Assembly: GCF_002894645.1 (NCBI RefSeq)
Contig: NZ_NCQY01000009.1
Location: 395,676 to 459,675 of the forward strand
Direction: 5' to 3'
Origin: Salinibacter altiplanensis
GTDB lineage: Bacteria > Bacteroidota > Rhodothermia > Rhodothermales > Salinibacteraceae
Length of the DNA: 64,000 nt
Positions 1 through 64,000 of this stretch are shown piece after piece. The notes beneath the pieces are model-generated. The model did no database searches. It had not been told where the DNA came from and worked only from the letters and a program-made list of their open reading frames with translations. The number at the start of each line of letters is the position of its first letter. Positions within the stretch are counted from its first letter, which is position 1. The translations under genes and the position numbers were made by a program.

Positions 1-987
1 AAGGACGAAGCCGAGGCCGGCGCTCACCACGAGCAGCGCACCGGTCCCCCGTTCCGCCACCGGCAAAAAGACGGCGGCCAGCCCGGCCAGTGCGACCAGC
101 GCGCCGGCAAGGACCCGCTCCGTGCCGTCCTGGTCGGAGAGGCGCCCCCCTACATACTGCCCCGCGATGCCCACCGCCAGCAGCCCAGCGTAAACGTACC
201 GGCCCGTCGACACGTCGATGGGCAGGTCGACCGTTACCAGCGGCGTAAGCAGGTCCGGCAGGAAGGTCAGCACGCCGCGGTAGTAGAGCCCTGAGAGAGC
301 CACGAGCACGAAGACCCCCGCAAACCCCGATGCGAAGAGGTGCCGGGTTTCCGCCCCCAGCGCAGCGAGCCCCTCCTTCTCGGAGGAAGGCGACGACGCG
401 TCCTTCCCCGTGGCGCCGTGCGTTCCGACAGCCGCGGTCTCGTCGACGGAGGCCCGCCACGCCGCAACCGCCGCGACGAGGGCGGGCAGGCCGAGCAGCA
501 TCGCCACCGTCGCCCAGTCGAGCGCGAGCAGCAGGAGGGCCGTGACGAGCGGCCCCCCCGCGATGCCCACGTTGCCCGCGATCCCGTGGTAGGCCAGGGC
601 CCGTCCCCGCCGTCGCACGCCCGTGCTGATGAGCGCAAGCCCCGCGGGGTGATACACGCTGGCCGCCGCCCCCCATGCCAGCAGCGCCGTCCCGAGCCCC
701 CACACCCCTGGCAGAAGGCCCAACAGCACGAACGCGCCCCCCATCCCCACGAGCCCTCCGGCAATGAGCCGCCGCGCCCCGAAGCGGTCCACAAGAATAC
801 CGCCTGGCAGCGCCCCGGCCCCGAAGAGAAAATACCCGCTTCCCACGATGGCCCCCAGGGTTGCCTCCGCCATCCCCAACTCTGCGAGCCACACGGTCAT
901 GAAGATCGGGATCGACAGCTCGTAGGTGTGGACCAGCCCGTGGCCCGTCGTTACGAGTGCGATAATGGAGCGGTCGTTGGCGTTCAT
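1..987 (-). CDS. MFS transporter (3' end beyond the left edge)
   Basis: This is a major facilitator superfamily permease of the inner membrane, substrate unknown. The frame runs without a stop from an ATG at 985-987 to base 1, giving 329 residues and no stop codon, so the C-terminus lies outside the window. The protein is a chain of hydrophobic segments. It carries a loop motif (GGILVDRFGARR, about residues 61-72) after the second helix, which fits the MFS signature. The stretch VYHPAGLALIS followed by GRALAYHGIAGNVG resembles the fosmidomycin-resistance (Fsr-like) branch, but that subfamily call is a family impression only. A gene-free stretch of about 725 bp separates it from the next, divergent gene, so it probably has its own promoter. 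Fold certain, substrate not inferable. Confidence 0.85.
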   Translation of the reverse strand, partial: MNANDRSIIALVTTGHGLVHTYELSIPIFMTVWLAELGMAEATLGAIVGSGYFLFGAGALPGGILVDRFGARRLIAGGLVGMGGAFVLLGLLPGVWGLGTALLAWGAAASVYHPAGLALISTGVRRRGRALAYHGIAGNVGIAGGPLVTALLLLALDWATVAMLLGLPALVAAVAAWRASVDETAAVGTHGATGKDASSPSSEKEGLAALGAETRHLFASGFAGVFVLVALSGLYYRGVLTFLPDLLTPLVTVDLPIDVSTGRYVYAGLLAVGIAGQYVGGRLSDQDGTERVLAGALVALAGLAAVFLPVAERGTGALLVVSAGLGFVL

Positions 988-1712
988 CGAGGCAGAAATG
1001 GGGCGGAGAGATTCAGTGGAGCTCTGCTCACCCGCCAAGGGGAGCGAGAGAGAGCGGGCGATTCGTGTTGCGTGGGACGTATTGCGTACAGGCGTCTCGC
1101 GATCCACGGTACAGAACACGAAAGGCGAACCACGCACCCTCCCCACAGCCCTCGCAGTACCGGCCTCGCGTCCCAGGTCTACGTCCGAGAGTACCCCCAG
1201 TCGATGCCCATCGGCAGGGCGGGCGGATCGGCCCCGGAACGCCTCCCCCCATGTCACGATCCGAGCGGGCGACTGATCGAACAGCCACTCGGCCGCGGCG
1301 GGAGCGCCCCAAAAATTCAGAAGGCGGCTGTGTGCAGGAAACGGAAAACGCCTCCTCCCTCTTTTTCGTCTAGCATCATTTACGTAAAACAACCCTTCTC
1401 TCGGTCCTGCGGTGTCGCTTTTGTCTTGGTGCCACGGAGACGAAGCGGCCACGACCACACGGGACGTCCTGGAAAGGGCCCCTTCGGCTCGCTCTCTCCT
1501 CCGGTCGTCGGTCACGTAGAATCACGCGTCCCCTGAGCCCTCATGCTTGTCGTGGAGAGCATCGCACAGCCCGGCCTGGGGCATACACTCCGGGTCCCGG
1601 GGCGTTCGTGGCCCCGCGGATCGCATGGAGGCGAACAGGGTACCATGAAAAGGAATCATGTTCGACCTGTGTGCTTCCCTCTACGTTTTTGTCCTCAACG
1701 CCAGTCCCCGTC
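988..1712. other. gene-free intergenic stretch
   Basis: These 725 bases lie between two divergent genes. Open frames exist on both strands, but their translations are rich in Arg, Pro and Gly without any recognisable motif and look like high-GC shadows. The stretch must hold the promoters of the MFS gene and of the small exported protein. A TACGTTTTTG sequence at 1682-1691 is a possible Bacteroidota-type -7 element, but this is weak. No RNA gene or repeat was recognised. Confidence 0.5.
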
Positions 1713-2168
1713 ATGCGACACCGTCTGCTCACTCTTCTCGTTGCCGGGGTGGTCGCCCTTTTCGCCCCCACGGCCGCCGCACAGTCTTCGAACATCGAAA
1801 CGATCGAGGGCTCAAATCCCGGGGAGGAGATGACCCTTACCATCACGCCTCACGTTCTGAACGACGACGTATCGGCCCGCGCCGTCGGGATCGACAGTCC
1901 CGGCGGCACCCGCTGGGCCCTCACGCTCATCGGCATCCGCCGGGCGGACTCCGTCGGGCTTTCCTTGGGAGACGAGACGCTTCCCATCGAAGACATCAGC
2001 CGCCCCGGAGAGGACGAGGTGGGGCCCACCCGGGTGTACCTGTCGCAGAAGACGTTCCTCACGGCGGCCGAGCAGGATGGGGTACACCTCCACGTGGGCG
2101 ACGCCACGCTGTCCCTCCCCGCCTCGATGCGCACCGACATGCAGCGAATCTTCGACGCCGTCCTCTGA
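1713..2168 (+). CDS. small exported protein of unknown function
   Basis: I do not recognise this 151-residue protein. It begins with a clear Sec signal peptide (MRHRLLTLLVAGVVALFAP, cleavage expected near TAAAQ at residues 20-24). The mature part is acidic, about 125 residues, probably beta-rich, with no cysteines and no further membrane segment, so it should be periplasmic or secreted. The ATG at 1713 was chosen because the signal peptide starts there; the frame is open further upstream but that extension is Arg/Ser-rich and has no such logic. It converges on the susCD operon and has no gene partner on its own strand. Confidence 0.7.
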   Translation: MRHRLLTLLVAGVVALFAPTAAAQSSNIETIEGSNPGEEMTLTITPHVLNDDVSARAVGIDSPGGTRWALTLIGIRRADSVGLSLGDETLPIEDISRPGEDEVGPTRVYLSQKTFLTAAEQDGVHLHVGDATLSLPASMRTDMQRIFDAVL

Positions 2169-2330
2169 CGCCACGCTCGGGCGCTAAAGAGCCGGCCGGC
2201 CCTGAATCGGCGGTCGGGCGAATGCAGACTTTGCTGTAGGACTCGGGCATCGGGCCGGGATTGTGAACGGCTACCCATCGACGGCCTGAACGCCATCGAC
2301 GCGTTCCGGATCGACGATCTGGAGGAGGCC

Positions 2331-2377
2331 TCAAAAACAAATGGAGGCGAGCCGACACCGGGCCGACTCGCCTCCAT
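2331..2377 (-). terminator. rho-independent terminator of the susCD operon
   Basis: A perfect 11-bp stem (ATGGAGGCGAG at 2341-2351 pairing with 2367-2377) closes a 15-base loop. Read on the minus strand, it is followed at once by a T-rich run (TTGTTTTTGA, 2331-2340). It lies about 55 bases past the susD stop codon, so it should end the leftward susC-susD transcript. Confidence 0.8.
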
Positions 2378-2432
2378 CACGTAGTTTCAAGACCGATGGA
2401 ATGCTTCCCTCTCTACGACAGTGAGCCACCCA

Positions 2433-4043
2433 TCAGCTCCCATCATATCCTGGATTCTGCTCCAGGTTGTCGTTGACCTGGAGTTGAGATTCTGGAATGG
2501 GATACAGGTCGCGGAAGCCCGGCGTGGTGGTTCCGTCAATGTCGCCTCCTTTGCCCGCCCACGTTCCGTTCTCCGTGAACTGGTTGGACCGAATTAGGTC
2601 GGAACGGCGGTGTCCCTCCCAGATCAGTTCGCGGCTTCGTTCATCCAAGACGAATTCGGGCGTGAGCTCACCGGAGGTAATGGTTCCGCTCTGATCCCCG
2701 TAGGCCCGCTCACGAAGGTCGTTCACGAGGCCCACTGCCTTGCTCATGCTCCCATTTCCGGCCCCGCGGGCCACGGCCTCGGCATACATCAAGTACGCGT
2801 CCGCGAGCCGAAACATCGGGTAGTCTGTGTCCGGGAAGGTACTGTTCGCCCCCGTCTCCCCCTCCGTAGTGATGTTTTGGTATTTCGGCAGGGCGTATCC
2901 GTCCGTGAATTCTGTGAGACTGCCAATCTCCTTGGATTGGCCCTGCGTGAAGAAGATGGCCCGGGCGTCCACGTCCGTCGAGTCCGTCGGGTAGCGTCCC
3001 ACGACATTCGACGTCGTGCGAAGCCCCCACCACCCACCGCCGAAGCCGTATGTCCCAGCACTCATGGTTCCTCCGCCAATGGCGGCATGACCGAGGAAGG
3101 TCGTGCCCCCGAACGTGCGTGTTTGTTCTCCGTCCTGCGGCACAGCGAAGATGATTTCCGGCGACGTATGGTTGTCGGCCTTAAAGTTGTGCATGTACTC
3201 ATCCGCAAGCTCGTAGCCGGAGCCGATAATTTTGTCGGTGTACGTGACCACGTCCTCGTAGCGGGCCTCTCCAACGTATACTTCGGCGTTGAGGTACAGC
3301 TTGGACAGCACCATCCATACCGCCGCCTGATCCGCTCGGCCGTACTCCGCGCTGCCGGGCGCGGGCAGCCGAGCCTCAATGTCCAGGAGCTCCTGTTCGA
3401 CAAAGTTGAACACCTCTTCTCGCGTGTTCGACGTCGGGGACTGAAGCCCAATCTCGTCCTCCTCCGTCACGATGGGCATTCCGCCAAATAGGTCCACCCC
3501 GTGCCAGTAACTAAGCGCGCGCAGGAACCGTGCCTCGGCCCGGAATTGCTGTATACGCTGCCGCATGTCTTCCGCCACTCCCCGTTCGTTCAGCTTTGCC
3601 TCCGTCGTCTGCCGGAGAAACTCGTTGACCATCGAGGCCTGGAAGAAGATGCGGTTGTACATGGCCTCGACGAAGGGATTGTCCGGGGTCCACTGTTGTT
3701 CATTGAGGGGTTGGATTCCCTCGTCGCCCCAAGCGAGGACCGCTTCGTCCGTCGGGAGCTCTTGGAGTTGCCAGTACGCCCGAACGTACTGGGAAAACCC
3801 CTCATCGATGAGCTCAAGGTCCGGATTGCCCGCCGGACCGTCCTGTCCCGTCAGGACCAATCCCCCGTACAGCTTCCCGAGGAAGGCCCGGTACGAAGAT
3901 TCATCTTGGAAGGCCGTCTCTGGAGAGGCGGAGCTTTGCGGCTCCACCCCGGCATCACATCCGATCAGCCCAACGGCCAGGACCATGAACAAAACGGCTC
4001 GAAGCGCTCGCTTGATAGACATAGTTTGATCGGTTTTGGGCAT
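2433..4043 (-). CDS. SusD/RagB-family outer-membrane lipoprotein
   Basis: This is a SusD-like substrate-binding lipoprotein that caps a SusC TonB-dependent channel on the cell surface and captures an oligosaccharide or similar ligand. The 536-residue reading has a lipoprotein signal ending in LIGC (Cys29). An internal ATG at 4022 (MSIKRALRAV) gives a more typical short signal and may be the true start. The body has the SusD pattern: helical TPR-like N-terminal half (FRAEARFLRALSYWHGVDLFGG), the MFRLADAYLMYAEAV segment late in the protein, and the C-terminal LWEGHRRSDLIR/LYPIPESQLQVN block typical of RagB/SusD. It lies 32 bp after susC in one operon. No glycoside hydrolase is adjacent, so the ligand cannot be named. 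Confidence 0.93.
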   Translation of the reverse strand: MPKTDQTMSIKRALRAVLFMVLAVGLIGCDAGVEPQSSASPETAFQDESSYRAFLGKLYGGLVLTGQDGPAGNPDLELIDEGFSQYVRAYWQLQELPTDEAVLAWGDEGIQPLNEQQWTPDNPFVEAMYNRIFFQASMVNEFLRQTTEAKLNERGVAEDMRQRIQQFRAEARFLRALSYWHGVDLFGGMPIVTEEDEIGLQSPTSNTREEVFNFVEQELLDIEARLPAPGSAEYGRADQAAVWMVLSKLYLNAEVYVGEARYEDVVTYTDKIIGSGYELADEYMHNFKADNHTSPEIIFAVPQDGEQTRTFGGTTFLGHAAIGGGTMSAGTYGFGGGWWGLRTTSNVVGRYPTDSTDVDARAIFFTQGQSKEIGSLTEFTDGYALPKYQNITTEGETGANSTFPDTDYPMFRLADAYLMYAEAVARGAGNGSMSKAVGLVNDLRERAYGDQSGTITSGELTPEFVLDERSRELIWEGHRRSDLIRSNQFTENGTWAGKGGDIDGTTTPGFRDLYPIPESQLQVNDNLEQNPGYDGS

Positions 4044-4075
4044 TTCGTACGGAGGATTTCAGTTCTGCGGAGAGA

Positions 4076-7000
4076 CTAAAACTGGACATCCAGGCCTCCC
4101 GTGACGGTCCGTGTCCGGGGGAAGACATCGTTGTCAATCCCGACCCCACTCGTCTCTCCAATTTCGGGCTCCGGACCGCTGTAGCCGCTCAGCACGAAGA
4201 CATTGCTCACACTTCCGTATAGACGGAGCCGATCGACGCCAGGAATCCGGTCGAAGCTATACCCCAGCGTGATGTTGTCCATCTTCAGGAAAGAGGCATC
4301 CTCCACGTAGTGGTCGGAAAAATACTGGGGCTGATCGAAATTCGTCTCCAACACCGACTCGTGGAGGTTCGAAGGCGCGAATTCGTCCGCACGATTGTAC
4401 GTCCCTAGGTTGGACGCAATGTTGTTGTACACGTGGTTTCCGAGCTGAGCCCGGAGAGAGAAGCTCACATCAAAGCCATCGTACCGCACCTGGGAGGTAT
4501 GCCCAAACGTCCAGTCGGGCTGGGGGCTCTTGTAGGCCGTGCGGTCTTCGGACGTGACCTCGCCGTCCCCGCTCGTGTCCTTGTACATGTCCGCCAAGTT
4601 GACCTCTCCGTCCCCGTTGTGGTCCACGTTGTCAGTCAGGGGGTCGCCATTCTCATCCGTCTTGTGACGGAATACGTAGAAGGAATTGACCGGCTCTCCC
4701 TCTTGGAGGATTTGGACCTGGTTCCCAACCCCTCCACTGATTCCTCCGGTCCGAACCCCGGAGCTGAAGTTCGTGAGCTTCGTGAGTTCGTTGTCGTTCG
4801 TGGAGGCGTTGAACCGCGCGTTGTAGGAGAAGTCCTCGGTTTCGTAGACGGCGGCGTCTACGCTGAACTCAATTCCTGTATTCCGGACGGATCCTACGTT
4901 CGTCAGCACCTGATCCGACAGGTTGGCGCCGGCCGGGACGATGCTCGAGAACAGCAGGTCGTTGGTCTCCTTTCTGTAATACTCGACCGACCCCGTAATG
5001 CGCCCCTCGAAGAGCCCGTAGTCGGCCCCAATGTTGTAGGAGGTCGTCTCCTCCCACTTCAGGTTCTGATCCACGGCGCTTGGACGGATGGTCGTGAGGA
5101 ACTCATCGCCAAACTGGACCCGCGCTCGTTGATTGCTTAGCTCGAAGAGACGCGAATACTGGAAGTCGCCGATCTCCTGGTTTCCGGTAATGCCCCAGGA
5201 CCCTCGAATTTTGAGGCTCGTGAGCGTTTCGGAGAACGGCTCCATGAAGTCCTCATTGTGAACGCGCCAGGCGACGGCCGCGGAGGGAAAGGTCCCCCAC
5301 CGGTTTTCAGGGCTAAACCGGGACGATCCGTCTCGTCGGACCGTGGCCGTAAGCACGTACTTGTTGGCCAGCGTGTAATTGACGCGACCGAAGCCGGAGA
5401 TCAGGCGGCTGGGGGTCTCACTAACGAAGGTATTCACCTCAGAGGCAGGGAGCGTGCTGTTCTCTCCGAGCAGATTCGAGGACAAACCAGACGCCGAGAT
5501 CTCCGGAAATTTGTTCAGGTCGTCCTGATACGAATACCCTGCCGTGACGTCTACCTGACTGCTGAGACCCTCAAACTCGTTTTGGTAATTGAGCGTCGCG
5601 TCCAGCAGTCGCGTGAACCGGGTAAAGTTCGCCCGGTCCACCTGGCCCGGATTCGCGGCTTCGACCTGCCCTCGCTCGTTGGTCGGAATGAACCGCTGCC
5701 GCTCTCCCGTCGATACGTCGTAGCCCAGATTCACGTCGGCACTGATTCCGTCCACGAACGCCGGGTCGTAGGTAAACTTGAAGTTTCCGACGCTCCGGTA
5801 CGTATCCCCCGTTTCGTCCTGCAGATCGAGTGTCGCGACGGGGTTGTTCTCTGCTTCGTTTGAGAATTCCCTCCACTCAAAGTACCCCGTCTGCTCGTTG
5901 CGTTCGGAAACCACCGGCTGCGTGGGGGCAAAAACGGCGGCCGTCTCAATGACGCTCGGCGCGTACTGATCGTCCGTTCTCGATCCCCGAACGTTGATGT
6001 CGAGGTCGAGCCGGTCGTCGAGAAACGGGCGATTGTACTTCACGGAGGCGTTTACCCGCTGGGTCTCAGACGTCCTCAACACGCCTTCCTCGTTCTGGTA
6101 CCCGAGCGCGATTCGGTATCGATCCCCTTGTTCAGACCCTCCCGAAAAACTCAAAGAGTGCTGCTGACCGAGTGCTCGCTCGAAGATCTCGTCCTGCCAG
6201 TTTGTATTGGCGTCCCCAAGATCGCCCGTCAGATTCGGAAACTGCTCACTGATGACCTCGCGGTATTGCCGGGCGCCTAGAACGTTTCGGGTTCCCGTTG
6301 TATTGGTGGACGATACCGATCCACTGTAGGAGATTCGGGTCTGCTCACCGTCCCCCTGTTTGGTCGTGATCAGGACCACCCCATTTGCCCCACGGGCTCC
6401 GTAGATGGCCGCGGCGGATGCGTCCTTCAGAACCGTGATGTCCTGTATTTCATTCGGGTTCAGAAAATTGAGGGGGTTTCGCCCTTCCGAAAGGCCACCA
6501 GGGCTGTGTGGAGTGTCATTCAGCGGAACACCGTCGATCACGAAGAGGGGCCGGTTACTGGCGTTTATGGAGGTGCCTCCCCGAATCCGAATAAACGTCT
6601 GTCCGCCCGGCCGTCCCGAGTTGGACTTGATGTTCAGACCAGCAACCTTCCCCTGTAAGAGTCGGTCCGCGCTGACCGTGGGCACTTTGTTGAAGTCCTC
6701 ACTACTGACCTTATTCACGACGCCCGTCACGTCGCCCTGCTCCTGCTGTCCATACCCGACGACCACCAGCTCGTCGATCTGCTGGGCGGCCGGGGCCAGG
6801 GCCACGTCAACCGTCGTGCGCCCCGCGATGGCGACGGCCCGTGACTGAAACCCGACAAATGAGAAGCGCAGCGAGTCCGTGTCAACGGGCACCGCCAGGC
6901 TGTACTGCCCCTGGGGCCCCGTGGCCGTCCCGACGGTGCTGCCCGGCACAGACACATTCGCGCCCGGCAGTGGCGAGTTGTCGTCCGCCGATGTGACAGT

Positions 7001-7093
7001 GCCACGAATCTGTTGCTCCTGCGCATGGGCCGTCCCCACACAGAGGGCCAGGCCCAAGACCGCGAGCGTCAGGATCGAGTGTCGGCATTTCAT
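4076..7093 (-). CDS. SusC/RagA-family TonB-dependent outer-membrane transporter
   Basis: This is the outer-membrane channel that imports the ligand bound by the SusD partner using TonB energy. It is 1005 residues long, normal for the family. Features in order are a signal peptide (residues 1-24), a carboxypeptidase-like regulatory beta domain (about 28-110, with DNSPLPGANVSVPGS), and a DELVVVGYG motif (about 108-116) leading into the plug. The plug contains LLQGKVAGL and RGGTSINASNRPLFVIDGVP. A long beta-barrel follows and ends in the terminal Phe (DVQF) expected for barrel insertion. It is the first gene of the susCD operon. Two LacI-type palindromes lie 68-93 bp upstream, so repression by the adjacent LacI regulator is very likely. 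Confidence 0.95.
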   Translation of the reverse strand: MKCRHSILTLAVLGLALCVGTAHAQEQQIRGTVTSADDNSPLPGANVSVPGSTVGTATGPQGQYSLAVPVDTDSLRFSFVGFQSRAVAIAGRTTVDVALAPAAQQIDELVVVGYGQQEQGDVTGVVNKVSSEDFNKVPTVSADRLLQGKVAGLNIKSNSGRPGGQTFIRIRGGTSINASNRPLFVIDGVPLNDTPHSPGGLSEGRNPLNFLNPNEIQDITVLKDASAAAIYGARGANGVVLITTKQGDGEQTRISYSGSVSSTNTTGTRNVLGARQYREVISEQFPNLTGDLGDANTNWQDEIFERALGQQHSLSFSGGSEQGDRYRIALGYQNEEGVLRTSETQRVNASVKYNRPFLDDRLDLDINVRGSRTDDQYAPSVIETAAVFAPTQPVVSERNEQTGYFEWREFSNEAENNPVATLDLQDETGDTYRSVGNFKFTYDPAFVDGISADVNLGYDVSTGERQRFIPTNERGQVEAANPGQVDRANFTRFTRLLDATLNYQNEFEGLSSQVDVTAGYSYQDDLNKFPEISASGLSSNLLGENSTLPASEVNTFVSETPSRLISGFGRVNYTLANKYVLTATVRRDGSSRFSPENRWGTFPSAAVAWRVHNEDFMEPFSETLTSLKIRGSWGITGNQEIGDFQYSRLFELSNQRARVQFGDEFLTTIRPSAVDQNLKWEETTSYNIGADYGLFEGRITGSVEYYRKETNDLLFSSIVPAGANLSDQVLTNVGSVRNTGIEFSVDAAVYETEDFSYNARFNASTNDNELTKLTNFSSGVRTGGISGGVGNQVQILQEGEPVNSFYVFRHKTDENGDPLTDNVDHNGDGEVNLADMYKDTSGDGEVTSEDRTAYKSPQPDWTFGHTSQVRYDGFDVSFSLRAQLGNHVYNNIASNLGTYNRADEFAPSNLHESVLETNFDQPQYFSDHYVEDASFLKMDNITLGYSFDRIPGVDRLRLYGSVSNVFVLSGYSGPEPEIGETSGVGIDNDVFPRTRTVTGGLDVQF

Positions 7094-7160
7094 AAGTCGG
7101 ATGTTGGGTCGGTGATTCAGGATCGGATCAGGGGGACAGCCGCCTCGTCGGTCCCTGGAA

Positions 7161-7186
7161 GTAAGCGCTTACACGAAAGCGCTTAC
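7161..7186 (-). promoter_or_regulatory. tandem LacI-type operators before susC
   Basis: Two palindromic sites lie side by side: GTAAGCGCTTAC at 7161-7172 (perfect) and GAAAGCGCTTAC at 7175-7186 (one arm differs at one base). Their centres are 14 bp apart. The CG-centred palindrome is the classic LacI/GalR-family operator form. They sit between the lacI 3' end and the susC start, in susC promoter territory. Confidence 0.85.
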
Positions 7187-7191
7187 ATTGA

Positions 7192-7218
7192 AACAAAAAA
7201 GCCAGTGTCCTGGGGGGC
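7192..7218 (-). terminator. possible terminator of the lacI gene
   Basis: On the minus strand, just past the regulator stop codon, a short stem (CCAG, loop GACA, CTGG) is followed by a run of six T and then GTTT. The stem is weak, but the T-run and position fit transcript ending just before the susC operators. Confidence 0.5.
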
Positions 7219-7226
7219 ATCGTTCC

Positions 7227-8309
7227 TCACGCCTCTCTCCACGTGAAGCCGGCCGATGCGGCTTCCTGTTCGGGATGGCCGCCGCACGTCCGCCGCACGA
7301 CGAGTTCCGGGGAGAACACGGTGCTCGACACCGGTCCCGCGTCCGTATCGTCGATGCGTCGCAGGAGCGTTCGGGCCGCCCGGGCGCCCATCGTGCGGGC
7401 GGGCTGGCGGAGCGTCGTGAGCCCGGCACACCGGCTCAGCTCAAGATCGTCGAACCCGACGATCGCGAGGTCCTCCGGCACGCGGAGGCCCTGTTTCCGA
7501 ACGGCTTCCATGGCCCCCAGTGCCTGCATGTCCGACGCGGCGAACACCGCGTCCGGCCGGGGATCGCGCTCAAGAAGGGTCTTCATGGCCCGGTAGCCGC
7601 CCTTTTCGGAAAACGCGAATGGCCGTTCGTTGCTCGCAGCGATCAGGTCGTCCCGCACCGTCCGGCCGTCGTCCCGCAGTGCCTGTTCGTAGCCTTTTCG
7701 TCGGGCACGGGCCGGAGGCGGGTCGTACTCTACGGTGATGTGCCCGATGCGCTCGTGCCCCAGGTCGATCAGGTGCTGCGTCGCCTTGTATCCTCCCTCT
7801 TGGCTGTCCACGACGAACGACTCGAACTGTGGATGGTCGCCATCCGCGAGAACGACCGCCCGGTTGGTCTCCGCCAGGCGATCGGCCCATTCGCCCGTCA
7901 GCGGCATCGAGAGCAAAAAAATACCGTCGTTTCGTCCAGGCTGGAGCGCCCGAGCCATGTACGTGTTGAGGGACTCCGGATCGGGCTGCTCATGAATGCG
8001 GTCCTGAGGGTTCGCGGGCGCATGAATCGTGAGATCCATGTCCCGGTCCGCGAGGGCGTGCTGGATGCCCCGCATCACGTGCATGTAGAAGTAGTTTGCC
8101 ACGACCGGCGCCACGACCGCAATCTGGTTCGTGTGCTGTCGCGCCAGGTTCTGTGCCGAAGCATGGGGCCGGTAGTTTAGGGCCGTCGCGGCGTCGAGTA
8201 CATGCTGCCGCGTGTCTTCACTGACCCCGGATTCGTCGTTGAAGACCCGAGACACCGTCGCCGTCGACACGTCCGCACGCTCCGCGATGTCGTAAATGGT
8301 TGTCGACAC
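7227..8309 (-). CDS. LacI-family transcriptional regulator
   Basis: This is a sugar-responsive repressor. The N-terminal helix-turn-helix reads TIYDIAERADVSTATVSRVF, followed by the hinge helix (YRPHASAQNLARQ) and a periplasmic-binding-protein-like effector domain ending near FDDLELSRCAGLTTLRQP. The frame is open to an ATG at 8375, but a GTG at 8307-8309 places the HTH about three residues from the start, as is normal. It also leaves the palindrome at 8348-8359 outside the coding region, so GTG is preferred (360 residues). The gene lies next to susCD and divergent from a sodium symporter. All three units carry matching palindromes upstream, implying local and autogenous control. The inducer is unknown. 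Confidence 0.92.
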   Translation of the reverse strand: MSTTIYDIAERADVSTATVSRVFNDESGVSEDTRQHVLDAATALNYRPHASAQNLARQHTNQIAVVAPVVANYFYMHVMRGIQHALADRDMDLTIHAPANPQDRIHEQPDPESLNTYMARALQPGRNDGIFLLSMPLTGEWADRLAETNRAVVLADGDHPQFESFVVDSQEGGYKATQHLIDLGHERIGHITVEYDPPPARARRKGYEQALRDDGRTVRDDLIAASNERPFAFSEKGGYRAMKTLLERDPRPDAVFAASDMQALGAMEAVRKQGLRVPEDLAIVGFDDLELSRCAGLTTLRQPARTMGARAARTLLRRIDDTDAGPVSSTVFSPELVVRRTCGGHPEQEAASAGFTWREA

Positions 8310-8347
8310 GGATGAACTGGACGGAACATGGTGCAAGGTTTGATTTC

Positions 8348-8359
8348 GTAAGCGCTTAC
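8348..8359. promoter_or_regulatory. LacI-type operator before lacI
   Basis: A perfect palindrome GTAAGCGCTTAC, identical to the site at 7161-7172. It lies 39 bp upstream of the preferred GTG start of the regulator gene, so it probably serves autorepression. If translation began at 8375 it would be inside the coding region, one reason to doubt that start. Confidence 0.8.
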
Positions 8360-8391
8360 ACCGTAATACTTTCATAATGCAATGTCAAGTC

Positions 8392-8401
8392 GAAGCGCTT
8401 C
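8392..8401. promoter_or_regulatory. second operator-like palindrome before lacI
   Basis: GAAGCGCTTC is a perfect 10-bp palindrome sharing the AAGCGCTT core with the other sites. Its centre is 43 bp from the centre of the 8348-8359 site, about four helical turns. It is shorter than the others, so binding is less certain. Confidence 0.55.
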
Positions 8402-8480
8402 TACAGTTTTGCGAGCCGCGTGTGGGCCGTCTCCGATTTGCGGTTTTCTAGGCGGGCGGGCAAAGCAATTTCTAAAAGCT

Positions 8481-8777
8481 GTCATTCCGAGCGGAACGCT
8501 GGGAGCAAGGGCGACCGCATGCTCCTGAGGGACGAAGCGAAGTCGAGGTACTGGGAGCGCAGTGCCCGAGTGCTCCTGGAGTGAATCTCTCAGTACACTG
8601 ACAAAACCGGCCTCTACGGGCGGTTTCCGCCCGGTCCAACGAGATTTCCAGAGGATGACCCTGCGACGGAAGAGTCTCCTTGAAGAGCGCGGAATCTGCA
8701 GAAAAAGGCACGTTGTCCCGGGTCTTCTCTCCGCTGACACCAGAGAGCTCCTTCGACGTCGCTCCGCCCAGGATGAC
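8481..8777. repeat. degenerate intergenic repeat cluster (GTCATTCCGAGCG type)
   Basis: The stretch begins with GTCATTCCGAGCGGAACG and a GAAGCGAAGTCGAGG segment (8481-8548). It ends with CTCCTTCGACGTCGCTCCGC and CCAGGATGAC (8748-8777), which on the minus strand reads GTCATCCTGGGCGGAGCGAC and GTCGAAGGAG. These two ends are inverted relatives of each other. They resemble the GTCATCCTGAGCG...GTCGAAGGATCTC repeats that I recall from intergenic DNA of Bacteroidota and Chlorobi. No gene is visible inside. Confidence 0.5.
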
Positions 8778-8899
8778 CTCTGCTCAGAAGTTTTGTCGTG
8801 TGGTGTGGCACTGCCTGCATCGGGGCGTGTGCTGTGGAGGCAAGGAGGACGCCGTTCTTTTTTCGTCTTGCGTCCCTTCGTCGCCCTTGCTACTTTTTC

Positions 8900-8911
8900 G
8901 AAACCGCTTAC
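8900..8911. promoter_or_regulatory. LacI-type operator-like site before the symporter
   Basis: GAAACCGCTTAC differs by one base from the susC operator GAAAGCGCTTAC. It lies 114 bp before the symporter start codon, in a stretch otherwise free of genes. It suggests that the symporter belongs to the same regulon as susCD. Confidence 0.55.
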
Positions 8912-9025
8912 ATCGGCAGCACAACCGCATGGGAGTTTCCTCGGCGGGTGACGGATCGCCCCTGCCGCAGCGTGTAGTGCCCCCCCAGACGCCTCCTCTG
9001 AGTTTCCCGACTCTCATCCCGTCCC

Positions 9026-10603
9026 ATGTCCCCCGACTTTCCGCTTGCAACTCTGGACCTGGCCATCATCGTCGGGTATTTCGCCCTTGTTGCGATCATC
9101 GGGTACGTCGTGGCCCAGCGCGTGGAGAGCGGGGAGGACCTCTTTTTGGCCGGGCGCACGCTCGCATGGGGCACCATCGGGTTTTCGCTCTTCGCGTCGA
9201 ACATTTCGAGCACCACGATGATCGGACTCGCGGGGGATGCCTACCGCACGGGCATCGCGGTGTCGAACTACGAGTGGATGGCCGGCGTGGTGCTCGTGTT
9301 TATCGCTGTCTTTTTCGTGCCTTTCTTCATCCGGTCGGGCCTTACCACCATTCCGGAATACCTGGAGAAGCGGTTTGACGTCCGCTCCCGGAAATACTTC
9401 TCGGGGCTTACGATCTTTACGAGCGTCATTATCGACGCGGCAGGGGGGGTGTACGCGGGGACCGTCGTACTGCGCACCTTCTTCCCGGAGTTGCCGTTCG
9501 TGCCCACAGCCCTCGGCCTCGCCCTCGTCGCGGGTGTGTACACGGCGGCGGGCGGCCTCGCCGCGGTCGTCTACACCGACATCCTGCAGGCCATCATCCT
9601 GCTGATCGGCTCCACGTTCATCGCCGGCATCACGTTCGCCGAGTTCAACTTCTCGTGGGCAAACGCCACGGCGCAGTTGCCGGAAAACCACCTGTCGCTC
9701 ATGCGGCCGATGGACGCGGAGGGCCTGCCCTGGCTCGGCACGCTCGTGGGGGTGCCCATTCTCGGCTTCTACTACTGGGGCCTCAACCAGTACATCGTGC
9801 AGCGCATCCTGGGTGGGCGCGACCTGAATCATGCCCGGTGGGGGGCCATGCTCGGAGGGATTCTGAAGCTGCTGCCGCTCTTCATCATGGTGCTGCCCGG
9901 AGCGTTCGCGCTGCAGCTGTATCCCGACCTTGGCAACCCCGACCAGGTCTTTCCCACGCTCGTGACGGACCTGCTCCCGGTGGGCGTTGTGGGGATCGTG
10001 ATGGCCGGCCTCATCGCCGCCATCATGTCCACCATCGACTCCACGCTCAACTCGGCCTCCACCCTGGTCACAATCGACTTCATCAAGCCCGGCCGCGAGG
10101 ACGTGTCGCCCGAAGAAACGGGGCGCATCGGGCGTGTCACTACCCTCGTGCTTATGCTCGTGGCGGCGGCCTGGGCCCCCATGATCCGCTACTTCCCGGG
10201 CCTCTGGAGCTACATCCAGTCTGTCTTGTCGTACCTGGTCCCGCCCGTCGTGGCCGTCTTTTTGCTCGGCGTATTCTGGCCACGCACGAATGCGAACGGG
10301 GCGTTTGCCACCCTGGTTGGGGGCCACGCGCTTTCGCTCACCGCCTTCGTCCTGAGCCAAATAGGGGTCATCGACCTGCACTTCACGATCATCGCCGGCC
10401 TCCTCACAGCCCTCTGCGTTGGGCTCCTCGTGGTCACCTCGCTTGCCCTGGGCGACGCTCCCGCCGAGGCAAAGACCGACGGCCTCACCTGGGCACATCG
10501 TGCATTCGAGACGGGCCCGGCGATGACCTGGTACAAAAACTACCGGATCCACGCGGCCACGGTGCTCGGCCTGACGGCAGTCATGCTCGTCGTCTTCTGG
10601 TAG
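9026..10603 (+). CDS. sodium:solute symporter, SGLT-like (SSS family)
   Basis: This inner-membrane carrier couples Na+ entry to uptake of a sugar or similar solute. It is 525 residues with about 13-14 hydrophobic helices, matching the SLC5/vSGLT family. Useful landmarks are GRTLAWGTIGFSLFASNISS near residues 43-62 (first core helix), GLTTIPEYLEKRF (about 107-119), the YYWGLNQYIVQRIL segment (about 250-263) that in vSGLT carries gate and sugar-contacting residues, and AAIMSTIDSTLNSASTL (about 331-347), which matches the helix contributing Ser to the Na2 site. The sugar is unknown, but the partner genes (susCD, LacI) make it likely the inner-membrane step for the same substrate. The start ATG is preceded by an operator-like site at 8900-8911. 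Confidence 0.92.
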   Translation: MSPDFPLATLDLAIIVGYFALVAIIGYVVAQRVESGEDLFLAGRTLAWGTIGFSLFASNISSTTMIGLAGDAYRTGIAVSNYEWMAGVVLVFIAVFFVPFFIRSGLTTIPEYLEKRFDVRSRKYFSGLTIFTSVIIDAAGGVYAGTVVLRTFFPELPFVPTALGLALVAGVYTAAGGLAAVVYTDILQAIILLIGSTFIAGITFAEFNFSWANATAQLPENHLSLMRPMDAEGLPWLGTLVGVPILGFYYWGLNQYIVQRILGGRDLNHARWGAMLGGILKLLPLFIMVLPGAFALQLYPDLGNPDQVFPTLVTDLLPVGVVGIVMAGLIAAIMSTIDSTLNSASTLVTIDFIKPGREDVSPEETGRIGRVTTLVLMLVAAAWAPMIRYFPGLWSYIQSVLSYLVPPVVAVFLLGVFWPRTNANGAFATLVGGHALSLTAFVLSQIGVIDLHFTIIAGLLTALCVGLLVVTSLALGDAPAEAKTDGLTWAHRAFETGPAMTWYKNYRIHAATVLGLTAVMLVVFW

Positions 10604-10669
10604 CGGCCGTCGTTCCGCGTCGCTTCTTGGCCGTCGGAGCAGACCGGTAGACACAACGCCGGCCCCTTT

Positions 10670-10701
10670 TTACGTCAGCGGCCGATTACGTCAGCGGCCG
10701 A
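10670..10701. repeat. two tandem copies of a 16-bp repeat
   Basis: TTACGTCAGCGGCCGA occurs twice in direct tandem (10670-10685 and 10686-10701), in the 262-bp gap between the 3' ends of two convergent genes. No function is evident. Confidence 0.8.
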
Positions 10702-10865
10702 AGCCCTGGGCCCAGTGGCCGGGGCTCCGGTCCCTTTGCCGAATCGGGCGCGCCTTTCATTGCGAGCCCGGTCGAAGCGCGTCCCCTCCCGAGCGATTGC
10801 CCATGGCCGCAACGGCCTGGGAGACGGACGGGCCGGCCGCCCCGTTTCCCGGTGCAGTGCGCACC

Positions 10866-13800
10866 TTATCCTCCCCGGGTGGTCGCTGGCAATCGGACGG
10901 TAAATCGGCTCCCCTCCCCCTTCTCGGTATCCACCTCAATCGTTCCGTTCATCTCTTCGGTCGTCTTTTTCGTCACCGCCAGCCCCACCCCCGTGCCCTC
11001 ATATCGACGGCTGAACCCCTCGGACGCCTGTCGAAACGGGTCGAAGAGGACCTCGGCCACCTCCGGGTCCATTCCGATGCCGGTGTCTTCCACCTCCAGC
11101 CGGACCCCCTCTTCTCCCCGATCGGTCCGTACCCAAACGGTTCCGCCATCCTTCGTGTATTTGATCGCGTTGGAGAGCAGGTTCCGCATTATAATTTGCA
11201 CCCCTCCCTCGTCGGCCTCCGCCCGAGCGCTTCTCGCCTCCACCCGCAGGTCAATGTCTTTCTCTCGGGCCTTCGGAGCAAGTTCCTCCACGGCCCGCCG
11301 GGCCTCGGTGGCCAGCGCAACCGGTTCGGCGTCGAGCTCTAACTGCCCCGACTCCAACTTTGAAAGGTTCAGCACCCGCTCGAGTGTGCCGAGCAGACGC
11401 TTCCCGCTTTGTTCAATCCGGTCGGCACAGTCGGGCAGCGGGCTGCCCATCGGCAGGTCAATCTCGGTGGCCTCCGTGCCGGCCACCTCGGCAAACCCGA
11501 TGATCGAAGTCAAGGGGGTCCGGATCTCATGGCTCATGTTTGCGAGCAGGGCCGACTTCATGCGGCTCGCCTCCTCGGCCTCCTCCTTCGCGTCACGGAG
11601 GTCCGCCTCCCGCTCCAGACGATTAAGGACGAGGGAGGCGTACCCGGACAGCACCTCAATCAGGCGAAGATTGAACGGATCGAAGGCCTCGACCTTCGTC
11701 CTCCCGATGACCACGACGCCCCGTTGTCCGATGGGAACCGCAGCGGCAGTGCGAAGCTTTCCGTACTCAACGTCGTTGTCGAGGGCCCTCACGTCCTCCG
11801 CCACAACCGTATCGCCGGCACGTAGGGCCCGCGCCGAGAGGCTCCCTCCGCCCTTCGACCGACGCTCGGGCGAAGGCACCCCCAGCGCATACTCAGCCGT
11901 GGTCTGATCCGGGACGATGCTCTTCCCGTCCACGAATCCCGTGCTGCGGAGAGCGTAGTCGAAAATATTCCCAAGCAGCTCGTGAATGCGGGCAGACACC
12001 TCCTTCCGATCTTCGGCGGGGAGGAGACGGCGGGTGGCTTCGTAGAGGGCCTCAATCTTATCTCGACGCGCACGGAGGGCCTTCTCCTGCTCGAGCTCGT
12101 CGAGAACCACCGCCGCGTAGCTTCCAAGCACTTCTACCATGTGTCGGTCGAACGACCCGATTGCCTCGGGCTCCTGGGAGGCAACCGTGAGGGTGCCGTG
12201 CCGCCCCATCGGCACCACGACCCCGGATTGGAGGTTGCCGTAGTGGCTGGGGCGGGAATTCTGGGGGGCTTCGTCCTCGCGCCTCACCCCCACGTCCTCA
12301 ATCAAAAGCGTCTCGCCGGACCGATACGCCTCGGCGACGGGGCTCCGGCCGTCCACACGGAACGCCGGACGCTCGGGCACAAACTCGAAGTTCGTCTCGG
12401 ACACGTGGCCCACCACCAGGTCCCCGTCCTCCACGAAGCGCACCGATACGGCCTGGTAGCCAAGGGCCGTCCGGATGAGGCGAACGAGCACCTGCCCCAC
12501 GGCCTCCTCGCTGGACGCCCGGATGAGGCGATCGGCCGTCTCGTACAGTGCCTCGATCTTGTCCTGCCGTTCGCGAAGGACCCGTTCGCGTCGCTTCTGC
12601 TCGGTCACATCGGTCGCGTGGCCGACGAGCTGCTGCACGTCTCCCTCCATCATCACCGGCGCAATCCGGGTCCTCCAGTAGGTGATGTTTCCTTCGAGGG
12701 GAATTTTCTCCTCGTATTGCAGGGCCTCGCCCCGACGCACGCACGTCTCACACTTCGCCTCCATAAACCCCCCGAACTTCTCTCCGAAGATCTCACGGGG
12801 AGATCGCCCGGTCACACTTTCCGCAACGCGCCCAAACTTCTCCTCGTAGGCCGGGTTGACGCGCTCAATACGAAACTCGCCGCCGTCCCCCTGAACGTCG
12901 AGTAGGAAGAGGGGCTCCTGCGCGTTTTGGAACAGCGTCTCGGTCTGTTGGAGGCGATGCTCCCGCTCCTTTCGCTCGGTGATGTCGCGGATCGTTCCCC
13001 GGACGCAGACCACCTCCCCTCCGTCTCGCTGCGGTTCCCCCCGATCACGCACCCACCGCTCCGTGCCCTCATCGGTCCGCAGGCGCAGCTCAAGGTCGTA
13101 CGGCTCCCCCTCCTCCACGGCCCGGGTGACGGCCTCCTCGAGGGCGTTCTGGTCCTCGGGGTAATACTGTGCGAAGGCCTCTTCGGCCGTAAGCTCGTCC
13201 TCCACCGGGTGGTCGTGGATGCGGGAGGTCTGACGGGTGCCCCGGAAGTCGCCCGTCTTCGCGTCGTACTCCCACGCTCCAACATTGGCAATCTCTTGGG
13301 CCCGCTCGAACAGGTCGTTCTGGCGCTCCAGTTCCTCCTTGCGGCGCTTCCGCTCGGTGATGTCTGTCGCGTGGCCGACAATTTGTTGGACCTCCCCGTC
13401 CACGCGCACCGGTGCAATTCGTGTAAGCCAGTAGGTCGTTCCTCCGTCTAGGTCAATCTCTTCCTCGTACTCGAGGGATTTGGACTGCCGGGCGCACACC
13501 CGACACCGGGCCTCCATGAACTGCCCGGATTGTTCCCCGATGACCGATTGGGGCGAACGTCCCCGCACCTCTTCTGCGGTGCGTCCAAGCTGTTGCTCGT
13601 AGGCGGGGTTCACACGCCGGTACGCAACCCCAATTTCTTCCTCTGTCCGCTGGACATCGAGAAGAAAAAGCGCATCCTGTGCGTTCTGAAACAGGGCCTC
13701 GGTTTGCTGGAGCCGACGCTCCCGTTCTTTTCGGTCACTGACATCGCGGCCAATGCCCACCACCTGACGCCCCCCCTCCGGGTGCTCGATCGAGTTGCCG

Positions 13801-15026
13801 ACAAACTCGTAGACGACGGTCGTCCCGTCCCGGCGCAGAAGCGGGACTTCAACCTGCGCACTGCCGGCCGCGAACACTTCCGAAATCGTGCGTGCCAATC
13901 GCTCCTGGTCGTCCTCGGGCACAAAGTCGAGGGCACTCATCTCTGCAATCTCTTCGTCCGAGTAGCCGGTCACCTCGGCGGCGCGCTGATTCCACCGCTG
14001 GGGCTGAGCCTCTTCGTCGAGCGCAAAGAAGAGGTCGTCGATGTCATCGAGCAGTCGGTCGGTGTACTCCCGATAACGTTCAAGCGTCTGTCGGCCTTGC
14101 TCTCGCTCGGTTACGTCGCGGGACGAGACGACCAGCGCTTCGACCTGTTCTTTGGCGGTTTGCCCCTCCCCAGTCATGGGTCGAATCGTCCCTTCCACCC
14201 AGTAGGCCCGCCCCTCCCCGTCTGTCGACCCTGCTTCGTACTCTACGTACTCTCCCTCGGCGGCTCGTTCCACCCACTCGCGCACGTCGTCCCGGTCCTC
14301 CTCGTCCCACCAGGGGGTTTCCCAGAACAGCTGCCCGATGACCTCGTCTTTTTCGGCCTCAACGTAGCGGAGCGACGTCTCGTTGGCCTCCAGCAGTGTC
14401 CCGTCGGTTCCGAGCACCCCCACCATCATGCTCGGGTCCTGCAGGATTGCCTCGAATCGGCGGGACATTTCTTGCCGCTCCAGGGCAAGACGCTCGTGCT
14501 GGTGGGCGCGGCGACGGCGCCCCAGCTTCTCACTGATCATCTGCCGCAGATCGTCCAGTTGACGCTTCTGCGTCTCGGAGAGCGACCGCGGCTCGCGATC
14601 CACGACGGAAAAAATGCCGATCGTCGTCCCCTCCGGCGTTCGAATCGGCATCCCGGCGTAAAAGCCCAATTCGCTCTCCTGGGGCAGTGCGCCCGGTCCC
14701 GCCTCATTTGCGGCGTCCTCCACCACGAAGAGGCCATCCGTTTCGAGTGCGCGGGTGCACCACGACGCCACGGCACGGCCCTCGGCGCGGCCAAAGCCGG
14801 TACGGTCCCTGAGCCACCGCCGGTCGCTGTTCAGAAAAGCCACAAACGCCGTCTCAACATCCAACAGGTCAGCGGCCAGCCGCATCATCCGGCCAAACGC
14901 CTCTTCCGCCCGGGCCCCACGAATGTCGTACTGACGGAGAGCCTCGTCTGTCTCTCCCTCCACAGTGTCTTCGAAGATGGGGGCCTCCCCGTTCTGCCCT
15001 AAACTCGGAGATGAGAAATCGGTCAT
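10866..15026 (-). CDS. hybrid GAF/PAS sensor histidine kinase (1386 aa)
   Basis: This is a large soluble sensor kinase with no membrane segment seen. Domains in order are a GAF (about 40-175), five PAS/PAC units (about 190-310, 325-440, 445-570, 575-690, 695-815), two further GAF units (about 825-975 and 985-1130), HisKA with the H-box MSHEIRTPLTSIIGFAEV (His near 1165), and a HATPase with NLLSNAIKYT, DTGIGMD and GTGVGLAV. The third and fifth PAS units are close duplicates and each carries a CxxC pair (CRVC, CETC). The last GAF units start with ALYEATRRL-type helices like haloarchaeal Bat proteins. The ATG has an AGGTGAG ribosome-binding sequence. There is no receiver domain and no adjacent response regulator, so the output partner is unknown. 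Confidence 0.9.
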   Translation of the reverse strand: MTDFSSPSLGQNGEAPIFEDTVEGETDEALRQYDIRGARAEEAFGRMMRLAADLLDVETAFVAFLNSDRRWLRDRTGFGRAEGRAVASWCTRALETDGLFVVEDAANEAGPGALPQESELGFYAGMPIRTPEGTTIGIFSVVDREPRSLSETQKRQLDDLRQMISEKLGRRRRAHQHERLALERQEMSRRFEAILQDPSMMVGVLGTDGTLLEANETSLRYVEAEKDEVIGQLFWETPWWDEEDRDDVREWVERAAEGEYVEYEAGSTDGEGRAYWVEGTIRPMTGEGQTAKEQVEALVVSSRDVTEREQGRQTLERYREYTDRLLDDIDDLFFALDEEAQPQRWNQRAAEVTGYSDEEIAEMSALDFVPEDDQERLARTISEVFAAGSAQVEVPLLRRDGTTVVYEFVGNSIEHPEGGRQVVGIGRDVSDRKERERRLQQTEALFQNAQDALFLLDVQRTEEEIGVAYRRVNPAYEQQLGRTAEEVRGRSPQSVIGEQSGQFMEARCRVCARQSKSLEYEEEIDLDGGTTYWLTRIAPVRVDGEVQQIVGHATDITERKRRKEELERQNDLFERAQEIANVGAWEYDAKTGDFRGTRQTSRIHDHPVEDELTAEEAFAQYYPEDQNALEEAVTRAVEEGEPYDLELRLRTDEGTERWVRDRGEPQRDGGEVVCVRGTIRDITERKEREHRLQQTETLFQNAQEPLFLLDVQGDGGEFRIERVNPAYEEKFGRVAESVTGRSPREIFGEKFGGFMEAKCETCVRRGEALQYEEKIPLEGNITYWRTRIAPVMMEGDVQQLVGHATDVTEQKRRERVLRERQDKIEALYETADRLIRASSEEAVGQVLVRLIRTALGYQAVSVRFVEDGDLVVGHVSETNFEFVPERPAFRVDGRSPVAEAYRSGETLLIEDVGVRREDEAPQNSRPSHYGNLQSGVVVPMGRHGTLTVASQEPEAIGSFDRHMVEVLGSYAAVVLDELEQEKALRARRDKIEALYEATRRLLPAEDRKEVSARIHELLGNIFDYALRSTGFVDGKSIVPDQTTAEYALGVPSPERRSKGGGSLSARALRAGDTVVAEDVRALDNDVEYGKLRTAAAVPIGQRGVVVIGRTKVEAFDPFNLRLIEVLSGYASLVLNRLEREADLRDAKEEAEEASRMKSALLANMSHEIRTPLTSIIGFAEVAGTEATEIDLPMGSPLPDCADRIEQSGKRLLGTLERVLNLSKLESGQLELDAEPVALATEARRAVEELAPKAREKDIDLRVEARSARAEADEGGVQIIMRNLLSNAIKYTKDGGTVWVRTDRGEEGVRLEVEDTGIGMDPEVAEVLFDPFRQASEGFSRRYEGTGVGLAVTKKTTEEMNGTIEVDTEKGEGSRFTVRLPATTRGG

Positions 15027-15415
15027 GGGGACTCACCTGGAGTCGGAAGAAGCACCGGTGCATCCCCAACATATTGGTTCACGGAAAGTTTAACAACAGC
15101 CCTGACCGCCCCTCTCGGGAGGTAGCCTTCGTTTTGGGAGTTGGCTTGCTGATGAGGCTCCCCCCACGGACAGCGACGGAGTTGGGGCAGCCGGGCCCCG
15201 ATTCTCTGTTGTCCCAGTCACGAGGTGCCTTTCCGGTTTCTGGTCGGTGCTCGACCAATGGACCCGGACGCCCCCAATCAACACGGCGGCGAGGCACGCC
15301 CCGGGCGTACGTTTTCGGTGCAATTCGGGGCAGTGCTCCTCGGGTCGGGACCCAGTGTGGTCGTCTCCGGGAATCATCCGTGAGGCCGCGTGGGGAACAG
15401 ACATCAGGCCCCCAA
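15027..15415. other. gene-free intergenic stretch
   Basis: These 389 bases separate the kinase start from the phosphatase stop, both leftward. They should contain the kinase promoter; an AT-richer patch (TTCACGGAAAGTTTAACAAC, about 15077-15096) is the best place for it. No open frame here shows family features. Confidence 0.4.
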
Positions 15416-17185
15416 TCAGGGCCGTGCGTACTCGATCGTGTTCTCGTGGGTGCGCTCCGGCATGTCGGCCACGTCGCGTTCGATCATCTCGTTGGGCTCG
15501 CTGGGCCGCTTCACGAGGTCGAACGCGTCGTACGGTTCCCCCGTGGCGGTGTAGGACCGAAACGCCAAAGTGTCCCGACTGATGTGGACGACTTGGTAGA
15601 GCTGCGTATTCTCGGCGCCGCGCTCCATCTCGATTCCCTCGAACCGCTCCCAGCGGTCCGGCTTGATCTCGTACATCTTCGCCCCGCTCACGGAGTTGAC
15701 GTAGACGGTCCCACCCTCGGGGGAGCGCGCGCTCACACCCTGCGTCAGGTTTTCCGCCTGGCCTCGGGCGTAGGTGTGGTCGTGGCCCTGCATCACGAGG
15801 TCGACGTTGTGCTCGTCGAAGATCGGCCGCCATTCTGTCCGGAGGGCTTCGTTGGTGCGTCCCTCGCCGGACGAAAACATCGGGTGGTGGAAGGTGGCAA
15901 CGACCCAGCGGATCTCGTCGTCCTGCCGGGCATCCTTGAGCGTCGACCTCAGCCACTCGGTCTGCGTGGCGCGGACGTCCTCGTCGTTGCGGGCGGCCTC
16001 CGAGTTGAGGCCGAGGATGCGCATGCCCTGGTGGTCCAGGTAGTAGACCGTCTCCTTGAGGCCCCCCGGCCCGTTCTGCGGCAGTGTAAACTGCGGGCGC
16101 CAGTGGACGGACAGCTTCTCCGTGCTCTCCTTCTCCACCTCCATCAGGAACGCGCCGGTGAGCGTGGTGCCGTCCACCGACACGTCCCGGATCGGGTATT
16201 CAGTACCGTCCTCGCCGACCAGGGTGGCGGTGTAGTCGGGCGAGCCCTTCTCAATCGTGAGGGTGCCCACGTACTCCCCGTTGTCGACGTTGTAGGCCCA
16301 GGTGCCGACCAAGGACGCATCGCTGGACGACGAGGTGGCCTCACTGGTGGCCTCCAGCGGCTCGGGGTTGCCGTCCGGCTCCACGATGGTCCCCGTCATC
16401 TCTTGCCCAGAGGCCTCTACCTCCACGTCGAAGGTGTCCCGCGCCGTCCAGTGCTCGTAGCCCTCGTACTCGTGGTTGCCCGGCACGGCGATGTTGGGGA
16501 TCATGCCCTGGATAAAGCCGCCCCCCTCGTTCCAGTGGCCCCACTCGACGTTGCGGTGGGCGTTGTTGACGAGGTCTCCGGCGTGGAGCATGAAGCTCAC
16601 GCCGGAGGCATCCGCGTAGGCCTGCCGGACCAGGCGCGACCAGTGGGAGCGCACGTTGTTCTGCGCGTCCCCAAGGTAGATGAAGGAGAAGGGATCCGAC
16701 CCGTCGGCGGCCGTCTCGGCGTGGATCCACTCGCTCCAGCGGGTGCCGTCGCCGACGCGGTAGGCGTAGAGGGAGTCGGCTTCTAGCCCCTCGAAGGTGA
16801 CGGAGTGATACTTGGCCGGCACGTTGGCCTGATCCACCTGGTCGGCAGGGAGCGGGGTGGTCTGGGCGGGGACTGTGCGGGCCTCGGTGTAGAAGGAGGG
16901 CTCGGCGCGGGCCGGGGCAATCTGGGCCTTCGCGCCGGTGACCGTGGTGTCGGTACGCCAGGTCACGCTGAGGGTGGAGGCCGGGTTCTGGGCCCAGCTC
17001 AAGACGATCCGATCCGGGTAGGCACTGGGGGTCGCTGAGGGCAACTCGGAGTGCGAGTGGCCCGTGGCATGGCTGTGGGAATGAGAGGCAGTCCCCGACG
17101 TGGCGTCGGTGCACGACACCAGCCCGAAACACAGCGGGACGAGAAGAACGGCGAACACAATGAAGAACGAGGGAGCCTGGCGCAT
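15416..17185 (-). CDS. purple-acid-phosphatase-like metallophosphoesterase lipoprotein
   Basis: This is a predicted surface or periplasmic phosphatase. The start at 17185 gives a lipoprotein signal ending in LVSC (about residue 25); the frame extends upstream, but those residues lack signal character. A His-rich stretch (SHSHSHATGHSHS) follows the lipid anchor. Next comes an Fn3-like N-terminal domain typical of purple acid phosphatases (about 45-150; PDRIVLSWAQNP). The metallophosphoesterase domain carries YLGDAQNN, GDLVNN (about 202), GNHEY (about 235), FHHPMF (about 432) and GHDHTYAR (about 468). A beta-rich insert of about 100 residues, roughly 260-360, splits the catalytic domain. It lies downstream of a TonB receptor and a phytase-like gene on the same strand, which suggests release of phosphate from organic esters. 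Substrate unproven. Confidence 0.85.
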   Translation of the reverse strand: MRQAPSFFIVFAVLLVPLCFGLVSCTDATSGTASHSHSHATGHSHSELPSATPSAYPDRIVLSWAQNPASTLSVTWRTDTTVTGAKAQIAPARAEPSFYTEARTVPAQTTPLPADQVDQANVPAKYHSVTFEGLEADSLYAYRVGDGTRWSEWIHAETAADGSDPFSFIYLGDAQNNVRSHWSRLVRQAYADASGVSFMLHAGDLVNNAHRNVEWGHWNEGGGFIQGMIPNIAVPGNHEYEGYEHWTARDTFDVEVEASGQEMTGTIVEPDGNPEPLEATSEATSSSSDASLVGTWAYNVDNGEYVGTLTIEKGSPDYTATLVGEDGTEYPIRDVSVDGTTLTGAFLMEVEKESTEKLSVHWRPQFTLPQNGPGGLKETVYYLDHQGMRILGLNSEAARNDEDVRATQTEWLRSTLKDARQDDEIRWVVATFHHPMFSSGEGRTNEALRTEWRPIFDEHNVDLVMQGHDHTYARGQAENLTQGVSARSPEGGTVYVNSVSGAKMYEIKPDRWERFEGIEMERGAENTQLYQVVHISRDTLAFRSYTATGEPYDAFDLVKRPSEPNEMIERDVADMPERTHENTIEYARP

Positions 17186-17208
17186 TTGAGAGTAAGGATG
17201 GGTCGGAA

Positions 17209-17251
17209 GAAAACAATCACGCCCCTCCATCCCCGAGACAGGAGGAGGGGC
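17209..17251 (-). terminator. terminator-like hairpin after the TonB receptor gene
   Basis: On the minus strand, GCCCCTCC (17244-17251) pairs with GGAGGGGC (17221-17228) and is followed by GTGATTGTTTTC. It sits between the TonB receptor stop and the phosphatase start. It may end the upstream transcript fully or in part, which would lower phosphatase expression relative to the receptor. Confidence 0.5.
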
Positions 17252-17290
17252 GCGTGACGGCGCGAATGGGCTACGGTGCCGAGGGCCGGG

Positions 17291-20221
17291 TTAGAACTCC
17301 GCCGAGAAGCCGATCGTGACGGTACGGCCACTCAGGAAGTGATAGCCAAGGTTTTCTTCCTGCCCTTCGTACTCCACCTCCGGCTCATTGGTGACGTTCT
17401 CGATCTGGACCATCAGGGTCGGCTGCGCCAACACATCGTTGAATTCGTAGCTGGCGTTGACGTCCACCGTGGTGCGCTCCTTCACGTACGTGTCCTCCAC
17501 CGGGGTGTCGCCCAGGTCCAGCAGGTAGTCACCACGGTAATTTAGCGCGACGCGCGTCTCGAAGCCAGCCTTCTGAAAGTACGGAACGGCGTTGTACACC
17601 AGGTCCGCCTGCTCGAAGAACGGGAAGTCGCCCTCACGGCTGGGCACGTCGACCTCCGAGTCGGTCACCGTCAGGTTCGAGTTGAGCCCGAGGCCGTCGA
17701 AGGGCGCCGGCAGGAAGACGAACGGCTGCTGGTACGTGGCCTCCAGCCCGAGAATCGTGCCAAGGTCGGCGTTTCGCTCCTGCTCTCGCTGCACCCGATC
17801 GAAGGTGCGTCCGTCCCCAAAGGGGTCCTGGACGTTGCGCTCCTCACTCTCGAACTCGTAGATCGGGTTGTCAATCCGCTTGTAAAACCCAGCCACAGAC
17901 GCCAGCCCGCCACCTTCGAAGTAGTATTCAGCAGTGAGATCGAAATTCATCGCCCGGTAGGGCTCCAGATCCGGGTTGCCCTCGTTGATGCTGGCCCTGA
18001 GCTGATTGCCCGTGTCGTTGATCTCCACCTCGCTAAACGACGCTAAGTCGTCGTAGTCCGGGCGGCCGATGGTGTTGGACCAGGCGCCCCGGAATTTGAG
18101 ATTGTCGCGGGCGTCGAACGTGAGGTGCACGGACGGCAGCACGTCGGTGTAGGCGTTCTCGAAGGTCTCGCTACCAGTCTCGAACTCTCCACCTTCGTCG
18201 AACACCAGCTCGAATCGGGTCGAGGAGGTCGACGTATGTTCGAGGCGGACTCCTGCCAGTGCCGTCAGCGCCCCAAATTCGGCCGACGCCATCGCGTATC
18301 CCGCGTAGATGCTTTCCTCGTTTTTGGAGTCGTTCTCCGCGTCCTCTTGCGCAACCTCTTCCTCATTGAGGACGAAGGGGCTGTCTGAGTTCCGGCAAGA
18401 GCGGTCACCGGAAAAGCGCCGGTTCGACGGAGGGTTGCAGATTTCGTTGAGGAAGTCGCTGATAAAGGCATCGGTGTCGGCAAACGGCATGAGGGAGTTG
18501 TCGACCTGAACCGTTTGGACGCGGGGAGCTTGGTAGTCGCCCAGCGTGAGGCTTCCGTCGCCCTCGTAGATGTTTTCGATATCGGCCCCTTTCACTACCT
18601 TGTCCCGACGACTGAACTGCCCACCGACCTTGAGGTAGCCCGGGACCTCACTGAGGGTGAACGGCACCTGGACGTCGGTCTTGGCCGAGTAGGTGTTTTC
18701 CGTGTTCTCCTCGTATTCGAGGTCGATATCGTTGGCCGTGTAGTTGCTTCCGTCCCGTATGTATCTGGGATTCTCCGGGAAAAAGTCGAAGAGGAAATTA
18801 GACATGTCCGCGACGCCAGCGGCCTTTTCGGTTCCCTCTTCAAGCGCAAACTCCCCATCCGGCGAGAAGCCATCGAGCACCCCGCGGGAGTAGGTGCCAC
18901 TGGCCGACCAGGCAATCGAGTTGTCGAAATCGTGCTCGAATCCGGCACTGGTGCCCCAGAGCGACTCTTCTTCTTCGGTAAAGCTGAGGTCGACCTCTGC
19001 GAAGCCCTTGGGAAACCGTGCGCCGTTCTCAAATCCTGCGCCTGCCTCCAGCTCCTCCGGCTGCCCGAGCAAGGCATACTCCATTTCATTGTCGAGCTTC
19101 TCTTCGTCGGTATACGTGTAGTAGGGCCGCACGTAGACCGATGTTTGTGCAGAAGGACGCCAGTCGACGCTTGCGTTCAGAGCATATCGGCTTCGCCGGT
19201 TGGACTCGACGATCTGTTCCTGGGCCTCCGGAACGTTAGTGGTCGGCAGGCCCTCCTCCAGTGCGTATTCCCAGCTTTCGGCCTTGAGCCCAGAGGTTGT
19301 GAAGTCTCGACGGGAGCCGCTCGCGGACACAAGGACGCCGAACTGATCGTCCGCCCCGAACTTGATACCACCAGTCAGGTTGGCGCGGAACGGAGATTTG
19401 TTGTCCCGCAGCCCGCTAACCTGCTGGTCGTGGCTGAGTCCACGCACCGAGCCGAAAGCAAACCTTCCGTCGCGGTCGAACGCCGAGAGCGTGGAGATAT
19501 TGACCGACCCGCCGATGGCATTTCCCGGCATGTCCGGCGTCACCGCCTTCGTGACCTCGACGTTCGATACCATCTCGGCCGGCAGCAGGTCGAGCGCCGT
19601 GGCGCGCGACCCCGCAGTGGAAGCCATCGAGTTGCCGTTGAGCGTCACGTTGTTAAGGTTGGCGGCGCTTCCGCGAATCGAGACGAAGCGGCCCTCCGTG
19701 CGGTCGTTGCGCATCACGATGCCGGGCAGGCGCTGGACGGCCTCCGCCACGTTTTTCTCCGGCAGGTTGCCGATGTCGTCGGCCGAGAGGGCGTCGACCA
19801 CGTTCGGGGCCTGTCGTTTCTGATTCACCGACCGCATCTGGCTCTCGCGGAGGCCAGTCACGACGACCTCCCCCGCCTCGGTGACTTCGCTCCGCAGCTC
19901 AAGGGTCCGGGTAGCCGTCCGGTCGCCGCGTACCTCCACCGTGACGGTGGTGTCCTGGTAGCTGACGTAGGAGACAACGAGGCGTCGCGTGCCGGTGGGA
20001 ACCGCGCGAATCTTGAAGCGGCCCTCCGCACCCGTGGAGGCGCCGGTGGACGTGCCATCCACGATCACGTTCGCACCGGGCAGGGGCGTCCCGTCCCCCG
20101 CATCGACCACCCGGCCGGCCACGACGCCGGTGGACTGCGCCGCGGCGTTGGGCACGAGCAGCGAGGAGAGAGCAACGAAAAGGAGTGTTAGGAAGAGGAT
20201 GTATCGACTTTGGTTGGGCAT
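17291..20221 (-). CDS. TonB-dependent outer-membrane receptor
   Basis: This energised outer-membrane transporter has 976 residues from the preferred ATG at 20221 (MPNQSRYILFLTLLFVALSS), which begins the signal peptide; further ATGs at 20245 and 20299 are possible. Features in order are a carboxypeptidase-regulatory-like domain (about 30-110; GTPLPGANVIVDGTSTG) and a plug with VVDALSADDIGNLPEKN, VAEAVQRLPGI and RGSAANLNNVTLNG. That plug pattern is shared with the Caulobacter-type TonB receptor family (TIGR01782-like). A barrel follows, ending GFSAEF with terminal Phe. It has no SusD partner. It lies between a phytase-like gene and a phosphatase gene on one strand, so phytate or a phosphorylated breakdown product is the most reasonable ligand. 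That ligand is inference only. Confidence 0.9.
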   Translation of the reverse strand: MPNQSRYILFLTLLFVALSSLLVPNAAAQSTGVVAGRVVDAGDGTPLPGANVIVDGTSTGASTGAEGRFKIRAVPTGTRRLVVSYVSYQDTTVTVEVRGDRTATRTLELRSEVTEAGEVVVTGLRESQMRSVNQKRQAPNVVDALSADDIGNLPEKNVAEAVQRLPGIVMRNDRTEGRFVSIRGSAANLNNVTLNGNSMASTAGSRATALDLLPAEMVSNVEVTKAVTPDMPGNAIGGSVNISTLSAFDRDGRFAFGSVRGLSHDQQVSGLRDNKSPFRANLTGGIKFGADDQFGVLVSASGSRRDFTTSGLKAESWEYALEEGLPTTNVPEAQEQIVESNRRSRYALNASVDWRPSAQTSVYVRPYYTYTDEEKLDNEMEYALLGQPEELEAGAGFENGARFPKGFAEVDLSFTEEEESLWGTSAGFEHDFDNSIAWSASGTYSRGVLDGFSPDGEFALEEGTEKAAGVADMSNFLFDFFPENPRYIRDGSNYTANDIDLEYEENTENTYSAKTDVQVPFTLSEVPGYLKVGGQFSRRDKVVKGADIENIYEGDGSLTLGDYQAPRVQTVQVDNSLMPFADTDAFISDFLNEICNPPSNRRFSGDRSCRNSDSPFVLNEEEVAQEDAENDSKNEESIYAGYAMASAEFGALTALAGVRLEHTSTSSTRFELVFDEGGEFETGSETFENAYTDVLPSVHLTFDARDNLKFRGAWSNTIGRPDYDDLASFSEVEINDTGNQLRASINEGNPDLEPYRAMNFDLTAEYYFEGGGLASVAGFYKRIDNPIYEFESEERNVQDPFGDGRTFDRVQREQERNADLGTILGLEATYQQPFVFLPAPFDGLGLNSNLTVTDSEVDVPSREGDFPFFEQADLVYNAVPYFQKAGFETRVALNYRGDYLLDLGDTPVEDTYVKERTTVDVNASYEFNDVLAQPTLMVQIENVTNEPEVEYEGQEENLGYHFLSGRTVTIGFSAEF

Positions 20222-20454
20222 GCGTGGGGGGCGTTGCTGAGGCATGTGCGAGGGATAGGTCCACTGGGAGAACGAGCACCGACGAACAGGACTGAACACC
20301 GTTCATGTCCACCCACATAAGTACCAAGTCCAGATTACGCTTGTAGAACCCTCGTATTTCGATACATTGACGGTTCTGTTGTCGAAATGTAAACCCCTGA
20401 GCTCAGGCCCTCTTCCTTCCCAGATCTACTTCGAGAGGCCCCGACCGGACGACG

Positions 20455-21564
20455 TCACCCCGCGGACGACTGGACCGGGCAGTCCCTCGTCAGGCCCAGC
20501 GCCTCCGCAATGGCTGCCCAGGCGACGGCCACGGTGCTTCGGTCGTTGTGCACCGCGTAGACGGCCCCGTATTCGAAGTCGCCAAAGGCGCGCTCCGTTA
20601 CGAAGATGCCGTCGGTGTTGGTGACCGTTTTGCCCTGAAACACCCCGATGTGCGACAGGTCGGTACGGTCGAAGACGTGAAAGGCGTTGCTCTCTTCGGA
20701 CTGGTCGGTTGCGAGCCAGTACCCGCTATCCCCTCCGCACTCGTAGAGCATGAGGCCCTCCGCCTCGTGCCGAAAATAATCAGACGAGATCGTCGTCCCG
20801 GTGAAGGTACCCTCCAGGGTGTAGACCTTGATTTGGGCTTCCCCCTCTTTTTCCTCCGCGATCAGGAGCCGGTCGTGGGCGGGATCGGCCCAGATCGACT
20901 CCACCACCTTGAGCCGACCGGGGCCGGACGTGGCGCCGATGTTGCGCACGTGCTGGTGCCGCAGGGTGCCGTCCTCCACGGTAAAGCGAAACTGCTTGAC
21001 GCGCTGGTCCAGTGCGGACGGTGGCGGGACGCTCCCATCCGGCTCGGAGAAGGCATCGGTGACGTATAGGATGTACGTCCCGTTGTCGCTTTCGTAAACC
21101 GTGAGCCCGTACGGCAGCCGAAGGCGATCCTCTCCTTCGCCTGCCGCTCGGTGCCAGTCGAGCGGTGCCCCGAAGGCCCCCAGCGGCTCGAACGAGGGCA
21201 ACGAAACCACCTGTACGCGGCGGTTGTCACGCTCGACGACAATCATGAGGTCGTCGATCACCGCCACCCCATTGGGACGATCAAATTCACCCAGGTCGCT
21301 CCCGGAGCCGCCCACGCGTCGAAGGGGGGCCCCGGTGGTTGCGTCGTGCACCCGAATGACGTCGCCCGACTTTGCGGTCGAGAGCAGCCAGTGCTGGCCG
21401 TCCGGCCCGTGCCACACGGCCGGCGTGTCCACGTTGTCCCACGCGTCGCGCGGCGTCTCAAACGCCTCCGCCACCACCGCCGTGTCGCGCACTGCCGGCT
21501 GCCCCCTTGCGGCCCACGGAAGCCAGAGGAGCACAGCGAGGAGTAGGGCACCCAGTGCTCGCAT
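20455..21564 (-). CDS. beta-propeller phytase-like protein
   Basis: This is a predicted exported 3-phytase-type enzyme that would remove phosphates from inositol phosphates with calcium. It has a Sec signal (MRALGALLLAVLLWLPWAA). ATGs at 21597 and 21651 are also open, but the start at 21564 gives the best signal. The mature part matches the six-bladed phytase fold: VDTPAVWHGPDGQHWLLSTA early, RPNGVAVIDDLMIVVERDNR, LLIAEEKEGEAQIKVY, then EGLMLYECGGDSGYWLATDQ, SNAFHVFDR and NTDGIFV near the C-terminus. The last group mirrors the EGLTIY/GYLLAS/DTDGIDV series of Bacillus phytases. It is the first of three leftward genes, with a sigma-70-like promoter upstream. Family assignment good, activity unproven. 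Confidence 0.85.
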   Translation of the reverse strand: MRALGALLLAVLLWLPWAARGQPAVRDTAVVAEAFETPRDAWDNVDTPAVWHGPDGQHWLLSTAKSGDVIRVHDATTGAPLRRVGGSGSDLGEFDRPNGVAVIDDLMIVVERDNRRVQVVSLPSFEPLGAFGAPLDWHRAAGEGEDRLRLPYGLTVYESDNGTYILYVTDAFSEPDGSVPPPSALDQRVKQFRFTVEDGTLRHQHVRNIGATSGPGRLKVVESIWADPAHDRLLIAEEKEGEAQIKVYTLEGTFTGTTISSDYFRHEAEGLMLYECGGDSGYWLATDQSEESNAFHVFDRTDLSHIGVFQGKTVTNTDGIFVTERAFGDFEYGAVYAVHNDRSTVAVAWAAIAEALGLTRDCPVQSSAG

Positions 21565-21699
21565 ACGAGAGGACGAGAAGAGGGCGGAACGCAACATTGG
21601 CCGAGAATGAATCACGACGGAGGGAGACAGTGCGAAAAAACCATTTCGCAATGTACGGGTCGGCCTCAGCGAGCGTCTTTTCCGTAGGATTATTTTTCG

Positions 21700-21727
21700 A
21701 TTATAGAACCATAACCATAACCGTCAA
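21700..21727 (-). promoter_or_regulatory. sigma-70-like promoter for the phytase cluster
   Basis: On the minus strand, TTGACG (21722-21727) and TATAAT (21700-21705) are separated by 16 bp. The spacer contains GGTTAT repeats (GGTTATGGTTATGGTTC). It lies about 136 bp before the preferred phytase start codon. This is an unusually good match to the general bacterial -35/-10 consensus for this window. Confidence 0.65.
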
Positions 21728-22418
21728 GGAGACCTCCGTCCGTACGGATGGTCTCTCGTGGGTCGCTCCCTTCAGGTCAAGGAGCCTGTGCGGGCCTTCC
21801 TCGCAGGTCCTCGGCTTCGATACGGACGCATGACAATACAGTCATGCTTCGCGCAGGGGGGCTCGTGGGTGCCGCTACGTCACGGGCATGCGGGCCGGGA
21901 AGAGCCGGCCCCGCCTCGACCACAAGCGTTGAGTGAGTGCCCCCGCCACGATTGCGACGCCGGATGCGCTCAACGCCCGTGCACTCGACGCCCGCTCGGA
22001 GACCCCGAGACGGATCCGGATGTCCCTCCCTTCATCTGGGGGCGCCCACGCACGCGGTCGGACGCTAACGTGCCAGCGTTGAGGCCTTTTCCTCGGCGGT
22101 GCCCGGTCATCGCGGGCAGGGATTCGGGGCTGTCTGTGGCGCTGAGCCCGTGGCGGGCGGAGCTGTGCAGACAGGTCACGACCACGGAGGAAGCGGACGG
22201 GCCGTTTCACTGGACGGTGCGCAGAGGCGACAAGGCCCGCAAGACCCCTGGATGGTCTTGCTGCGTCGAGGCCGTTCGGGGGCTCGTGTCGCCGCGATGC
22301 CTCTCCACGGCACGACCGTTCCCCCAGCCTGCCCCCTAGAAAGCATTGCGCTCCGAAAAAATTGTCAACTTGCAAACCATTCGACGACTTTAACATCTAA
22401 ACAAGGCCCCACCGACCG

Positions 22419-22434
22419 CCAGCTTCCAAGCTGG
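22419..22434. promoter_or_regulatory. palindrome before the GbsR-type gene
   Basis: CCAGCTT and AAGCTGG form a 7-bp inverted repeat around two bases, ending 29 bp before the regulator start codon. Its position suits an autoregulatory operator or a 5' hairpin. No protein assignment is proven. Confidence 0.45.
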
Positions 22435-22463
22435 CATCTTTCATCACCGTTCCTACTGAAGAC

Positions 22464-22988
22464 ATGACCGAATCGAACGCCCCTTCCCCGATCGAGAAAG
22501 AGCTGATCGAAAAGTTCGGCAACATCTACGAGTCCTACGGCCTACGACGCCTGCAAGGGCTGATCGTCGGGCTCCTTCTCACAAAGAGCGAGCCGGTGTC
22601 CCTCGACGACATGGTCGAGATTCTCGACCGCTCAAAGGGCCCGATCTCCATTTCCGTGCGGCGACTCGACGACATGGACTACGTGCGCAAGGTGGAGGGC
22701 CCGAACAATCGGCGGAACTACTACGAGTCTCACCCCAACATTTTCTTCAACAACTTCAAGTTCAACATGAGGACGGTTCGGGAGAACCGTTCGCTCGCGG
22801 AGCGCTTCCTGACCCGGATTGACACCGACGGCGACGAGACCGAGAAGACCCGACGAAGCCTCGAACACATGGAGGCGTTCTACAACCTCATGGAGTCGTT
22901 CTTCGAGGACTTCGCCGAGCGCTGGTGGGAGGTAAAGCAGGAACAGCTCGATGCAGACTCCAACCAGGAAGCGGTGCCCCCTCGGTAG
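22464..22988 (+). CDS. GbsR/MarR-type transcriptional regulator
   Basis: This 174-residue DNA-binding protein has a winged-helix domain of the GbsR type (COG1510). IEKFGNIYESYGLRRLQGLI opens the fold. PVSLDDMVEILDRSKGPISI (about residues 45-64) holds the helix-turn-helix, followed by the SVRRLDDMDYVRKVEGPNNR recognition/wing region. A helical acidic C-terminal half (RRSLEHMEAFYNLMESFFED) fits dimerisation. In Bacillus, GbsR controls glycine betaine synthesis and uptake from choline, which would make sense in a halophile. No betaine gene is adjacent here, and the next gene is a metalloprotease, so the target is unknown. A palindrome at 22419-22434 may be its own operator. Confidence 0.88.
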   Translation: MTESNAPSPIEKELIEKFGNIYESYGLRRLQGLIVGLLLTKSEPVSLDDMVEILDRSKGPISISVRRLDDMDYVRKVEGPNNRRNYYESHPNIFFNNFKFNMRTVRENRSLAERFLTRIDTDGDETEKTRRSLEHMEAFYNLMESFFEDFAERWWEVKQEQLDADSNQEAVPPR

Positions 22989-23152
22989 CGTCGTTTCAGG
23001 CGCGGTCCCGGCCTTCGGGGAACGGGCCCGTGGGGCTGTACGGGCATCCCCCCCCCGAGTAGCTCGTCCGTTCTTCGGGTCGCGAGCCCACCGGGACGGC
23101 ACTGTCCCTGGCGGACGCGCCCTTCTTCCGTCCCTTCTATGCTTTTCCGTCC

Positions 23153-25963
23153 ATGCGTAGCTCCCTCCTGCTTGTTCTTGGCATTCTCCTCTTCGCCGGG
23201 TGCACGACGGTGAACGTCCGCCCGGACGACACGGCCGACGAGCCGACCGCTCCTGCGGCCGAAGCGCCGTCGTCCGCCCCCGATGACGCGGCGACAGAGG
23301 GGGACGACGGAGACGACGATCCGTTTGCGTCGTGGGACGACACCCTGGAGGACACCCGGGAGATGGACGGCTTCCTTCCCCTGCACGAGAAAGACGACGG
23401 GACGCTCTACGCCGAGATTTCGTCGGAGCGGATGGGAACGCCATTTGGACTGACCCTCCACATCAGCCAGGGAGTAGGGGTGTTCAACCTGCACGACGGG
23501 CTGCCCCTCAGCGACACGCGCCTGATGCAGTTCCGCCGCGTGAATGAGACGGTGCATCTCGTCCACCGCAACGTGCGCTTCCGGGCGGACACGGGCCCGA
23601 TGCGCACCTCCCTCGAAGACAACACGGCCCATTCCGTCGTGGAGGCCTTCGACATCGTCAGCCGCAACGACTCGACCGGGCACCTGCTGATTGAGGTGTC
23701 TGACTTCCTCGTGTCGGACTACCCCGAAATTGGCGACCGGCTCAAGCTGTACTTTGGCGGCGCCCCGGCCACGTTTCAGCGGGACAAGAGCCACGTGACG
23801 AAGGCCCGGGGCTTTCCCGAAAACACGGAGATCGACGTGTCGCTCACCTATCAGGGCTCGTCCGCGCCCCTGATTGGGGGGGAGGCCGTGCCCGACTACC
23901 GGGCCGTGCCCGTGGGGGTGCGGTACTCGCTGTTTGAGCTTCCGGAGACGAGGATGCAGCGGCGCCGCGCCGACGATCGGGTGGGCTACTTCGTCGAGGC
24001 GGTGAAGGACTTCTCCCGCGATCCGGCCACCGACCCTCATGTGCGCTACGTGCAGCGCTGGCGCCTGGCCCCCAGCGACACCGCCGCCTACAAGCGAGGC
24101 GAGCGCGTGGAGCCGGCCGAGCCGATCGTGTACTACGTGGATCGGACCGTGCCCGAACGGTACCGCAAGTACGTGCGGCAGGGCATTGAGGCCTGGAACG
24201 AGGCCTATCGCGCCGCCGGGTACAAGAACGCCGTCGAGGCCCGGATGGCCCCGGACGACTCCACGTGGAGCGCCGAGGACATTCGCTATTCCACGGTCCA
24301 GTGGACCGCGGCCCATCAGATGGGCTACGCCATCGGCCCCTCACAGACGGACCCCCGAACGGGCGAAATTCTAAACGCCGATGTCCTCATCTCTTCCTCG
24401 CTCGTCCGCGGCTGGCAGGACACCTACAGCCAGGTCACCCCGGGCCCGGAGGCGGAGACCAAGACGGTTCCCCACGGGCCCGTGTCGTCTCATACGCCCG
24501 AGGCCCTCCGCGAGATGCTCTCGCCGGAGCTGGCCCGACGGGCCTGTTGGGCAGAGCGGGGCATGGCGCAGCAGATCAACCTGCAGCGCACCCTCCTCCT
24601 CGCCCGGGGAACGATTGCGCCCGGAGAGTCCATGCCGACGGACTACCTCGGCGCCGCGATCAAGGATCTGGTGATGCACGAGGTGGGCCACACGCTCGGC
24701 CTGCGCCACAACTTCAAGGCCTCCTCGGGCATCCCCAGGGACGAGCTCCACGACGAGAGCTACACCGACGAGCACGGGGTGAGCCTCTCGGTGATGGACT
24801 ACGCGCCGGTCAACGTGGCCCTCAACGAAGAGAAGCAGGGCCACTACTGGAACCCGACCGTGGGCCCCTACGACGAGTGGGCCATCCAGTACGGCTACAT
24901 GCCCATCGCTGACCAGTCCGAGGACGGGCCCCTCACGCGAGACGCCCCGCTCGCCGACACAATGGCGGATGAGGTGGCGGGCCTCAGTAAAATCGCGGCC
25001 GAATCGAGCGATTCCATGCACCGCTACGGGACCGATGAGGACAACTGGCTGGGCGGCTACGCCGTGGATCCGCTGACGAACGCGTGGGAGCTGGGCAACG
25101 ACCCGAAGGCCTTCGCCGCGACCCGTGCAGACCTCGTTCGGCAGGTGATGCCGACGCTCGAAGACCGCCTCGTCTCCGAAGGCGAGCGCTACCATCCCCT
25201 CCGTCGGGCCACGACCGCCCTCCTCATGGAACGGTACCGGTCGCTTCTTCCCGTCACGAAAACCGTGGGCGGCAGCTACGTGGCCCGCGACCACAAGGGG
25301 ACCCCCGACGCCCGTCCCCCACTTCGGCCCGTCTCGGCGAAGGAGCAGCGCGCAGCCGTGCAGCTTCTCGTGGAGGAGGCCTTCGCCCCCGATGCCTTCC
25401 AGTTCGACCCGGACCGGCTCAACAAGCTGGCCCCGAACCGGCGCTCGCATTGGGGCACCTCCCCGAGCCTTCCCGTCGACTACCCCGTGCACCGCCGCGT
25501 GCACATCATACAGCGCAGCCTGCTCCGTGAGCTATTCCACCCGGCTCGGCTGCAGCGCATGATCGACGCCCAGGCCCGCACCCCGGACGGCGCGGGATAC
25601 ACACCGGGGCCCCTTTTTCAAACGATGACCGATGCCATCTGGAGCGAGCTTGGCACGGACGGGGCCCCACCTGCCCCCATCAATTCGTTCCGGCGCCCGC
25701 TGCAACGCACCTACGCCGATGTCCTGATCGAGCTCATGATGGGCACCACCAGCTGGATCACCATCACCACGGCCGGCATCGATCAGATCGATGCCCCCGA
25801 GGACGTCCGCTCGATGGCGCGGCTGGAACTCACCGAGTTGTCATCCCAGCTCGACGCGGCCCTGGAGGCGCCGGATCTTGAGACGGAGACGCGAGCCCAC
25901 CTGGCCGAGACGCAGGCCCGGATTGATCGGGCCCTGAACGCATCGCTGACCCTGAGCCCCTGA
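23153..25963 (+). CDS. zinc-dependent metalloprotease lipoprotein (DUF5117/DUF5118-like)
   Basis: This large extracytoplasmic protease has 936 residues. The lipoprotein signal ends in FAGC (Cys16), followed by an acidic, Ala/Pro-rich linker (about 20-60). The N-terminal domain (about 70-270) matches the DUF5117 region of bacterial metzincin-like proteases. The catalytic domain holds the zinc motif HEVGHTLGLRH (about 509-519) and a Met-turn-like SVMDYAPVN about 35 residues later. The C-terminal 300 residues are helical. The start ATG directly begins the signal sequence. The gene follows the GbsR-type regulator at 164 bp on the same strand; a functional link is possible but unproven. The substrate is unknown. 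Confidence 0.9.
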   Translation: MRSSLLLVLGILLFAGCTTVNVRPDDTADEPTAPAAEAPSSAPDDAATEGDDGDDDPFASWDDTLEDTREMDGFLPLHEKDDGTLYAEISSERMGTPFGLTLHISQGVGVFNLHDGLPLSDTRLMQFRRVNETVHLVHRNVRFRADTGPMRTSLEDNTAHSVVEAFDIVSRNDSTGHLLIEVSDFLVSDYPEIGDRLKLYFGGAPATFQRDKSHVTKARGFPENTEIDVSLTYQGSSAPLIGGEAVPDYRAVPVGVRYSLFELPETRMQRRRADDRVGYFVEAVKDFSRDPATDPHVRYVQRWRLAPSDTAAYKRGERVEPAEPIVYYVDRTVPERYRKYVRQGIEAWNEAYRAAGYKNAVEARMAPDDSTWSAEDIRYSTVQWTAAHQMGYAIGPSQTDPRTGEILNADVLISSSLVRGWQDTYSQVTPGPEAETKTVPHGPVSSHTPEALREMLSPELARRACWAERGMAQQINLQRTLLLARGTIAPGESMPTDYLGAAIKDLVMHEVGHTLGLRHNFKASSGIPRDELHDESYTDEHGVSLSVMDYAPVNVALNEEKQGHYWNPTVGPYDEWAIQYGYMPIADQSEDGPLTRDAPLADTMADEVAGLSKIAAESSDSMHRYGTDEDNWLGGYAVDPLTNAWELGNDPKAFAATRADLVRQVMPTLEDRLVSEGERYHPLRRATTALLMERYRSLLPVTKTVGGSYVARDHKGTPDARPPLRPVSAKEQRAAVQLLVEEAFAPDAFQFDPDRLNKLAPNRRSHWGTSPSLPVDYPVHRRVHIIQRSLLRELFHPARLQRMIDAQARTPDGAGYTPGPLFQTMTDAIWSELGTDGAPPAPINSFRRPLQRTYADVLIELMMGTTSWITITTAGIDQIDAPEDVRSMARLELTELSSQLDAALEAPDLETETRAHLAETQARIDRALNASLTLSP

Positions 25964-26226
25964 GCCAACGTCGACGAGCAGTCCCCGTCGGCCCACACTC
26001 CGGCGGTTCTCACCTCCCCCCGCCAGTCATCGCCGCACCTTCCAGGAGCGGGGCCCCTGCCCGTCTCGGCGTCCCGTATGGGTCTCCACGCCCGAGCCCC
26101 CATCCAGGCCGAGAAAACCACGGGTCGAGGGCATCGTTACTACGTACGACTGGGGACCGAGGCCCGCCTCCCCCTACAGTGCACGGCACCGCCCATCTGT
26201 TCTGTTGTCAGGTCTCCCTCACGCTC

Positions 26227-27612
26227 ATGTCGTTCGACTCGTTTCGCCCCGAGACGTCCGCGCTTCACACGGACCTCTATCAGCTCACCATGCTGCAGGC
26301 CTACTGGCGGGAGGACATGAAAGCGCCGGCGGTGTTCGACCTCTTCGTGCGCCGGCTGAAGGACCGAAATTACCTGCTGGCCTGTGGGCTGGAGCAGGCC
26401 CTCGAGTTTCTGGAGACGCTCTCGTTCTCGGAGAAGGCCCTCGACTACCTCGCCACGCACGACGCATTCGACCCCGCGTTCCTCGACTGGCTGGCCACCG
26501 TTGAGTTTACCGGCGACGTGTACGCCGTCCCGGAGGGCACACCAGTTTTTCCGAACGAGCCGCTCCTCGAAGTGGTGGCCCCCATCGGAGAAGCGCAGCT
26601 GGTGGAGACGTTTCTGCTGAACCAGCTCACCTTCCAGACGACGATTGCCTCGAAGGCAAGCCGGATCGTGGCGGCCGCCCGGGCCGATGGCACCGACCGG
26701 CTCGTGGCCGACTTCGGGATGCGCCGCACCCACGGCACCGACGCAGCGATGAAGGCGGCCCGGGCGGGGTACATCGCGGGGGTCGACGCCACCTCAAATG
26801 TGGCCGCCGGGCAGGCCTACGACCTGCCGATTACCGGCACAATGGCCCATAGCTACATCGAGGCCCACGACTCGGAGAAGGAGGCCTTCCGGGCCTTTTC
26901 GGACCTGTACCCGGAGACGATCGTGCTGGTCGACACCTACGACACGCTCGACGGCGTGCGCAAGGTGATCGACCTCATGGACGAGACGGACGACGACGTG
27001 CGGGTGCGCGGCATCCGGCTCGACTCCGGCGACCTCGGGGCGCTGGCCGAGGCGTCCCGCAGCCTGCTCGACGAGGCGGGCCTCACCGATGTCCTGATCT
27101 TCGTCAGCGGGGGGCTCAATGAACACAAGATTGCGGACCTCCTCGACCGCGGCGCCCCGATCGACGGCTTCGGGGTGGGCACCAAGATGGGCACCTCCGC
27201 CGACCAACCCGCGCTCGACACCGCCTACAAGCTGTCTGGCTACGCCGGCACGCCCCGGATGAAACTCGCCACTGACAAGTCGAACCTGCCGGGGCGGAAG
27301 CAGGTCTTTCGCCAATACGAAGAGGGAACGGCCGTGCGGGACGTCATCGCGACCGAGGACGGACAGGCGAGCGGGGCCCCGCTGCTGGAGCGGGTCATGG
27401 CCGATGGGACACGGACCGAGGCGGGTGCCCCCCGCCCCCTGGGGGCCGTCCGGGAGCACGCGTCGGTGCGGCGTGGCGAGCTGCCGCCGCGCCTTCACTC
27501 GCCCACCGCTTCGGCTCGGGACTACGACGTCGTCCTCAGCGATGCACTGAAGACCCGACTCGACGACACCCGCGAAACCTTGACGGAGGCGATGGCCGGG
27601 GAAGCCACATAG
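26227..27612 (+). CDS. pncB: nicotinate phosphoribosyltransferase
   Basis: This enzyme converts nicotinate, PRPP and ATP to nicotinate mononucleotide, the first step of the NAD salvage pathway, in the cytoplasm. The 461-residue protein begins LHTDLYQLTMLQAYW, diagnostic for the family. It carries DFGMRRTHG near 160, a GTMAHSYI motif (His near residue 207, the place of the catalytic phospho-histidine), RLDSGDLG near 264, and SGGLNEHKI and GFGVGTKMGTS near 300-325. The ATG at 26227 aligns with the family start; the frame is open 16 codons upstream without homology. It stands alone, flanked by gaps of 263 and 338 bp. Confidence 0.95.
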   Translation: MSFDSFRPETSALHTDLYQLTMLQAYWREDMKAPAVFDLFVRRLKDRNYLLACGLEQALEFLETLSFSEKALDYLATHDAFDPAFLDWLATVEFTGDVYAVPEGTPVFPNEPLLEVVAPIGEAQLVETFLLNQLTFQTTIASKASRIVAAARADGTDRLVADFGMRRTHGTDAAMKAARAGYIAGVDATSNVAAGQAYDLPITGTMAHSYIEAHDSEKEAFRAFSDLYPETIVLVDTYDTLDGVRKVIDLMDETDDDVRVRGIRLDSGDLGALAEASRSLLDEAGLTDVLIFVSGGLNEHKIADLLDRGAPIDGFGVGTKMGTSADQPALDTAYKLSGYAGTPRMKLATDKSNLPGRKQVFRQYEEGTAVRDVIATEDGQASGAPLLERVMADGTRTEAGAPRPLGAVREHASVRRGELPPRLHSPTASARDYDVVLSDALKTRLDDTRETLTEAMAGEAT

Positions 27613-27950
27613 CGGCGGTCGGACGCTCTGTGCCTCCCATCGGCCTGCGTCCCCGCGGAGGCTGCTCCCCCGGACGTTCGGCCCTCTGACTCGGAAGCCC
27701 CCCCGAGCGCCTGCCGGTCCGGGGACGGCACTGGGACACGAAGGAGAGACGCCCTCCATGCGAATCGGGACACGACACATCCTCAAGAGCCGTCCGGGAC
27801 CGCCTGTCTGCGGCCGTGCAGCCACCGACGCCCCTCGGCGGCAACTTCAGACTCGAACTGCCGTTGATAAGAAATCGCAGACGGACCCAGGCACCGCGGG
27901 TCCCTGCGTTCTTCTCTACCCTCTTCCCTTTCATTCTTCCTGCTATCACC
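27613..27950. other. gene-free intergenic stretch
   Basis: These 338 bases lie between pncB and the OmpA-like gene, both rightward. The frame of the next gene stays open upstream to 27816, but that part reads as a Pro/Arg-rich tail before a good lipoprotein signal, so it is taken as untranslated. No RNA or repeat was recognised. Confidence 0.4.
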
Positions 27951-28637
27951 ATGCAGTCCATTCGTCCCTCCGCCCCGTTCCTTCTTCTCATCACGGCCCT
28001 CTTCCTCGGCGGGTGCTCGTCGCTGAGCAACACGCAGAAAGGGGCCATCATTGGCACGGGGGCCGGGGGCGCGGCCGGGGCCGCCGTGGGGAAGGCCGCC
28101 GGGGGGACCGCCGAGGGCGCCATCATTGGGGCGGCCGTGGGCGGAGCAGCAGGCGCCATCATCGGCAACCGCATGGACACCAAGGCCGAGGAGCTCGACG
28201 AGGAGCTCGAGAACGCCGACGTCGAACGGGTCGGCGAGGGCATTAAGGTGACGTTCGACAGCGGCCTCCTGTTTGACTTCGACTCGTCCGCCCTCCGCGA
28301 CGAGGCCCGTCAGAACCTGACCGAGTTCGCAGAAAGCATGGAGGAGTTTGAGGAGACCAACATTCTCGTCGTGGGCCACACGGACGCCCAGGGCGCAGAG
28401 GATTACAACCGAGAGCTTTCGAACCGCCGTGCGGAATCGGCGACGAGCTATCTGGGGACCCTCGGCGTTGCCGCGAACCGCCTGACGTCCGTGGGACGGG
28501 GCGAGACCGAGCCCGTCGCCTCCAACGAGACAGAGGAGGGACGACAGCAAAACCGGCGCGTCGAGGTGGCCGTCTATGCCAACGAAGAGTACCGGGAGCG
28601 CGTGCAGGAACGGACGGACGCCAGCGATGGCCGGTAG
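27951..28637 (+). CDS. OmpA-family lipoprotein with glycine-zipper segment
   Basis: This cell-envelope protein would tether the outer membrane to peptidoglycan. It is 228 residues. The lipoprotein signal ends in FLGGC (about residue 22). A glycine-zipper segment follows (about 32-75: GAIIGTGAGGAAGAAVG and a second similar run), which could insert in a membrane or oligomerise. An OmpA C-terminal domain (about 100-215) contains FDFDSSALRDEARQNL, VVGHTDAQGAEDYN, LSNRRAESATSYL and NRRVEV, the usual diaminopimelate-binding signature. The ATG at 27951 begins the signal. It precedes the Mla operon by 90 bp on the same strand and may be cotranscribed. Confidence 0.93.
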   Translation: MQSIRPSAPFLLLITALFLGGCSSLSNTQKGAIIGTGAGGAAGAAVGKAAGGTAEGAIIGAAVGGAAGAIIGNRMDTKAEELDEELENADVERVGEGIKVTFDSGLLFDFDSSALRDEARQNLTEFAESMEEFEETNILVVGHTDAQGAEDYNRELSNRRAESATSYLGTLGVAANRLTSVGRGETEPVASNETEEGRQQNRRVEVAVYANEEYRERVQERTDASDGR

Positions 28638-28727
28638 CATCCTCGTCCTCCTCAACACCGGGTTCTCACCGCCGAGCGCCTCTTCCTCCGATCGCCCTCT
28701 TCCTTTCCGCGAACCGCATCCGCCGCG

Positions 28728-29843
28728 ATGCAGGTCGAGACGCGCCATGCCGACGAGACACTGGTCCTCGCCCCCGTGGGCGACTGGACGCTCGCCTCGC
28801 CTCTGCCCGACGTGCAGGCCGTCGTGGTGAACGCCGCCCCATCGAGTCCCGTAACGGCGATTGCATTTGACACCTCCGAGCTGGGCGACTGGGACAGCAG
28901 CCTCGTCACCTTCCTCTTCGAGGTTGCCGACTACGGCCGGGCCCACGGCCTGGAGGTGCAGACCGGTACGCTCCCCGCTGCCCTCGAGCGGCTCGTTGCG
29001 CTCTCGCAGGCCGTGCCGGAGGAGGACACGACGCCGGAAGCGGAAGACACATCTCTGCTCGCCCGCCTCGGCCACTGGGGCCTAGCCGCGTACGATGAGG
29101 CACACGCACTCGTCACGTTTCTGGGGCGGGCCGTCCGCAGTGTGGGGGCCGTCCTCACGGGACAGGGACGGATGCGCTGGCGCGCCTTCGGGGAGGCCCT
29201 GCAGGCAAGCACCGCGTCGGCCCTGCCCATCGTCACGGTCATCAGCCTCCTCGTCGGCCTCATCGTCGCGTTTTTGGGGGCGGTGGTGCTCCAGCGGTTC
29301 GGGGCCGACTACTTTGTGTCCTACCTCGTCAGCTACGGCATGCTGCGGGAGCTGGGGGCCCTCATGACCGCCATCATCATGACGGGGCGCACCGGGGCCG
29401 CGTTCGCCGCCGAGCTCGGAAGCATGAAGGTGAACGAGGAGATCGACGCGCTGGAAACGTTCGGCATCTCGCCGATCGACTTTCTGGTGACCCCCCGCAT
29501 TCTGGCGGTGGTGCTGGCCCTGCCCATGCTTACGCTCTACGCGGACGCACTGGGCATTCTCGGCGGCATGGGCGTGGCCGTAACGATGCTCGACCTCACG
29601 ACCACGCAATTTCTCATGGGCCTTCTGGAACCGGTCGTGCTGTCCGATGCCCTCGTGGGCATCTTCAAAGCCGTCGTGTACGGGGGCATCATCGGCCTCG
29701 CCGGGTGCATGCGCGGCCTCCACACCGGAGACGACGCCTCCGCGGTGGGCCAGGCCACCACGTCCGCCGTCGTCACCGGCATCCTCCTCATCGTCTTCGC
29801 CAACGCCATCATTGACTGGGCCGCCGCCGTGCTCCAATTTTAA
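28728..29843 (+). CDS. mlaE: MlaE-type lipid ABC permease with N-terminal STAS domain
   Basis: This is the inner-membrane permease of an Mla-type phospholipid transporter. Of 371 residues, the first 95 or so form a soluble STAS-like domain (LVLAPVGDWTL, AIAFDTSELGDWDSSLVTFL). STAS is the fold of the separate MlaB subunit in E. coli, so here MlaB appears fused to MlaE. The remainder is the MlaE fold, with SALPIVTVISLLVGLIVAFL, YGMLRELGALMTAIIMTGRT, GSMKVNEEIDALETFGISP and several membrane helices. It is followed by the ATPase (89 bp), MCE protein and lipoprotein genes in the standard order. The ATG start is supported by the STAS domain beginning directly. Confidence 0.93.
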   Translation: MQVETRHADETLVLAPVGDWTLASPLPDVQAVVVNAAPSSPVTAIAFDTSELGDWDSSLVTFLFEVADYGRAHGLEVQTGTLPAALERLVALSQAVPEEDTTPEAEDTSLLARLGHWGLAAYDEAHALVTFLGRAVRSVGAVLTGQGRMRWRAFGEALQASTASALPIVTVISLLVGLIVAFLGAVVLQRFGADYFVSYLVSYGMLRELGALMTAIIMTGRTGAAFAAELGSMKVNEEIDALETFGISPIDFLVTPRILAVVLALPMLTLYADALGILGGMGVAVTMLDLTTTQFLMGLLEPVVLSDALVGIFKAVVYGGIIGLAGCMRGLHTGDDASAVGQATTSAVVTGILLIVFANAIIDWAAAVLQF

Positions 29844-29932
29844 GGGGGGGTACGAACGGCCCGCCCGACGAGCGCGGCCGAGCACTCGCCCTCCAGGCCT
29901 CCCGTTCCCAACTCGCATTCTCCGGTTTCGCC

Positions 29933-30700
29933 GTGTCGTCTCCTCCGTCCCCTCCCGCCATTTCGGCCGAGGACCTCGTGCTCGCCTTCGGGTCCTTCGT
30001 GGTGATGGAAGACCTCACGTTTGACGTGGAGTCGGGGGAAGTTTTTGCCATCATGGGCGGGAGCGGGTCCGGCAAGAGCACGTTGCTCAAGCACCTGTTC
30101 GGGCAGATGCACCCGTCCGCGGGCACGATTCGGATTGAGGGGCGCGACCTATGGGCCATGAACGCCGACGAACGCGCGGCGATGCTCCGTGAGGTGGGCA
30201 TCCTCTACCAGGCGGACGCGCTCTGGAGCACCATGACGCTCGCCGAGAACGTGGCCTTGCCCCTCGAAGAACACACGGCCCTCACGGCCCCGGACATCGA
30301 CCGGATCGTGTCGCTTAAACTGGCCCTCGTCGGCCTGCGCGGCTTTGAGGACTTCCGTCCCCACGAAATCAGCGGGGGGATGCGGAAGCGCGCCGCCCTG
30401 GCCCGGGCCATCGCCCTCGACCCCGACCTGCTGTTCTTCGACGAGCCCACCTCCGGCCTCGACCCGATCAGCGCCCGGCGCCTCGACGACCTGATTCTGC
30501 AGCTGCGCGACAGCCTCAACACGACCGTCGTGGTGGTGAGCCACGACCTCGAAAGCATCTTTACGATCGCCGACCGCGCGCTCTACCTCGACATTGAAAC
30601 CAAGACGATGACGGCCCTCGGCCCGCCCGAGGACCTGCGAAGCAACCCACCCAACGAGCGCGTGTACCAGTTTCTGACTCGGTCTCTCGACAATGAATAG
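29933..30700 (+). CDS. mlaF: MlaF-type ABC transporter ATPase
   Basis: This cytoplasmic ATPase powers the MlaE permease. It has 255 residues with Walker A GGSGSGKST (about 42-50), Q-loop YQADALWSTMTLAENVALPL, signature ISGGMRKRAALARAIA (about 144-159), Walker B DLLFFDEPTSGLDP (about 164-177) and the H-loop VVSHDL. The Q-loop and the SGGM signature are typical of the MlaF/Mkl subfamily. The start is a GTG at 29933; no in-frame ATG lies before the first conserved residues. The next gene starts 33 bp later. Confidence 0.95.
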   Translation: MSSPPSPPAISAEDLVLAFGSFVVMEDLTFDVESGEVFAIMGGSGSGKSTLLKHLFGQMHPSAGTIRIEGRDLWAMNADERAAMLREVGILYQADALWSTMTLAENVALPLEEHTALTAPDIDRIVSLKLALVGLRGFEDFRPHEISGGMRKRAALARAIALDPDLLFFDEPTSGLDPISARRLDDLILQLRDSLNTTVVVVSHDLESIFTIADRALYLDIETKTMTALGPPEDLRSNPPNERVYQFLTRSLDNE

Positions 30701-30733
30701 TGCCGGGCCCCCGCCCGCTCGACGCTCCGATCT

Positions 30734-31768
30734 ATGAGCCAACGTGTCAGCCCGACCCTTATCGGCCTCTTCGTCGTCGGCGCCCTGGCGCTGGGCGTCG
30801 TGGGGGTGGGGGCCTTCGGCTCCGGACACTTCTTCGAGCAGCGGACGACGTTCATCAGCTACTTCGATGAGTCGGTCAACGGGCTCGACGTGGGCGCCCC
30901 GGTCAAGTTCAAGGGCGTGCCCATCGGCGAGGTGACCGACATCAATCTGCGCGTCGACCTCGAAAACGAGACGTTTCAGGTGCCGGTGCAGTACGCGATC
31001 AACCTCGATCCCGTAACGGACACGACCGGGGCGCGCCTCAACCTTGACGACCCGGCCCTGCTCCGCGACCAAATCGAGGACGGACTGCGCGCCCAGCTGC
31101 AGCTTGAGAGCATCGTCACCGGCAAGCTGTACGTCGAGCTCACGTACATTTCCAACCCGGACTCGGCCGTGCTCGCTCAGGGGCCGCCGTCCCGACTCTC
31201 CATTCCGACCGAGCTCTCGCCCCTCGCCAAGCTCGGGGAGGGGGCGTCCGGCCTCGTCACGAACCTGCGCCAGTTCGACGTGACGCAGATCAACGAAAAC
31301 CTGGTCACGTTCCTCGTCAACGCCAACGACAAGCTGGAGGCGCTCGACGCCGAGGCGATCAACCGCTCGGCACTCACCACCATCGAGTCGGTGCGGGAGG
31401 TGGTCGAGTCCGAGGAGGTGCGCACCACGCTGCAGGACATGCCGAAGGCCACCGAGCGGCTCCGGGCCACCATCAAGGACGCGCAGTCCCTCATCCAACG
31501 GCTCGACCGGGGCGTGGAGCCGACGGCCGACGAGCTCGAAACGACGAGCCGGCAGCTCCGCAAGACCCTGAAGCGCATGCGCCGCACGATGACCGAGGTG
31601 GACCAGACCCTGTCCACCGACTCCGGCATCGGCTACCAGATGAACGAGGCCCTCTCGAACCTGTCGGAGGCCACGGAGGCCCTGCGGGTGCTCATCCAGT
31701 CCCTGGAGCGAAACCCCAGCATGTTCCTCCGCGGCCGCGAAGAACCCCCTCCCTCGAACGAACAGTAG
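30734..31768 (+). CDS. mlaD: MCE/MlaD-family lipid-binding protein
   Basis: This periplasmic, membrane-anchored MCE protein should form the hexameric ring that moves lipids between the permease and the envelope. Of 344 residues, one N-terminal helix (LIGLFVVGALALGVVGVGAF, residues 9-28) is followed by the MCE domain (about 38-120; FDESVNGLDVGAPVKFKGVP and IGEVTDI). A long helical, coiled-coil-prone C-terminal part (about 180-330) follows, as in many MCE proteins. It is only four bases from the next gene. The overall Mla assignment is firm; direction of lipid transport is not inferable. Confidence 0.93.
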   Translation: MSQRVSPTLIGLFVVGALALGVVGVGAFGSGHFFEQRTTFISYFDESVNGLDVGAPVKFKGVPIGEVTDINLRVDLENETFQVPVQYAINLDPVTDTTGARLNLDDPALLRDQIEDGLRAQLQLESIVTGKLYVELTYISNPDSAVLAQGPPSRLSIPTELSPLAKLGEGASGLVTNLRQFDVTQINENLVTFLVNANDKLEALDAEAINRSALTTIESVREVVESEEVRTTLQDMPKATERLRATIKDAQSLIQRLDRGVEPTADELETTSRQLRKTLKRMRRTMTEVDQTLSTDSGIGYQMNEALSNLSEATEALRVLIQSLERNPSMFLRGREEPPPSNEQ

Positions 31769-31772
31769 TCGC

Positions 31773-32477
31773 ATGACCGTGTCTTCCGCTTCCGTTTTTC
31801 TGCGTCGGCTCGGGCTGGGGGTCTTGGCCATGGGCCTGGTCGGGCTCGCCGTGGCGGGGTGCGTGCGCCTGCTGGAGCCGCGCACCAGCGACGCCACCTA
31901 TCATCTCCTCGACGGCGCCTCGTCTCCGGATACAGTCTCGGCAGAGGGATCTTCCCCGGACACAACGGGCCTACGCATCGGACTGCGCACCCCGCGCCTG
32001 GCCTCCTACCTCGACGAGACCCGCATCGTGACGCGCCACGACGCCAATACGATCGAATTTTCCGAGTTTCACCGGTGGGGCGAGGACCTGGACCAGGGCA
32101 TTGGCCGCTCCGTGGCGCGCGCGCTGGAGGCCCGCCCGGGCGTCCGCTCCGTGGAGATGGTGCCATGGCCGCGCGGCGCAACGTTCGACTACCTTCTCCA
32201 GCTGCACGTTCTCCGCTTCGAGGGCGTCGGCCCGCGTCCCCCGGGGCCGGACGCCGACGACCAGGCGTCCCCCCCAGAAGGGCATGTCCGGACGCGTGTG
32301 CGCTGGACGATCCTCGACCCGGCGGACGAAACGATGCTGGCCCGCGACCGGACCGAGCACCGGACGGCCGACTGGCCGGTTACGGACTACCGCGCCCTCA
32401 CCACTCGTCTCGGGGCTTCTCTTGGCGTACTGGCCGACAGCATCGGCGCCCGCCTGGAGGCCCTCGACCGTCGGTGA
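31773..32477 (+). CDS. PqiC/YmbA-like ABC-transport auxiliary lipoprotein
   Basis: This is a predicted lipoprotein subunit of the Mla/Pqi-type system. It has 234 residues, with a signal and lipobox-like sequence (GLAVAGC, Cys30). The body has LRIGLRTPRLASYLDETRIV and EFHRWGEDLDQGIGRSVARAL, which match the IGVgPVxLPxYLdrpqIV and rWAePL pattern of the PqiC/YmbA (DUF330-type) family. It overlaps nothing but starts four bases after mlaD, so translation is probably coupled. Its likely job is to link the MCE complex to the outer membrane. Function by family; not tested in this lineage. Confidence 0.85.
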   Translation: MTVSSASVFLRRLGLGVLAMGLVGLAVAGCVRLLEPRTSDATYHLLDGASSPDTVSAEGSSPDTTGLRIGLRTPRLASYLDETRIVTRHDANTIEFSEFHRWGEDLDQGIGRSVARALEARPGVRSVEMVPWPRGATFDYLLQLHVLRFEGVGPRPPGPDADDQASPPEGHVRTRVRWTILDPADETMLARDRTEHRTADWPVTDYRALTTRLGASLGVLADSIGARLEALDRR

Positions 32478-32481
32478 CGAC

Positions 32482-33255
32482 CTACGTGCTCTCCCAGTCC
32501 AGCCAGCCGGAGAGGCCAAAGTAGAAGGCCGGATAGAGGAACGACACCCACAGCACCCAGTCGCCCCCCCACGCCGGCAGCTCGGGAAAGGTGGGCAGCA
32601 GCGCCAGCAACAGCCCGAGCCACGCGAGCCCCCCCACCGTAACGATGGCGCGCCACGGGGACGGAGCCGCATTCGGGTAGACAAACCGGACCGGCACCAG
32701 CGTGAGGACCGTGAGCGCAAGCACCGACCCCAGCGACATGTAGGCCCCGACGACGCCGTACTCGACGGCGAGCAGGCCCACGTAGTACGCCACGACGTTC
32801 CAGTACGACGGAAAGCCGAGGAAGAAGCCCTCTTCGCTCTGCTTCGCCGCGGTGTTGGCGAACCCGAGGAGGCTGGCCACCATCGCAAGCGTGACCCACA
32901 GGCCGTCCCACCCCGGCAGCCAGTCCATCCGCCACACCAGAATGAGGGGGATGAACGTAAACGTCAGGTAGTCGACGATCAGGTCAATGGTCCGGCCGAG
33001 AATGCGGGAGGCGTAGAGCTTTACGTCCCAGAGGCGGGCCAGGGGCCCGTCGGCCGCATCGATGAAGACCGCCAGCGTGAGCCACCCGAAGACCCATCGC
33101 GGGTCCAGATCCACCCGCACGACCTCCCGCATGGCCAGAAACGCGAACGCCACCCCCGACGCCGTAAACAGGTGCACAAGGTAGGCGCGCACCTTGCGGC
33201 CCAGCCGGATCCGTTCGGACCGGTCCTTCAGATCGCTCAAATCGGTGGATCCCAT
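32482..33255 (-). CDS. pcs: phosphatidylcholine synthase-like CDP-alcohol phosphotransferase
   Basis: This integral membrane enzyme would condense CDP-diacylglycerol with choline to make phosphatidylcholine. It has 257 residues and about eight hydrophobic helices. The CDP-alcohol phosphotransferase motif is clear: DAADGPLAR near residue 66-74, then GRTIDLIVDY (about 86-95), giving the D-x2-DG-x2-AR...G-x3-D-x3-D pattern. The opening RAYLVHLFTASGVAFAFLA and later EGFFLGFPSYWNVVAYY follow the bacterial Pcs proteins more than PgsA or CDP-serine enzymes. It converges on the lipid transport operon with a 4-bp gap. Phosphatidylcholine has been reported in Salinibacter lipids (from memory). Family firm, choline specificity likely. 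Confidence 0.85.
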   Translation of the reverse strand: MGSTDLSDLKDRSERIRLGRKVRAYLVHLFTASGVAFAFLAMREVVRVDLDPRWVFGWLTLAVFIDAADGPLARLWDVKLYASRILGRTIDLIVDYLTFTFIPLILVWRMDWLPGWDGLWVTLAMVASLLGFANTAAKQSEEGFFLGFPSYWNVVAYYVGLLAVEYGVVGAYMSLGSVLALTVLTLVPVRFVYPNAAPSPWRAIVTVGGLAWLGLLLALLPTFPELPAWGGDWVLWVSFLYPAFYFGLSGWLDWEST

Positions 33256-33428
33256 GCGGATCGTGGCCTCTGCGGCGCCGGTCTTGGCGGCCGCACATGC
33301 GCAGGAGTGACGATGAATACACGTTATCTACAGATCAAGCCCCGCAGGTGTCCATGACGAACCCGCAACAATAAGCGCGATCTCTCCCCAATTCCGAAAG
33401 GGCTCGTGGCCACGACGGGTGCCGGCGC

Positions 33429-34727
33429 TTACTTCTCCTTGAAGACCAGCGTCAGCGGCACGCCTTCAAACCCGAGCGCGTCCCGCAGCGTGCCCTCCAG
33501 ATACCGCTTGTAGTCCGTGCGGATGCCCTCGGGGTGGTTGGCGAAGAAGACGAACACGGGCGGGGCCGTGCGCACTTGCGTGGCATAGGTGATGTTCACG
33601 AATGCCCCACTGCTCGTGGTCGGAGGGTGCTTTTCGTCGAGGGCCGCCTGGACCACGTCGTTCAGATCACTCGTCTGCACGCGCCTCTCCCGCTCCTCCG
33701 CCACTTCCAGGGCCGTGTCGAGCAGCTTGTACACCCGCTGCTTGGTGACGGCCGACACGTACACGAGGGGCACATGGTCGAGCGTACCGAGGTACTGCCG
33801 AAGGTACTTTGTGTACTGCTTCATCGTCCCGTCGTCTTTGGGGACGAGGTCCCACTTGTTGACGGCCACCACCATGCCCTTCTTGTGCTCGTTGACCTCC
33901 GAGAGCACACTCAGGTCCTGCTTGTGCAGCTCCTCGGTCGCGTCGAGGACGAGCACGCACACGTCCCCCGCCCGGATGGCCCGCTCGCTGCGAACGGTAG
34001 CGTAGAAGTCCACGCCCTCAACCTTGGAGCGTTTCTGCATGCCGGCCGTGTCCACGAGCATCAGGTCGCGTCCCTCATACTGCACCACGGACTGCACCGT
34101 GTCGCGCGTGGTGCCGGGCGTCTCGGTGACGATGGCACGGTCGAACCCCAGCGTGGCATTCACGAGCGACGACTTGCCCGCATTGGGCTTGCCCACGAGT
34201 GAGACGCGCACCCGATCCGTATCCGCCTCCGCCTCGGTGCCCGGAAGCGCGTCGACGAGCGCGGCCATCATGTCGTCGACGCCCCGCTTGTTGGTGCTGC
34301 TCACGGGAAAGACCTCCCCAAGGCCGAACTGATAAAACTCGCTCGCCGCCCACTCACGCTCCTCGTTGTCGGCCTTGTTGGCGACGACCATCACGGGCGT
34401 TTCGGTCGGGCGGAGTATGGCCGCAATCTCTGTGTCCATCTCCGTGGTGCCGGTCGTCACGTCCACCACGAAGAGGATCACGTCGGCGTCCTCCAGCGCA
34501 ATCTCGGCCTGCTCGCGGATCGCCCGCTCGTAGGGGTCGTCCGAGCGCGGGACGTAGCCGCCGGTGTCGACGAGGGGGACGGTGTGGCCCTGCCACTCGG
34601 CCTCCCCGTAGACGCGGTCGCGCGTAACACCGGGCGTGTCCTCGACGATGGCCTGGCGCGAGCCGGTGAGGCAATTGAAAAGGGTGGACTTGCCGACGTT
34701 CGGCCGTCCTACTATTGCTACAAGCAC
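33429..34727 (-). CDS. der: ribosome-associated GTPase Der (EngA)
   Basis: Der is an essential GTPase needed for 50S ribosomal subunit assembly. The 432-residue protein has two G domains in tandem. The first holds GRPNVGKST (about 7-15), DTPGVTRD, DTGGY and NKAD. The second holds GKPNAGKSS (about 180-188), DTPGTTRD, DTAGM and NKWDL. A KH-like C-terminal domain ends the protein (PVFVFFANHPEGIRTDYKRY, GVPLTLVFK). An upstream ATG at 34793 is in frame, but a GTG at 34725-34727 gives MLVAIVGRPNVGKS, the family norm, and the extra 22 residues fall in an inverted repeat. Hence GTG is chosen. It follows an EcsC-family gene on the same strand. Confidence 0.96.
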   Translation of the reverse strand: MLVAIVGRPNVGKSTLFNCLTGSRQAIVEDTPGVTRDRVYGEAEWQGHTVPLVDTGGYVPRSDDPYERAIREQAEIALEDADVILFVVDVTTGTTEMDTEIAAILRPTETPVMVVANKADNEEREWAASEFYQFGLGEVFPVSSTNKRGVDDMMAALVDALPGTEAEADTDRVRVSLVGKPNAGKSSLVNATLGFDRAIVTETPGTTRDTVQSVVQYEGRDLMLVDTAGMQKRSKVEGVDFYATVRSERAIRAGDVCVLVLDATEELHKQDLSVLSEVNEHKKGMVVAVNKWDLVPKDDGTMKQYTKYLRQYLGTLDHVPLVYVSAVTKQRVYKLLDTALEVAEERERRVQTSDLNDVVQAALDEKHPPTTSSGAFVNITYATQVRTAPPVFVFFANHPEGIRTDYKRYLEGTLRDALGFEGVPLTLVFKEK

Positions 34728-34735
34728 GAGCGTAG

Positions 34736-34812
34736 GGGAATGGGTGCGTGGGAGAATGGGGGCATGAATGATGGTTCTCCCCCTTTCGCCCATTTCTCCA
34801 CGCTCCCACTCC
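34736..34812. repeat. imperfect inverted repeat between the EcsC-family gene and der
   Basis: GGAATGGGTGCGTGGGAGAA (from 34737) on one side pairs with CCCATTTCTCCACGCTCCC (34789-34807) on the other, about 21 of 25 positions, around a loop of about 27 bases. It fills the gap between two leftward genes. It could be an RNA hairpin that modulates der expression or a dispersed palindromic element; one copy only is seen here. Confidence 0.55.
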
Positions 34813-35639
34813 TATCGTCGTTCCTTCCAGTCCAGATACAGCGCCCGGGTGCACATGAAGGCCGACTCGGCGGTCTGGGTCGTGAACCAGTAGTTGACGC
34901 CCGCCCCCACGGCCGCTCCCGCCAACGGAACCGTCTGTCCCAGCTTGCGCTCCAGGAGCGTCTTCGCAATCTCGCGCGGGAGGTGCCGGTTCTGGTCGCG
35001 GAAGGTGCCGGACACGCGCCCCGCGTAGTCGAGGTCGTCGGCAAACGCGGCCGCGGCGACGCTCACCTCGCGCAGCGCCTCGTTGCGGGCCTCCCGCCCC
35101 CCGGACGCGGCGACATTGAAGACCGACAGCACCAGCGGTCGAAACATGGGCCCCTCCAGCGAAAAGCCGTAGCTGGCCGCAATCTGCTGGATCAGGCGCA
35201 GGTTGATGGTGAAGAGGAGCGGAATGTCGGCGGCGACGAAGGCCGTGCCGGCGAGCCCCGTTCCGCCGCCCCCCAGGGCCGCGAGAATGGTGTTTTGCCG
35301 GAAGCGGCTGCGGGCCAGCGCGTCGAGGTCGTCGATGGGACGGTTGCGCAGGTCCTGAACGGCCTCGGCAGGCAGGCCCCGGTCCTCGGCGGCGGACAGG
35401 ATATCCTCGGACGCGTGGGTCCACTCCGACGCGTCGCTGAGGGTGGACAAGAACTGCTCGATCCGCTCGGTCACCTGGTCCATCTGGTCGGGCGACACGA
35501 CCTGCTCCACGGCCCAGTCCACCGGCCGCATGGCCCAGTCCATGGCCTGCGACGCCACGGAGGCGTCCGCGTGCTGCCACTCTTCAATCTCGCGGCGAAC
35601 GGCCTTTTCGTCGTCGGTGAGTCGCATAGCGTTGGACAT
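34812..35639 (-). CDS. EcsC-family protein
   Basis: This 275-residue protein matches the EcsC family (named after a Bacillus gene next to the EcsAB transporter; molecular role unclear). Typical features are the DDEKAVRREIEEWQ start, a glycine-rich hydrophobic stretch AALGGGGTGLAGTAFVAADI (about residues 124-143) with LLFTINLRLIQQIAASYGF, and GAAVGAGVNYWFTTQTAESA near the end. These suggest membrane association. The ATG at 35639 is the only start with full coverage. It lies 84 bp before der on the same strand, with an inverted repeat in the gap. Confidence 0.85.
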   Translation of the reverse strand: MSNAMRLTDDEKAVRREIEEWQHADASVASQAMDWAMRPVDWAVEQVVSPDQMDQVTERIEQFLSTLSDASEWTHASEDILSAAEDRGLPAEAVQDLRNRPIDDLDALARSRFRQNTILAALGGGGTGLAGTAFVAADIPLLFTINLRLIQQIAASYGFSLEGPMFRPLVLSVFNVAASGGREARNEALREVSVAAAAFADDLDYAGRVSGTFRDQNRHLPREIAKTLLERKLGQTVPLAGAAVGAGVNYWFTTQTAESAFMCTRALYLDWKERR

Positions 35640-35827
35640 AGGGGGGAAGAGAGGCTAGCTGCTCCTATAACGGGAGGCGCCCTGAAAAGATGCAGGAGCC
35701 CCTCCGTGGAGTACCTCAGGGGGGACGAGAGGAGCACGGCGATTGTTACGAATCAGCCCCCTCCATCACCGGCGCATCTACACCAGCGCTTTCTCCTGAA
35801 CGATGTTCGAGGAGCCCCCTCTCCCCC

Positions 35828-37150
35828 TTACCCCTCTTCTCCGCGTTCCAGGACCCCCGCGTCCCAGTCCATCCCCCACCCCACGAGCGCGGCGAGGGCC
35901 AGCACGAGCGGAATCGGCGTGACGATCCACAGGATCGGCGCAAAGCCGCCCAGAAAATCCGGCCCCAGCGCCAGCACCGCCGGGCCGATGGCCGTGCCGC
36001 CGATAAAGACCGTGTTGGCCAGGCCGCGGATGGTGCCGTGGTGCGCCCGCCCGAAGTAGTAGGCGTAGGCGCTCCCGAGGAGCGCCCCCTGCATGCCCTG
36101 CGCGACCCCAAAGACGCCGCCGTACGCCCACACCTCCGCCGTCGTGTCGACCGCCGGCAAGAGCGCCATCATCGCGCCGAAGAGCGTCAGCTGCCCCGCG
36201 AGCAGGAGGCGCGGCGGATAGCGGTCCACGAGCCACCCCGTGCCCACGTTGAGAAGGCCCGTCACGACGCCGAGCGGGACGAAGAACTGCGCGGCCCGGC
36301 CGCGCGCCACGCCCACCTCTTCCAGGATCGAGAAGTGGTGAAAGAGGAGGCCCGTCCCGAAGCCGGCCGTACAGACGCCCGCCCCCGTGAAGAGCCAAAA
36401 CGTCCACGTCCGGTAGGCCACCGCCGGGCGAACGCCCCGAATCGCCGCGTCTTCGGCACCGGTCGTCTTCGAGGAGGCCGCACCGGAGGCCATCTCCTGG
36501 TTGGGGGACGCAACAGGCGGATCGGGCGAGAGGCCGTAGCGCTCCGGGGCATCGCGGTAGAGGAGCGCCCCGAGCGGCAGCATGATCACCACCAGAAGCC
36601 CGCCCATGATCAGATACGTCGTCTGCCACCCATAGGCCTGCAGCCCCATTTCCATGAGGGGCGGGAAGAGGGCCGTGGCCCCGGCCATGCCGACCCCCAG
36701 CACGCCCACCGCCAGCCCGCGGCGGCGCTCAAACCACAGGTTCACCGCGTGGTTGTTAACGAGACTGAGCGCCCCCTGCCCAAAGCCCCGCAGGCACATG
36801 AACCCCACGAACACGCCGACCCAGCCGCTTACCCAGCGCATCCCCACACAGCTTATCGCCAGCAGGGCAATGAGGGCGACGGCCACCCGGCGCGGGCCGT
36901 AGCGGTCCAGAAGCCGCCCCGCGAGCGGCAGGGCGAGGGAGCCAATCACCGTCGCGGCGGTGTAGAGCCACGAGACGACCGACCGGGACAGCCCCAGGTC
37001 CTCGATGAACGCGTCGATGAAGAGCGAGATGCCCGCCGTCTGTCCCGGCAGCGTGGCTGCCATCCCGAGGGTTGAGATGCTGAGCACCACCCACCCGTAG
37101 TACACCGGGCTCCGCTCCACGAGCACAGACGACACGTTCGAAGACGCCAT
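35828..37150 (-). CDS. MFS transporter, monocarboxylate/oxalate-type branch
   Basis: This is an inner-membrane secondary transporter of 440 residues and about 12 hydrophobic helices. The opening YYGWVVLSISTLGMAATLPG, GISLFIDAFIEDLGLSRS and GRLLDRYGPRRVAV are the hallmarks of the branch that includes oxalate/formate antiporters and monocarboxylate carriers. RGFGQGALSLVNNHAVNLWF and the repeat of the MFS motif in the second half (GWLVDRYPPRLLL) support this. The central loop (about 205-235) is Ser/Ala-rich and acidic. It shares the strand with uppP upstream (71 bp gap). Substrate cannot be named. Confidence 0.88.
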   Translation of the reverse strand: MASSNVSSVLVERSPVYYGWVVLSISTLGMAATLPGQTAGISLFIDAFIEDLGLSRSVVSWLYTAATVIGSLALPLAGRLLDRYGPRRVAVALIALLAISCVGMRWVSGWVGVFVGFMCLRGFGQGALSLVNNHAVNLWFERRRGLAVGVLGVGMAGATALFPPLMEMGLQAYGWQTTYLIMGGLLVVIMLPLGALLYRDAPERYGLSPDPPVASPNQEMASGAASSKTTGAEDAAIRGVRPAVAYRTWTFWLFTGAGVCTAGFGTGLLFHHFSILEEVGVARGRAAQFFVPLGVVTGLLNVGTGWLVDRYPPRLLLAGQLTLFGAMMALLPAVDTTAEVWAYGGVFGVAQGMQGALLGSAYAYYFGRAHHGTIRGLANTVFIGGTAIGPAVLALGPDFLGGFAPILWIVTPIPLVLALAALVGWGMDWDAGVLERGEEG

Positions 37151-37221
37151 ACTTCAGACCCTACCGACACGACAGCGAGACGCTCTTGCCCGTTCCCTCT
37201 CCTCCCTTCTCTCATACCCTC

Positions 37222-38034
37222 CTAGAGCAGCCACAGCCCCACCCCGCCGACGAGGAAGCAGTAGTAGGCAAAGTACTGCAGATTCCCCCGCCGCACCACG
37301 TCGAGCACCACGTAGATGGCCCCGATGCCGGACCCGTACGCCGCCACGGTGCCCAGCAAAAGGGGCACTCCTGCCGTCCCGAGGCCCTGCTCCGCAAGCT
37401 CTAGGCCCTTGAGAAAGGTGGCCCCGAGGACCACCGGCAGCAGCATCAGAAACGAAAAATTCGCCGCCCGCTCCGGCTCGACATTCTGGTAGAGGGCCGT
37501 GCAGATCGTGGCGCCCGACCGTGAGATGCCCGGGATCATGGCAAACGACTGCGCCCCCCCCACGATGACCGCCTTGATGCCGCTCAGACCCCCGTCCGGG
37601 CGCGGCCCGATCCGCGTGAGCAGGAGCAGGACGCCCGTCACCAGCAGCATCGCACTCGTGAGCCAGGGACTGTTAAACGCCTGCTCCAGCGGCTCCCGAA
37701 AGAGCACATACGCCACCCCGGTGGGCACGAGCGTGACGAGGATGAAGACGCCGAGGCGGAAGGTGTCGTTCTCGGCGTAGCGCGTAGGAACGGCGCTCGG
37801 CGCCCGCAGCCCGGCCCAGGCCTCCCAGAGAAGCTCCGCCACCTCGTCCCAGTACACGGTGAGAATGCTGAGCACGGTGCCGAAGTGAACAAACACCTCG
37901 AACGTCACATCGGCGGTCCCCGTGTCGAGCCCCAGCAGGTACTGCCCCAACACGAGGTGGCCGGAGGAAGAGACGGGAATGAACTCGGTGAGGCCCTGGA
38001 TGAGGCCGAGGAGCAATGCTTCCCACCAGGTCAT
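37222..38034 (-). CDS. uppP: undecaprenyl-diphosphatase
   Basis: UppP (BacA) recycles the undecaprenyl carrier by removing one phosphate from undecaprenyl diphosphate, and confers bacitracin tolerance. The 270-residue membrane protein has the family motifs LGLIQGLTEFIPVSSSGHL (about 8-26) and AMIPGISRSGATI (about residue 155-167), and multiple helices. The start at 38034 (MTWWEALLLG) matches the family start; an in-frame ATG at 38067 adds eleven residues without homology. It heads a two-gene leftward set with the MFS gene. Confidence 0.95.
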   Translation of the reverse strand: MTWWEALLLGLIQGLTEFIPVSSSGHLVLGQYLLGLDTGTADVTFEVFVHFGTVLSILTVYWDEVAELLWEAWAGLRAPSAVPTRYAENDTFRLGVFILVTLVPTGVAYVLFREPLEQAFNSPWLTSAMLLVTGVLLLLTRIGPRPDGGLSGIKAVIVGGAQSFAMIPGISRSGATICTALYQNVEPERAANFSFLMLLPVVLGATFLKGLELAEQGLGTAGVPLLLGTVAAYGSGIGAIYVVLDVVRRGNLQYFAYYCFLVGGVGLWLL

Positions 38035-38618
38035 CGTGGCGACTGGGAATCGGAGGAGAGACGACACTATTGCGAAGCCAACCTACAAAGCACGTGGGCT
38101 CCGCCCAAGCCCACGGCGTGAAGCCAGGATGAGGTTGTGGGGGGGTCCCTGTCTACGAGAGCCGGGGTCGTGTGGACATCGATGGTGAACGGCTGCCTGC
38201 GCCGCGATTTTCCAGCGTCTATGCCCCCATGCTCTTGGGTTAGATTGGGAGTTTGACCGAAGCGCGAGGCTCCTCTCTGAACGGCGAGACTTCCCACACG
38301 GACTGCCTCCGCGTTTCGGACCTTCCCCTCTCCGTGAAGTGAACCGTCTCCACGCCCCTTTCCTCCGTCAACACTCGGTCACACTTCAACACTGTGCGTT
38401 GAGCGCGGACGCAGCCACCTTCATGTGCGAAAACCGCAGTCGACGGACGGCAGACCGCCGAAGAACGCCGAGAAGCGGTCATCCGAGGTGGGCACACGCC
38501 GAAGACACGCGCCCGCAGGCCTGCAATGCTACCCAACGTTCACGGGTTGGGGGCATCCTCAGTCGCCTGCGACATCGCCCCTGATGGAATCTCGCTGCTC
38601 GCTCACCCGGGGCCACCA
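38035..38618. other. gene-free intergenic stretch
   Basis: These 584 bases lie between the 3' end of the CheB/CheR kinase gene and the start of uppP, both leftward. Short open frames are Arg/Ser-rich and unlike any family. A small inverted repeat (ACCCAAC, loop, GTTGGG-type; about 38531-38552) is the only structure noticed. The uppP promoter should be near 38035-38120. Confidence 0.4.
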
Positions 38619-41600
38619 CTACGAGAGCGGCAGGCGGCACTCCACCGCCGTCTCCCCGTTGCGGGTGGCGAGGGCAAGCGAGGCGCCGATGAGGTTCGCC
38701 CGGTAGCGCATGAGGTGGAGACCCAGCCCATCATCGGGCGGGTCGTCTTCGTCCCACCCCACCCCGTCATCGCGAACCGTGAGGACGAGATCCGAGTCCT
38801 CCCGTCGCAGGTCGACCGCAATGCGGGTGGGGTCGGCGTGCTCCCGGGCATTGGCCACCGCCTCGTGGGCGATGCGGTAGAGGTTCATCGCGGCGCTCTC
38901 GTCATCTAGGCGCATCTCCGTCTCGTCGCCCACAAAGTCGCACGTGAGGCCCGAGAAGTCTTCCTCGTCCTCCACCAGATTAACGAGGGCCCCCGCTAGG
39001 TGACCGTTCTGGAGCGCCTTGGGGACAAGCATATGGGAGAGGGACCGAATCTGGTCGGCGGCCTCTTTGGTTTTCTCCGTGATGGTGTGGAGGTCTTCCG
39101 CTTCCACCGCAGTCTCTTCTTCTTCGAGCTTGTGGGCAAGGGTCTCCGCGCGCATCGTCACGCCCGTCAGCCCCGAGCTGATCACGTCGTGCAGGTCTGC
39201 CCCGATGCGGTGGCGCTCCCGGTCGCTGATCTCGATGATTTCACGTTCGAGCTCGCGGTGCTCCGTGACGTCGGTACCGGTCACGATGAAGTGGCGCACC
39301 GCTCCGTCGGGCCGCGCCAGGGCCGTAATGGACCCCCGGATGATGCGGAGTTGGTCGCCCTCAGTGATCCACTCCATCTCCACGTCCACCCGCTCGGTGG
39401 CTCCGTTCCGGAGTGCCGTCAGGTGCTCCGTCACGGCGTCTCGGTCGGTCGGGGCCACGAGGAGGTCACGCAGGTCTTCCCCCTCCGCTGTCGCAGCCGC
39501 GTAGCCCATCTCCTGCTCACACGCGGTGTTGAAGCGGACGATGGACCCGTCTTCACTCAGCACCACGATCAGCGCGCCGGCGGTGTCGACGAGGGCCGAC
39601 ACGAGGTCGCGCTCCTCCCGGAGGCTCTCGGCGGCGTGCTTCTGGGCAGTGATGTCCACGAAGGTCACCACCACCCCGTCCACGTCCTCCATCGGGCTGC
39701 GGTACGGCCGGAGACGCATCAGGTACCACGCTCGGCCCTCCTCGACGGAAAGGCCCTCTTCACCCCGCACCTCGCGCTCGATCGGCGTCTGGTCGCCCAA
39801 CACGCGCTTGGCATCGTCCACCAGCGAGTCGCATTGAATCTTGGGGGTGAAGTCGGTGATCGGGCGTCCCACATCCGACTCCCGGAGGCCGTAGATGTCC
39901 GTGATCGGTGGGGTGTAGCGCCGGATTTCCAGGTCCCGACCCAGGAACAGGGTCGCCACCTCCGTCGCCTCCATCAGGTTCTGGAGATCGTTTTTGGCCC
40001 GGTCTAGCGCCTCTACCTTCGCGTTGAGCTGCTGGTTGGTGGTCGTCAGCTCCTCGTTGACAGACTGCAGCTGCTCCTTGCTGGTCTGGAGCTCTTCGTT
40101 CTTGGCCTGCAGCTCCTCGTTCATCGACATGAGCTCCTCGTTGGCCGTTTCCATCTCCTCGGTGACCGTCTCGTACTTCTCGGTCGTCACTTGGAGCTGC
40201 TCCTTCGTGTCCTCCAGCTCCTCCTCGAGGTCCCACTCCCGCGTCGTCGGCCCGGCCTCCAGCTCCGGATCTGCCTCATCCTCCGCCAGGGCCGGCGAAG
40301 GCCCGTCGACCTCCTCGAAGCGCACCTGCACGAGGGAGCGGCTCCGGTCGGGATCGTCGACGGGATCTACCTGCACGCGAACAGGCCCCGGCGCGCCGGC
40401 CGAGCCGGACATCGGGAGAGTCCGCTCGGTCGTCTCGCCCTTCTGGAACGCCTGGTACAGGGCACTTCGCAGTTCCAACCGCAGCGACGGGGCCGCCTTG
40501 TCGAGGAGATTGTGGGTGGGCGTCCCGCCCTCCTGCTGCAAGAATGCCCCGGCGCGCTCCGTGAGGTGGACAATTTCGTGGGTCTCGTCGACGATGACGC
40601 TCGCCATCTGTTTCTTCAGCAGGCGCTGGTGGAGGCCCGCCAGGTCCTGCCCCGCGGCCCGAGAGGTCGTGGGCTGCGGGCTCGGCTCCACCACGGTCTC
40701 CGAGGGGGGGAAGAGGGGCATGGGCCGATTGCCGTCGGCCCCGGTCGTTCTCTTCAGAATGCTCCGCGTCTCATCGGTCACCGAAAAGAGCGACTGGGCC
40801 GGCCCGATCGCCTCCGACGGCCCGAGGAACAGAACGCCGTCGTCGTTCAGGGCATAGTGAAAGAGCCGGAAGACGTGCTCCTGCATCTCCTGGTCGAGAT
40901 AAATGAGCAGGTTCCGGCAGCACACCAGGTCCAGGTTCGAAAAGGGCGGGTCTTGGGTCAGGTCGTGCTCGGCGAAGACCACCGAGTTGCGCAGCGACCG
41001 GGTCACGCGGTACTGATTGTCCTCGCGCAGAAAGAACCGATCGAGGCGGGGCTCCGACACGTCGGCCTCGATGGTGGGCGGATAGACCCCCGTCCGGGCC
41101 GTGTCGAGGCCCTCGGGGTCGACGTCGGTGGCAAAGACTTGAAGCTCGGGCGGCACGTCGAGCGTGCGGGCGTGCTCGCGGAGCAGCATGGCGAGGGAGT
41201 AGGCCTCCTCCCCCGTGGCACACCCGGCCACCCATACGCGAACCTCTTCGTCGGAAGATTTACCGTCGAACAGCGACGGAATGATGGTGCCGGCAAGCGT
41301 CTCGAAGGCCTCCGGCGTCCGGAAAAACCGCGTGACGCTGATGAGCAGTTCCTTGTAGAGGGCCCGGGCCTCCCCCGGCTGGTCCTGAAGAACCTGGAGA
41401 TAGGCACCGAGGGTCTCCACGTTGGTGACCTGAAGCCGGCGTTCGAGCCGCCGTAGCACGGACGACCGCTTGTAGTGGCTGAAGTCGTGCCCGGTGTGGG
41501 CCTGCAGCTCTGTGAAAATCTTCTGGAGGGTGGTCTGATCGCCTGTGGGGAGGGCCTCCTCGGACTCCGGAAGCTGAATGGCATCGGCATTCTGCCGGTA

Positions 41601-42251
41601 GGCCACCAGGCGCTCCGCGAGCTCATCCGCAGGGGCCACGAGGTCGATGACCCCCGCGTCCAGCGCGTTGCGCGGCATCTCCTTGTGCTCGGCGTCGGCC
41701 GGCTCTTGGACCATGGCAATGCCCCCGTAGGTCTTCACCGAGCGGAGGCCGAGGGTCCCGTCCGCTCCGGTGCCCGACAGAATGATGCCGATGGCTTGGC
41801 CCTGGTAGTCCTCCGCCAGAGACCCCAGCAGGGCGTCGATGGTGTCGGGCCGGTGGTTCAACGAGCGGTCCGACAGCCGAAGCGTCGCCTCGTCCACTCG
41901 CATCTCGTGCTGGGGCGGAATGACGTAGACGTGACCCCGCTCCAGGGGACATTCGTCCGTAGCCGCCTGCACTGGCAGGTCCGTCTCGTGCTGGAGGATC
42001 TCGGTGAGGTTGCTCTCGTGGTCGGGCGAGAGGTGCAGCACGACGACGAAGGCCATGCCCCCCTCGCCCGAAAGGCTTTCCTCGCCGGGAAGATGACGGA
42101 AGAAGCGGCGGAGCGCCTCGACGCCCCCGGCCGAAGCACCGATGCCGACAACGGGGAAGTCCGGCTCTTCACGGGTCGCAGTGGGCACGGAGGAGGACTG
42201 TGGAACCTGATCGACCTCTTCAGGGGACCCTTCGGGAAACGAGGGACTCAT
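38619..42251 (-). CDS. CheB-CheR-PAS histidine kinase fusion (1210 aa)
   Basis: A single soluble protein joins chemotaxis-type methylesterase and methyltransferase units to a sensor kinase. The CheB domain (about 30-225) has GIGASAGGVEALRRF, LHLSPDHESN and SGTGADGTLGLRSVK. The CheR domain (about 250-500) has HDFSHYKRSSVLRRLERRL, TRFFRTPEAF, AGCATGEEAYSLAM and CRNLLIYLD. A coiled coil rich in NEEL repeats follows (about 650-740), then two PAS units. Last comes a NarX/DesK-type kinase with ERHRIGADLHDVISSGLTGV (His near 1020) and an ATPase domain with DDGVGWD and GLGLHLMRYRA. The ATG at 42251 is preferred to 42311. No chemoreceptor or response regulator is nearby. This architecture is known from other bacteria; its signal is unknown. 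Confidence 0.9.
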   Translation of the reverse strand: MSPSFPEGSPEEVDQVPQSSSVPTATREEPDFPVVGIGASAGGVEALRRFFRHLPGEESLSGEGGMAFVVVLHLSPDHESNLTEILQHETDLPVQAATDECPLERGHVYVIPPQHEMRVDEATLRLSDRSLNHRPDTIDALLGSLAEDYQGQAIGIILSGTGADGTLGLRSVKTYGGIAMVQEPADAEHKEMPRNALDAGVIDLVAPADELAERLVAYRQNADAIQLPESEEALPTGDQTTLQKIFTELQAHTGHDFSHYKRSSVLRRLERRLQVTNVETLGAYLQVLQDQPGEARALYKELLISVTRFFRTPEAFETLAGTIIPSLFDGKSSDEEVRVWVAGCATGEEAYSLAMLLREHARTLDVPPELQVFATDVDPEGLDTARTGVYPPTIEADVSEPRLDRFFLREDNQYRVTRSLRNSVVFAEHDLTQDPPFSNLDLVCCRNLLIYLDQEMQEHVFRLFHYALNDDGVLFLGPSEAIGPAQSLFSVTDETRSILKRTTGADGNRPMPLFPPSETVVEPSPQPTTSRAAGQDLAGLHQRLLKKQMASVIVDETHEIVHLTERAGAFLQQEGGTPTHNLLDKAAPSLRLELRSALYQAFQKGETTERTLPMSGSAGAPGPVRVQVDPVDDPDRSRSLVQVRFEEVDGPSPALAEDEADPELEAGPTTREWDLEEELEDTKEQLQVTTEKYETVTEEMETANEELMSMNEELQAKNEELQTSKEQLQSVNEELTTTNQQLNAKVEALDRAKNDLQNLMEATEVATLFLGRDLEIRRYTPPITDIYGLRESDVGRPITDFTPKIQCDSLVDDAKRVLGDQTPIEREVRGEEGLSVEEGRAWYLMRLRPYRSPMEDVDGVVVTFVDITAQKHAAESLREERDLVSALVDTAGALIVVLSEDGSIVRFNTACEQEMGYAAATAEGEDLRDLLVAPTDRDAVTEHLTALRNGATERVDVEMEWITEGDQLRIIRGSITALARPDGAVRHFIVTGTDVTEHRELEREIIEISDRERHRIGADLHDVISSGLTGVTMRAETLAHKLEEEETAVEAEDLHTITEKTKEAADQIRSLSHMLVPKALQNGHLAGALVNLVEDEEDFSGLTCDFVGDETEMRLDDESAAMNLYRIAHEAVANAREHADPTRIAVDLRREDSDLVLTVRDDGVGWDEDDPPDDGLGLHLMRYRANLIGASLALATRNGETAVECRLPLS

Positions 42252-42494
42252 GGGACAAATCTTTGATGGCTTTTGCGACGGAACGCCGAAGGCAATAATA
42301 TGAAAAAACAATAATCCAATGTAGGATTTTTCTTTACCAGGACCGAGAGGGAATGTTGAGCGGCTCAGCCTGCTCTCCTCGATCTACAGGCAACGGGTCC
42401 AGGCTCCTACGATTCCTCTGTGACGCAGGCGAATCGAGAGGGGGCCACCGGCGTTGCATATACGGTCAAATTGTTCACCCTTTTACTTTTTCCC

Positions 42495-44867
42495 ATGCCC
42501 GCCTGCACCTACTGCGACGCCCCGACCGACGCCCCCGTCACGGCCGACGACGTGGACGGCGTGTTCTGCTGCTCCGGCTGCCTGGAGGCGCACCGCGTCG
42601 CCGACGAGGCGGAGCACGAGGGCTGCTGCCACCACGGCGACGGCCACAATCACAACCACGAGGCACACGGGGCCGAGACGGAGACCGCCTTCCTCCACGT
42701 TCGGGGCATGCACTGCACCAGCTGCGAGGACTTTATCGAGACGGTCGCCGCGTCGACGGACGGCATCCACGAGGCGGAGGCGAGCTACGCCTCCGACATG
42801 GCAAAGGTGGCGTACGACCCGTCCCGGCATGACGAATCGGACCTGCCGGCCCTCCTCAGCCAGGCCGGCTACGAGGCGCACCTGGAGGCGCCGGCGGACG
42901 AGGCCGCCGACCAGAACACCGCCGCCCGTCTCATCTTCGGCGGCTTCTTCGGCATGATGGTGATGGCCGTGTACATCGTCCTGCTCTACCCCGTTCATCT
43001 CGGCGGCGAAGGCCTCGTCGACCTCGGCGCGGACGGTGGGACGTACATCCTGACGAACGTGTGGGCGTTTACCACCTTCGTCCTCTTCGTGACCGGCTGG
43101 CCCACGCTGCGGGGCGCCGCGGTCAGCCTGCGCGTGCTCCAGCCCAACATGGACCTGCTCGTGGGCCTGGCCGCCGTGAGCGCCTACCTCTACAGCACCG
43201 GGGCCGTGCTCACGGGACAGACGGACGTCTATTTCGACGTCACGGTTGTCATCATCATGGCCGTCTCGCTGGGCCACTACTACGAGGATCAGGTCAAGCG
43301 CCGCGCGACCGATCTGCTGAGCACGCTCACCCGCGAGCAGGTGGACGAGGCACGGCGCACCACCGAGGGCGGCGGGACGGAGACCGTTGCGGTCGACGCC
43401 CTGATGCCGGGCGACCGGGTGCAGGTGCGGGCCGGGGAGCGCATCCCGGTGGACGGCACCGTGGCGGAGGGCCGCGCCGCGGTGGACGAGTCGCTGGTGA
43501 CCGGCGAGTCGCTGCCCGTGACGCGCACGGAGGGCGACGACGTGATTGGGGGCGCGGTGGTGACCAACAACGCCCTCACCATCGAGGTGGGCGACGCCGC
43601 CGAGAGCACGCTCGACCGCCTCGTCCACCTCATGTGGAACATCCAGTCGAGCCACCCCGGGGCCCAGCGCGTGGCCGACCGCATCGCGGCGGTGTTCGTG
43701 CCGCTCGTGCTGGTGCTGGCGGCCGTCGCGTTCGGGGGGCAGTGGATCAGTGGAACCTCCGCCACGACGGCCCTGCTCACGGGGCTGTCCGTCCTGATCG
43801 TCTCGTGCCCCTGCGCGCTCGGCCTCGCCACGCCCCTCGCCGTGGCCTCGGGGCTGCGCACCGCCCTGGAGCACGGCATCGTCATCCGGGACGTGTCGCT
43901 CTTCGAAACGGCCCCAGACATCGATACGCTGGCGGTGGACAAGACGGGCACCCTTACGACCGGCGCCATGCAGGTGGTCGACGCCGTCGCCGACGCGACG
44001 ACGTGGCGGCGCGCCCGGGCCGTGGAACAGCACGCCGCCCACCCGGTCGCCCGCGCCATCGTGGAAAACGGAGAGGCGGTCCCCGCCGGCGACGGCGCCC
44101 CCATCGTGGCCACCGACGTGCGCAGCCACCCCCGGGGCGTAGAGGGTCGGATCGACGGGGACCGTGTGCGCGTGGGGCACCCCGAGTGGCTCGCCGCGGA
44201 AGGACTGGACATGGGCACCCAGCTGGTCGAGCGGGCGGAGGCGGCCCAGCAAAATGCACAGGTGCCCGTCGCCGTGGGATGGGACGGCGCGGTGGAGGGC
44301 CTCATCGTGGTGGGGGACACGCTGCGGGACGAGGGCCTCGACGTCCTGGCGGCGCTCCGGGGCAGTGAGCGCGAGGTCGTGGTCCTCACCGGGGACAGCG
44401 CCGCGGCGGCCCGTCCGCTCCGCACCCACGACGCCATCGACCGCGTGATCGCCGAGGTGCAGCCCGCCGAGAAGTCGGACCTCGTCCGCGGCCTGCGCGA
44501 CGACGGGGCCGTCGCCATGATCGGGGACGGCAGCAACGACGCCCCCGCCCTCGCCGAGGCCGATGTGGGCGTCGCCTTCGGCCCCACGGCCCTCGCCGCC
44601 GACTCCGCCGACGTGGTGATCCTGCGCGGCGACCTGACCCATGTCTCGACGGTGTTCTCCCTGGCCCAGGCCGCACGGCGCCGCATCCGACAGAACCTGG
44701 CCTGGGCGTTTCTCTACAACGCCGTGGCCATTCCACTCGCCCTGGCCGGCCTCATCAATCCCCTCTTCGCCGCCCTCGCCATGGCCGCCAGCAGCCTCGG
44801 CGTCGTCGGCAACTCCGCCCGCCCCCTGCCAGTCCCGGCCCACTCCGCCGATCGGGACACCCCCTGA
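42495..44867 (+). CDS. copper-type P1B ATPase with N-terminal metal-binding domains
   Basis: This is an inner-membrane heavy-metal export ATPase of 790 residues. The N-terminus has a small Cys-rich unit (CTYCDAP...GVFCCSGCLEAHR), a His/Cys-rich stretch (CCHHGDGHNHNHEAH), and an HMA domain with GMHCTSCEDF (about 71-80). The transmembrane part carries SCPCALGLATPLA (about 435-447), where CPC marks Cu+ or Ag+ specificity. Catalytic motifs are DKTGTLT (Asp near 481), HPVARAI, TGDSAAAA and GDGSNDAPAL. The Cys-rich N-terminal unit resembles that of FixI/CcoI ATPases, which supply copper for terminal oxidase assembly. A ba3-type oxidase lies about 6 kb away, so that role is plausible. ATG 42495 starts at the Cys-rich unit. 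Confidence 0.92.
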   Translation: MPACTYCDAPTDAPVTADDVDGVFCCSGCLEAHRVADEAEHEGCCHHGDGHNHNHEAHGAETETAFLHVRGMHCTSCEDFIETVAASTDGIHEAEASYASDMAKVAYDPSRHDESDLPALLSQAGYEAHLEAPADEAADQNTAARLIFGGFFGMMVMAVYIVLLYPVHLGGEGLVDLGADGGTYILTNVWAFTTFVLFVTGWPTLRGAAVSLRVLQPNMDLLVGLAAVSAYLYSTGAVLTGQTDVYFDVTVVIIMAVSLGHYYEDQVKRRATDLLSTLTREQVDEARRTTEGGGTETVAVDALMPGDRVQVRAGERIPVDGTVAEGRAAVDESLVTGESLPVTRTEGDDVIGGAVVTNNALTIEVGDAAESTLDRLVHLMWNIQSSHPGAQRVADRIAAVFVPLVLVLAAVAFGGQWISGTSATTALLTGLSVLIVSCPCALGLATPLAVASGLRTALEHGIVIRDVSLFETAPDIDTLAVDKTGTLTTGAMQVVDAVADATTWRRARAVEQHAAHPVARAIVENGEAVPAGDGAPIVATDVRSHPRGVEGRIDGDRVRVGHPEWLAAEGLDMGTQLVERAEAAQQNAQVPVAVGWDGAVEGLIVVGDTLRDEGLDVLAALRGSEREVVVLTGDSAAAARPLRTHDAIDRVIAEVQPAEKSDLVRGLRDDGAVAMIGDGSNDAPALAEADVGVAFGPTALAADSADVVILRGDLTHVSTVFSLAQAARRRIRQNLAWAFLYNAVAIPLALAGLINPLFAALAMAASSLGVVGNSARPLPVPAHSADRDTP

Positions 44868-44963
44868 CGGGCGTTCCCACACGACGACACAGGGGGCTCG
44901 GCATCGCGACACGACGCACAGCGCACACCGCCAGACGCCCTGTCCCCAACGCCCGCCTCAAAC

Positions 44964-45587
44964 ATGAAGCTTCTTCTCTTCAGCGACGTGCACGGCGACC
45001 TCGACGCCTGCCGCGAGCTCGTGGACCGCTCGTCCGAGGCGGACGTCGTCGTGGGCGCCGGGGATTTCTGCCAGATGCGCCAGAATCTCCAGGCCCCACT
45101 CGACGTCCTGTCCGCCATCACCACGCCGACGGTCCTCGTGCCGGGCAACGCTGAGACGGAGGACGAGATCGCCGGGCAGCTGTCCGCGATCGGCTGGCCC
45201 GAGGCCCACGTGCTCCATGGCACCGGCGTCACAATCGACGGCCAGCCGTTTTTCGGGATTGGGGGCGGCATTCCGGTGACGCCGTTCGGGCCCTGGAGCT
45301 ACGACTTCAGCGAGGAAGAGGCCCGTCGGCTCCTGGCCGACTGCCCGGACGGCGCCGTGCTCGTCTCCCACTCGCCCCCCAAGAACGCCGTCGATCGTGA
45401 CTCGAAAGGCCAGTCGCTGGGGAGCGTCGCAGTGCGCGAGGCCGTCGAAGCGACAGCGCCCCTCCTGACGGTCTGTGGCCACATCCACGGCAGCTGGGGA
45501 CACACCGCGACCATCGGACCCACGTCGGTGTTCAACGCAGGCCCTGATGGGGCCATTTGGAACCTCCCTGGGGCGGACGAAACGTAG
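44964..45587 (+). CDS. calcineurin-like metallophosphoesterase
   Basis: This 207-residue cytoplasmic phosphoesterase has the usual metal-binding motifs of the family: FSDVHGD (residues 6-12), GAGDFCQM (about 31-38), PGNAETE in place of the common GNHD (about 59-65), VSHSPP (about 134-139) and CGHIHGSWG (about 169-177). The GNAE form is found in small phosphoesterases of the YfcE-like group and in archaeal-type relatives. It lies 96 bp after the copper ATPase gene on the same strand, possibly cotranscribed, but no functional link is evident. Substrate unknown. Confidence 0.88.
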   Translation: MKLLLFSDVHGDLDACRELVDRSSEADVVVGAGDFCQMRQNLQAPLDVLSAITTPTVLVPGNAETEDEIAGQLSAIGWPEAHVLHGTGVTIDGQPFFGIGGGIPVTPFGPWSYDFSEEEARRLLADCPDGAVLVSHSPPKNAVDRDSKGQSLGSVAVREAVEATAPLLTVCGHIHGSWGHTATIGPTSVFNAGPDGAIWNLPGADET

Positions 45588-45768
45588 CTGGCCTGCACGC
45601 CTCGGAACGTTTATCTCCGACAAAATTTTAACAAGGTGTGGGTATACATCTATTTGAAGCACATTTATCTCTCTCAGGAAGGCCCGTCTCACATCTTAGG
45701 GGCCTGATGATCAGTACGAGGACACGGAGCGGAAACAGTTGTACCTCGACATAGCACCCTATCCCCGT

Positions 45769-48700
45769 ATGGAAGACTTCGGCCAGCCTTCAGGGACGTT
45801 CTTTTCCGTACACGGAAACGGCGAGGCCCTGGCGGCCACACCTTCCAACCGGGCCTGTCGGGCCCGTCTCCGCAAGCTCCGGACCGACGAGACGCGGCGG
45901 CCCGCCGAAACACTGCGCGCCCTCCTTCGGCTCGGGACCGAATGGCTCGGCGTCGAACTTGGGTATCTCGCTCGCGTCGACGCGACCGCATCGACGCACG
46001 AGGTCGTAGAGGTGAGCGGGCCACACCCTGCTGTCACGAAGGGCGATACCACGCCCTTGGGACAGGCCTTCTGTCGGCACGTGATTGTGCGCAACGACGT
46101 CCTCGCCGTCGCAAACGCGCCGGAGCGGGGCTGGCGCGACGCCCCCGCACACGAGGGGCCTCAGTTGTCCGCGTATCTCGGGATGAAGGTAGTCGCACAG
46201 GGGACCCTGTACGGCACCCTTTGCCTCGTGGACCAGGCTCCACAGCAGCCGCCCTTCGACGAGTCGGACGCCGCGGCGCTCGCCCTCCTCGTGCAGGCCG
46301 TAGAACAGACGCTGGAGCGCCGCCAGCACAACAACCGGTCGTCGCAGGCCTCGCCCCGTCTCGAGGCGCTGTTTGAGGAAACGCCCGACATGATTGCCTT
46401 CCACGACGCCGAGGGACGGCTTCTCTCGCCCAATCCGCGGCTCTGCGAAATGACCGGGCACGGCACGGACGCTCTCACCGATATGTGCATGTGGGAGCTC
46501 GACGTCTCGCTGGACCCGGAAGCGACTCGCGACCGATGGGCCACCATGGCCCCTGGCGATCAGCATCAACGAGAAGGCCGGTACCGGCGAAAAGATGGAT
46601 CGACGTTCCCGGTGGACGTAGACGTCCGATGTCTCGTCGTCGACGGGGCCCGACAGTTCATGGCGACGGGGCGGGACATTACCGGGCCCAAGCGGGCTGA
46701 AAACGCCCTCCACGAGAAGGAGGCCCGGCTGCGCGGGCTCGCCAACAGCCTGCCGGGCGTGCCCTACCAGTTTTACGCCCGCCCCAATGGGGAATGGGGG
46801 TACCACTTCGTCGGGGAGAAGGCCGAGTCCGTTCTGGGGCTCTCTTCCAACCCGGACGGGTTTTACGACCGGTTCGTGCAGTGCCTCCCGCCCGAGTACC
46901 GCGAGCGGTACGTGGCCAGCACGAGAGAGGCGATCACTGAGCACCGCCCCGCCCGCATCGAAATGCCGTTCGACCGGCCCGACGGCACACGCATCTGGCT
47001 GCTCTGTTCTGCGGTGCCCGAGCGCAGGGAGGACGAGACTCTCTTCAATGGAGTGCTTCTCGACATTACCGATCGGAAGGAGGCCGTGCAAGCCATGAAG
47101 GCCGAGCGCGACCGATTCGAAACGCTCTTCCACAACCTGCCCACGCCGGTCGTGCACGGCCGGCCCGACGAGGCGGGCCGCCTCCAGGTCCAGACCGTCA
47201 ACGATACGTTTGAGGCGATCTTCGGGGTCGGCGAAGAGCAGAGTCGGATCGAGGACCTCCAGGCCCACATCGTGCCGCCCGATGCGCGGGACGAGGCGGA
47301 CTCGACGCGTCGCCGGCTGCTGGCCGGCGAGCCGGTGGACCGGGAGGTGCGACGCGAGACGACCGACGGCGTCCGAGACTTTCGGGTCCAGGTGACTCTC
47401 CGGGATGACGGGCCGGGCCCGACGGAAGGATATGCCATCTATACCGACATTACCGAACGGAAGGCAAGGGAACGTGAACTCCGCGAGCGGGGCCGCCTGC
47501 TGGAGCAGCTCCGTGAGAACATCACGGACGTGGTGTGGGTGAGCCCGGCGGACAAGTCGGAGATTGAGTTTATCAGCGACGCCTACGAGGAGATCTGGGG
47601 CCGCCCGATCGACCAGCTACAGGATCACCCAAATGCCGTGGTGGAGGCGATTCATCCGGCCGACCGCAAACGCGTTCAGGCAGCCCTGCACACCCAGCGC
47701 GAAGACCCGGACGCCTACGAAGAGACGTATCGGATCGTCCAGCCCGATGGCGCCGTGCGGTGGGTTCACGACCGGGCCGCGGGGGTATACGACGAGAACG
47801 GACGGCTCGAACGCATCATCGGGGTCGCCACCGACATCACAGAGCGGAAGCGTCGCGAGGAGATCCTCCAAGAGCGACGGGAAAAGGTGGAGGCCCTTTA
47901 CACCACCACGAGCCAGGTGCTTCGTGCCGAGAACAAGGCCGCGGTGGGCCGCTGCATTGTCGATCTCGTCAACGAGGTGTTTGGGGACCCCGTTGTCACC
48001 GTTCGTTTCCGCAAGAACGACCGGCTCGTCCCGATCCAGACCTCGCCGAACGCGTCCGACCACCTCCCCGAACCGTCGTCCGTCGGGATCGCGAGCGAGA
48101 ACGTGGTGGCCGCGACATTTCGGGACGGGCACACGACGGCCTTCGACGACGTGCGTGCCGTCGACGACTCCTTTCACCACGAAGCGGTGCGGGCCACCAT
48201 CGTCGTCCCCATCGGGACGCACGGCGCCATCTCCGTCGCGGCCCTGGAAACCGGGGCCATCGAGGACTTCGACCGCCGCCTGGTCGAAATCCTGTCGACC
48301 TACGCCGCCCTCGTGCTCGACCGCCTCGAATACGAAGGGGAGCTCGTCTCCGCCAAAGAGGAGGCCGAGCGCCTGAACCGGATGAAGAGTGCCTTCCTCG
48401 CGAACATGAGTCACGAAATTCGCACCCCACTGACGTCCATCATCGGATTCGCCGAGGTCATTGGGGACGAGGTCGCACCTCTATCGGAGCACTCCACACC
48501 GGAGGACTCTTCCGTTGCCACTCTGCATCAGTTTGCCACCCTCATCGAAGAAAGTGGCCACCGTCTACTGGGGACGCTCGATGCGGTGCTCAATCTCTCG
48601 CGACTGGAGGCGGGCGAGATGAAACTCGACTGCCTCCCCCTCAACCTCACGGAGGAGGTGCGGGGGGCCGCCGACCTGTTTGAGCCCCAGGGCCACACCG

Positions 48701-49110
48701 AAGACATTGACCTACGGGCAGAAATACCCGACACTCCGCTCTGGGCCTGCGTGGACGAGGGGGGCCTGCGGATCGTCCTGCAGAACCTGATCTCCAACGC
48801 GCTGAAGTACACCGAGGCGGGCGGCGCGGTCCACGTCCGGGCCGGCAGCGAGGGAAGCGATGTGGTCCTGGAGGTCGAGGACACCGGCGTCGGCATGGAT
48901 CCGGACCGCGTGCCGGAGCTCTTCGAGCCGTTCCGCCAGGAGTCGGAAGGCCCCGGACGGACGTACGAGGGCACGGGCCTCGGCCTGGCCGTGACCAAGC
49001 AGGCAACCGAGCAGATGGGCGGCACCATCGCGGTCGAGACCGCCAAGGGAGAAGGCAGCTGCTTCACCGTGCGGTTTCCCGCAACGGAGTCTCCGGCCCA
49101 GGACTCGTGA
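45769..49110 (+). CDS. GAF/PAS sensor histidine kinase (1113 aa)
   Basis: This second large soluble kinase has an N-terminal GAF (about 40-190; LGYLARVDA, YLGMKVVAQGTLYGTLCLVD), four PAS/PAC units (about 200-310, 320-440, 450-570, 575-695), and a GAF of the Bat-like kind (about 715-860, starting KVEALYTTTSQVL). HisKA follows with NMSHEIRTPLTSIIGFAEV (His near 880), then the HATPase with LQNLISNALKYT, DTGVGMD and GTGLGLAV. Its C-terminal third is very close to that of the kinase at 10866-15026, so the two are paralogs. A TTG at 45739 is open, but the ATG at 45769 is preferred. No receiver domain or regulator gene is adjacent. Confidence 0.9.
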   Translation: MEDFGQPSGTFFSVHGNGEALAATPSNRACRARLRKLRTDETRRPAETLRALLRLGTEWLGVELGYLARVDATASTHEVVEVSGPHPAVTKGDTTPLGQAFCRHVIVRNDVLAVANAPERGWRDAPAHEGPQLSAYLGMKVVAQGTLYGTLCLVDQAPQQPPFDESDAAALALLVQAVEQTLERRQHNNRSSQASPRLEALFEETPDMIAFHDAEGRLLSPNPRLCEMTGHGTDALTDMCMWELDVSLDPEATRDRWATMAPGDQHQREGRYRRKDGSTFPVDVDVRCLVVDGARQFMATGRDITGPKRAENALHEKEARLRGLANSLPGVPYQFYARPNGEWGYHFVGEKAESVLGLSSNPDGFYDRFVQCLPPEYRERYVASTREAITEHRPARIEMPFDRPDGTRIWLLCSAVPERREDETLFNGVLLDITDRKEAVQAMKAERDRFETLFHNLPTPVVHGRPDEAGRLQVQTVNDTFEAIFGVGEEQSRIEDLQAHIVPPDARDEADSTRRRLLAGEPVDREVRRETTDGVRDFRVQVTLRDDGPGPTEGYAIYTDITERKARERELRERGRLLEQLRENITDVVWVSPADKSEIEFISDAYEEIWGRPIDQLQDHPNAVVEAIHPADRKRVQAALHTQREDPDAYEETYRIVQPDGAVRWVHDRAAGVYDENGRLERIIGVATDITERKRREEILQERREKVEALYTTTSQVLRAENKAAVGRCIVDLVNEVFGDPVVTVRFRKNDRLVPIQTSPNASDHLPEPSSVGIASENVVAATFRDGHTTAFDDVRAVDDSFHHEAVRATIVVPIGTHGAISVAALETGAIEDFDRRLVEILSTYAALVLDRLEYEGELVSAKEEAERLNRMKSAFLANMSHEIRTPLTSIIGFAEVIGDEVAPLSEHSTPEDSSVATLHQFATLIEESGHRLLGTLDAVLNLSRLEAGEMKLDCLPLNLTEEVRGAADLFEPQGHTEDIDLRAEIPDTPLWACVDEGGLRIVLQNLISNALKYTEAGGAVHVRAGSEGSDVVLEVEDTGVGMDPDRVPELFEPFRQESEGPGRTYEGTGLGLAVTKQATEQMGGTIAVETAKGEGSCFTVRFPATESPAQDS

Positions 49111-49225
49111 CACGTCCCCAGATCCTCCAGAGAAAAGGGTTGTGGAAAGTTCTTCGAAACCCCCCACCGGTTTTCACCAATAGGGTCGACGCTTTCCGCT
49201 CTCTTGCGTATCGTTTGAAACGAAG

Positions 49226-49307
49226 CTAGGGGTGTTCGGCGCCGCACGGCGGCCGGGCTGAGAGAGTCCCTCCGAACCTGATCCGGGTCATGCCGGCGCA
49301 GGAAAGC
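49226..49307 (+). ncRNA. TPP riboswitch (THI element)
   Basis: The conserved thiamine-pyrophosphate aptamer is readable: CTAGGGGTGTTCGG, then GGGCTGAGAGAGTCCC, AACCTGATCCGGGTCATGCC and GGCGCAGGAAAGC. It ends about 85 bases before the tenA start codon. It should switch tenA down when TPP is plentiful. Confidence 0.93.
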
Positions 49308-49392
49308 ACACGTCTCTCCCGTCCGTCCCTGGGCCTCGGCGCCCCTGGCTTCGCGCCCGTTTCGTCCCTCCTCCCTTTGCGAAGCCACGCCC

Positions 49393-50106
49393 ATGGACCT
49401 GACTGCTCCCCTCGACGCCCGCGCCTTCTCACTCCCGCCCTTTGCGAAGGCCTGCCTGGACCACGCCGACGAAACGTGGACGGCGGCCTTCGACCACCCG
49501 TTCGTCCACGCTCTCGCCGAGGGCACGCTGGACTCGGACACCTTCGGGTTTTATCAGATGCAGGACGCGCGCTACCTGGAGGCCTTTGCGGACGCCGCTT
49601 CCCTCCTCTCCACCCGCTGCACAGATCCGGACGACACGCTCTGGTTCATCGACGCGGCCCGCCTCGCGATCGTCGTCGAGGGGGAGCTCCACGAAGGCTA
49701 CGGCGAGGCGCTCGGGTACGGGCCGGAGGACATCCGCCAGCTCCAGCTGACCCCAAACAACCGCGCCTACCAGAACCACATGATCGAGCGGGCCCAGCGC
49801 GGCACGCTCGTGGAGGGCACGGCCGCCCTCACCCCCTGCCCCTGGCTCTACGTCGAGCTCGGCCAGCGGCTGGAGCGCGAGATGGGCGAGATTCCTGAGG
49901 ACCACCCCTACGCCGAGTGGCTCGCCATGTACCGCGACCCCGAGTTCAACGAGTACATGGACAACCTGCTCGAACTCCTGCAGCGGTTTGCCGACGCCGC
50001 CGACACAGCCGCCCGCACCCGGGCCAAGACGGCCTTCACCACCAGCGTCCGCTACGAGTGGATGTTCTGGGACCAGGCCTGGAATCAACAGGAGTGGCCG
50101 GTGTAG
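49393..50106 (+). CDS. tenA: TenA-family aminopyrimidine aminohydrolase (thiaminase II)
   Basis: TenA salvages the pyrimidine part of thiamine by hydrolysing degraded thiamine products. The 237-residue protein starts at an ATG just behind the TPP riboswitch. It has HPFVHALAEGTLDSDTFGFY (about 34-53), the QDARYLEAFADA segment with the conserved Asp, TPCPWLYVELG with the catalytic Cys (about 143), and VRYEWMFWDQAW with the conserved Glu near the C-terminus. Length and motifs match the family. No other thiamine gene is adjacent, so the riboswitch controls this gene alone. Confidence 0.95.
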   Translation: MDLTAPLDARAFSLPPFAKACLDHADETWTAAFDHPFVHALAEGTLDSDTFGFYQMQDARYLEAFADAASLLSTRCTDPDDTLWFIDAARLAIVVEGELHEGYGEALGYGPEDIRQLQLTPNNRAYQNHMIERAQRGTLVEGTAALTPCPWLYVELGQRLEREMGEIPEDHPYAEWLAMYRDPEFNEYMDNLLELLQRFADAADTAARTRAKTAFTTSVRYEWMFWDQAWNQQEWPV

Positions 50107-50190
50107 TGTCGATCGTCGGCGGACCGCAGACGGCGAACGGGCGCATCTATCTTTTTCTCTCGCCCCTCTTTCCCGCGTGCGCCACACCCA

Positions 50191-50799
50191 CTAGCGCTCC
50201 ATCTGCACCGGCACGTGCCCGAACGAAATGCGCCGGCGCACGGTGCGAGTGGAATCGCCGTCGTGCTGCAGCTCCGCCTCGGCGGTGAGGGACTGCGGGC
50301 GGGCGTTGGCCCCCATCGGCCAGGCGGCCCTAAGCTGCGTCGAGTCGCCAGCGGGCCATGCGGCCGTCTGCACATCGTCGAGCACCGTGCCGTCGTCCGT
50401 CTCCAGGGCCCGCAGGGTGAGGCGGTAGGGAGCCCCTGTGCGGTTGTCCACCGCGATGGCGAGGTGGAAGGTCCAGGGCCCCGACGAGTGGGCCCGGATC
50501 TGCATCTCCGCCACACGCTCCGTCACGGCGGTGGCCGGCAGGAGGTCGTCCCCGACCCGGAGGGGGCCGTCGGACCGGGCGCTCGGCGCACCCGCGCCCT
50601 CTTGCTCCGCGGCAACCGGTGCCGCCTCGTCCTCTCCGCTCAGCAGGTAGCCGCGGACCAGGGTCATCCCCTCAATCCCGAACGCCAGCCCGAACGCGAG
50701 GATGAGAAAGAGGCGCACCACCCAGGGACTGGCTGCATCGGCCTCGTCGGGAGCAGACGGGGACGAAGCATCGTCTGGCTTGGGAGAAGTGGAACTCAT
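50191..50799 (-). CDS. membrane-anchored protein of unknown function, oxidase operon
   Basis: I do not recognise this 202-residue protein. It has an acidic, Ser/Pro-rich cytoplasmic start (residues 1-24), one strong membrane helix (WVVRLFLILAFGLAFGIEG, about 26-44) and an outer domain of about 140 residues that looks like a beta sandwich (WTFHLAIAVDNRTGAPYRLT, STRTVRRRISFGHVPV). It has no cysteines or obvious metal ligands. It is the last gene of the leftward oxidase set, 126 bp after subunit I, so it may aid assembly or be an extra subunit. Confidence 0.65.
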   Translation of the reverse strand: MSSTSPKPDDASSPSAPDEADAASPWVVRLFLILAFGLAFGIEGMTLVRGYLLSGEDEAAPVAAEQEGAGAPSARSDGPLRVGDDLLPATAVTERVAEMQIRAHSSGPWTFHLAIAVDNRTGAPYRLTLRALETDDGTVLDDVQTAAWPAGDSTQLRAAWPMGANARPQSLTAEAELQHDGDSTRTVRRRISFGHVPVQMER

Positions 50800-50925
50800 C
50801 GAATAGGGGACCAGGAATCGTCGCGGGTGCTACTGGATGGGGCGACTCCACGCCTCGGCCCCCGCCCTCTCTTCTCCAGAAGTAACGGGCGTCTCCTCCT
50901 CAGCGCTCACGCGCGCCTACAGCGC

Positions 50926-52599
50926 CTACATCGGCGCCGGGAAGGCGCCGGGGGAGAAGAGCCCATCCATGACCATCTCGGCCAGTGGCAGCGAGTAGGC
51001 GATGAGGACCAGCACCACGGCCACGCCCATCCACAGCGTCAGGTTGTCCAGGATCTTTGGCGAGTGCTCTGGGCCGGAGAGGGCGGGCGGGATCACGTCG
51101 TCCACGTCGGTGGCCGGAGCCCCCTTCCACCACGTGCCCCCGATCACCACGAGAAAGAGAACCATCGAGACGAAGAGGATGGTACCCCCGATGGCCACCT
51201 GCCAGTCCATCTCCGCCATCGTGCCGAACGGCACCTCGTAGTCGATGCCCGCATACTGGGGCTCCGCCACACGGCGCGGCACGCCCGCCAGGCCCTGCCG
51301 GTGGAGCGCATTGGACATCAGCGTCATCCCGATGAACCACGTGTAGGGCTGGGCCAGGGCGAGATTTTTGAACTTGAGCGCCTTCCCGGTCAGCTGCGGC
51401 AGCAGCCAGTAGGTGATGGCCATGAACGTGAGGGCCACCGCCGTGCCCACCGTGAGGTGGAAGTGGCCGGGAATCCAGGCCGTGTTGTGCACCAGCATGT
51501 CGATGTTGAGCGAGGCGTTGATCATGCCACTGAAGCCGCCCGCGGCGAACATGATGCCCGCCAGCGCACACCCCACGAACGCGGGCTGCCCCCACGGCAG
51601 CGCCCCCATCCAGGCAAAGTAGCCACTGCCCCCCCGCTGCCGGGCCCCGTGCTCCATCGAAGAGATCACCGTAAAGGCTGTCATGAGGCTCGGCAGCAGG
51701 ATGACAAGCGTCATGATGAGCGCCCACATCTTGTAGACCAGGGTGATGCCCGGGTCCGCATACTGGTGGTGGTAGCCGATGGGGGTGGACAGGAGCAGGA
51801 AGAAGATGAACACAATTCGGGCCAGCGGATCGCTGAAGAGGCGCCCCCCCGAGAGCTTCGGCAAAATGGTGTACCACACGAAGTAGGCCGGCAGCAGCCA
51901 GAAGTAGACCACCGCGTGCCCGAAGTACCAGAAGAGCGTGCGGGGCAACAGTGGGTCAATCTTCTCGACGACCCCGAGCGACCACGGGATGAGAAGCACC
52001 ACCACCTCCAGCGCCACGCCCAGCGAGCAGAGGTACCACATGAGCCACGTGAAGATGACCATGTAGGTCTGTAGCGGGATGCGGGCGTCGGGGTTGTCGG
52101 CCCGCCACTTGCGGTACGTCCAGAACCAGTCAGCCCCGGCCAGCCAGGAGCCGACGATGAGGAGCGCCGCGCCGATATAGAAGAGCGGATGGGCCTGTAG
52201 CGGCGGATAGAACGTGTAGAGGACCGCCGCGCTCATTCCACTGCCCGGCACGAGCCCGCCGAGGATGGCCGTGGCCGTCATGGTCGTCCCCCCCACCATC
52301 ATCCAGAACCATGTCCACGAGAACGCAGAGCTCTCCGGCTCGCGCTCCAGGGTGCGCGTCACGCCCCACTGGTACAGCCCCGTGATGAAGAAGGTGGTGA
52401 ACACGAGGCCCAACAGGACACCGTGGCCCGTGAGCACATCGTAGTATTGCACCGAGGACACGAAGCCCCGGAAGACATCCGTGCGGTGTAGGGCCTGAAT
52501 GAGCCCGAAGAAGCCCCCAATGCCGAGGGCCACGAACGCCACGATCAGGTTGGCCTTGACGATACGCGCCGCTTTCGGGTAGTGGTCGACAAACGTCAT
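50926..52599 (-). CDS. ba3-type cytochrome c oxidase subunit I
   Basis: This is the catalytic subunit of a B-type heme-copper oxidase, which reduces O2 and pumps protons across the inner membrane. It has 557 residues and about 13 helices. Heme and copper ligands are visible: LTGHGVLLGL (low-spin heme His, about 57-66), WYFGHAVVYFWLLPAY (His-Tyr pair in the GHxxxY form of ba3 enzymes, about 227-242), HHQY (CuB, about 280) and HNTAWIPGHFHLTVG (both heme irons, about 370-384). It follows Thermus ba3 rather than aa3 enzymes. Its start overlaps the subunit II stop by four bases (ATGA), so the two are translationally coupled. Confidence 0.94.
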   Translation of the reverse strand: MTFVDHYPKAARIVKANLIVAFVALGIGGFFGLIQALHRTDVFRGFVSSVQYYDVLTGHGVLLGLVFTTFFITGLYQWGVTRTLEREPESSAFSWTWFWMMVGGTTMTATAILGGLVPGSGMSAAVLYTFYPPLQAHPLFYIGAALLIVGSWLAGADWFWTYRKWRADNPDARIPLQTYMVIFTWLMWYLCSLGVALEVVVLLIPWSLGVVEKIDPLLPRTLFWYFGHAVVYFWLLPAYFVWYTILPKLSGGRLFSDPLARIVFIFFLLLSTPIGYHHQYADPGITLVYKMWALIMTLVILLPSLMTAFTVISSMEHGARQRGGSGYFAWMGALPWGQPAFVGCALAGIMFAAGGFSGMINASLNIDMLVHNTAWIPGHFHLTVGTAVALTFMAITYWLLPQLTGKALKFKNLALAQPYTWFIGMTLMSNALHRQGLAGVPRRVAEPQYAGIDYEVPFGTMAEMDWQVAIGGTILFVSMVLFLVVIGGTWWKGAPATDVDDVIPPALSGPEHSPKILDNLTLWMGVAVVLVLIAYSLPLAEMVMDGLFSPGAFPAPM

Positions 52600-53117
52600 T
52601 GTGCTATCAAGTTGCTCTCATCAAACTCGGATGGGGGGACGACCTCAATTTCAGCCTGCATGTTGTGGTGGGCCGAGCCACAGTACTGGTGGCAGAGGAC
52701 GCCGTAGGTTTTCGCCTCCGGGAACCGGGTCGTGAGGGTCGCAACCTGCCCCGGAATGACCGTCGTGTTCAGGCCGCTTCCCGGCACTTCGAACCCGTGC
52801 ATGACGTCCGGACTCGTCATGTGAAACGTAATCTTGGTCCTGGCCGGCAGGGTCAGGGGCTGGGCGCTTCCCGGTCGAAAGAGGAACTGCTGGGCGAGCA
52901 TGTAGACCTCATAGTGGTCGTCGCTGATCTTCCGCACCCCCGGCTGGGCAAACGGCCCCTCCGACAGGACGGTCGCGGGATCGACCGTCTCCCCCGTCTC
53001 CACACCGGGCACCTTCAGGTCCATTACCGTGAACCCGAAGAGCACGATGCCGATGAAGGCGGCGATCAGGACGAGGGAAAGCCCGATCCAGAGCTTTTCA
53101 AAACGATGGACGTGCAT
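52596..53117 (-). CDS. ba3-type cytochrome c oxidase subunit II (CuA)
   Basis: This 173-residue subunit receives electrons at the CuA centre. One N-terminal membrane helix (LWIGLSLVLIAAFIGIVLFG, about 9-28) anchors a cupredoxin domain. The CuA ligands are seen as MHGFEVP (His, about 113) and CHQYCGSAHHNM (about 143-154), the C-x3-C-x3-H-x2-M pattern of the family. Its length and single helix match ba3-type subunit II rather than the longer two-helix aa3 form. It overlaps subunit I by four bases and follows the small subunit gene by 13 bp. Confidence 0.95.
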   Translation of the reverse strand: MHVHRFEKLWIGLSLVLIAAFIGIVLFGFTVMDLKVPGVETGETVDPATVLSEGPFAQPGVRKISDDHYEVYMLAQQFLFRPGSAQPLTLPARTKITFHMTSPDVMHGFEVPGSGLNTTVIPGQVATLTTRFPEAKTYGVLCHQYCGSAHHNMQAEIEVVPPSEFDESNLIAQ

Positions 53118-53130
53118 GGTCGATCAGGAC

Positions 53131-53334
53131 TTACTCAATGATGTGAGGGGCATGCGTGGCGAACTCGACAAAGTACAGCAGCGCGTACAGCACGAGCAGG
53201 AGGACGAAGTATGCCCCCGTGACCGCAAGGGTCCCGTAGGGCTGGAACTCGTCGAGGGGAAGGTCTCGGGCCTTCCCCGACGCTTCGTCCGTCGTGCCCC
53301 CCCCGGTCGAGGCCTCGGGTTCATCGGTCGGCAT
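53131..53334 (-). CDS. small single-helix oxidase subunit (subunit IIa-like)
   Basis: This 67-residue protein starts the oxidase operon. The first 33 residues are acidic and polar, then PYGTLAVTGAYFVLLLVLYA and LLYFVEFA form one membrane helix. ba3 oxidases carry a tiny single-helix subunit IIa, and its place just before subunit II fits that role. The ATG at 53334 is preferred; an upstream in-frame ATG at 53349 adds five residues. Assignment is by position and topology. Confidence 0.7.
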   Translation of the reverse strand: MPTDEPEASTGGGTTDEASGKARDLPLDEFQPYGTLAVTGAYFVLLLVLYALLYFVEFATHAPHIIE

Positions 53335-53510
53335 GAGAAGCAGGCACACAGTTCGGGAGAACAGCGAAGGGACGCAGCTCGCGTGGCTCCGGCGGGCATA
53401 CGTACCGCATTTCTCACAATTATGGTACTACTCAGCGCTTCCGTCCACAACCCTGCCCACTTGAACGACTGGGTGGGGGGTTCCCCCACGTCCCCTTTGA
53501 GCACCTGTCT

Positions 53511-53801
53511 CTACGCCGCGGCCGGGCCCCGCTCGACGCGCACACACCACACACGGGGCCCCTTCGTGAGCGCCCTCCACCGGACCTCTCCTGGCCGCAC
53601 CTGCTCGATTCGCAGAGACATCTCTCCAGGGTCCACGTCGTCCACGAGCACGAACGACTCCCCCACATCGAGTCCGTCGAAGACCGAGAGGACCGATTCG
53701 AGCTTCCGGTCCGCCCGCAACGGGCGAACATCGAGGGTCGTCCCCCCATCACAAGTACGGCTGTCCAGGCGGGCAGCCACGCCAGGAGGTCGGCCATCCA
53801 C
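53511..53801 (-). CDS. small DUF2249-family protein
   Basis: A short frame encodes the DUF2249 pattern: TLDVRPLRADRKLESVLSVF, DGLDVGESFVLVDDVDPGEM, a middle strand LRIEQVRPGEVRWRA, and GPRVWCVRV at the end. Such proteins are small, soluble and often linked to nitrogen-oxide or redox genes, with unknown biochemistry. The start is uncertain: a GTG at 53799-53801 has a GGAG sequence seven bases before it and gives 96 residues; a GTG at 53780 is also possible. It lies 176 bp upstream of the oxidase operon on the same strand. Confidence 0.65.
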   Translation of the reverse strand: MDGRPPGVAARLDSRTCDGGTTLDVRPLRADRKLESVLSVFDGLDVGESFVLVDDVDPGEMSLRIEQVRPGEVRWRALTKGPRVWCVRVERGPAAA

Positions 53802-53950
53802 GCCGCCTCTCCGGGGGCCCACGAGGCCTTCCCGTAACGATGTGCCGCCCCGACCGTCCCCATAATACTGCTCTGGCCGCCCACGTTTGTTCTTTCCTCC
53901 CCCCCGAAGAAGTCCACACGGTCGCTCTGTCACACCTTCCCCCATCCGCC

Positions 53951-56900
53951 ATGCGATCTTCTGCCCTGATTGCCTCCGTCCTCGCGGTCCTTTTTGGTGG
54001 CCTCTTGCCCGTCGGCGCGCCGAGTGCCCAGGCGCAGTACTTCGGGCAGAATAAAGTCCAGTACGACCGGTTCGACTTTCGGACCCTGGAGACGGAGCAC
54101 TTCGTCTTCCATTTCTACCCGGAGGAAGAGCGGGCCGTGCGCGACGCCGCCCGGATGGCCGAGCGCTGGTACGACCGCCATACAGAGCTCTTCCTGCACC
54201 GCTTCGACGAGAAGAAGCCGATCATCTTTTACGCCAACGACGCGGACTTCCAGCAGACCAACGTGACGCCGCAGCCCATCAGCCAGGGCACCGGCGGGCT
54301 CACCGAGCCGCTGCGGGAGCGCGTCGTGATGCCCCTCTCAGCGTCGTACGGAGAGACGGACCACGTGCTGGGCCACGAGCTGGTGCACTCGTTCCAGTTT
54401 GACCTGGGCCTGAACCAGGACAGCCTCGGCATTCAGCTTCAGAACCTGCCGACGTGGCTCATCGAGGGCATGGCGGAGTACCTGTCGGTGGGCCGGCGGG
54501 ACTCGCACACGGCGATGTGGATGCGGGACGCGGTGCGCCGGGACGACATGCCGTCGTTCGAGGACCTGTCCAACCCGCGGGAGTACTTTCCCTACCGCTA
54601 CGGGCAGGCCTACCTCGCCTACCTTGGCGGCAAGTACGGGGACCCGGCCGTCACCGACCTGTTTAAGCGCGGCGGACAGGTGGGGCTCGACTCCGCCTAC
54701 GTGGAGCTGTTCGGCGTCTCGCCGGACTCGCTGACGAAGGAGTGGGGCCGGGCCACCCGCGATGCCTATCGTCCGCTCATGGAGGACCGCACGCCGCCCG
54801 ATTCCGCCGGCCAGACGGTGCTCGCCCCGGAGACGAATGGCGGGCGCATCAACATTGCCCCTTCGCTCAGCCCGGACGGGCGCTACGTGGCCTTCATCTC
54901 GGAGCGGGAGCTGTTCTCCTTTAACCTGTACGTGGCGGATGCCAAAACCGGAGAGGTGATTGCGGAGCTGGATCAGGCCGGCATGACCGGGCACTTCAAC
55001 GCACTGCGCTTTATCGACTCGGCCGGCACCTGGTCGCCCGACGGCCGCCGCCTCGCCTTCGTCAGCTTCGAGGACGGGGACAACCAGATTACGATCTGGA
55101 ACATCGTCGAGGAAGAGATCGAGCAGAGCTTCTCGGTCGACGGCGTCACGTCGATGAAGAACCCGGCGTGGTCCCCGGATGGATCAACGCTCGCTTTCGC
55201 GGGCACGGACGGCGGCATCAGCGACCTCTATGTGCTGGACCTGGAGACGGAGTCGGTGCGGCAGCTTACCGACGACCGCTACGCGGACCTCCAGCCGACG
55301 TGGGCCCCGGACGGTGAGACCCTCGCCTTTGCGACGGACCGCGCGGAGACGGACTTCGGAACGCTGGCCCCGTCGTCGAACATGGATCTGGGACTGGTCG
55401 ACGTGTCGAGTGGGGAGATCACAGTGCGCGAGCCGTTCGGCGACGCCCTGCACCACAATCCGCAGTTCGCACCGGATGGGCAGAGCCTCTACTTCATCAG
55501 CGACCAAGATGGATTCAAGGACGTGTACCGCATGGACCTGTCGAGCGGGGCGCGCTTTCGTGTGACCCGCCTCAAGACGGGCGTAAGCGGCATCACGGCC
55601 CGCTCCCCGGCCCTGTCCGTGGCCGCCCAGAACGGCGACATGGTGATGTCGGTCTTTGCCGACGGCAACTACACCGGGGTCCGTCGTCCCGCCAGTGCGG
55701 TGCAGGGCACCCGCCTCCGCCCCCCCACAGCTCGCGCGGCCTCATCGGGGAAGAGCGGGCGGGCGCCAGGGGCCGACACGACAGACGACGGAGCGACCGG
55801 CCCCGCCGCCGACACGTTGCGCACCGCCGGTCTCTTGCCCTCTCCTACGGCTCCCACTGACGGCCTCGTCGCGGCGAACCTCCGCGATTCCGAGACCGGC
55901 CTTCCGGATGCGTCCACGGACTACGAGGCCGAAGATTACGACCCGACGCTGTCTCTGGAGTCCATCTCACGGGCCAGTGGCATCGGGGTCTCCGTCGGCG
56001 GGCCGTTCGGGGGCGGGCTGGCCGGCGGCATCGGGCTCCGATTTGGCGACATGCTGGGGCACCAGACCCTCGGGATTGCCGTGCAGGCCCAGGGCTCCTT
56101 CCGCGACATCGGGGGCGGGGTGTCGTACATGAACCAGCGCAACCAGCTCAACTGGGGCGGCTCTCTCAGCCACACCCCGCTCGTCTTTTCCGCAAACACC
56201 GTCCCGGTCAGCGATGAGTCGGGACGGCTGACCGGCGTTGCGAGCGTGGTGCAGCGGGCCTTCATCACGTCTGCGGCCGGGCGGGCCTCCTACCCCCTCA
56301 GCCAAACGCGGCGCCTCGAATTCTCCGTCTCCGGGACGCGCTACGGCTTCGGAACGAACGTGCGCACGGCGGGCCTCGTCGGCGACAACACGACCGATCA
56401 GATCGAGGAGGCCTTCGGGGACCGGGATCCGAAGTACCTCGCGAGCGGGAGCGCAGCGTACGTGCGCGACTTCACGACGAACGGCCTCACGGGGCCGCTG
56501 CAGGGCGGGCGGTGGCGGCTGGAGGTGTCTCCCACCCTCGGCTCGCAGAATTTCGTAACGGCCCGCGCCGACCTGCGCCGCTACTTTTACGCGGAGCCGT
56601 TTACGTTCGCCCTCCAGGCACTCCACGTTGGCAATTACGGGGCCACGTTCGACGATGAATTCGGCGTCGGCAACGAGTACATTGGGGATTCGTACAGCCA
56701 GGGCTTCGTGCGCGGCTACAGCGTCCAGAGCATCGCGAACGGCATTCGCGAAAACGGCGGCTGCACCCGGGTGTCCGACGCCTCGACGACGTCGCAGTGC
56801 GCCGAGATCGACCGGCTCTTCGGCACCCGCGCCCTCACGACACGGGCCGAGGTTCGGATTCCCCTCCTGGGGCCGGAGCGCCTCAGCCTGATCCCGTTCC

Positions 56901-57142
56901 AGTACCTGCCCACCACCCTGGCCCCATTCGTGGACGCGGGCGTCACGTGGACGAACGACCAAGGCCCGGATTTCACCTTCGACACGGACAGCGCCGACAC
57001 CACGATTCCGGTGGTGAGCACCGGCGTGGCCGCCCGCTTCAACATCCTGGGCAACTTTCTGCTGGAGGCCTACTACGCCCGCCCCTTCCAGCGTCGCGAC
57101 ACCACCTGGGAGCTGGGCTTCCGCATCTCGCCCGGATTTTAG
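53951..57142 (+). CDS. secreted protease / beta-propeller / outer-membrane barrel fusion
   Basis: This 1063-residue protein has a Sec signal (MRSSALIASVLAVLFGGLLP, cleaved near AQAQ). A gluzincin-like peptidase domain (about 40-250) has the zinc motif HELVHSF (about 141-147) and WLIEGMAEYLS (about 168-178) with the third ligand Glu. A TolB-like WD40/PD40 propeller follows (about 290-570), with repeats such as SLSPDGRYVAFIS, TWSPDGRRLAFVS, AWSPDGSTLAFAG and TWAPDGETLAFAT. A Ser/Ala/Thr/Pro linker (about 577-660) leads to a C-terminal beta-barrel (about 670-1063) ending ISPGF with terminal Phe. It should be an outer-membrane protein with surface or periplasmic protease. ATG 53951 starts the signal peptide. 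Substrate unknown. Confidence 0.88.
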   Translation: MRSSALIASVLAVLFGGLLPVGAPSAQAQYFGQNKVQYDRFDFRTLETEHFVFHFYPEEERAVRDAARMAERWYDRHTELFLHRFDEKKPIIFYANDADFQQTNVTPQPISQGTGGLTEPLRERVVMPLSASYGETDHVLGHELVHSFQFDLGLNQDSLGIQLQNLPTWLIEGMAEYLSVGRRDSHTAMWMRDAVRRDDMPSFEDLSNPREYFPYRYGQAYLAYLGGKYGDPAVTDLFKRGGQVGLDSAYVELFGVSPDSLTKEWGRATRDAYRPLMEDRTPPDSAGQTVLAPETNGGRINIAPSLSPDGRYVAFISERELFSFNLYVADAKTGEVIAELDQAGMTGHFNALRFIDSAGTWSPDGRRLAFVSFEDGDNQITIWNIVEEEIEQSFSVDGVTSMKNPAWSPDGSTLAFAGTDGGISDLYVLDLETESVRQLTDDRYADLQPTWAPDGETLAFATDRAETDFGTLAPSSNMDLGLVDVSSGEITVREPFGDALHHNPQFAPDGQSLYFISDQDGFKDVYRMDLSSGARFRVTRLKTGVSGITARSPALSVAAQNGDMVMSVFADGNYTGVRRPASAVQGTRLRPPTARAASSGKSGRAPGADTTDDGATGPAADTLRTAGLLPSPTAPTDGLVAANLRDSETGLPDASTDYEAEDYDPTLSLESISRASGIGVSVGGPFGGGLAGGIGLRFGDMLGHQTLGIAVQAQGSFRDIGGGVSYMNQRNQLNWGGSLSHTPLVFSANTVPVSDESGRLTGVASVVQRAFITSAAGRASYPLSQTRRLEFSVSGTRYGFGTNVRTAGLVGDNTTDQIEEAFGDRDPKYLASGSAAYVRDFTTNGLTGPLQGGRWRLEVSPTLGSQNFVTARADLRRYFYAEPFTFALQALHVGNYGATFDDEFGVGNEYIGDSYSQGFVRGYSVQSIANGIRENGGCTRVSDASTTSQCAEIDRLFGTRALTTRAEVRIPLLGPERLSLIPFQYLPTTLAPFVDAGVTWTNDQGPDFTFDTDSADTTIPVVSTGVAARFNILGNFLLEAYYARPFQRRDTTWELGFRISPGF

Positions 57143-57176
57143 CGTTGACACGTTTGACGTTGGAACGTTCACCGCT

Positions 57177-58823
57177 TCACTCCGGAAGGCCCGGCTCCAC
57201 CATGAGCACGTCCTCGCGGTCGACGCGCACCACGCCGGGGTCTGCGCCGGTCGGGCTGGTGACGTACTTGCGTTCGGTGATCATGACCGGGGCCACGGCA
57301 CTGCCTTTCGACTTGCTGTAGTGGGCGGCAATGGCCGCGGCGACGTGGCGGCGGCGCGGGCCCGGCTCGGCGTCGCGGTTCGGACGGTGGAGCACGGTGT
57401 GGGCCCCTGGCACGCCGCGGGCGTGCAGCCACAGGTCGTACGGCTGGCTGGCGTGGAACGTGAGGTCGTGGTTCTGGCGGGCGTTCTTGCCGACCCACAC
57501 CTCGAAGCCCTCCCCAAGGGCGAAGCGCCGGAACGGGAAGTCGTTCACGGCCGCATCGTCCCGCCCCACGAACGGCGCAAGCTCGGCCTCTCGCTCGCTC
57601 CGGAATTGCTTGATGCCGTCGAGCGTGTCGATCGCCCGGAGGTCTTCGAGGAGTGCCTCCGCCCGGTCGGCCCGGTCGATCGTGTCGTTCAGCCGCGCCT
57701 CCGCCTCTTCCCGCGACCGCCGCGTGCCCCGAGCGCGGTCGTAGTAGTGCTCCGCGTTCTCGACGGGCGACTTGGCGGGGTCGAGGGAGATGGTGACCGG
57801 GGTCCCGTCCTCGAACAGGTCCGGCAACTCCACCTCGTCGGCCCCGTCCGGCACCCGGTCCTGCTGGGCCATGAGCAGGTGGCCCCACCGCTCGTAGCGC
57901 CCGGCCCGGCTCTCGCTCTGAAGCTCCTCCATCATCCGCTCGGCGCTCCGGCGCGCGTGTTTCACGGCCGACTCGAGGGCCTCCTCCAGCGGGTCGTAGA
58001 GGCGGTGGAAGTGCTGCCCAGCCAGCGTACGCCGCACGAAGTCGGTCACCGCAGCGTCCACCGTCTCGAACTGCTCGGTGGGAGCGTCGGCGCGGTGGCG
58101 GAGCGGAAGCAGCGAGAACACGTCCGGAAACGGGCCCGTCCCGTAGATCGCGGGCTCGGGCATGTCGAGGGCCCCGCGGATCTTCAGGGAAGCGTCGAAG
58201 AGGGCCCGCCGCTCCACATCCGTGCAGTCCTCGGGCGCATCCGTCGCAACGCCGGCCCGGTGCAGGGTCTCTCGGGCCAGGTCGCCCCCAAAGAGCGACA
58301 CGGCCGACTGGACCGCCTGACGGGTCTTGTTGCGGCTGTTTTTCCACCGCTCCTCAAACGCCTCGACCGTATCCGGCATCGGTGCCGGGTACGGCTCGGG
58401 CGCGTCGGTCCCCACGAGCTCGTCGTGACGCTGGAAGGCCGCGACAATCGTGCCGTCGGGCGCGACGTGAAAGGCGTTGGCCCGCGCGCCGAAGAGCTGC
58501 CACAGGATTCGCGCGCCGTCGTCTAGGACGAGCGACACCAGTCGGTCCCGCTCCGCAATCGCGACCCTGGCCACCGTCTGCCCGATCGCGTCCTCGAACA
58601 GGGTGGCCACGTTGCGCCGCGCCTTGTGGTACCCGGGGCGGCGGGAGAGGTAGAGAAACGGGCGCTGCACCGAGCCGCGCACCATCCAGTCCTGCTCCGC
58701 ATCACTCAGCGCGACGGTCAGCTCGTTCTTCGCCTGCGAATAGACATCGCGGACCGTCGTGCCCTCGAGGTCGGGCTGCCACTCGCGGACGAGGGCACGG
58801 AGGGTGTAGTAGTTGTTGACCAC
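57177..58823 (-). CDS. rqcH: NFACT-domain protein, RqcH-like ribosome quality control factor
   Basis: RqcH/Rqc2 proteins bind stalled 50S subunits and add C-terminal Ala tails to stuck nascent chains. Of 548 residues, the NFACT-N domain (about 1-200; MVNNYYTLRALVREW, with a DR pair in AERDRLVSLVL near residue 91) is followed by a helical coiled-coil middle (about 290-420). The NFACT-R RNA-binding domain (about 435-548) has FRRFALGEGFEVWVGKNARQ, QPYDLWLHARGVPGAHTVL and KYVTSPTGADPG. Length is close to the family norm. It converges with the preceding gene, leaving a 34-bp gap. Gene symbol by homology; tailing activity not shown. Confidence 0.9.
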   Translation of the reverse strand: MVNNYYTLRALVREWQPDLEGTTVRDVYSQAKNELTVALSDAEQDWMVRGSVQRPFLYLSRRPGYHKARRNVATLFEDAIGQTVARVAIAERDRLVSLVLDDGARILWQLFGARANAFHVAPDGTIVAAFQRHDELVGTDAPEPYPAPMPDTVEAFEERWKNSRNKTRQAVQSAVSLFGGDLARETLHRAGVATDAPEDCTDVERRALFDASLKIRGALDMPEPAIYGTGPFPDVFSLLPLRHRADAPTEQFETVDAAVTDFVRRTLAGQHFHRLYDPLEEALESAVKHARRSAERMMEELQSESRAGRYERWGHLLMAQQDRVPDGADEVELPDLFEDGTPVTISLDPAKSPVENAEHYYDRARGTRRSREEAEARLNDTIDRADRAEALLEDLRAIDTLDGIKQFRSEREAELAPFVGRDDAAVNDFPFRRFALGEGFEVWVGKNARQNHDLTFHASQPYDLWLHARGVPGAHTVLHRPNRDAEPGPRRRHVAAAIAAHYSKSKGSAVAPVMITERKYVTSPTGADPGVVRVDREDVLMVEPGLPE

Positions 58824-58968
58824 GGGTGTCGTCGGCTCGTCGAGAAGTTTAGTCTGGCACGACCAGCTAGCGGCAACGGGCCCTCACCGTGCGTTCGTTC
58901 CTGCGCGCGGCTCTTCGCCTCCGTTCGTCACCCCACTTCGTGAGTGGCCCCCACGGGAGAGTGCGTTC

Positions 58969-59154
58969 CTACGCGGTGACCACCGGCAGTTCGTCCCACC
59001 GCGTGGTGTAGCGGGGGGAGGTGTGGTCGCGCGTCATCGTCCAGTCCCGCTCGCCCGGCAGGCCCGCCGCCGTAGTGACCCCGTGCTCGCGCAGCGTCTC
59101 CTCGCAGCTGACGTAGAAGGCCTGACAGTCGATGAGGGCGATGACGGGATCCAC
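58969..59154 (-). pseudogene. umuC: umuC remnant with internal deletion
   Basis: A 61-residue frame joins two distant pieces of a Y-family DNA polymerase subunit. VIALIDCQAFYVSCE matches the first 15 residues of UmuC (catalytic Asp region). It runs directly into VTTAAGLPGERDWTMTRDHT and SPRYTTRWDELPVV, which match the UmuC C-terminal DUF4113 end. Some 350 middle residues, including most of the polymerase core, are missing with the frame kept. The GTG at 59154 is only a possible start. It lies after the umuD remnant on the same strand, the normal umuDC order. Not functional as a polymerase. Confidence 0.8.
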
Positions 59155-59338
59155 GGGCAGGAGGCAACACAATGGATGGGCCAGCACGAGGAGGCGTAGG
59201 GAGTAATACCAGTTGCGAGGGATCACCATGCACCGGACGTCTCGGAAGGCCCGTCGCGAGGCCCGCCTCGCGACGTTCTCTTCCCGTATCATCCACATGA
59301 ATGTACACAATGACCGTCGGCATTTGGCATAAGTACCC

Positions 59339-59584
59339 TCACGACACCTCGTGGATCACGTGCCGCACGACGTCTCCATCCGCCGGCTCCACGGCCCGGT
59401 CGACCACCAGGACGTCCCCGTCGGGAATGCCCGCCCGTGTCATCGACGTTCCCGAGACCCGCAGGTAGTAGGTCGCCGCTTCGGGCAGGACCGTCGGGGC
59501 TGGAGGGAGACGACATGGGCACGGTGAGGTATGCTGAGTGGGGCGTTGCGTCGATGCCTCACCACAATACAAACCATGACACAT
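59339..59584 (-). pseudogene. umuD: umuD remnant with internal deletion
   Basis: The 81-residue frame carries AATYYLRVSGTSMTRAGIPD and GDVLVVDRAVEPADGDVV, the UmuD/LexA-type peptidase core with the catalytic Ser in SGTSM. It then jumps to RHVIHEV, which resembles the normal UmuD C-terminus (VVTHVIHEV-type). The catalytic Lys segment between them is absent, and the first 30 residues lack UmuD similarity and the AGFPSP cleavage region. An ACATGT palindrome at 59592-59597 lies just upstream and might be left from an SOS operator. The gene cannot act as a normal UmuD. Confidence 0.75.
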
Positions 59585-59618
59585 ACCTCAAACATGTATA
59601 CGCCCCCTCCCGCACCCC

Positions 59619-60386
59619 TTAGTTGCCGGAGATGACGTCACCGAGGAAACCGGTTCCCCCCGGGCCCTTACTTTCCCCGCGGCTGGCAAACTCGCCGGCC
59701 ACGATGCGGTCGGCGAGACGGGAGAAGGGGAGGCTCTGCAGATACACGGTGCCAGGGCCGGTGAGTGTGGTGAGGAACAGGCCCTCCCCGCCGAAGAGCG
59801 CATTCTTAAAGCCACCGACGAACTCGATGTCGTAGTCGACCCCACTGGAGAACGCCGCGAGACAGCCGGTGTCGATCCGCAGCGTCTCGCCGGCAGCGAG
59901 CGTGCGCTCGACGACGGTCCCGCCCGCGTGAATGAACGTCCAGCCCTGTCCCGTAAGGCGCTGTAGGATAAATCCTTCGCCCCCGAAGAGCCCCGCCCCC
60001 AGGCGCTTCGTAAAGGCCACCTCGATGTCAACGTTGGCGTCGGCACAGAGGAACGCGTCCTTCTGGCACAGGAACTCGCCGCCAAAGTCATCAAGCTGGA
60101 TCGGGATGATCTTTCCCGGGTACGGAGCCGCAAACGCAACGTGACTCTTTCCCTGTCCTTCGTGGACGAACGTGGTGATAAAGAAGCTCTCTCCGGAAAT
60201 CATCCGCTTGAATCCCTTGAAGAGGCCGCCCCCGGTATTGGTCTGCATGCGGATGCCGTCGTCCATCGAGATCATGGTGCCGGCCTCGGCGCGCACTCCT
60301 TCCTGAGGGTCGAGCTCCACCTCCACGAGTTGCATGTCGTCGCCCAGGATGTCGTAGTCGATGCCGTCGGTGCGGATGGTACTCAT
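59619..60386 (-). CDS. AIM24-family protein (TIGR00266-like)
   Basis: This 255-residue soluble protein belongs to the AIM24 family, a beta-rich fold with unknown biochemical role. Visible features are ELDPQEGVRAEAGTMISMDD near the start, then GGGLFKGFKRMISGESFFIT, FGGEFLCQKDAFLCADANVD, and repeated phrases LGAGLFGGEGFILQRLTG and NALFGGEGLFLTTLTGPG, typical of the family. The ATG at 60386 begins MSTIRTDGIDYDI; the frame stays open upstream, but that part is low-complexity and overlaps the divergent gene's promoter. It is intact, unlike its umuD and Uma2 neighbours. Confidence 0.92.
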   Translation of the reverse strand: MSTIRTDGIDYDILGDDMQLVEVELDPQEGVRAEAGTMISMDDGIRMQTNTGGGLFKGFKRMISGESFFITTFVHEGQGKSHVAFAAPYPGKIIPIQLDDFGGEFLCQKDAFLCADANVDIEVAFTKRLGAGLFGGEGFILQRLTGQGWTFIHAGGTVVERTLAAGETLRIDTGCLAAFSSGVDYDIEFVGGFKNALFGGEGLFLTTLTGPGTVYLQSLPFSRLADRIVAGEFASRGESKGPGGTGFLGDVISGN

Positions 60387-60597
60387 GAGATTGAGGAGTT
60401 GGTGTGTGGAAGATGAACGGTCGTGGCACCACGAGCCGCAGCTCGCTCGTTGCCCCAACATACGAACCGGCGGGCACGGAGAGAAGCGCCGACCCTCAGA
60501 GTATGGAGGGGCCGGCGCAGGTCTTCGGCTCGGGGGATCCTTCGTCTTCACCGTTTGCTTCACGAATGTTGACGCTTTCCAAGCCGCCCCGAATGCC

Positions 60598-61105
60598 ATG
60601 CCCACCCCCAAAACGCGCGCGGAGGAGCACCAGCAGCAGTGGCAGGAGATCGTCGCCGATCCCACCCTTCGGGACCTTCCGTACAGCATCGAAACCAATC
60701 GTCGTGGCCAGATTGTCTTGCCCCCGCATAAGAATCGTCATTCTGCCCTCCAGGAAGAGACCCAGAACCTTTTGCGAGCCCACGCGCCCGAGGGACGTCA
60801 GCCCCCGGAGTTTGCAATTGCCACGTCGGAGGGCGTGAAGGCCCCAAATGTGGTCTGGTACAGTTCTGAGCGGCAGCACGAGATGCAGAAAACAGGTGAT
60901 CCAACGACGCTCGCCCCGGAGGTCTGCATCGAAGTGATGAGTGCCTCGAACGACTGGGAAGAGATGGAGCACAAGAGGGCCCTGTACCGGACGGCTGGCG
61001 CCGAGGAGGTCTGGGGGGGTGGACGAGGAGGGCACGGTTCGGGTCTTCGGAGAGGAGGAACTGGAGCAGTCCGCTCTGGCCCCCAACTTCCCGGACACGC
61101 TTTAA
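60598..61105 (+). pseudogene. Uma2-family (DUF820) nuclease-like gene, frameshifted
   Basis: The frame from ATG 60598 (MPTPKTRAEEHQQQW) gives a Uma2-like protein: LRDLPYSIETNRRGQIVLPP, APNVVWYSSERQ, PEVCIEVMSASN and KRALYRTAGAEEVW, including the PD-(D/E)xK-type acidic and Lys positions. At a run of seven G (61013-61019) the frame breaks. Continuing with one G fewer restores VDEEGTVRVFGEEELEQSAL and APNFPDTL then a TAA at 61103-61105, the normal end. With seven G the frame instead runs on through the next element to 61476. So the gene is either broken or switches frame by slippage. It is divergent from the AIM24 gene. Confidence 0.75.
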
Positions 61106-61366
61106 GAGTCTGTTTTAATTTATCTCTCGGGCCCCCCGGGGAGTACTTCCTCGCCCTGCTCGGGGCGCTCCGAGCGGCCTTGACGGGCTGCAAATCGCCC
61201 CTTTATTCGGCCGGTAGCACTCTGAAAGCACTTCACTGCACGGCAGCACTAGCTTCGCGTCGCTTCGCTGGCGCTCAGGGCGCACCACTACAGGCCTCGT
61301 TCAGGGTGCGATTTTCGCTCCGTCGATTCTTGCTCTCGCGATCCGACCCAAAATCAAAACAGACTC
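61106..61366. mobile_element. 261-bp element with terminal inverted repeats (MITE-like)
   Basis: The left end GAGTCTGTTTTAATTTA (61106-61122) and the right end, read on the minus strand as GAGTCTGTTTTGATTTT (61350-61366), match at 15 of 17 positions. No transposase frame lies between them. The element starts on the base after the restored Uma2 stop codon. No target-site duplication is obvious (TTAA on the left, CAAG on the right). It may be a miniature transposable element or the deleted remains of an insertion sequence. Confidence 0.65.
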
Positions 61367-61409
61367 CAAGGCAGACCCGACGTGTCCTCGGCACCACCTG
61401 TTTTCTCCA

Positions 61410-64000
61410 TCACGAACCGGGTCCGTCTGTCTCAGCATCAAGTATCGTCTCGTCCGCAGGTGGGCGCAGGTTGTAGCGGTTGCTCATGCTCGCCCCGTAG
61501 GCGCCCGTCGTCGCCACGAGCAGCGTGTCGCCCGGCTCGGTCGGCGGCAGGCGGCGGTCGTGGCCCAGCACGTCGCCGGTTTCACAGACCGGCCCCACCA
61601 CGTCTGCCGTCATGGTGGGCGGCTCGTCGAGGCGGCTGAGGTTGACAATCTCGTGGTGGGCGCCGTAGAGGGCCGGGCGCAGGAGGCTGTTCATGCCCGT
61701 GTCGAGCCCCACGTACGCCGCCGCGTCCTTCGTTTTCGTCTGCGTGACACGGGCCAGCAGCACGCCGGCCTCCGCCACCAGGTAGCGCCCCGGCTCCATC
61801 CAGAGGTCGTACTGCGGGTGCCGGGCGGCGGCCTCCGCCAGGGCGGCGTCGAGCGTGTCGAGAGCGAGCGGACGGCCGCCCGAGGCATTCGGCACGCCCA
61901 GCCCGCCCCCCACGTTGAGCGTACGGACGGCTGGGAACTCGGCGGCGAGGCTGGCCAGCAGGTCCACGAGGCCGGCCCATGTGCTTTCATCCGTAATGCC
62001 GCTCCCGACGTGCGCGTGCAGGCCCACGACCGTCGCCCCCGCCTGGTCGACGGCCGTGTGCAGCCGCTCCAGGTCGTCGGGGACGACCCCAAACTTCGAC
62101 TGGGCGCCCGCCGTGCGTACCTTGCGGTGATGCCCTTCGCCCTGTCCCGGGTCCACCCGCACGAACAGCTCCTCCCCCGCAAACACGTCCGGGTGGTCAA
62201 CCAGGGGCTGCACGTTGTCGACCGTCACGTGCACGCCCCGCTCGAAGGCGTCCGCGTACTCGGACGGGGCCGCAAAGTTGGGCTGGAACAGGACACGCGC
62301 CGGATCGACGCCCGGACACGCCTCGAAGACACGGTCCACCTCGCCGGGCGAGACACACTCGAAGCCGACCTCCTGCCGCTCCAGCAGGCGGAGCAGGTCG
62401 GGATGCGGATTGGCCTTCACCGCGTAAAAGGCTCGGTCGACCGAATCGACCCCCTGCACCTCGTCGCTACGGTCGATCACGACTTTCGGATCGTAGACGT
62501 AGCGGGGCGACTCGTCGTCGGCCAGGCGCAACAGGGCCTCGCGGCGCTCTCGCCACCACACGTCCGGCGGTTCTTCCGGCGCGCCGTCTTCAACCAGTTC
62601 TTGCCACCGCGGCCCAAAAACCGCGTCCGGCGCCCGGTGGCCGAAGAACTGCGCGTGCAGTTCGCGGACGAGACGCGAGGCCTGATCCTCGTCCACCACG
62701 AAGCTCATGTTGAGGTCGCTCGCCGCCTGGGTGACGAGGTGGACCTTCTGCTCCTCGAACACCTCGAATGCCGGGCCCAGCTCGCCGAGCAGGGAGCGGA
62801 TGTGGCGCCCCACGAGGCTGACGATGGCGCACGGGTCGATCAGCTCGGCATCGCAGTACCGGTTCAGGTCGTGCAGCAGCCGGTCGAGGATGTCCGGGTC
62901 GAGGGCATTGGCCACCGGGTCGAGCGTCACCGTCACGTTCGACTCCGAGGTGGCCATCAGGTCGACGGACAGGCCGTGGTGCTTGAAGACCTGGAAGACG
63001 TCGGCCAGGAAGCCCACCTCCTGCCACATGCCCAGCGTGTCCATGCTAACGGCGGTGATGTCGGTCTTGGCCGAGATGGCCTTCACCTGGGGCCCTACGT
63101 CGGGCCCCTCGCCGCTCACGATCGTGCCGTCGAGGGAGGGGGCCTTCGTGCTGCGGACGTGGAGCGGGATCCGGTGGCGCCGGGCCGGGTCGAGGCACCG
63201 GGGATGAAGCACCCGCGCCCCCATCGTTGCCAGCTCCTGCGCCTCGTCGTAGTCCAGGCGGCGCAAGAGACGCCCCGACGGCACCTCGCTCGGGTTTGCC
63301 GTAAACAGGCCCGGCACGTCGGTCCACACCTCGATCCGTTCGGCCTCCAGCTTCGCCGCGAAGTGAGCCGCGGAGGTGTCCGAGCCGCCCCGGCCCAACA
63401 GGACCGTCTCGCCGAGGGCATTGCTCGCGATGAAGCCCTGTGTGAGATACACCGTCTCGGAGGTGTCCGCGAGGTGCGCCTGCAGCACAGGGTCGGCGTG
63501 GGACGTGCACGACGCCTGCAGGTACTGTCGGCGCGGGGGGGCGTGCGAATCGCCATTGGCCCGCAAGAACTCGCGGGCGTCGAGCCACTCGGTCGGCAGC
63601 CCCCGTGCCGACAAGCACGCGGCCCCGAGGCGGGTCGACAACAGCTCCCCGGTGGCCAGGAGGGCCGCCTGTTGCCGTGGCGACGGCCCCCCGGAGGCCT
63701 GAGCATCGTCGACCAGCCGCTGCAGCCGCGCAAGCTCGTCTGCCAGCACCGACTCGGCCTCCACGCCGAGCTCTTGTCCCAACGCCCGGTGCCGCTCCCG
63801 GATGGTGTCGAGCGTCGACTCCGGGGCACCCGGCTCGGCAGAGGCAAGCTGTGTACACAGCGTCTCCAGCTGATCGGAGATGCCCTGCAGGGCCGAACAG
63901 ACCAGAAAGGGACGCCGTCCCTCCGCACGGTGCGTGCGCACCACGTCGGCAATCGTGTCCCACCGGGCCCGGCTTGACACACTCGTGCCCCCAAACTTAC
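61410..64000 (-). CDS. bifunctional aspartokinase / diaminopimelate decarboxylase (5' end beyond the right edge)
   Basis: This fusion joins the first and last steps of lysine synthesis. The frame enters from the right edge, where the aspartokinase start KFGGTSV is visible at 63978-63998, so only the first few residues are missing. The kinase part (about residues 1-300) has FIASNALGETVLLGRGGSDT and VWTDVPGLFTANP. Two ACT-like regulatory segments follow (about 310-460). The decarboxylase part (about 500-860) has FYAVKANPHPDLL with the PLP Lys, LHAHVGSGI, LNVGGGLG, MEPGRYLVAEAG and CETGDVLG. Fusions of LysC with LysA are known from some Proteobacteria such as Xanthomonas. The GTG at 63980 is internal, not the start. 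Confidence 0.93.
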   Translation of the reverse strand, partial: KFGGTSVSSRARWDTIADVVRTHRAEGRRPFLVCSALQGISDQLETLCTQLASAEPGAPESTLDTIRERHRALGQELGVEAESVLADELARLQRLVDDAQASGGPSPRQQAALLATGELLSTRLGAACLSARGLPTEWLDAREFLRANGDSHAPPRRQYLQASCTSHADPVLQAHLADTSETVYLTQGFIASNALGETVLLGRGGSDTSAAHFAAKLEAERIEVWTDVPGLFTANPSEVPSGRLLRRLDYDEAQELATMGARVLHPRCLDPARRHRIPLHVRSTKAPSLDGTIVSGEGPDVGPQVKAISAKTDITAVSMDTLGMWQEVGFLADVFQVFKHHGLSVDLMATSESNVTVTLDPVANALDPDILDRLLHDLNRYCDAELIDPCAIVSLVGRHIRSLLGELGPAFEVFEEQKVHLVTQAASDLNMSFVVDEDQASRLVRELHAQFFGHRAPDAVFGPRWQELVEDGAPEEPPDVWWRERREALLRLADDESPRYVYDPKVVIDRSDEVQGVDSVDRAFYAVKANPHPDLLRLLERQEVGFECVSPGEVDRVFEACPGVDPARVLFQPNFAAPSEYADAFERGVHVTVDNVQPLVDHPDVFAGEELFVRVDPGQGEGHHRKVRTAGAQSKFGVVPDDLERLHTAVDQAGATVVGLHAHVGSGITDESTWAGLVDLLASLAAEFPAVRTLNVGGGLGVPNASGGRPLALDTLDAALAEAAARHPQYDLWMEPGRYLVAEAGVLLARVTQTKTKDAAAYVGLDTGMNSLLRPALYGAHHEIVNLSRLDEPPTMTADVVGPVCETGDVLGHDRRLPPTEPGDTLLVATTGAYGASMSNRYNLRPPADETILDAETDGPGS

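Follow-up and report, generated by a model that had tools for sequence, protein, structure and literature searches.

A candidate organic-phosphate scavenging locus in Salinibacter altiplanensis: a divergent phytase-like gene, a TonB receptor gene and a purple-acid-phosphatase-like lipoprotein gene

Phytase genes that neighbor TonB receptor genes have been described in other bacteria, as an earlier sequence-only reading of the present locus had stated for aquatic ones. In Flavobacterium johnsoniae, both members of the phytase and TBDT pair Fjoh_1367/Fjoh_1368 are induced by phosphate depletion (PMC8115612), and a report on Citromicrobium bathyomarinum describes a TBDT beside a phytase, an arrangement read there as serving phytic acid uptake (PMC3400609). 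How members of the phylum bring in organic phosphate by way of TonB receptors is so far known mainly by inference. The present analysis concerns a 64,000-nucleotide stretch of DNA (the window) from the 3.59-Mb, 30-contig genome of Salinibacter altiplanensis, and the locus within it is a variant of the phytase and importer gene pair of related bacteria. The idea of a phytase working with a TonB receptor was already known; what is new is the divergence of the enzyme, the repeated reassembly of the cluster, and the element shared among the receptors. We consider it somewhat better than an even bet (roughly 0.6) that the locus is an outer-membrane system for scavenging organic phosphate.

Layout of the locus and the corresponding sites in sister species

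Three open reading frames (ORFs) without stops lie on the minus strand in the order phytase-like gene, receptor gene, purple-acid-phosphatase (PAP)-like gene (Table 1), bearing out both the number of leftward genes and the order given in the sequence-only reading. The next gene downstream of the PAP-like one encodes a large PAS/GAF histidine kinase (window 10866-15026) and is collinear with the sister species G162. Farther along, receptor-like, lipoprotein-like, and LacI-like genes at window 2433-8375 resemble, from a look at their sequences, a separate SusCD-type sugar locus.

Table 1. Features of the locus, in window positions
Feature	Position	Strand	Remarks
Beta-propeller phytase-like phosphatase	20455..21597	-	likely start ATG 21597 or 21564; stop-free ORF 20455-21651 (398 codons)
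TonB-dependent receptor, TIGR01782 type, without SusD partner	17291..20221	-	likely start ATG 20221; stop-free ORF 17291-20299 (1002 codons)
PAP-like metallophosphoesterase lipoprotein with insert of ~110 residues	15416..17185	-	likely start ATG 17185; stop-free ORF 15416-17230 (604 codons)
Conserved element 5' of the receptor gene	20311..20399	-	Alignment versus shuffles; model hits in five genomes, at receptors linked to phosphatases; between phytase-like and receptor genes
Sigma-70-like promoter candidate, 5' of the phytase-like gene	21700..21727	-	TTGACG-16-TATAAT
Non-collinear interval with the phytase-like gene (versus sisters G147 and G162)	20398..22329 (about 20398-22339 against G162)		blastn breakpoints
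Non-collinear interval with the PAP-like gene (versus sister G162)	14992..17291		blastn breakpoints

The window DNA was collinear with that of G162 over the symporter, the histidine kinase, the receptor with its upstream element, and the MarR-like gene, and collinearity broke at the two intervals that hold the enzyme genes. The other sister, G147, carries the receptor, symporter, and MarR-like gene at the same site without the phytase or PAP gene, and a gene that appears helicase-like from its sequence occupies the site of the phytase interval in the sisters. Read most simply, these breakpoints reflect the addition, apparently recent, of the two enzyme genes around an older resident receptor; the alternative is that both were lost in the sister species. 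Enzyme genes joining a resident receptor, as suggested here, would warn against taking a gene cluster for a single inherited operon.

The two phosphatase-like proteins

The phytase-like protein has a signal peptide and no lipobox. Against the Pfam Phytase model (PF02333) it scored 19.7 bits, below the gathering cut-off of 21, compared with 23.0 bits for its subfamily relative L026 and 138.4 bits for the canonical L034; it also fell far below the cut-offs of the NCBIfam phytase-like and ScyF models, and in a search with the single sequence NHL propellers ranked first and phytases matched weakly. The best match of a profile made from a 13-member alignment was the Bacillus-type 3-phytase 3AMR (E 6.9e-33, chain residues 20-337). 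As structure prediction from the single sequence reached a pLDDT of 46.7, a model obtained with AlphaFold2 from the 13-member alignment (pLDDT 85.5) was used instead. The predicted model has a six-bladed, phytase-like propeller fold, and Foldseek placed the Bacillus phytases 1QLG and 1POO among its top four matches (TM 0.66-0.72); since NHL propellers matched it equally well, the fold by itself is no proof of a phytase.

In Bacillus numbering, D55, K76, R122, Y159, E211, E227, E260, Q279, and D314 are retained and D56, K77, K179, and D258 are altered, these being positions of the catalytic and calcium-binding region, and the majority of the phosphate- and calcium-site positions are retained throughout the subfamily. 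The sequence-only reading had named loss of these sites in a structural model as an outcome that would tell against it; in the sequence mapping most of the positions survive and the four named are altered. Of the published beta-propeller phytase motifs (YG, EGXXXD or ESXXXD, DXEG, and DG; PMC12406696), the protein contains YG, ESIWAD, and DG, and reads EAEG at the DXEG position. Judged by profile and predicted fold, it is a divergent relative of the beta-propeller phytases, so that the earlier label of beta-propeller phytase-like stands on this evidence and falls short on the Pfam score. A phytase search of plasmids gave no match.

The same data bear on the proposal that the propeller is not an enzyme and instead binds substrate for the receptor at the surface or in the periplasm, as BtuG does for BtuB. 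The altered positions, the sub-threshold Pfam score, and the equal standing of NHL propellers among the model matches, with BtuG1 and BtuG2 ranking lower, would fit such a role; we nevertheless hold it to be quite unlikely, given that most phosphate and calcium positions persist across the subfamily and that the TM-scores to BtuG1 and BtuG2 were only 0.42-0.45.

In the PAP-like protein, the domains PF16656 (Pur_ac_phosph_N, 62.8 bits) and PF00149 (Metallophos, 49.9 bits) both scored above cut-off, and the lipobox LVSC near its start marks it as a lipoprotein. Its motifs are GDAQN, GDLVNN, GNHE, FHHP, and GHDH. GNHE, VVATFHH, and GHDH agree with the GNH[D/E], VXXXH-type, and GHXH motifs of purple acid phosphatases, whereas GDAQ and GDLVN stand where GDXG and GDXXY belong. 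Neither the GDXG glycine nor the GDXXY tyrosine, a metal ligand, is present in this protein or in the homologues examined. Because these two residues are absent, the product of 15416-17185 is, by its motifs, only PAP-like, and its designation as a strict purple acid phosphatase is unsupported; the purple-acid-phosphatase layout proposed earlier holds for the domains and fails at two ligand motifs. The insert of ~110 residues (about residues 257-368) is common to the genus and to G195, and homologues outside these lack it and match the protein as two pieces that flank it. Part of the insert (residues ~295-359) weakly matched segments of other proteins encoded in these genomes.

The receptor, its upstream element and gene linkage

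The receptor scored 585 bits against TIGR01782 (TonB-Xanth-Caul; curated cut-off 310), contains plug, barrel, and CarbopepD_reg Pfam domains, and has a likely start codon that aligns with the starts in its relatives. No SusD gene lies beside it, its neighbors being the phytase-like and PAP-like genes, in keeping with the earlier description of a TonB receptor without SusD partner. Matches to siderophore and B12 receptor models were weak, and could be taken to mean that the receptor imports a metal chelate such as ferric phytate or a siderophore, from which the phosphatases would release the metal; phytic acid can chelate iron (PMC3400609). We rate this account as very improbable, as the TIGR01782 score far exceeds those of the siderophore models and no iron genes were recognized beside the locus.

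In a receptor tree of 20 rows, the window receptor falls inside a clade of phosphatase-linked receptors with support of 100/100. The clade includes PAP-linked and two solo receptors of the genus, the paralogue from this genome, both G195 receptors, the phytase-linked L032 (G151), and the PAP- and phytase-linked L125 (G065), and the phytase-adjacent receptors L026, L027, L028, L031, L034, L035, and L036 from elsewhere in the phylum lie outside it. With G065 included, the wider clade holds phytase-linked members, and the idea that such receptors are unrelated to that of the window was dropped. Within the genus the window receptor is closest to that of G176 (69%), and the window PAP is closest to the second copy in its own genome (81%) and to G195 (75%), with congeners at 66-67%; the histories of receptor and PAP are discordant, and the locus is therefore a mosaic.

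The element upstream of the receptor gene (~89 bp) can be aligned to the sequences that precede the receptor genes of G147, G162, and G176 and each of the two receptor genes of G195, with alignment scores that 0 of 200 shuffles reached for each pair tested. Searched against eight genomes, a model built from the sequences only hit nothing beyond the regions upstream of the aligned receptors, the region upstream of the paralogous receptor (E 0.009; not used in building the model), and, in G147, a partial copy that precedes the ORF of the PAP-linked receptor by ~830 bp (E 0.14). A transposase-like ORF, so named from a look at its sequence, lies between this partial copy and the receptor ORF in G147 (L072:5997-6038, 6360-6836). 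Besides that in the window, copies are located at L070:4912-5000 and 9858-9941 and at L069:11996-12073, and the copy at L074 contains a near-perfect inverted repeat, GAACCGTCA-13-TGACGGTTC. The receptors behind the window, L070, and L069 copies share only about 30-45% protein identity, and an element common to receptors so divergent points to a common regulator of the phosphatase-linked receptors. Searched literally, its core pattern was present as a single copy in each of four genomes, and not in the numbers of a large regulon. Searches of the region upstream of the phytase-like gene, of the PhoB-like locus, and of G065 did not find the element, and the PhoB-like regulator itself was found below the curated cut-off only. 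The idea that the phytase promoter shares the receptor's element was rejected, local alignment being no better than with shuffles.

The promoter candidate upstream of the phytase-like gene, described earlier as strong, agrees with the sigma-70 consensus at 11 of 12 positions, but at the threshold used one such site was returned against 1.1 expected by chance; the main sigma factor in the phylum often uses other promoter sequences. Because the receptor carries an upstream element of its own that is absent upstream of the phytase-like gene, a single operon driven from 21727 appears doubtful, and the receptor gene probably has its own promoter.

Receptor genes adjoin phytase-like genes in L001, L026, L027, L028, L031, L032, L034, L035, and L036, and such pairs make up most of the phytase loci examined and recur across the phylum. 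Within the phytase subfamily, L001, L026, L027, L028, and L031 lie next to a TonB receptor and L029 does not, and the L030 locus stops at a contig end. Receptor-PAP pairs were found in L069, L070, L071, L072, and L073 (truncated). Such pairs occur in three other genomes and, as a second copy, in the window genome. This second copy (L069; G000:C10:42000-56336) is close to the end of a contig and has a transposase-like gene nearby, and its PAP and receptor are 81% and 43% identical to those of the window. In G176, G147, and G162, a conserved lipoprotein-like gene of 583-591 residues (L071:11594-13345, L072:11959-13734), fused in the ORF call of G162, comes after the receptor-PAP pair, and it is absent 3' of the window pair; its L072 copy has no Pfam match.

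Larger groupings were found in G065, of another family, with a tight receptor-PAP-phytase run (18-bp gap, 4-bp overlap), and in the metagenome-assembled genome SW_9_63_38 (G195), with a five-gene phosphatase island of phytase, receptor, metallophosphoesterase (MetallophosN/C), receptor, and PAP; in G140 a calcineurin-type phosphatase of a different kind adjoins a phytase-like gene. Most PAP homologues elsewhere have neither a receptor nor a phytase neighbor. Among the relatives searched, four congeners and two other members of the family, none has the phytase-like gene, and the exact three-gene order of the window was found in no other genome examined. The gene order is not kept in relatives, an outcome that the sequence-only reading had named as refuting; with most of the phytase site positions surviving, its refuting conditions gave a mixed picture. 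A literature search for a link between PAP and TonB in Bacteroidetes returned nothing.

These patterns could also mean that the functional unit consists of the receptor and the PAP-like enzyme, with some other phosphate ester as substrate (a nucleotide, a lipid head group, or glycerophosphate), and that the phytase-like gene is a recent neighbor that has a separate promoter and shares no substrate with them. In the genus, receptor-PAP pairing is more common than phytase, the receptor's upstream element is its own, and the phytase interval is not collinear with the sisters, all of which agree with such a unit; the G065 run, the G195 island with all three genes, and the presence of phytase-linked receptors in the same clade do not, and we judge it unlikely.

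Proposed function and comparison with described systems

The scavenging reading is supported by the recurrence of both receptor-phytase and receptor-PAP linkage, to which the G065 run adds, and it holds without a strict PAP or a single operon from the phytase promoter. What the enzymes do, what they act on, what is imported, and how the locus is regulated are inferred, and the mechanism would be as follows. The exported phytase-like propeller, presumably calcium-dependent, and the PAP-like metallophosphoesterase lipoprotein would strip phosphate from an organic ester, possibly inositol phosphates. The receptor would carry this ester across the outer membrane, either intact, partly dephosphorylated, or bound to calcium, which would keep phosphate from escaping into the medium; the gene neighborhood suggests that inositol phosphates are possibly what is imported. 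The 3AMR profile match, the alignment-based model, the retained sites, the linkage, the receptor clade, and the F. johnsoniae precedent speak for this reading; the Pfam score, the four altered positions, the NHL matches, the PAP motif losses, the gene order that is not kept, the phytase without the receptor element, and the mostly unlinked PAP homologues speak against it. A bolder version, in which a distinct beta-propeller phosphatase subfamily with altered inositol-phosphate specificity is served by a dedicated class of SusD-free receptors under their own shared operator and not a general Pho box, is tentative and on balance rather doubtful. As one receptor clade is tied repeatedly to two kinds of phosphatase and to one conserved element, both substrate and regulation are directly testable.

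With the Bacillus beta-propeller phytases (3AMR, 1POO, 1QLG), the window protein shares the predicted fold, the YG and DG motifs, and most catalytic and calcium positions; it differs in the D56, K77, K179, and D258 equivalents, in an identity of ~19% to the Bacillus structures, and in a first half that is NHL-like. The Pedobacter ACJ clade shares its ES-type EGXXXD motif. Purple acid phosphatases (PDB 1XZW, 1KBP) have in common with the PAP-like protein the N-terminal PAP and metallophosphoesterase domains and the motifs GNHE, FHHP, and GHDH, whereas the window protein has GDAQ for GDXG, has GDLVN for GDXXY with the tyrosine absent, and is a lipoprotein with the insert described above. The receptor-phytase neighborhood of C. 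bathyomarinum resembles that of the window, although this organism is Alphaproteobacterial and no PAP-like partner is mentioned in the passage on it (PMC3400609). Compared with Fjoh_1367/Fjoh_1368, the window has a phytase of a divergent subfamily under the Pfam cut-off, an added PAP-like phosphatase, and a receptor from a different clade than the phytase-adjacent receptors of most loci examined; it resembles that pair in a phytase gene that adjoins a SusD-free CarbopepD_reg TonB receptor and in its proposed role in organic-phosphate uptake.
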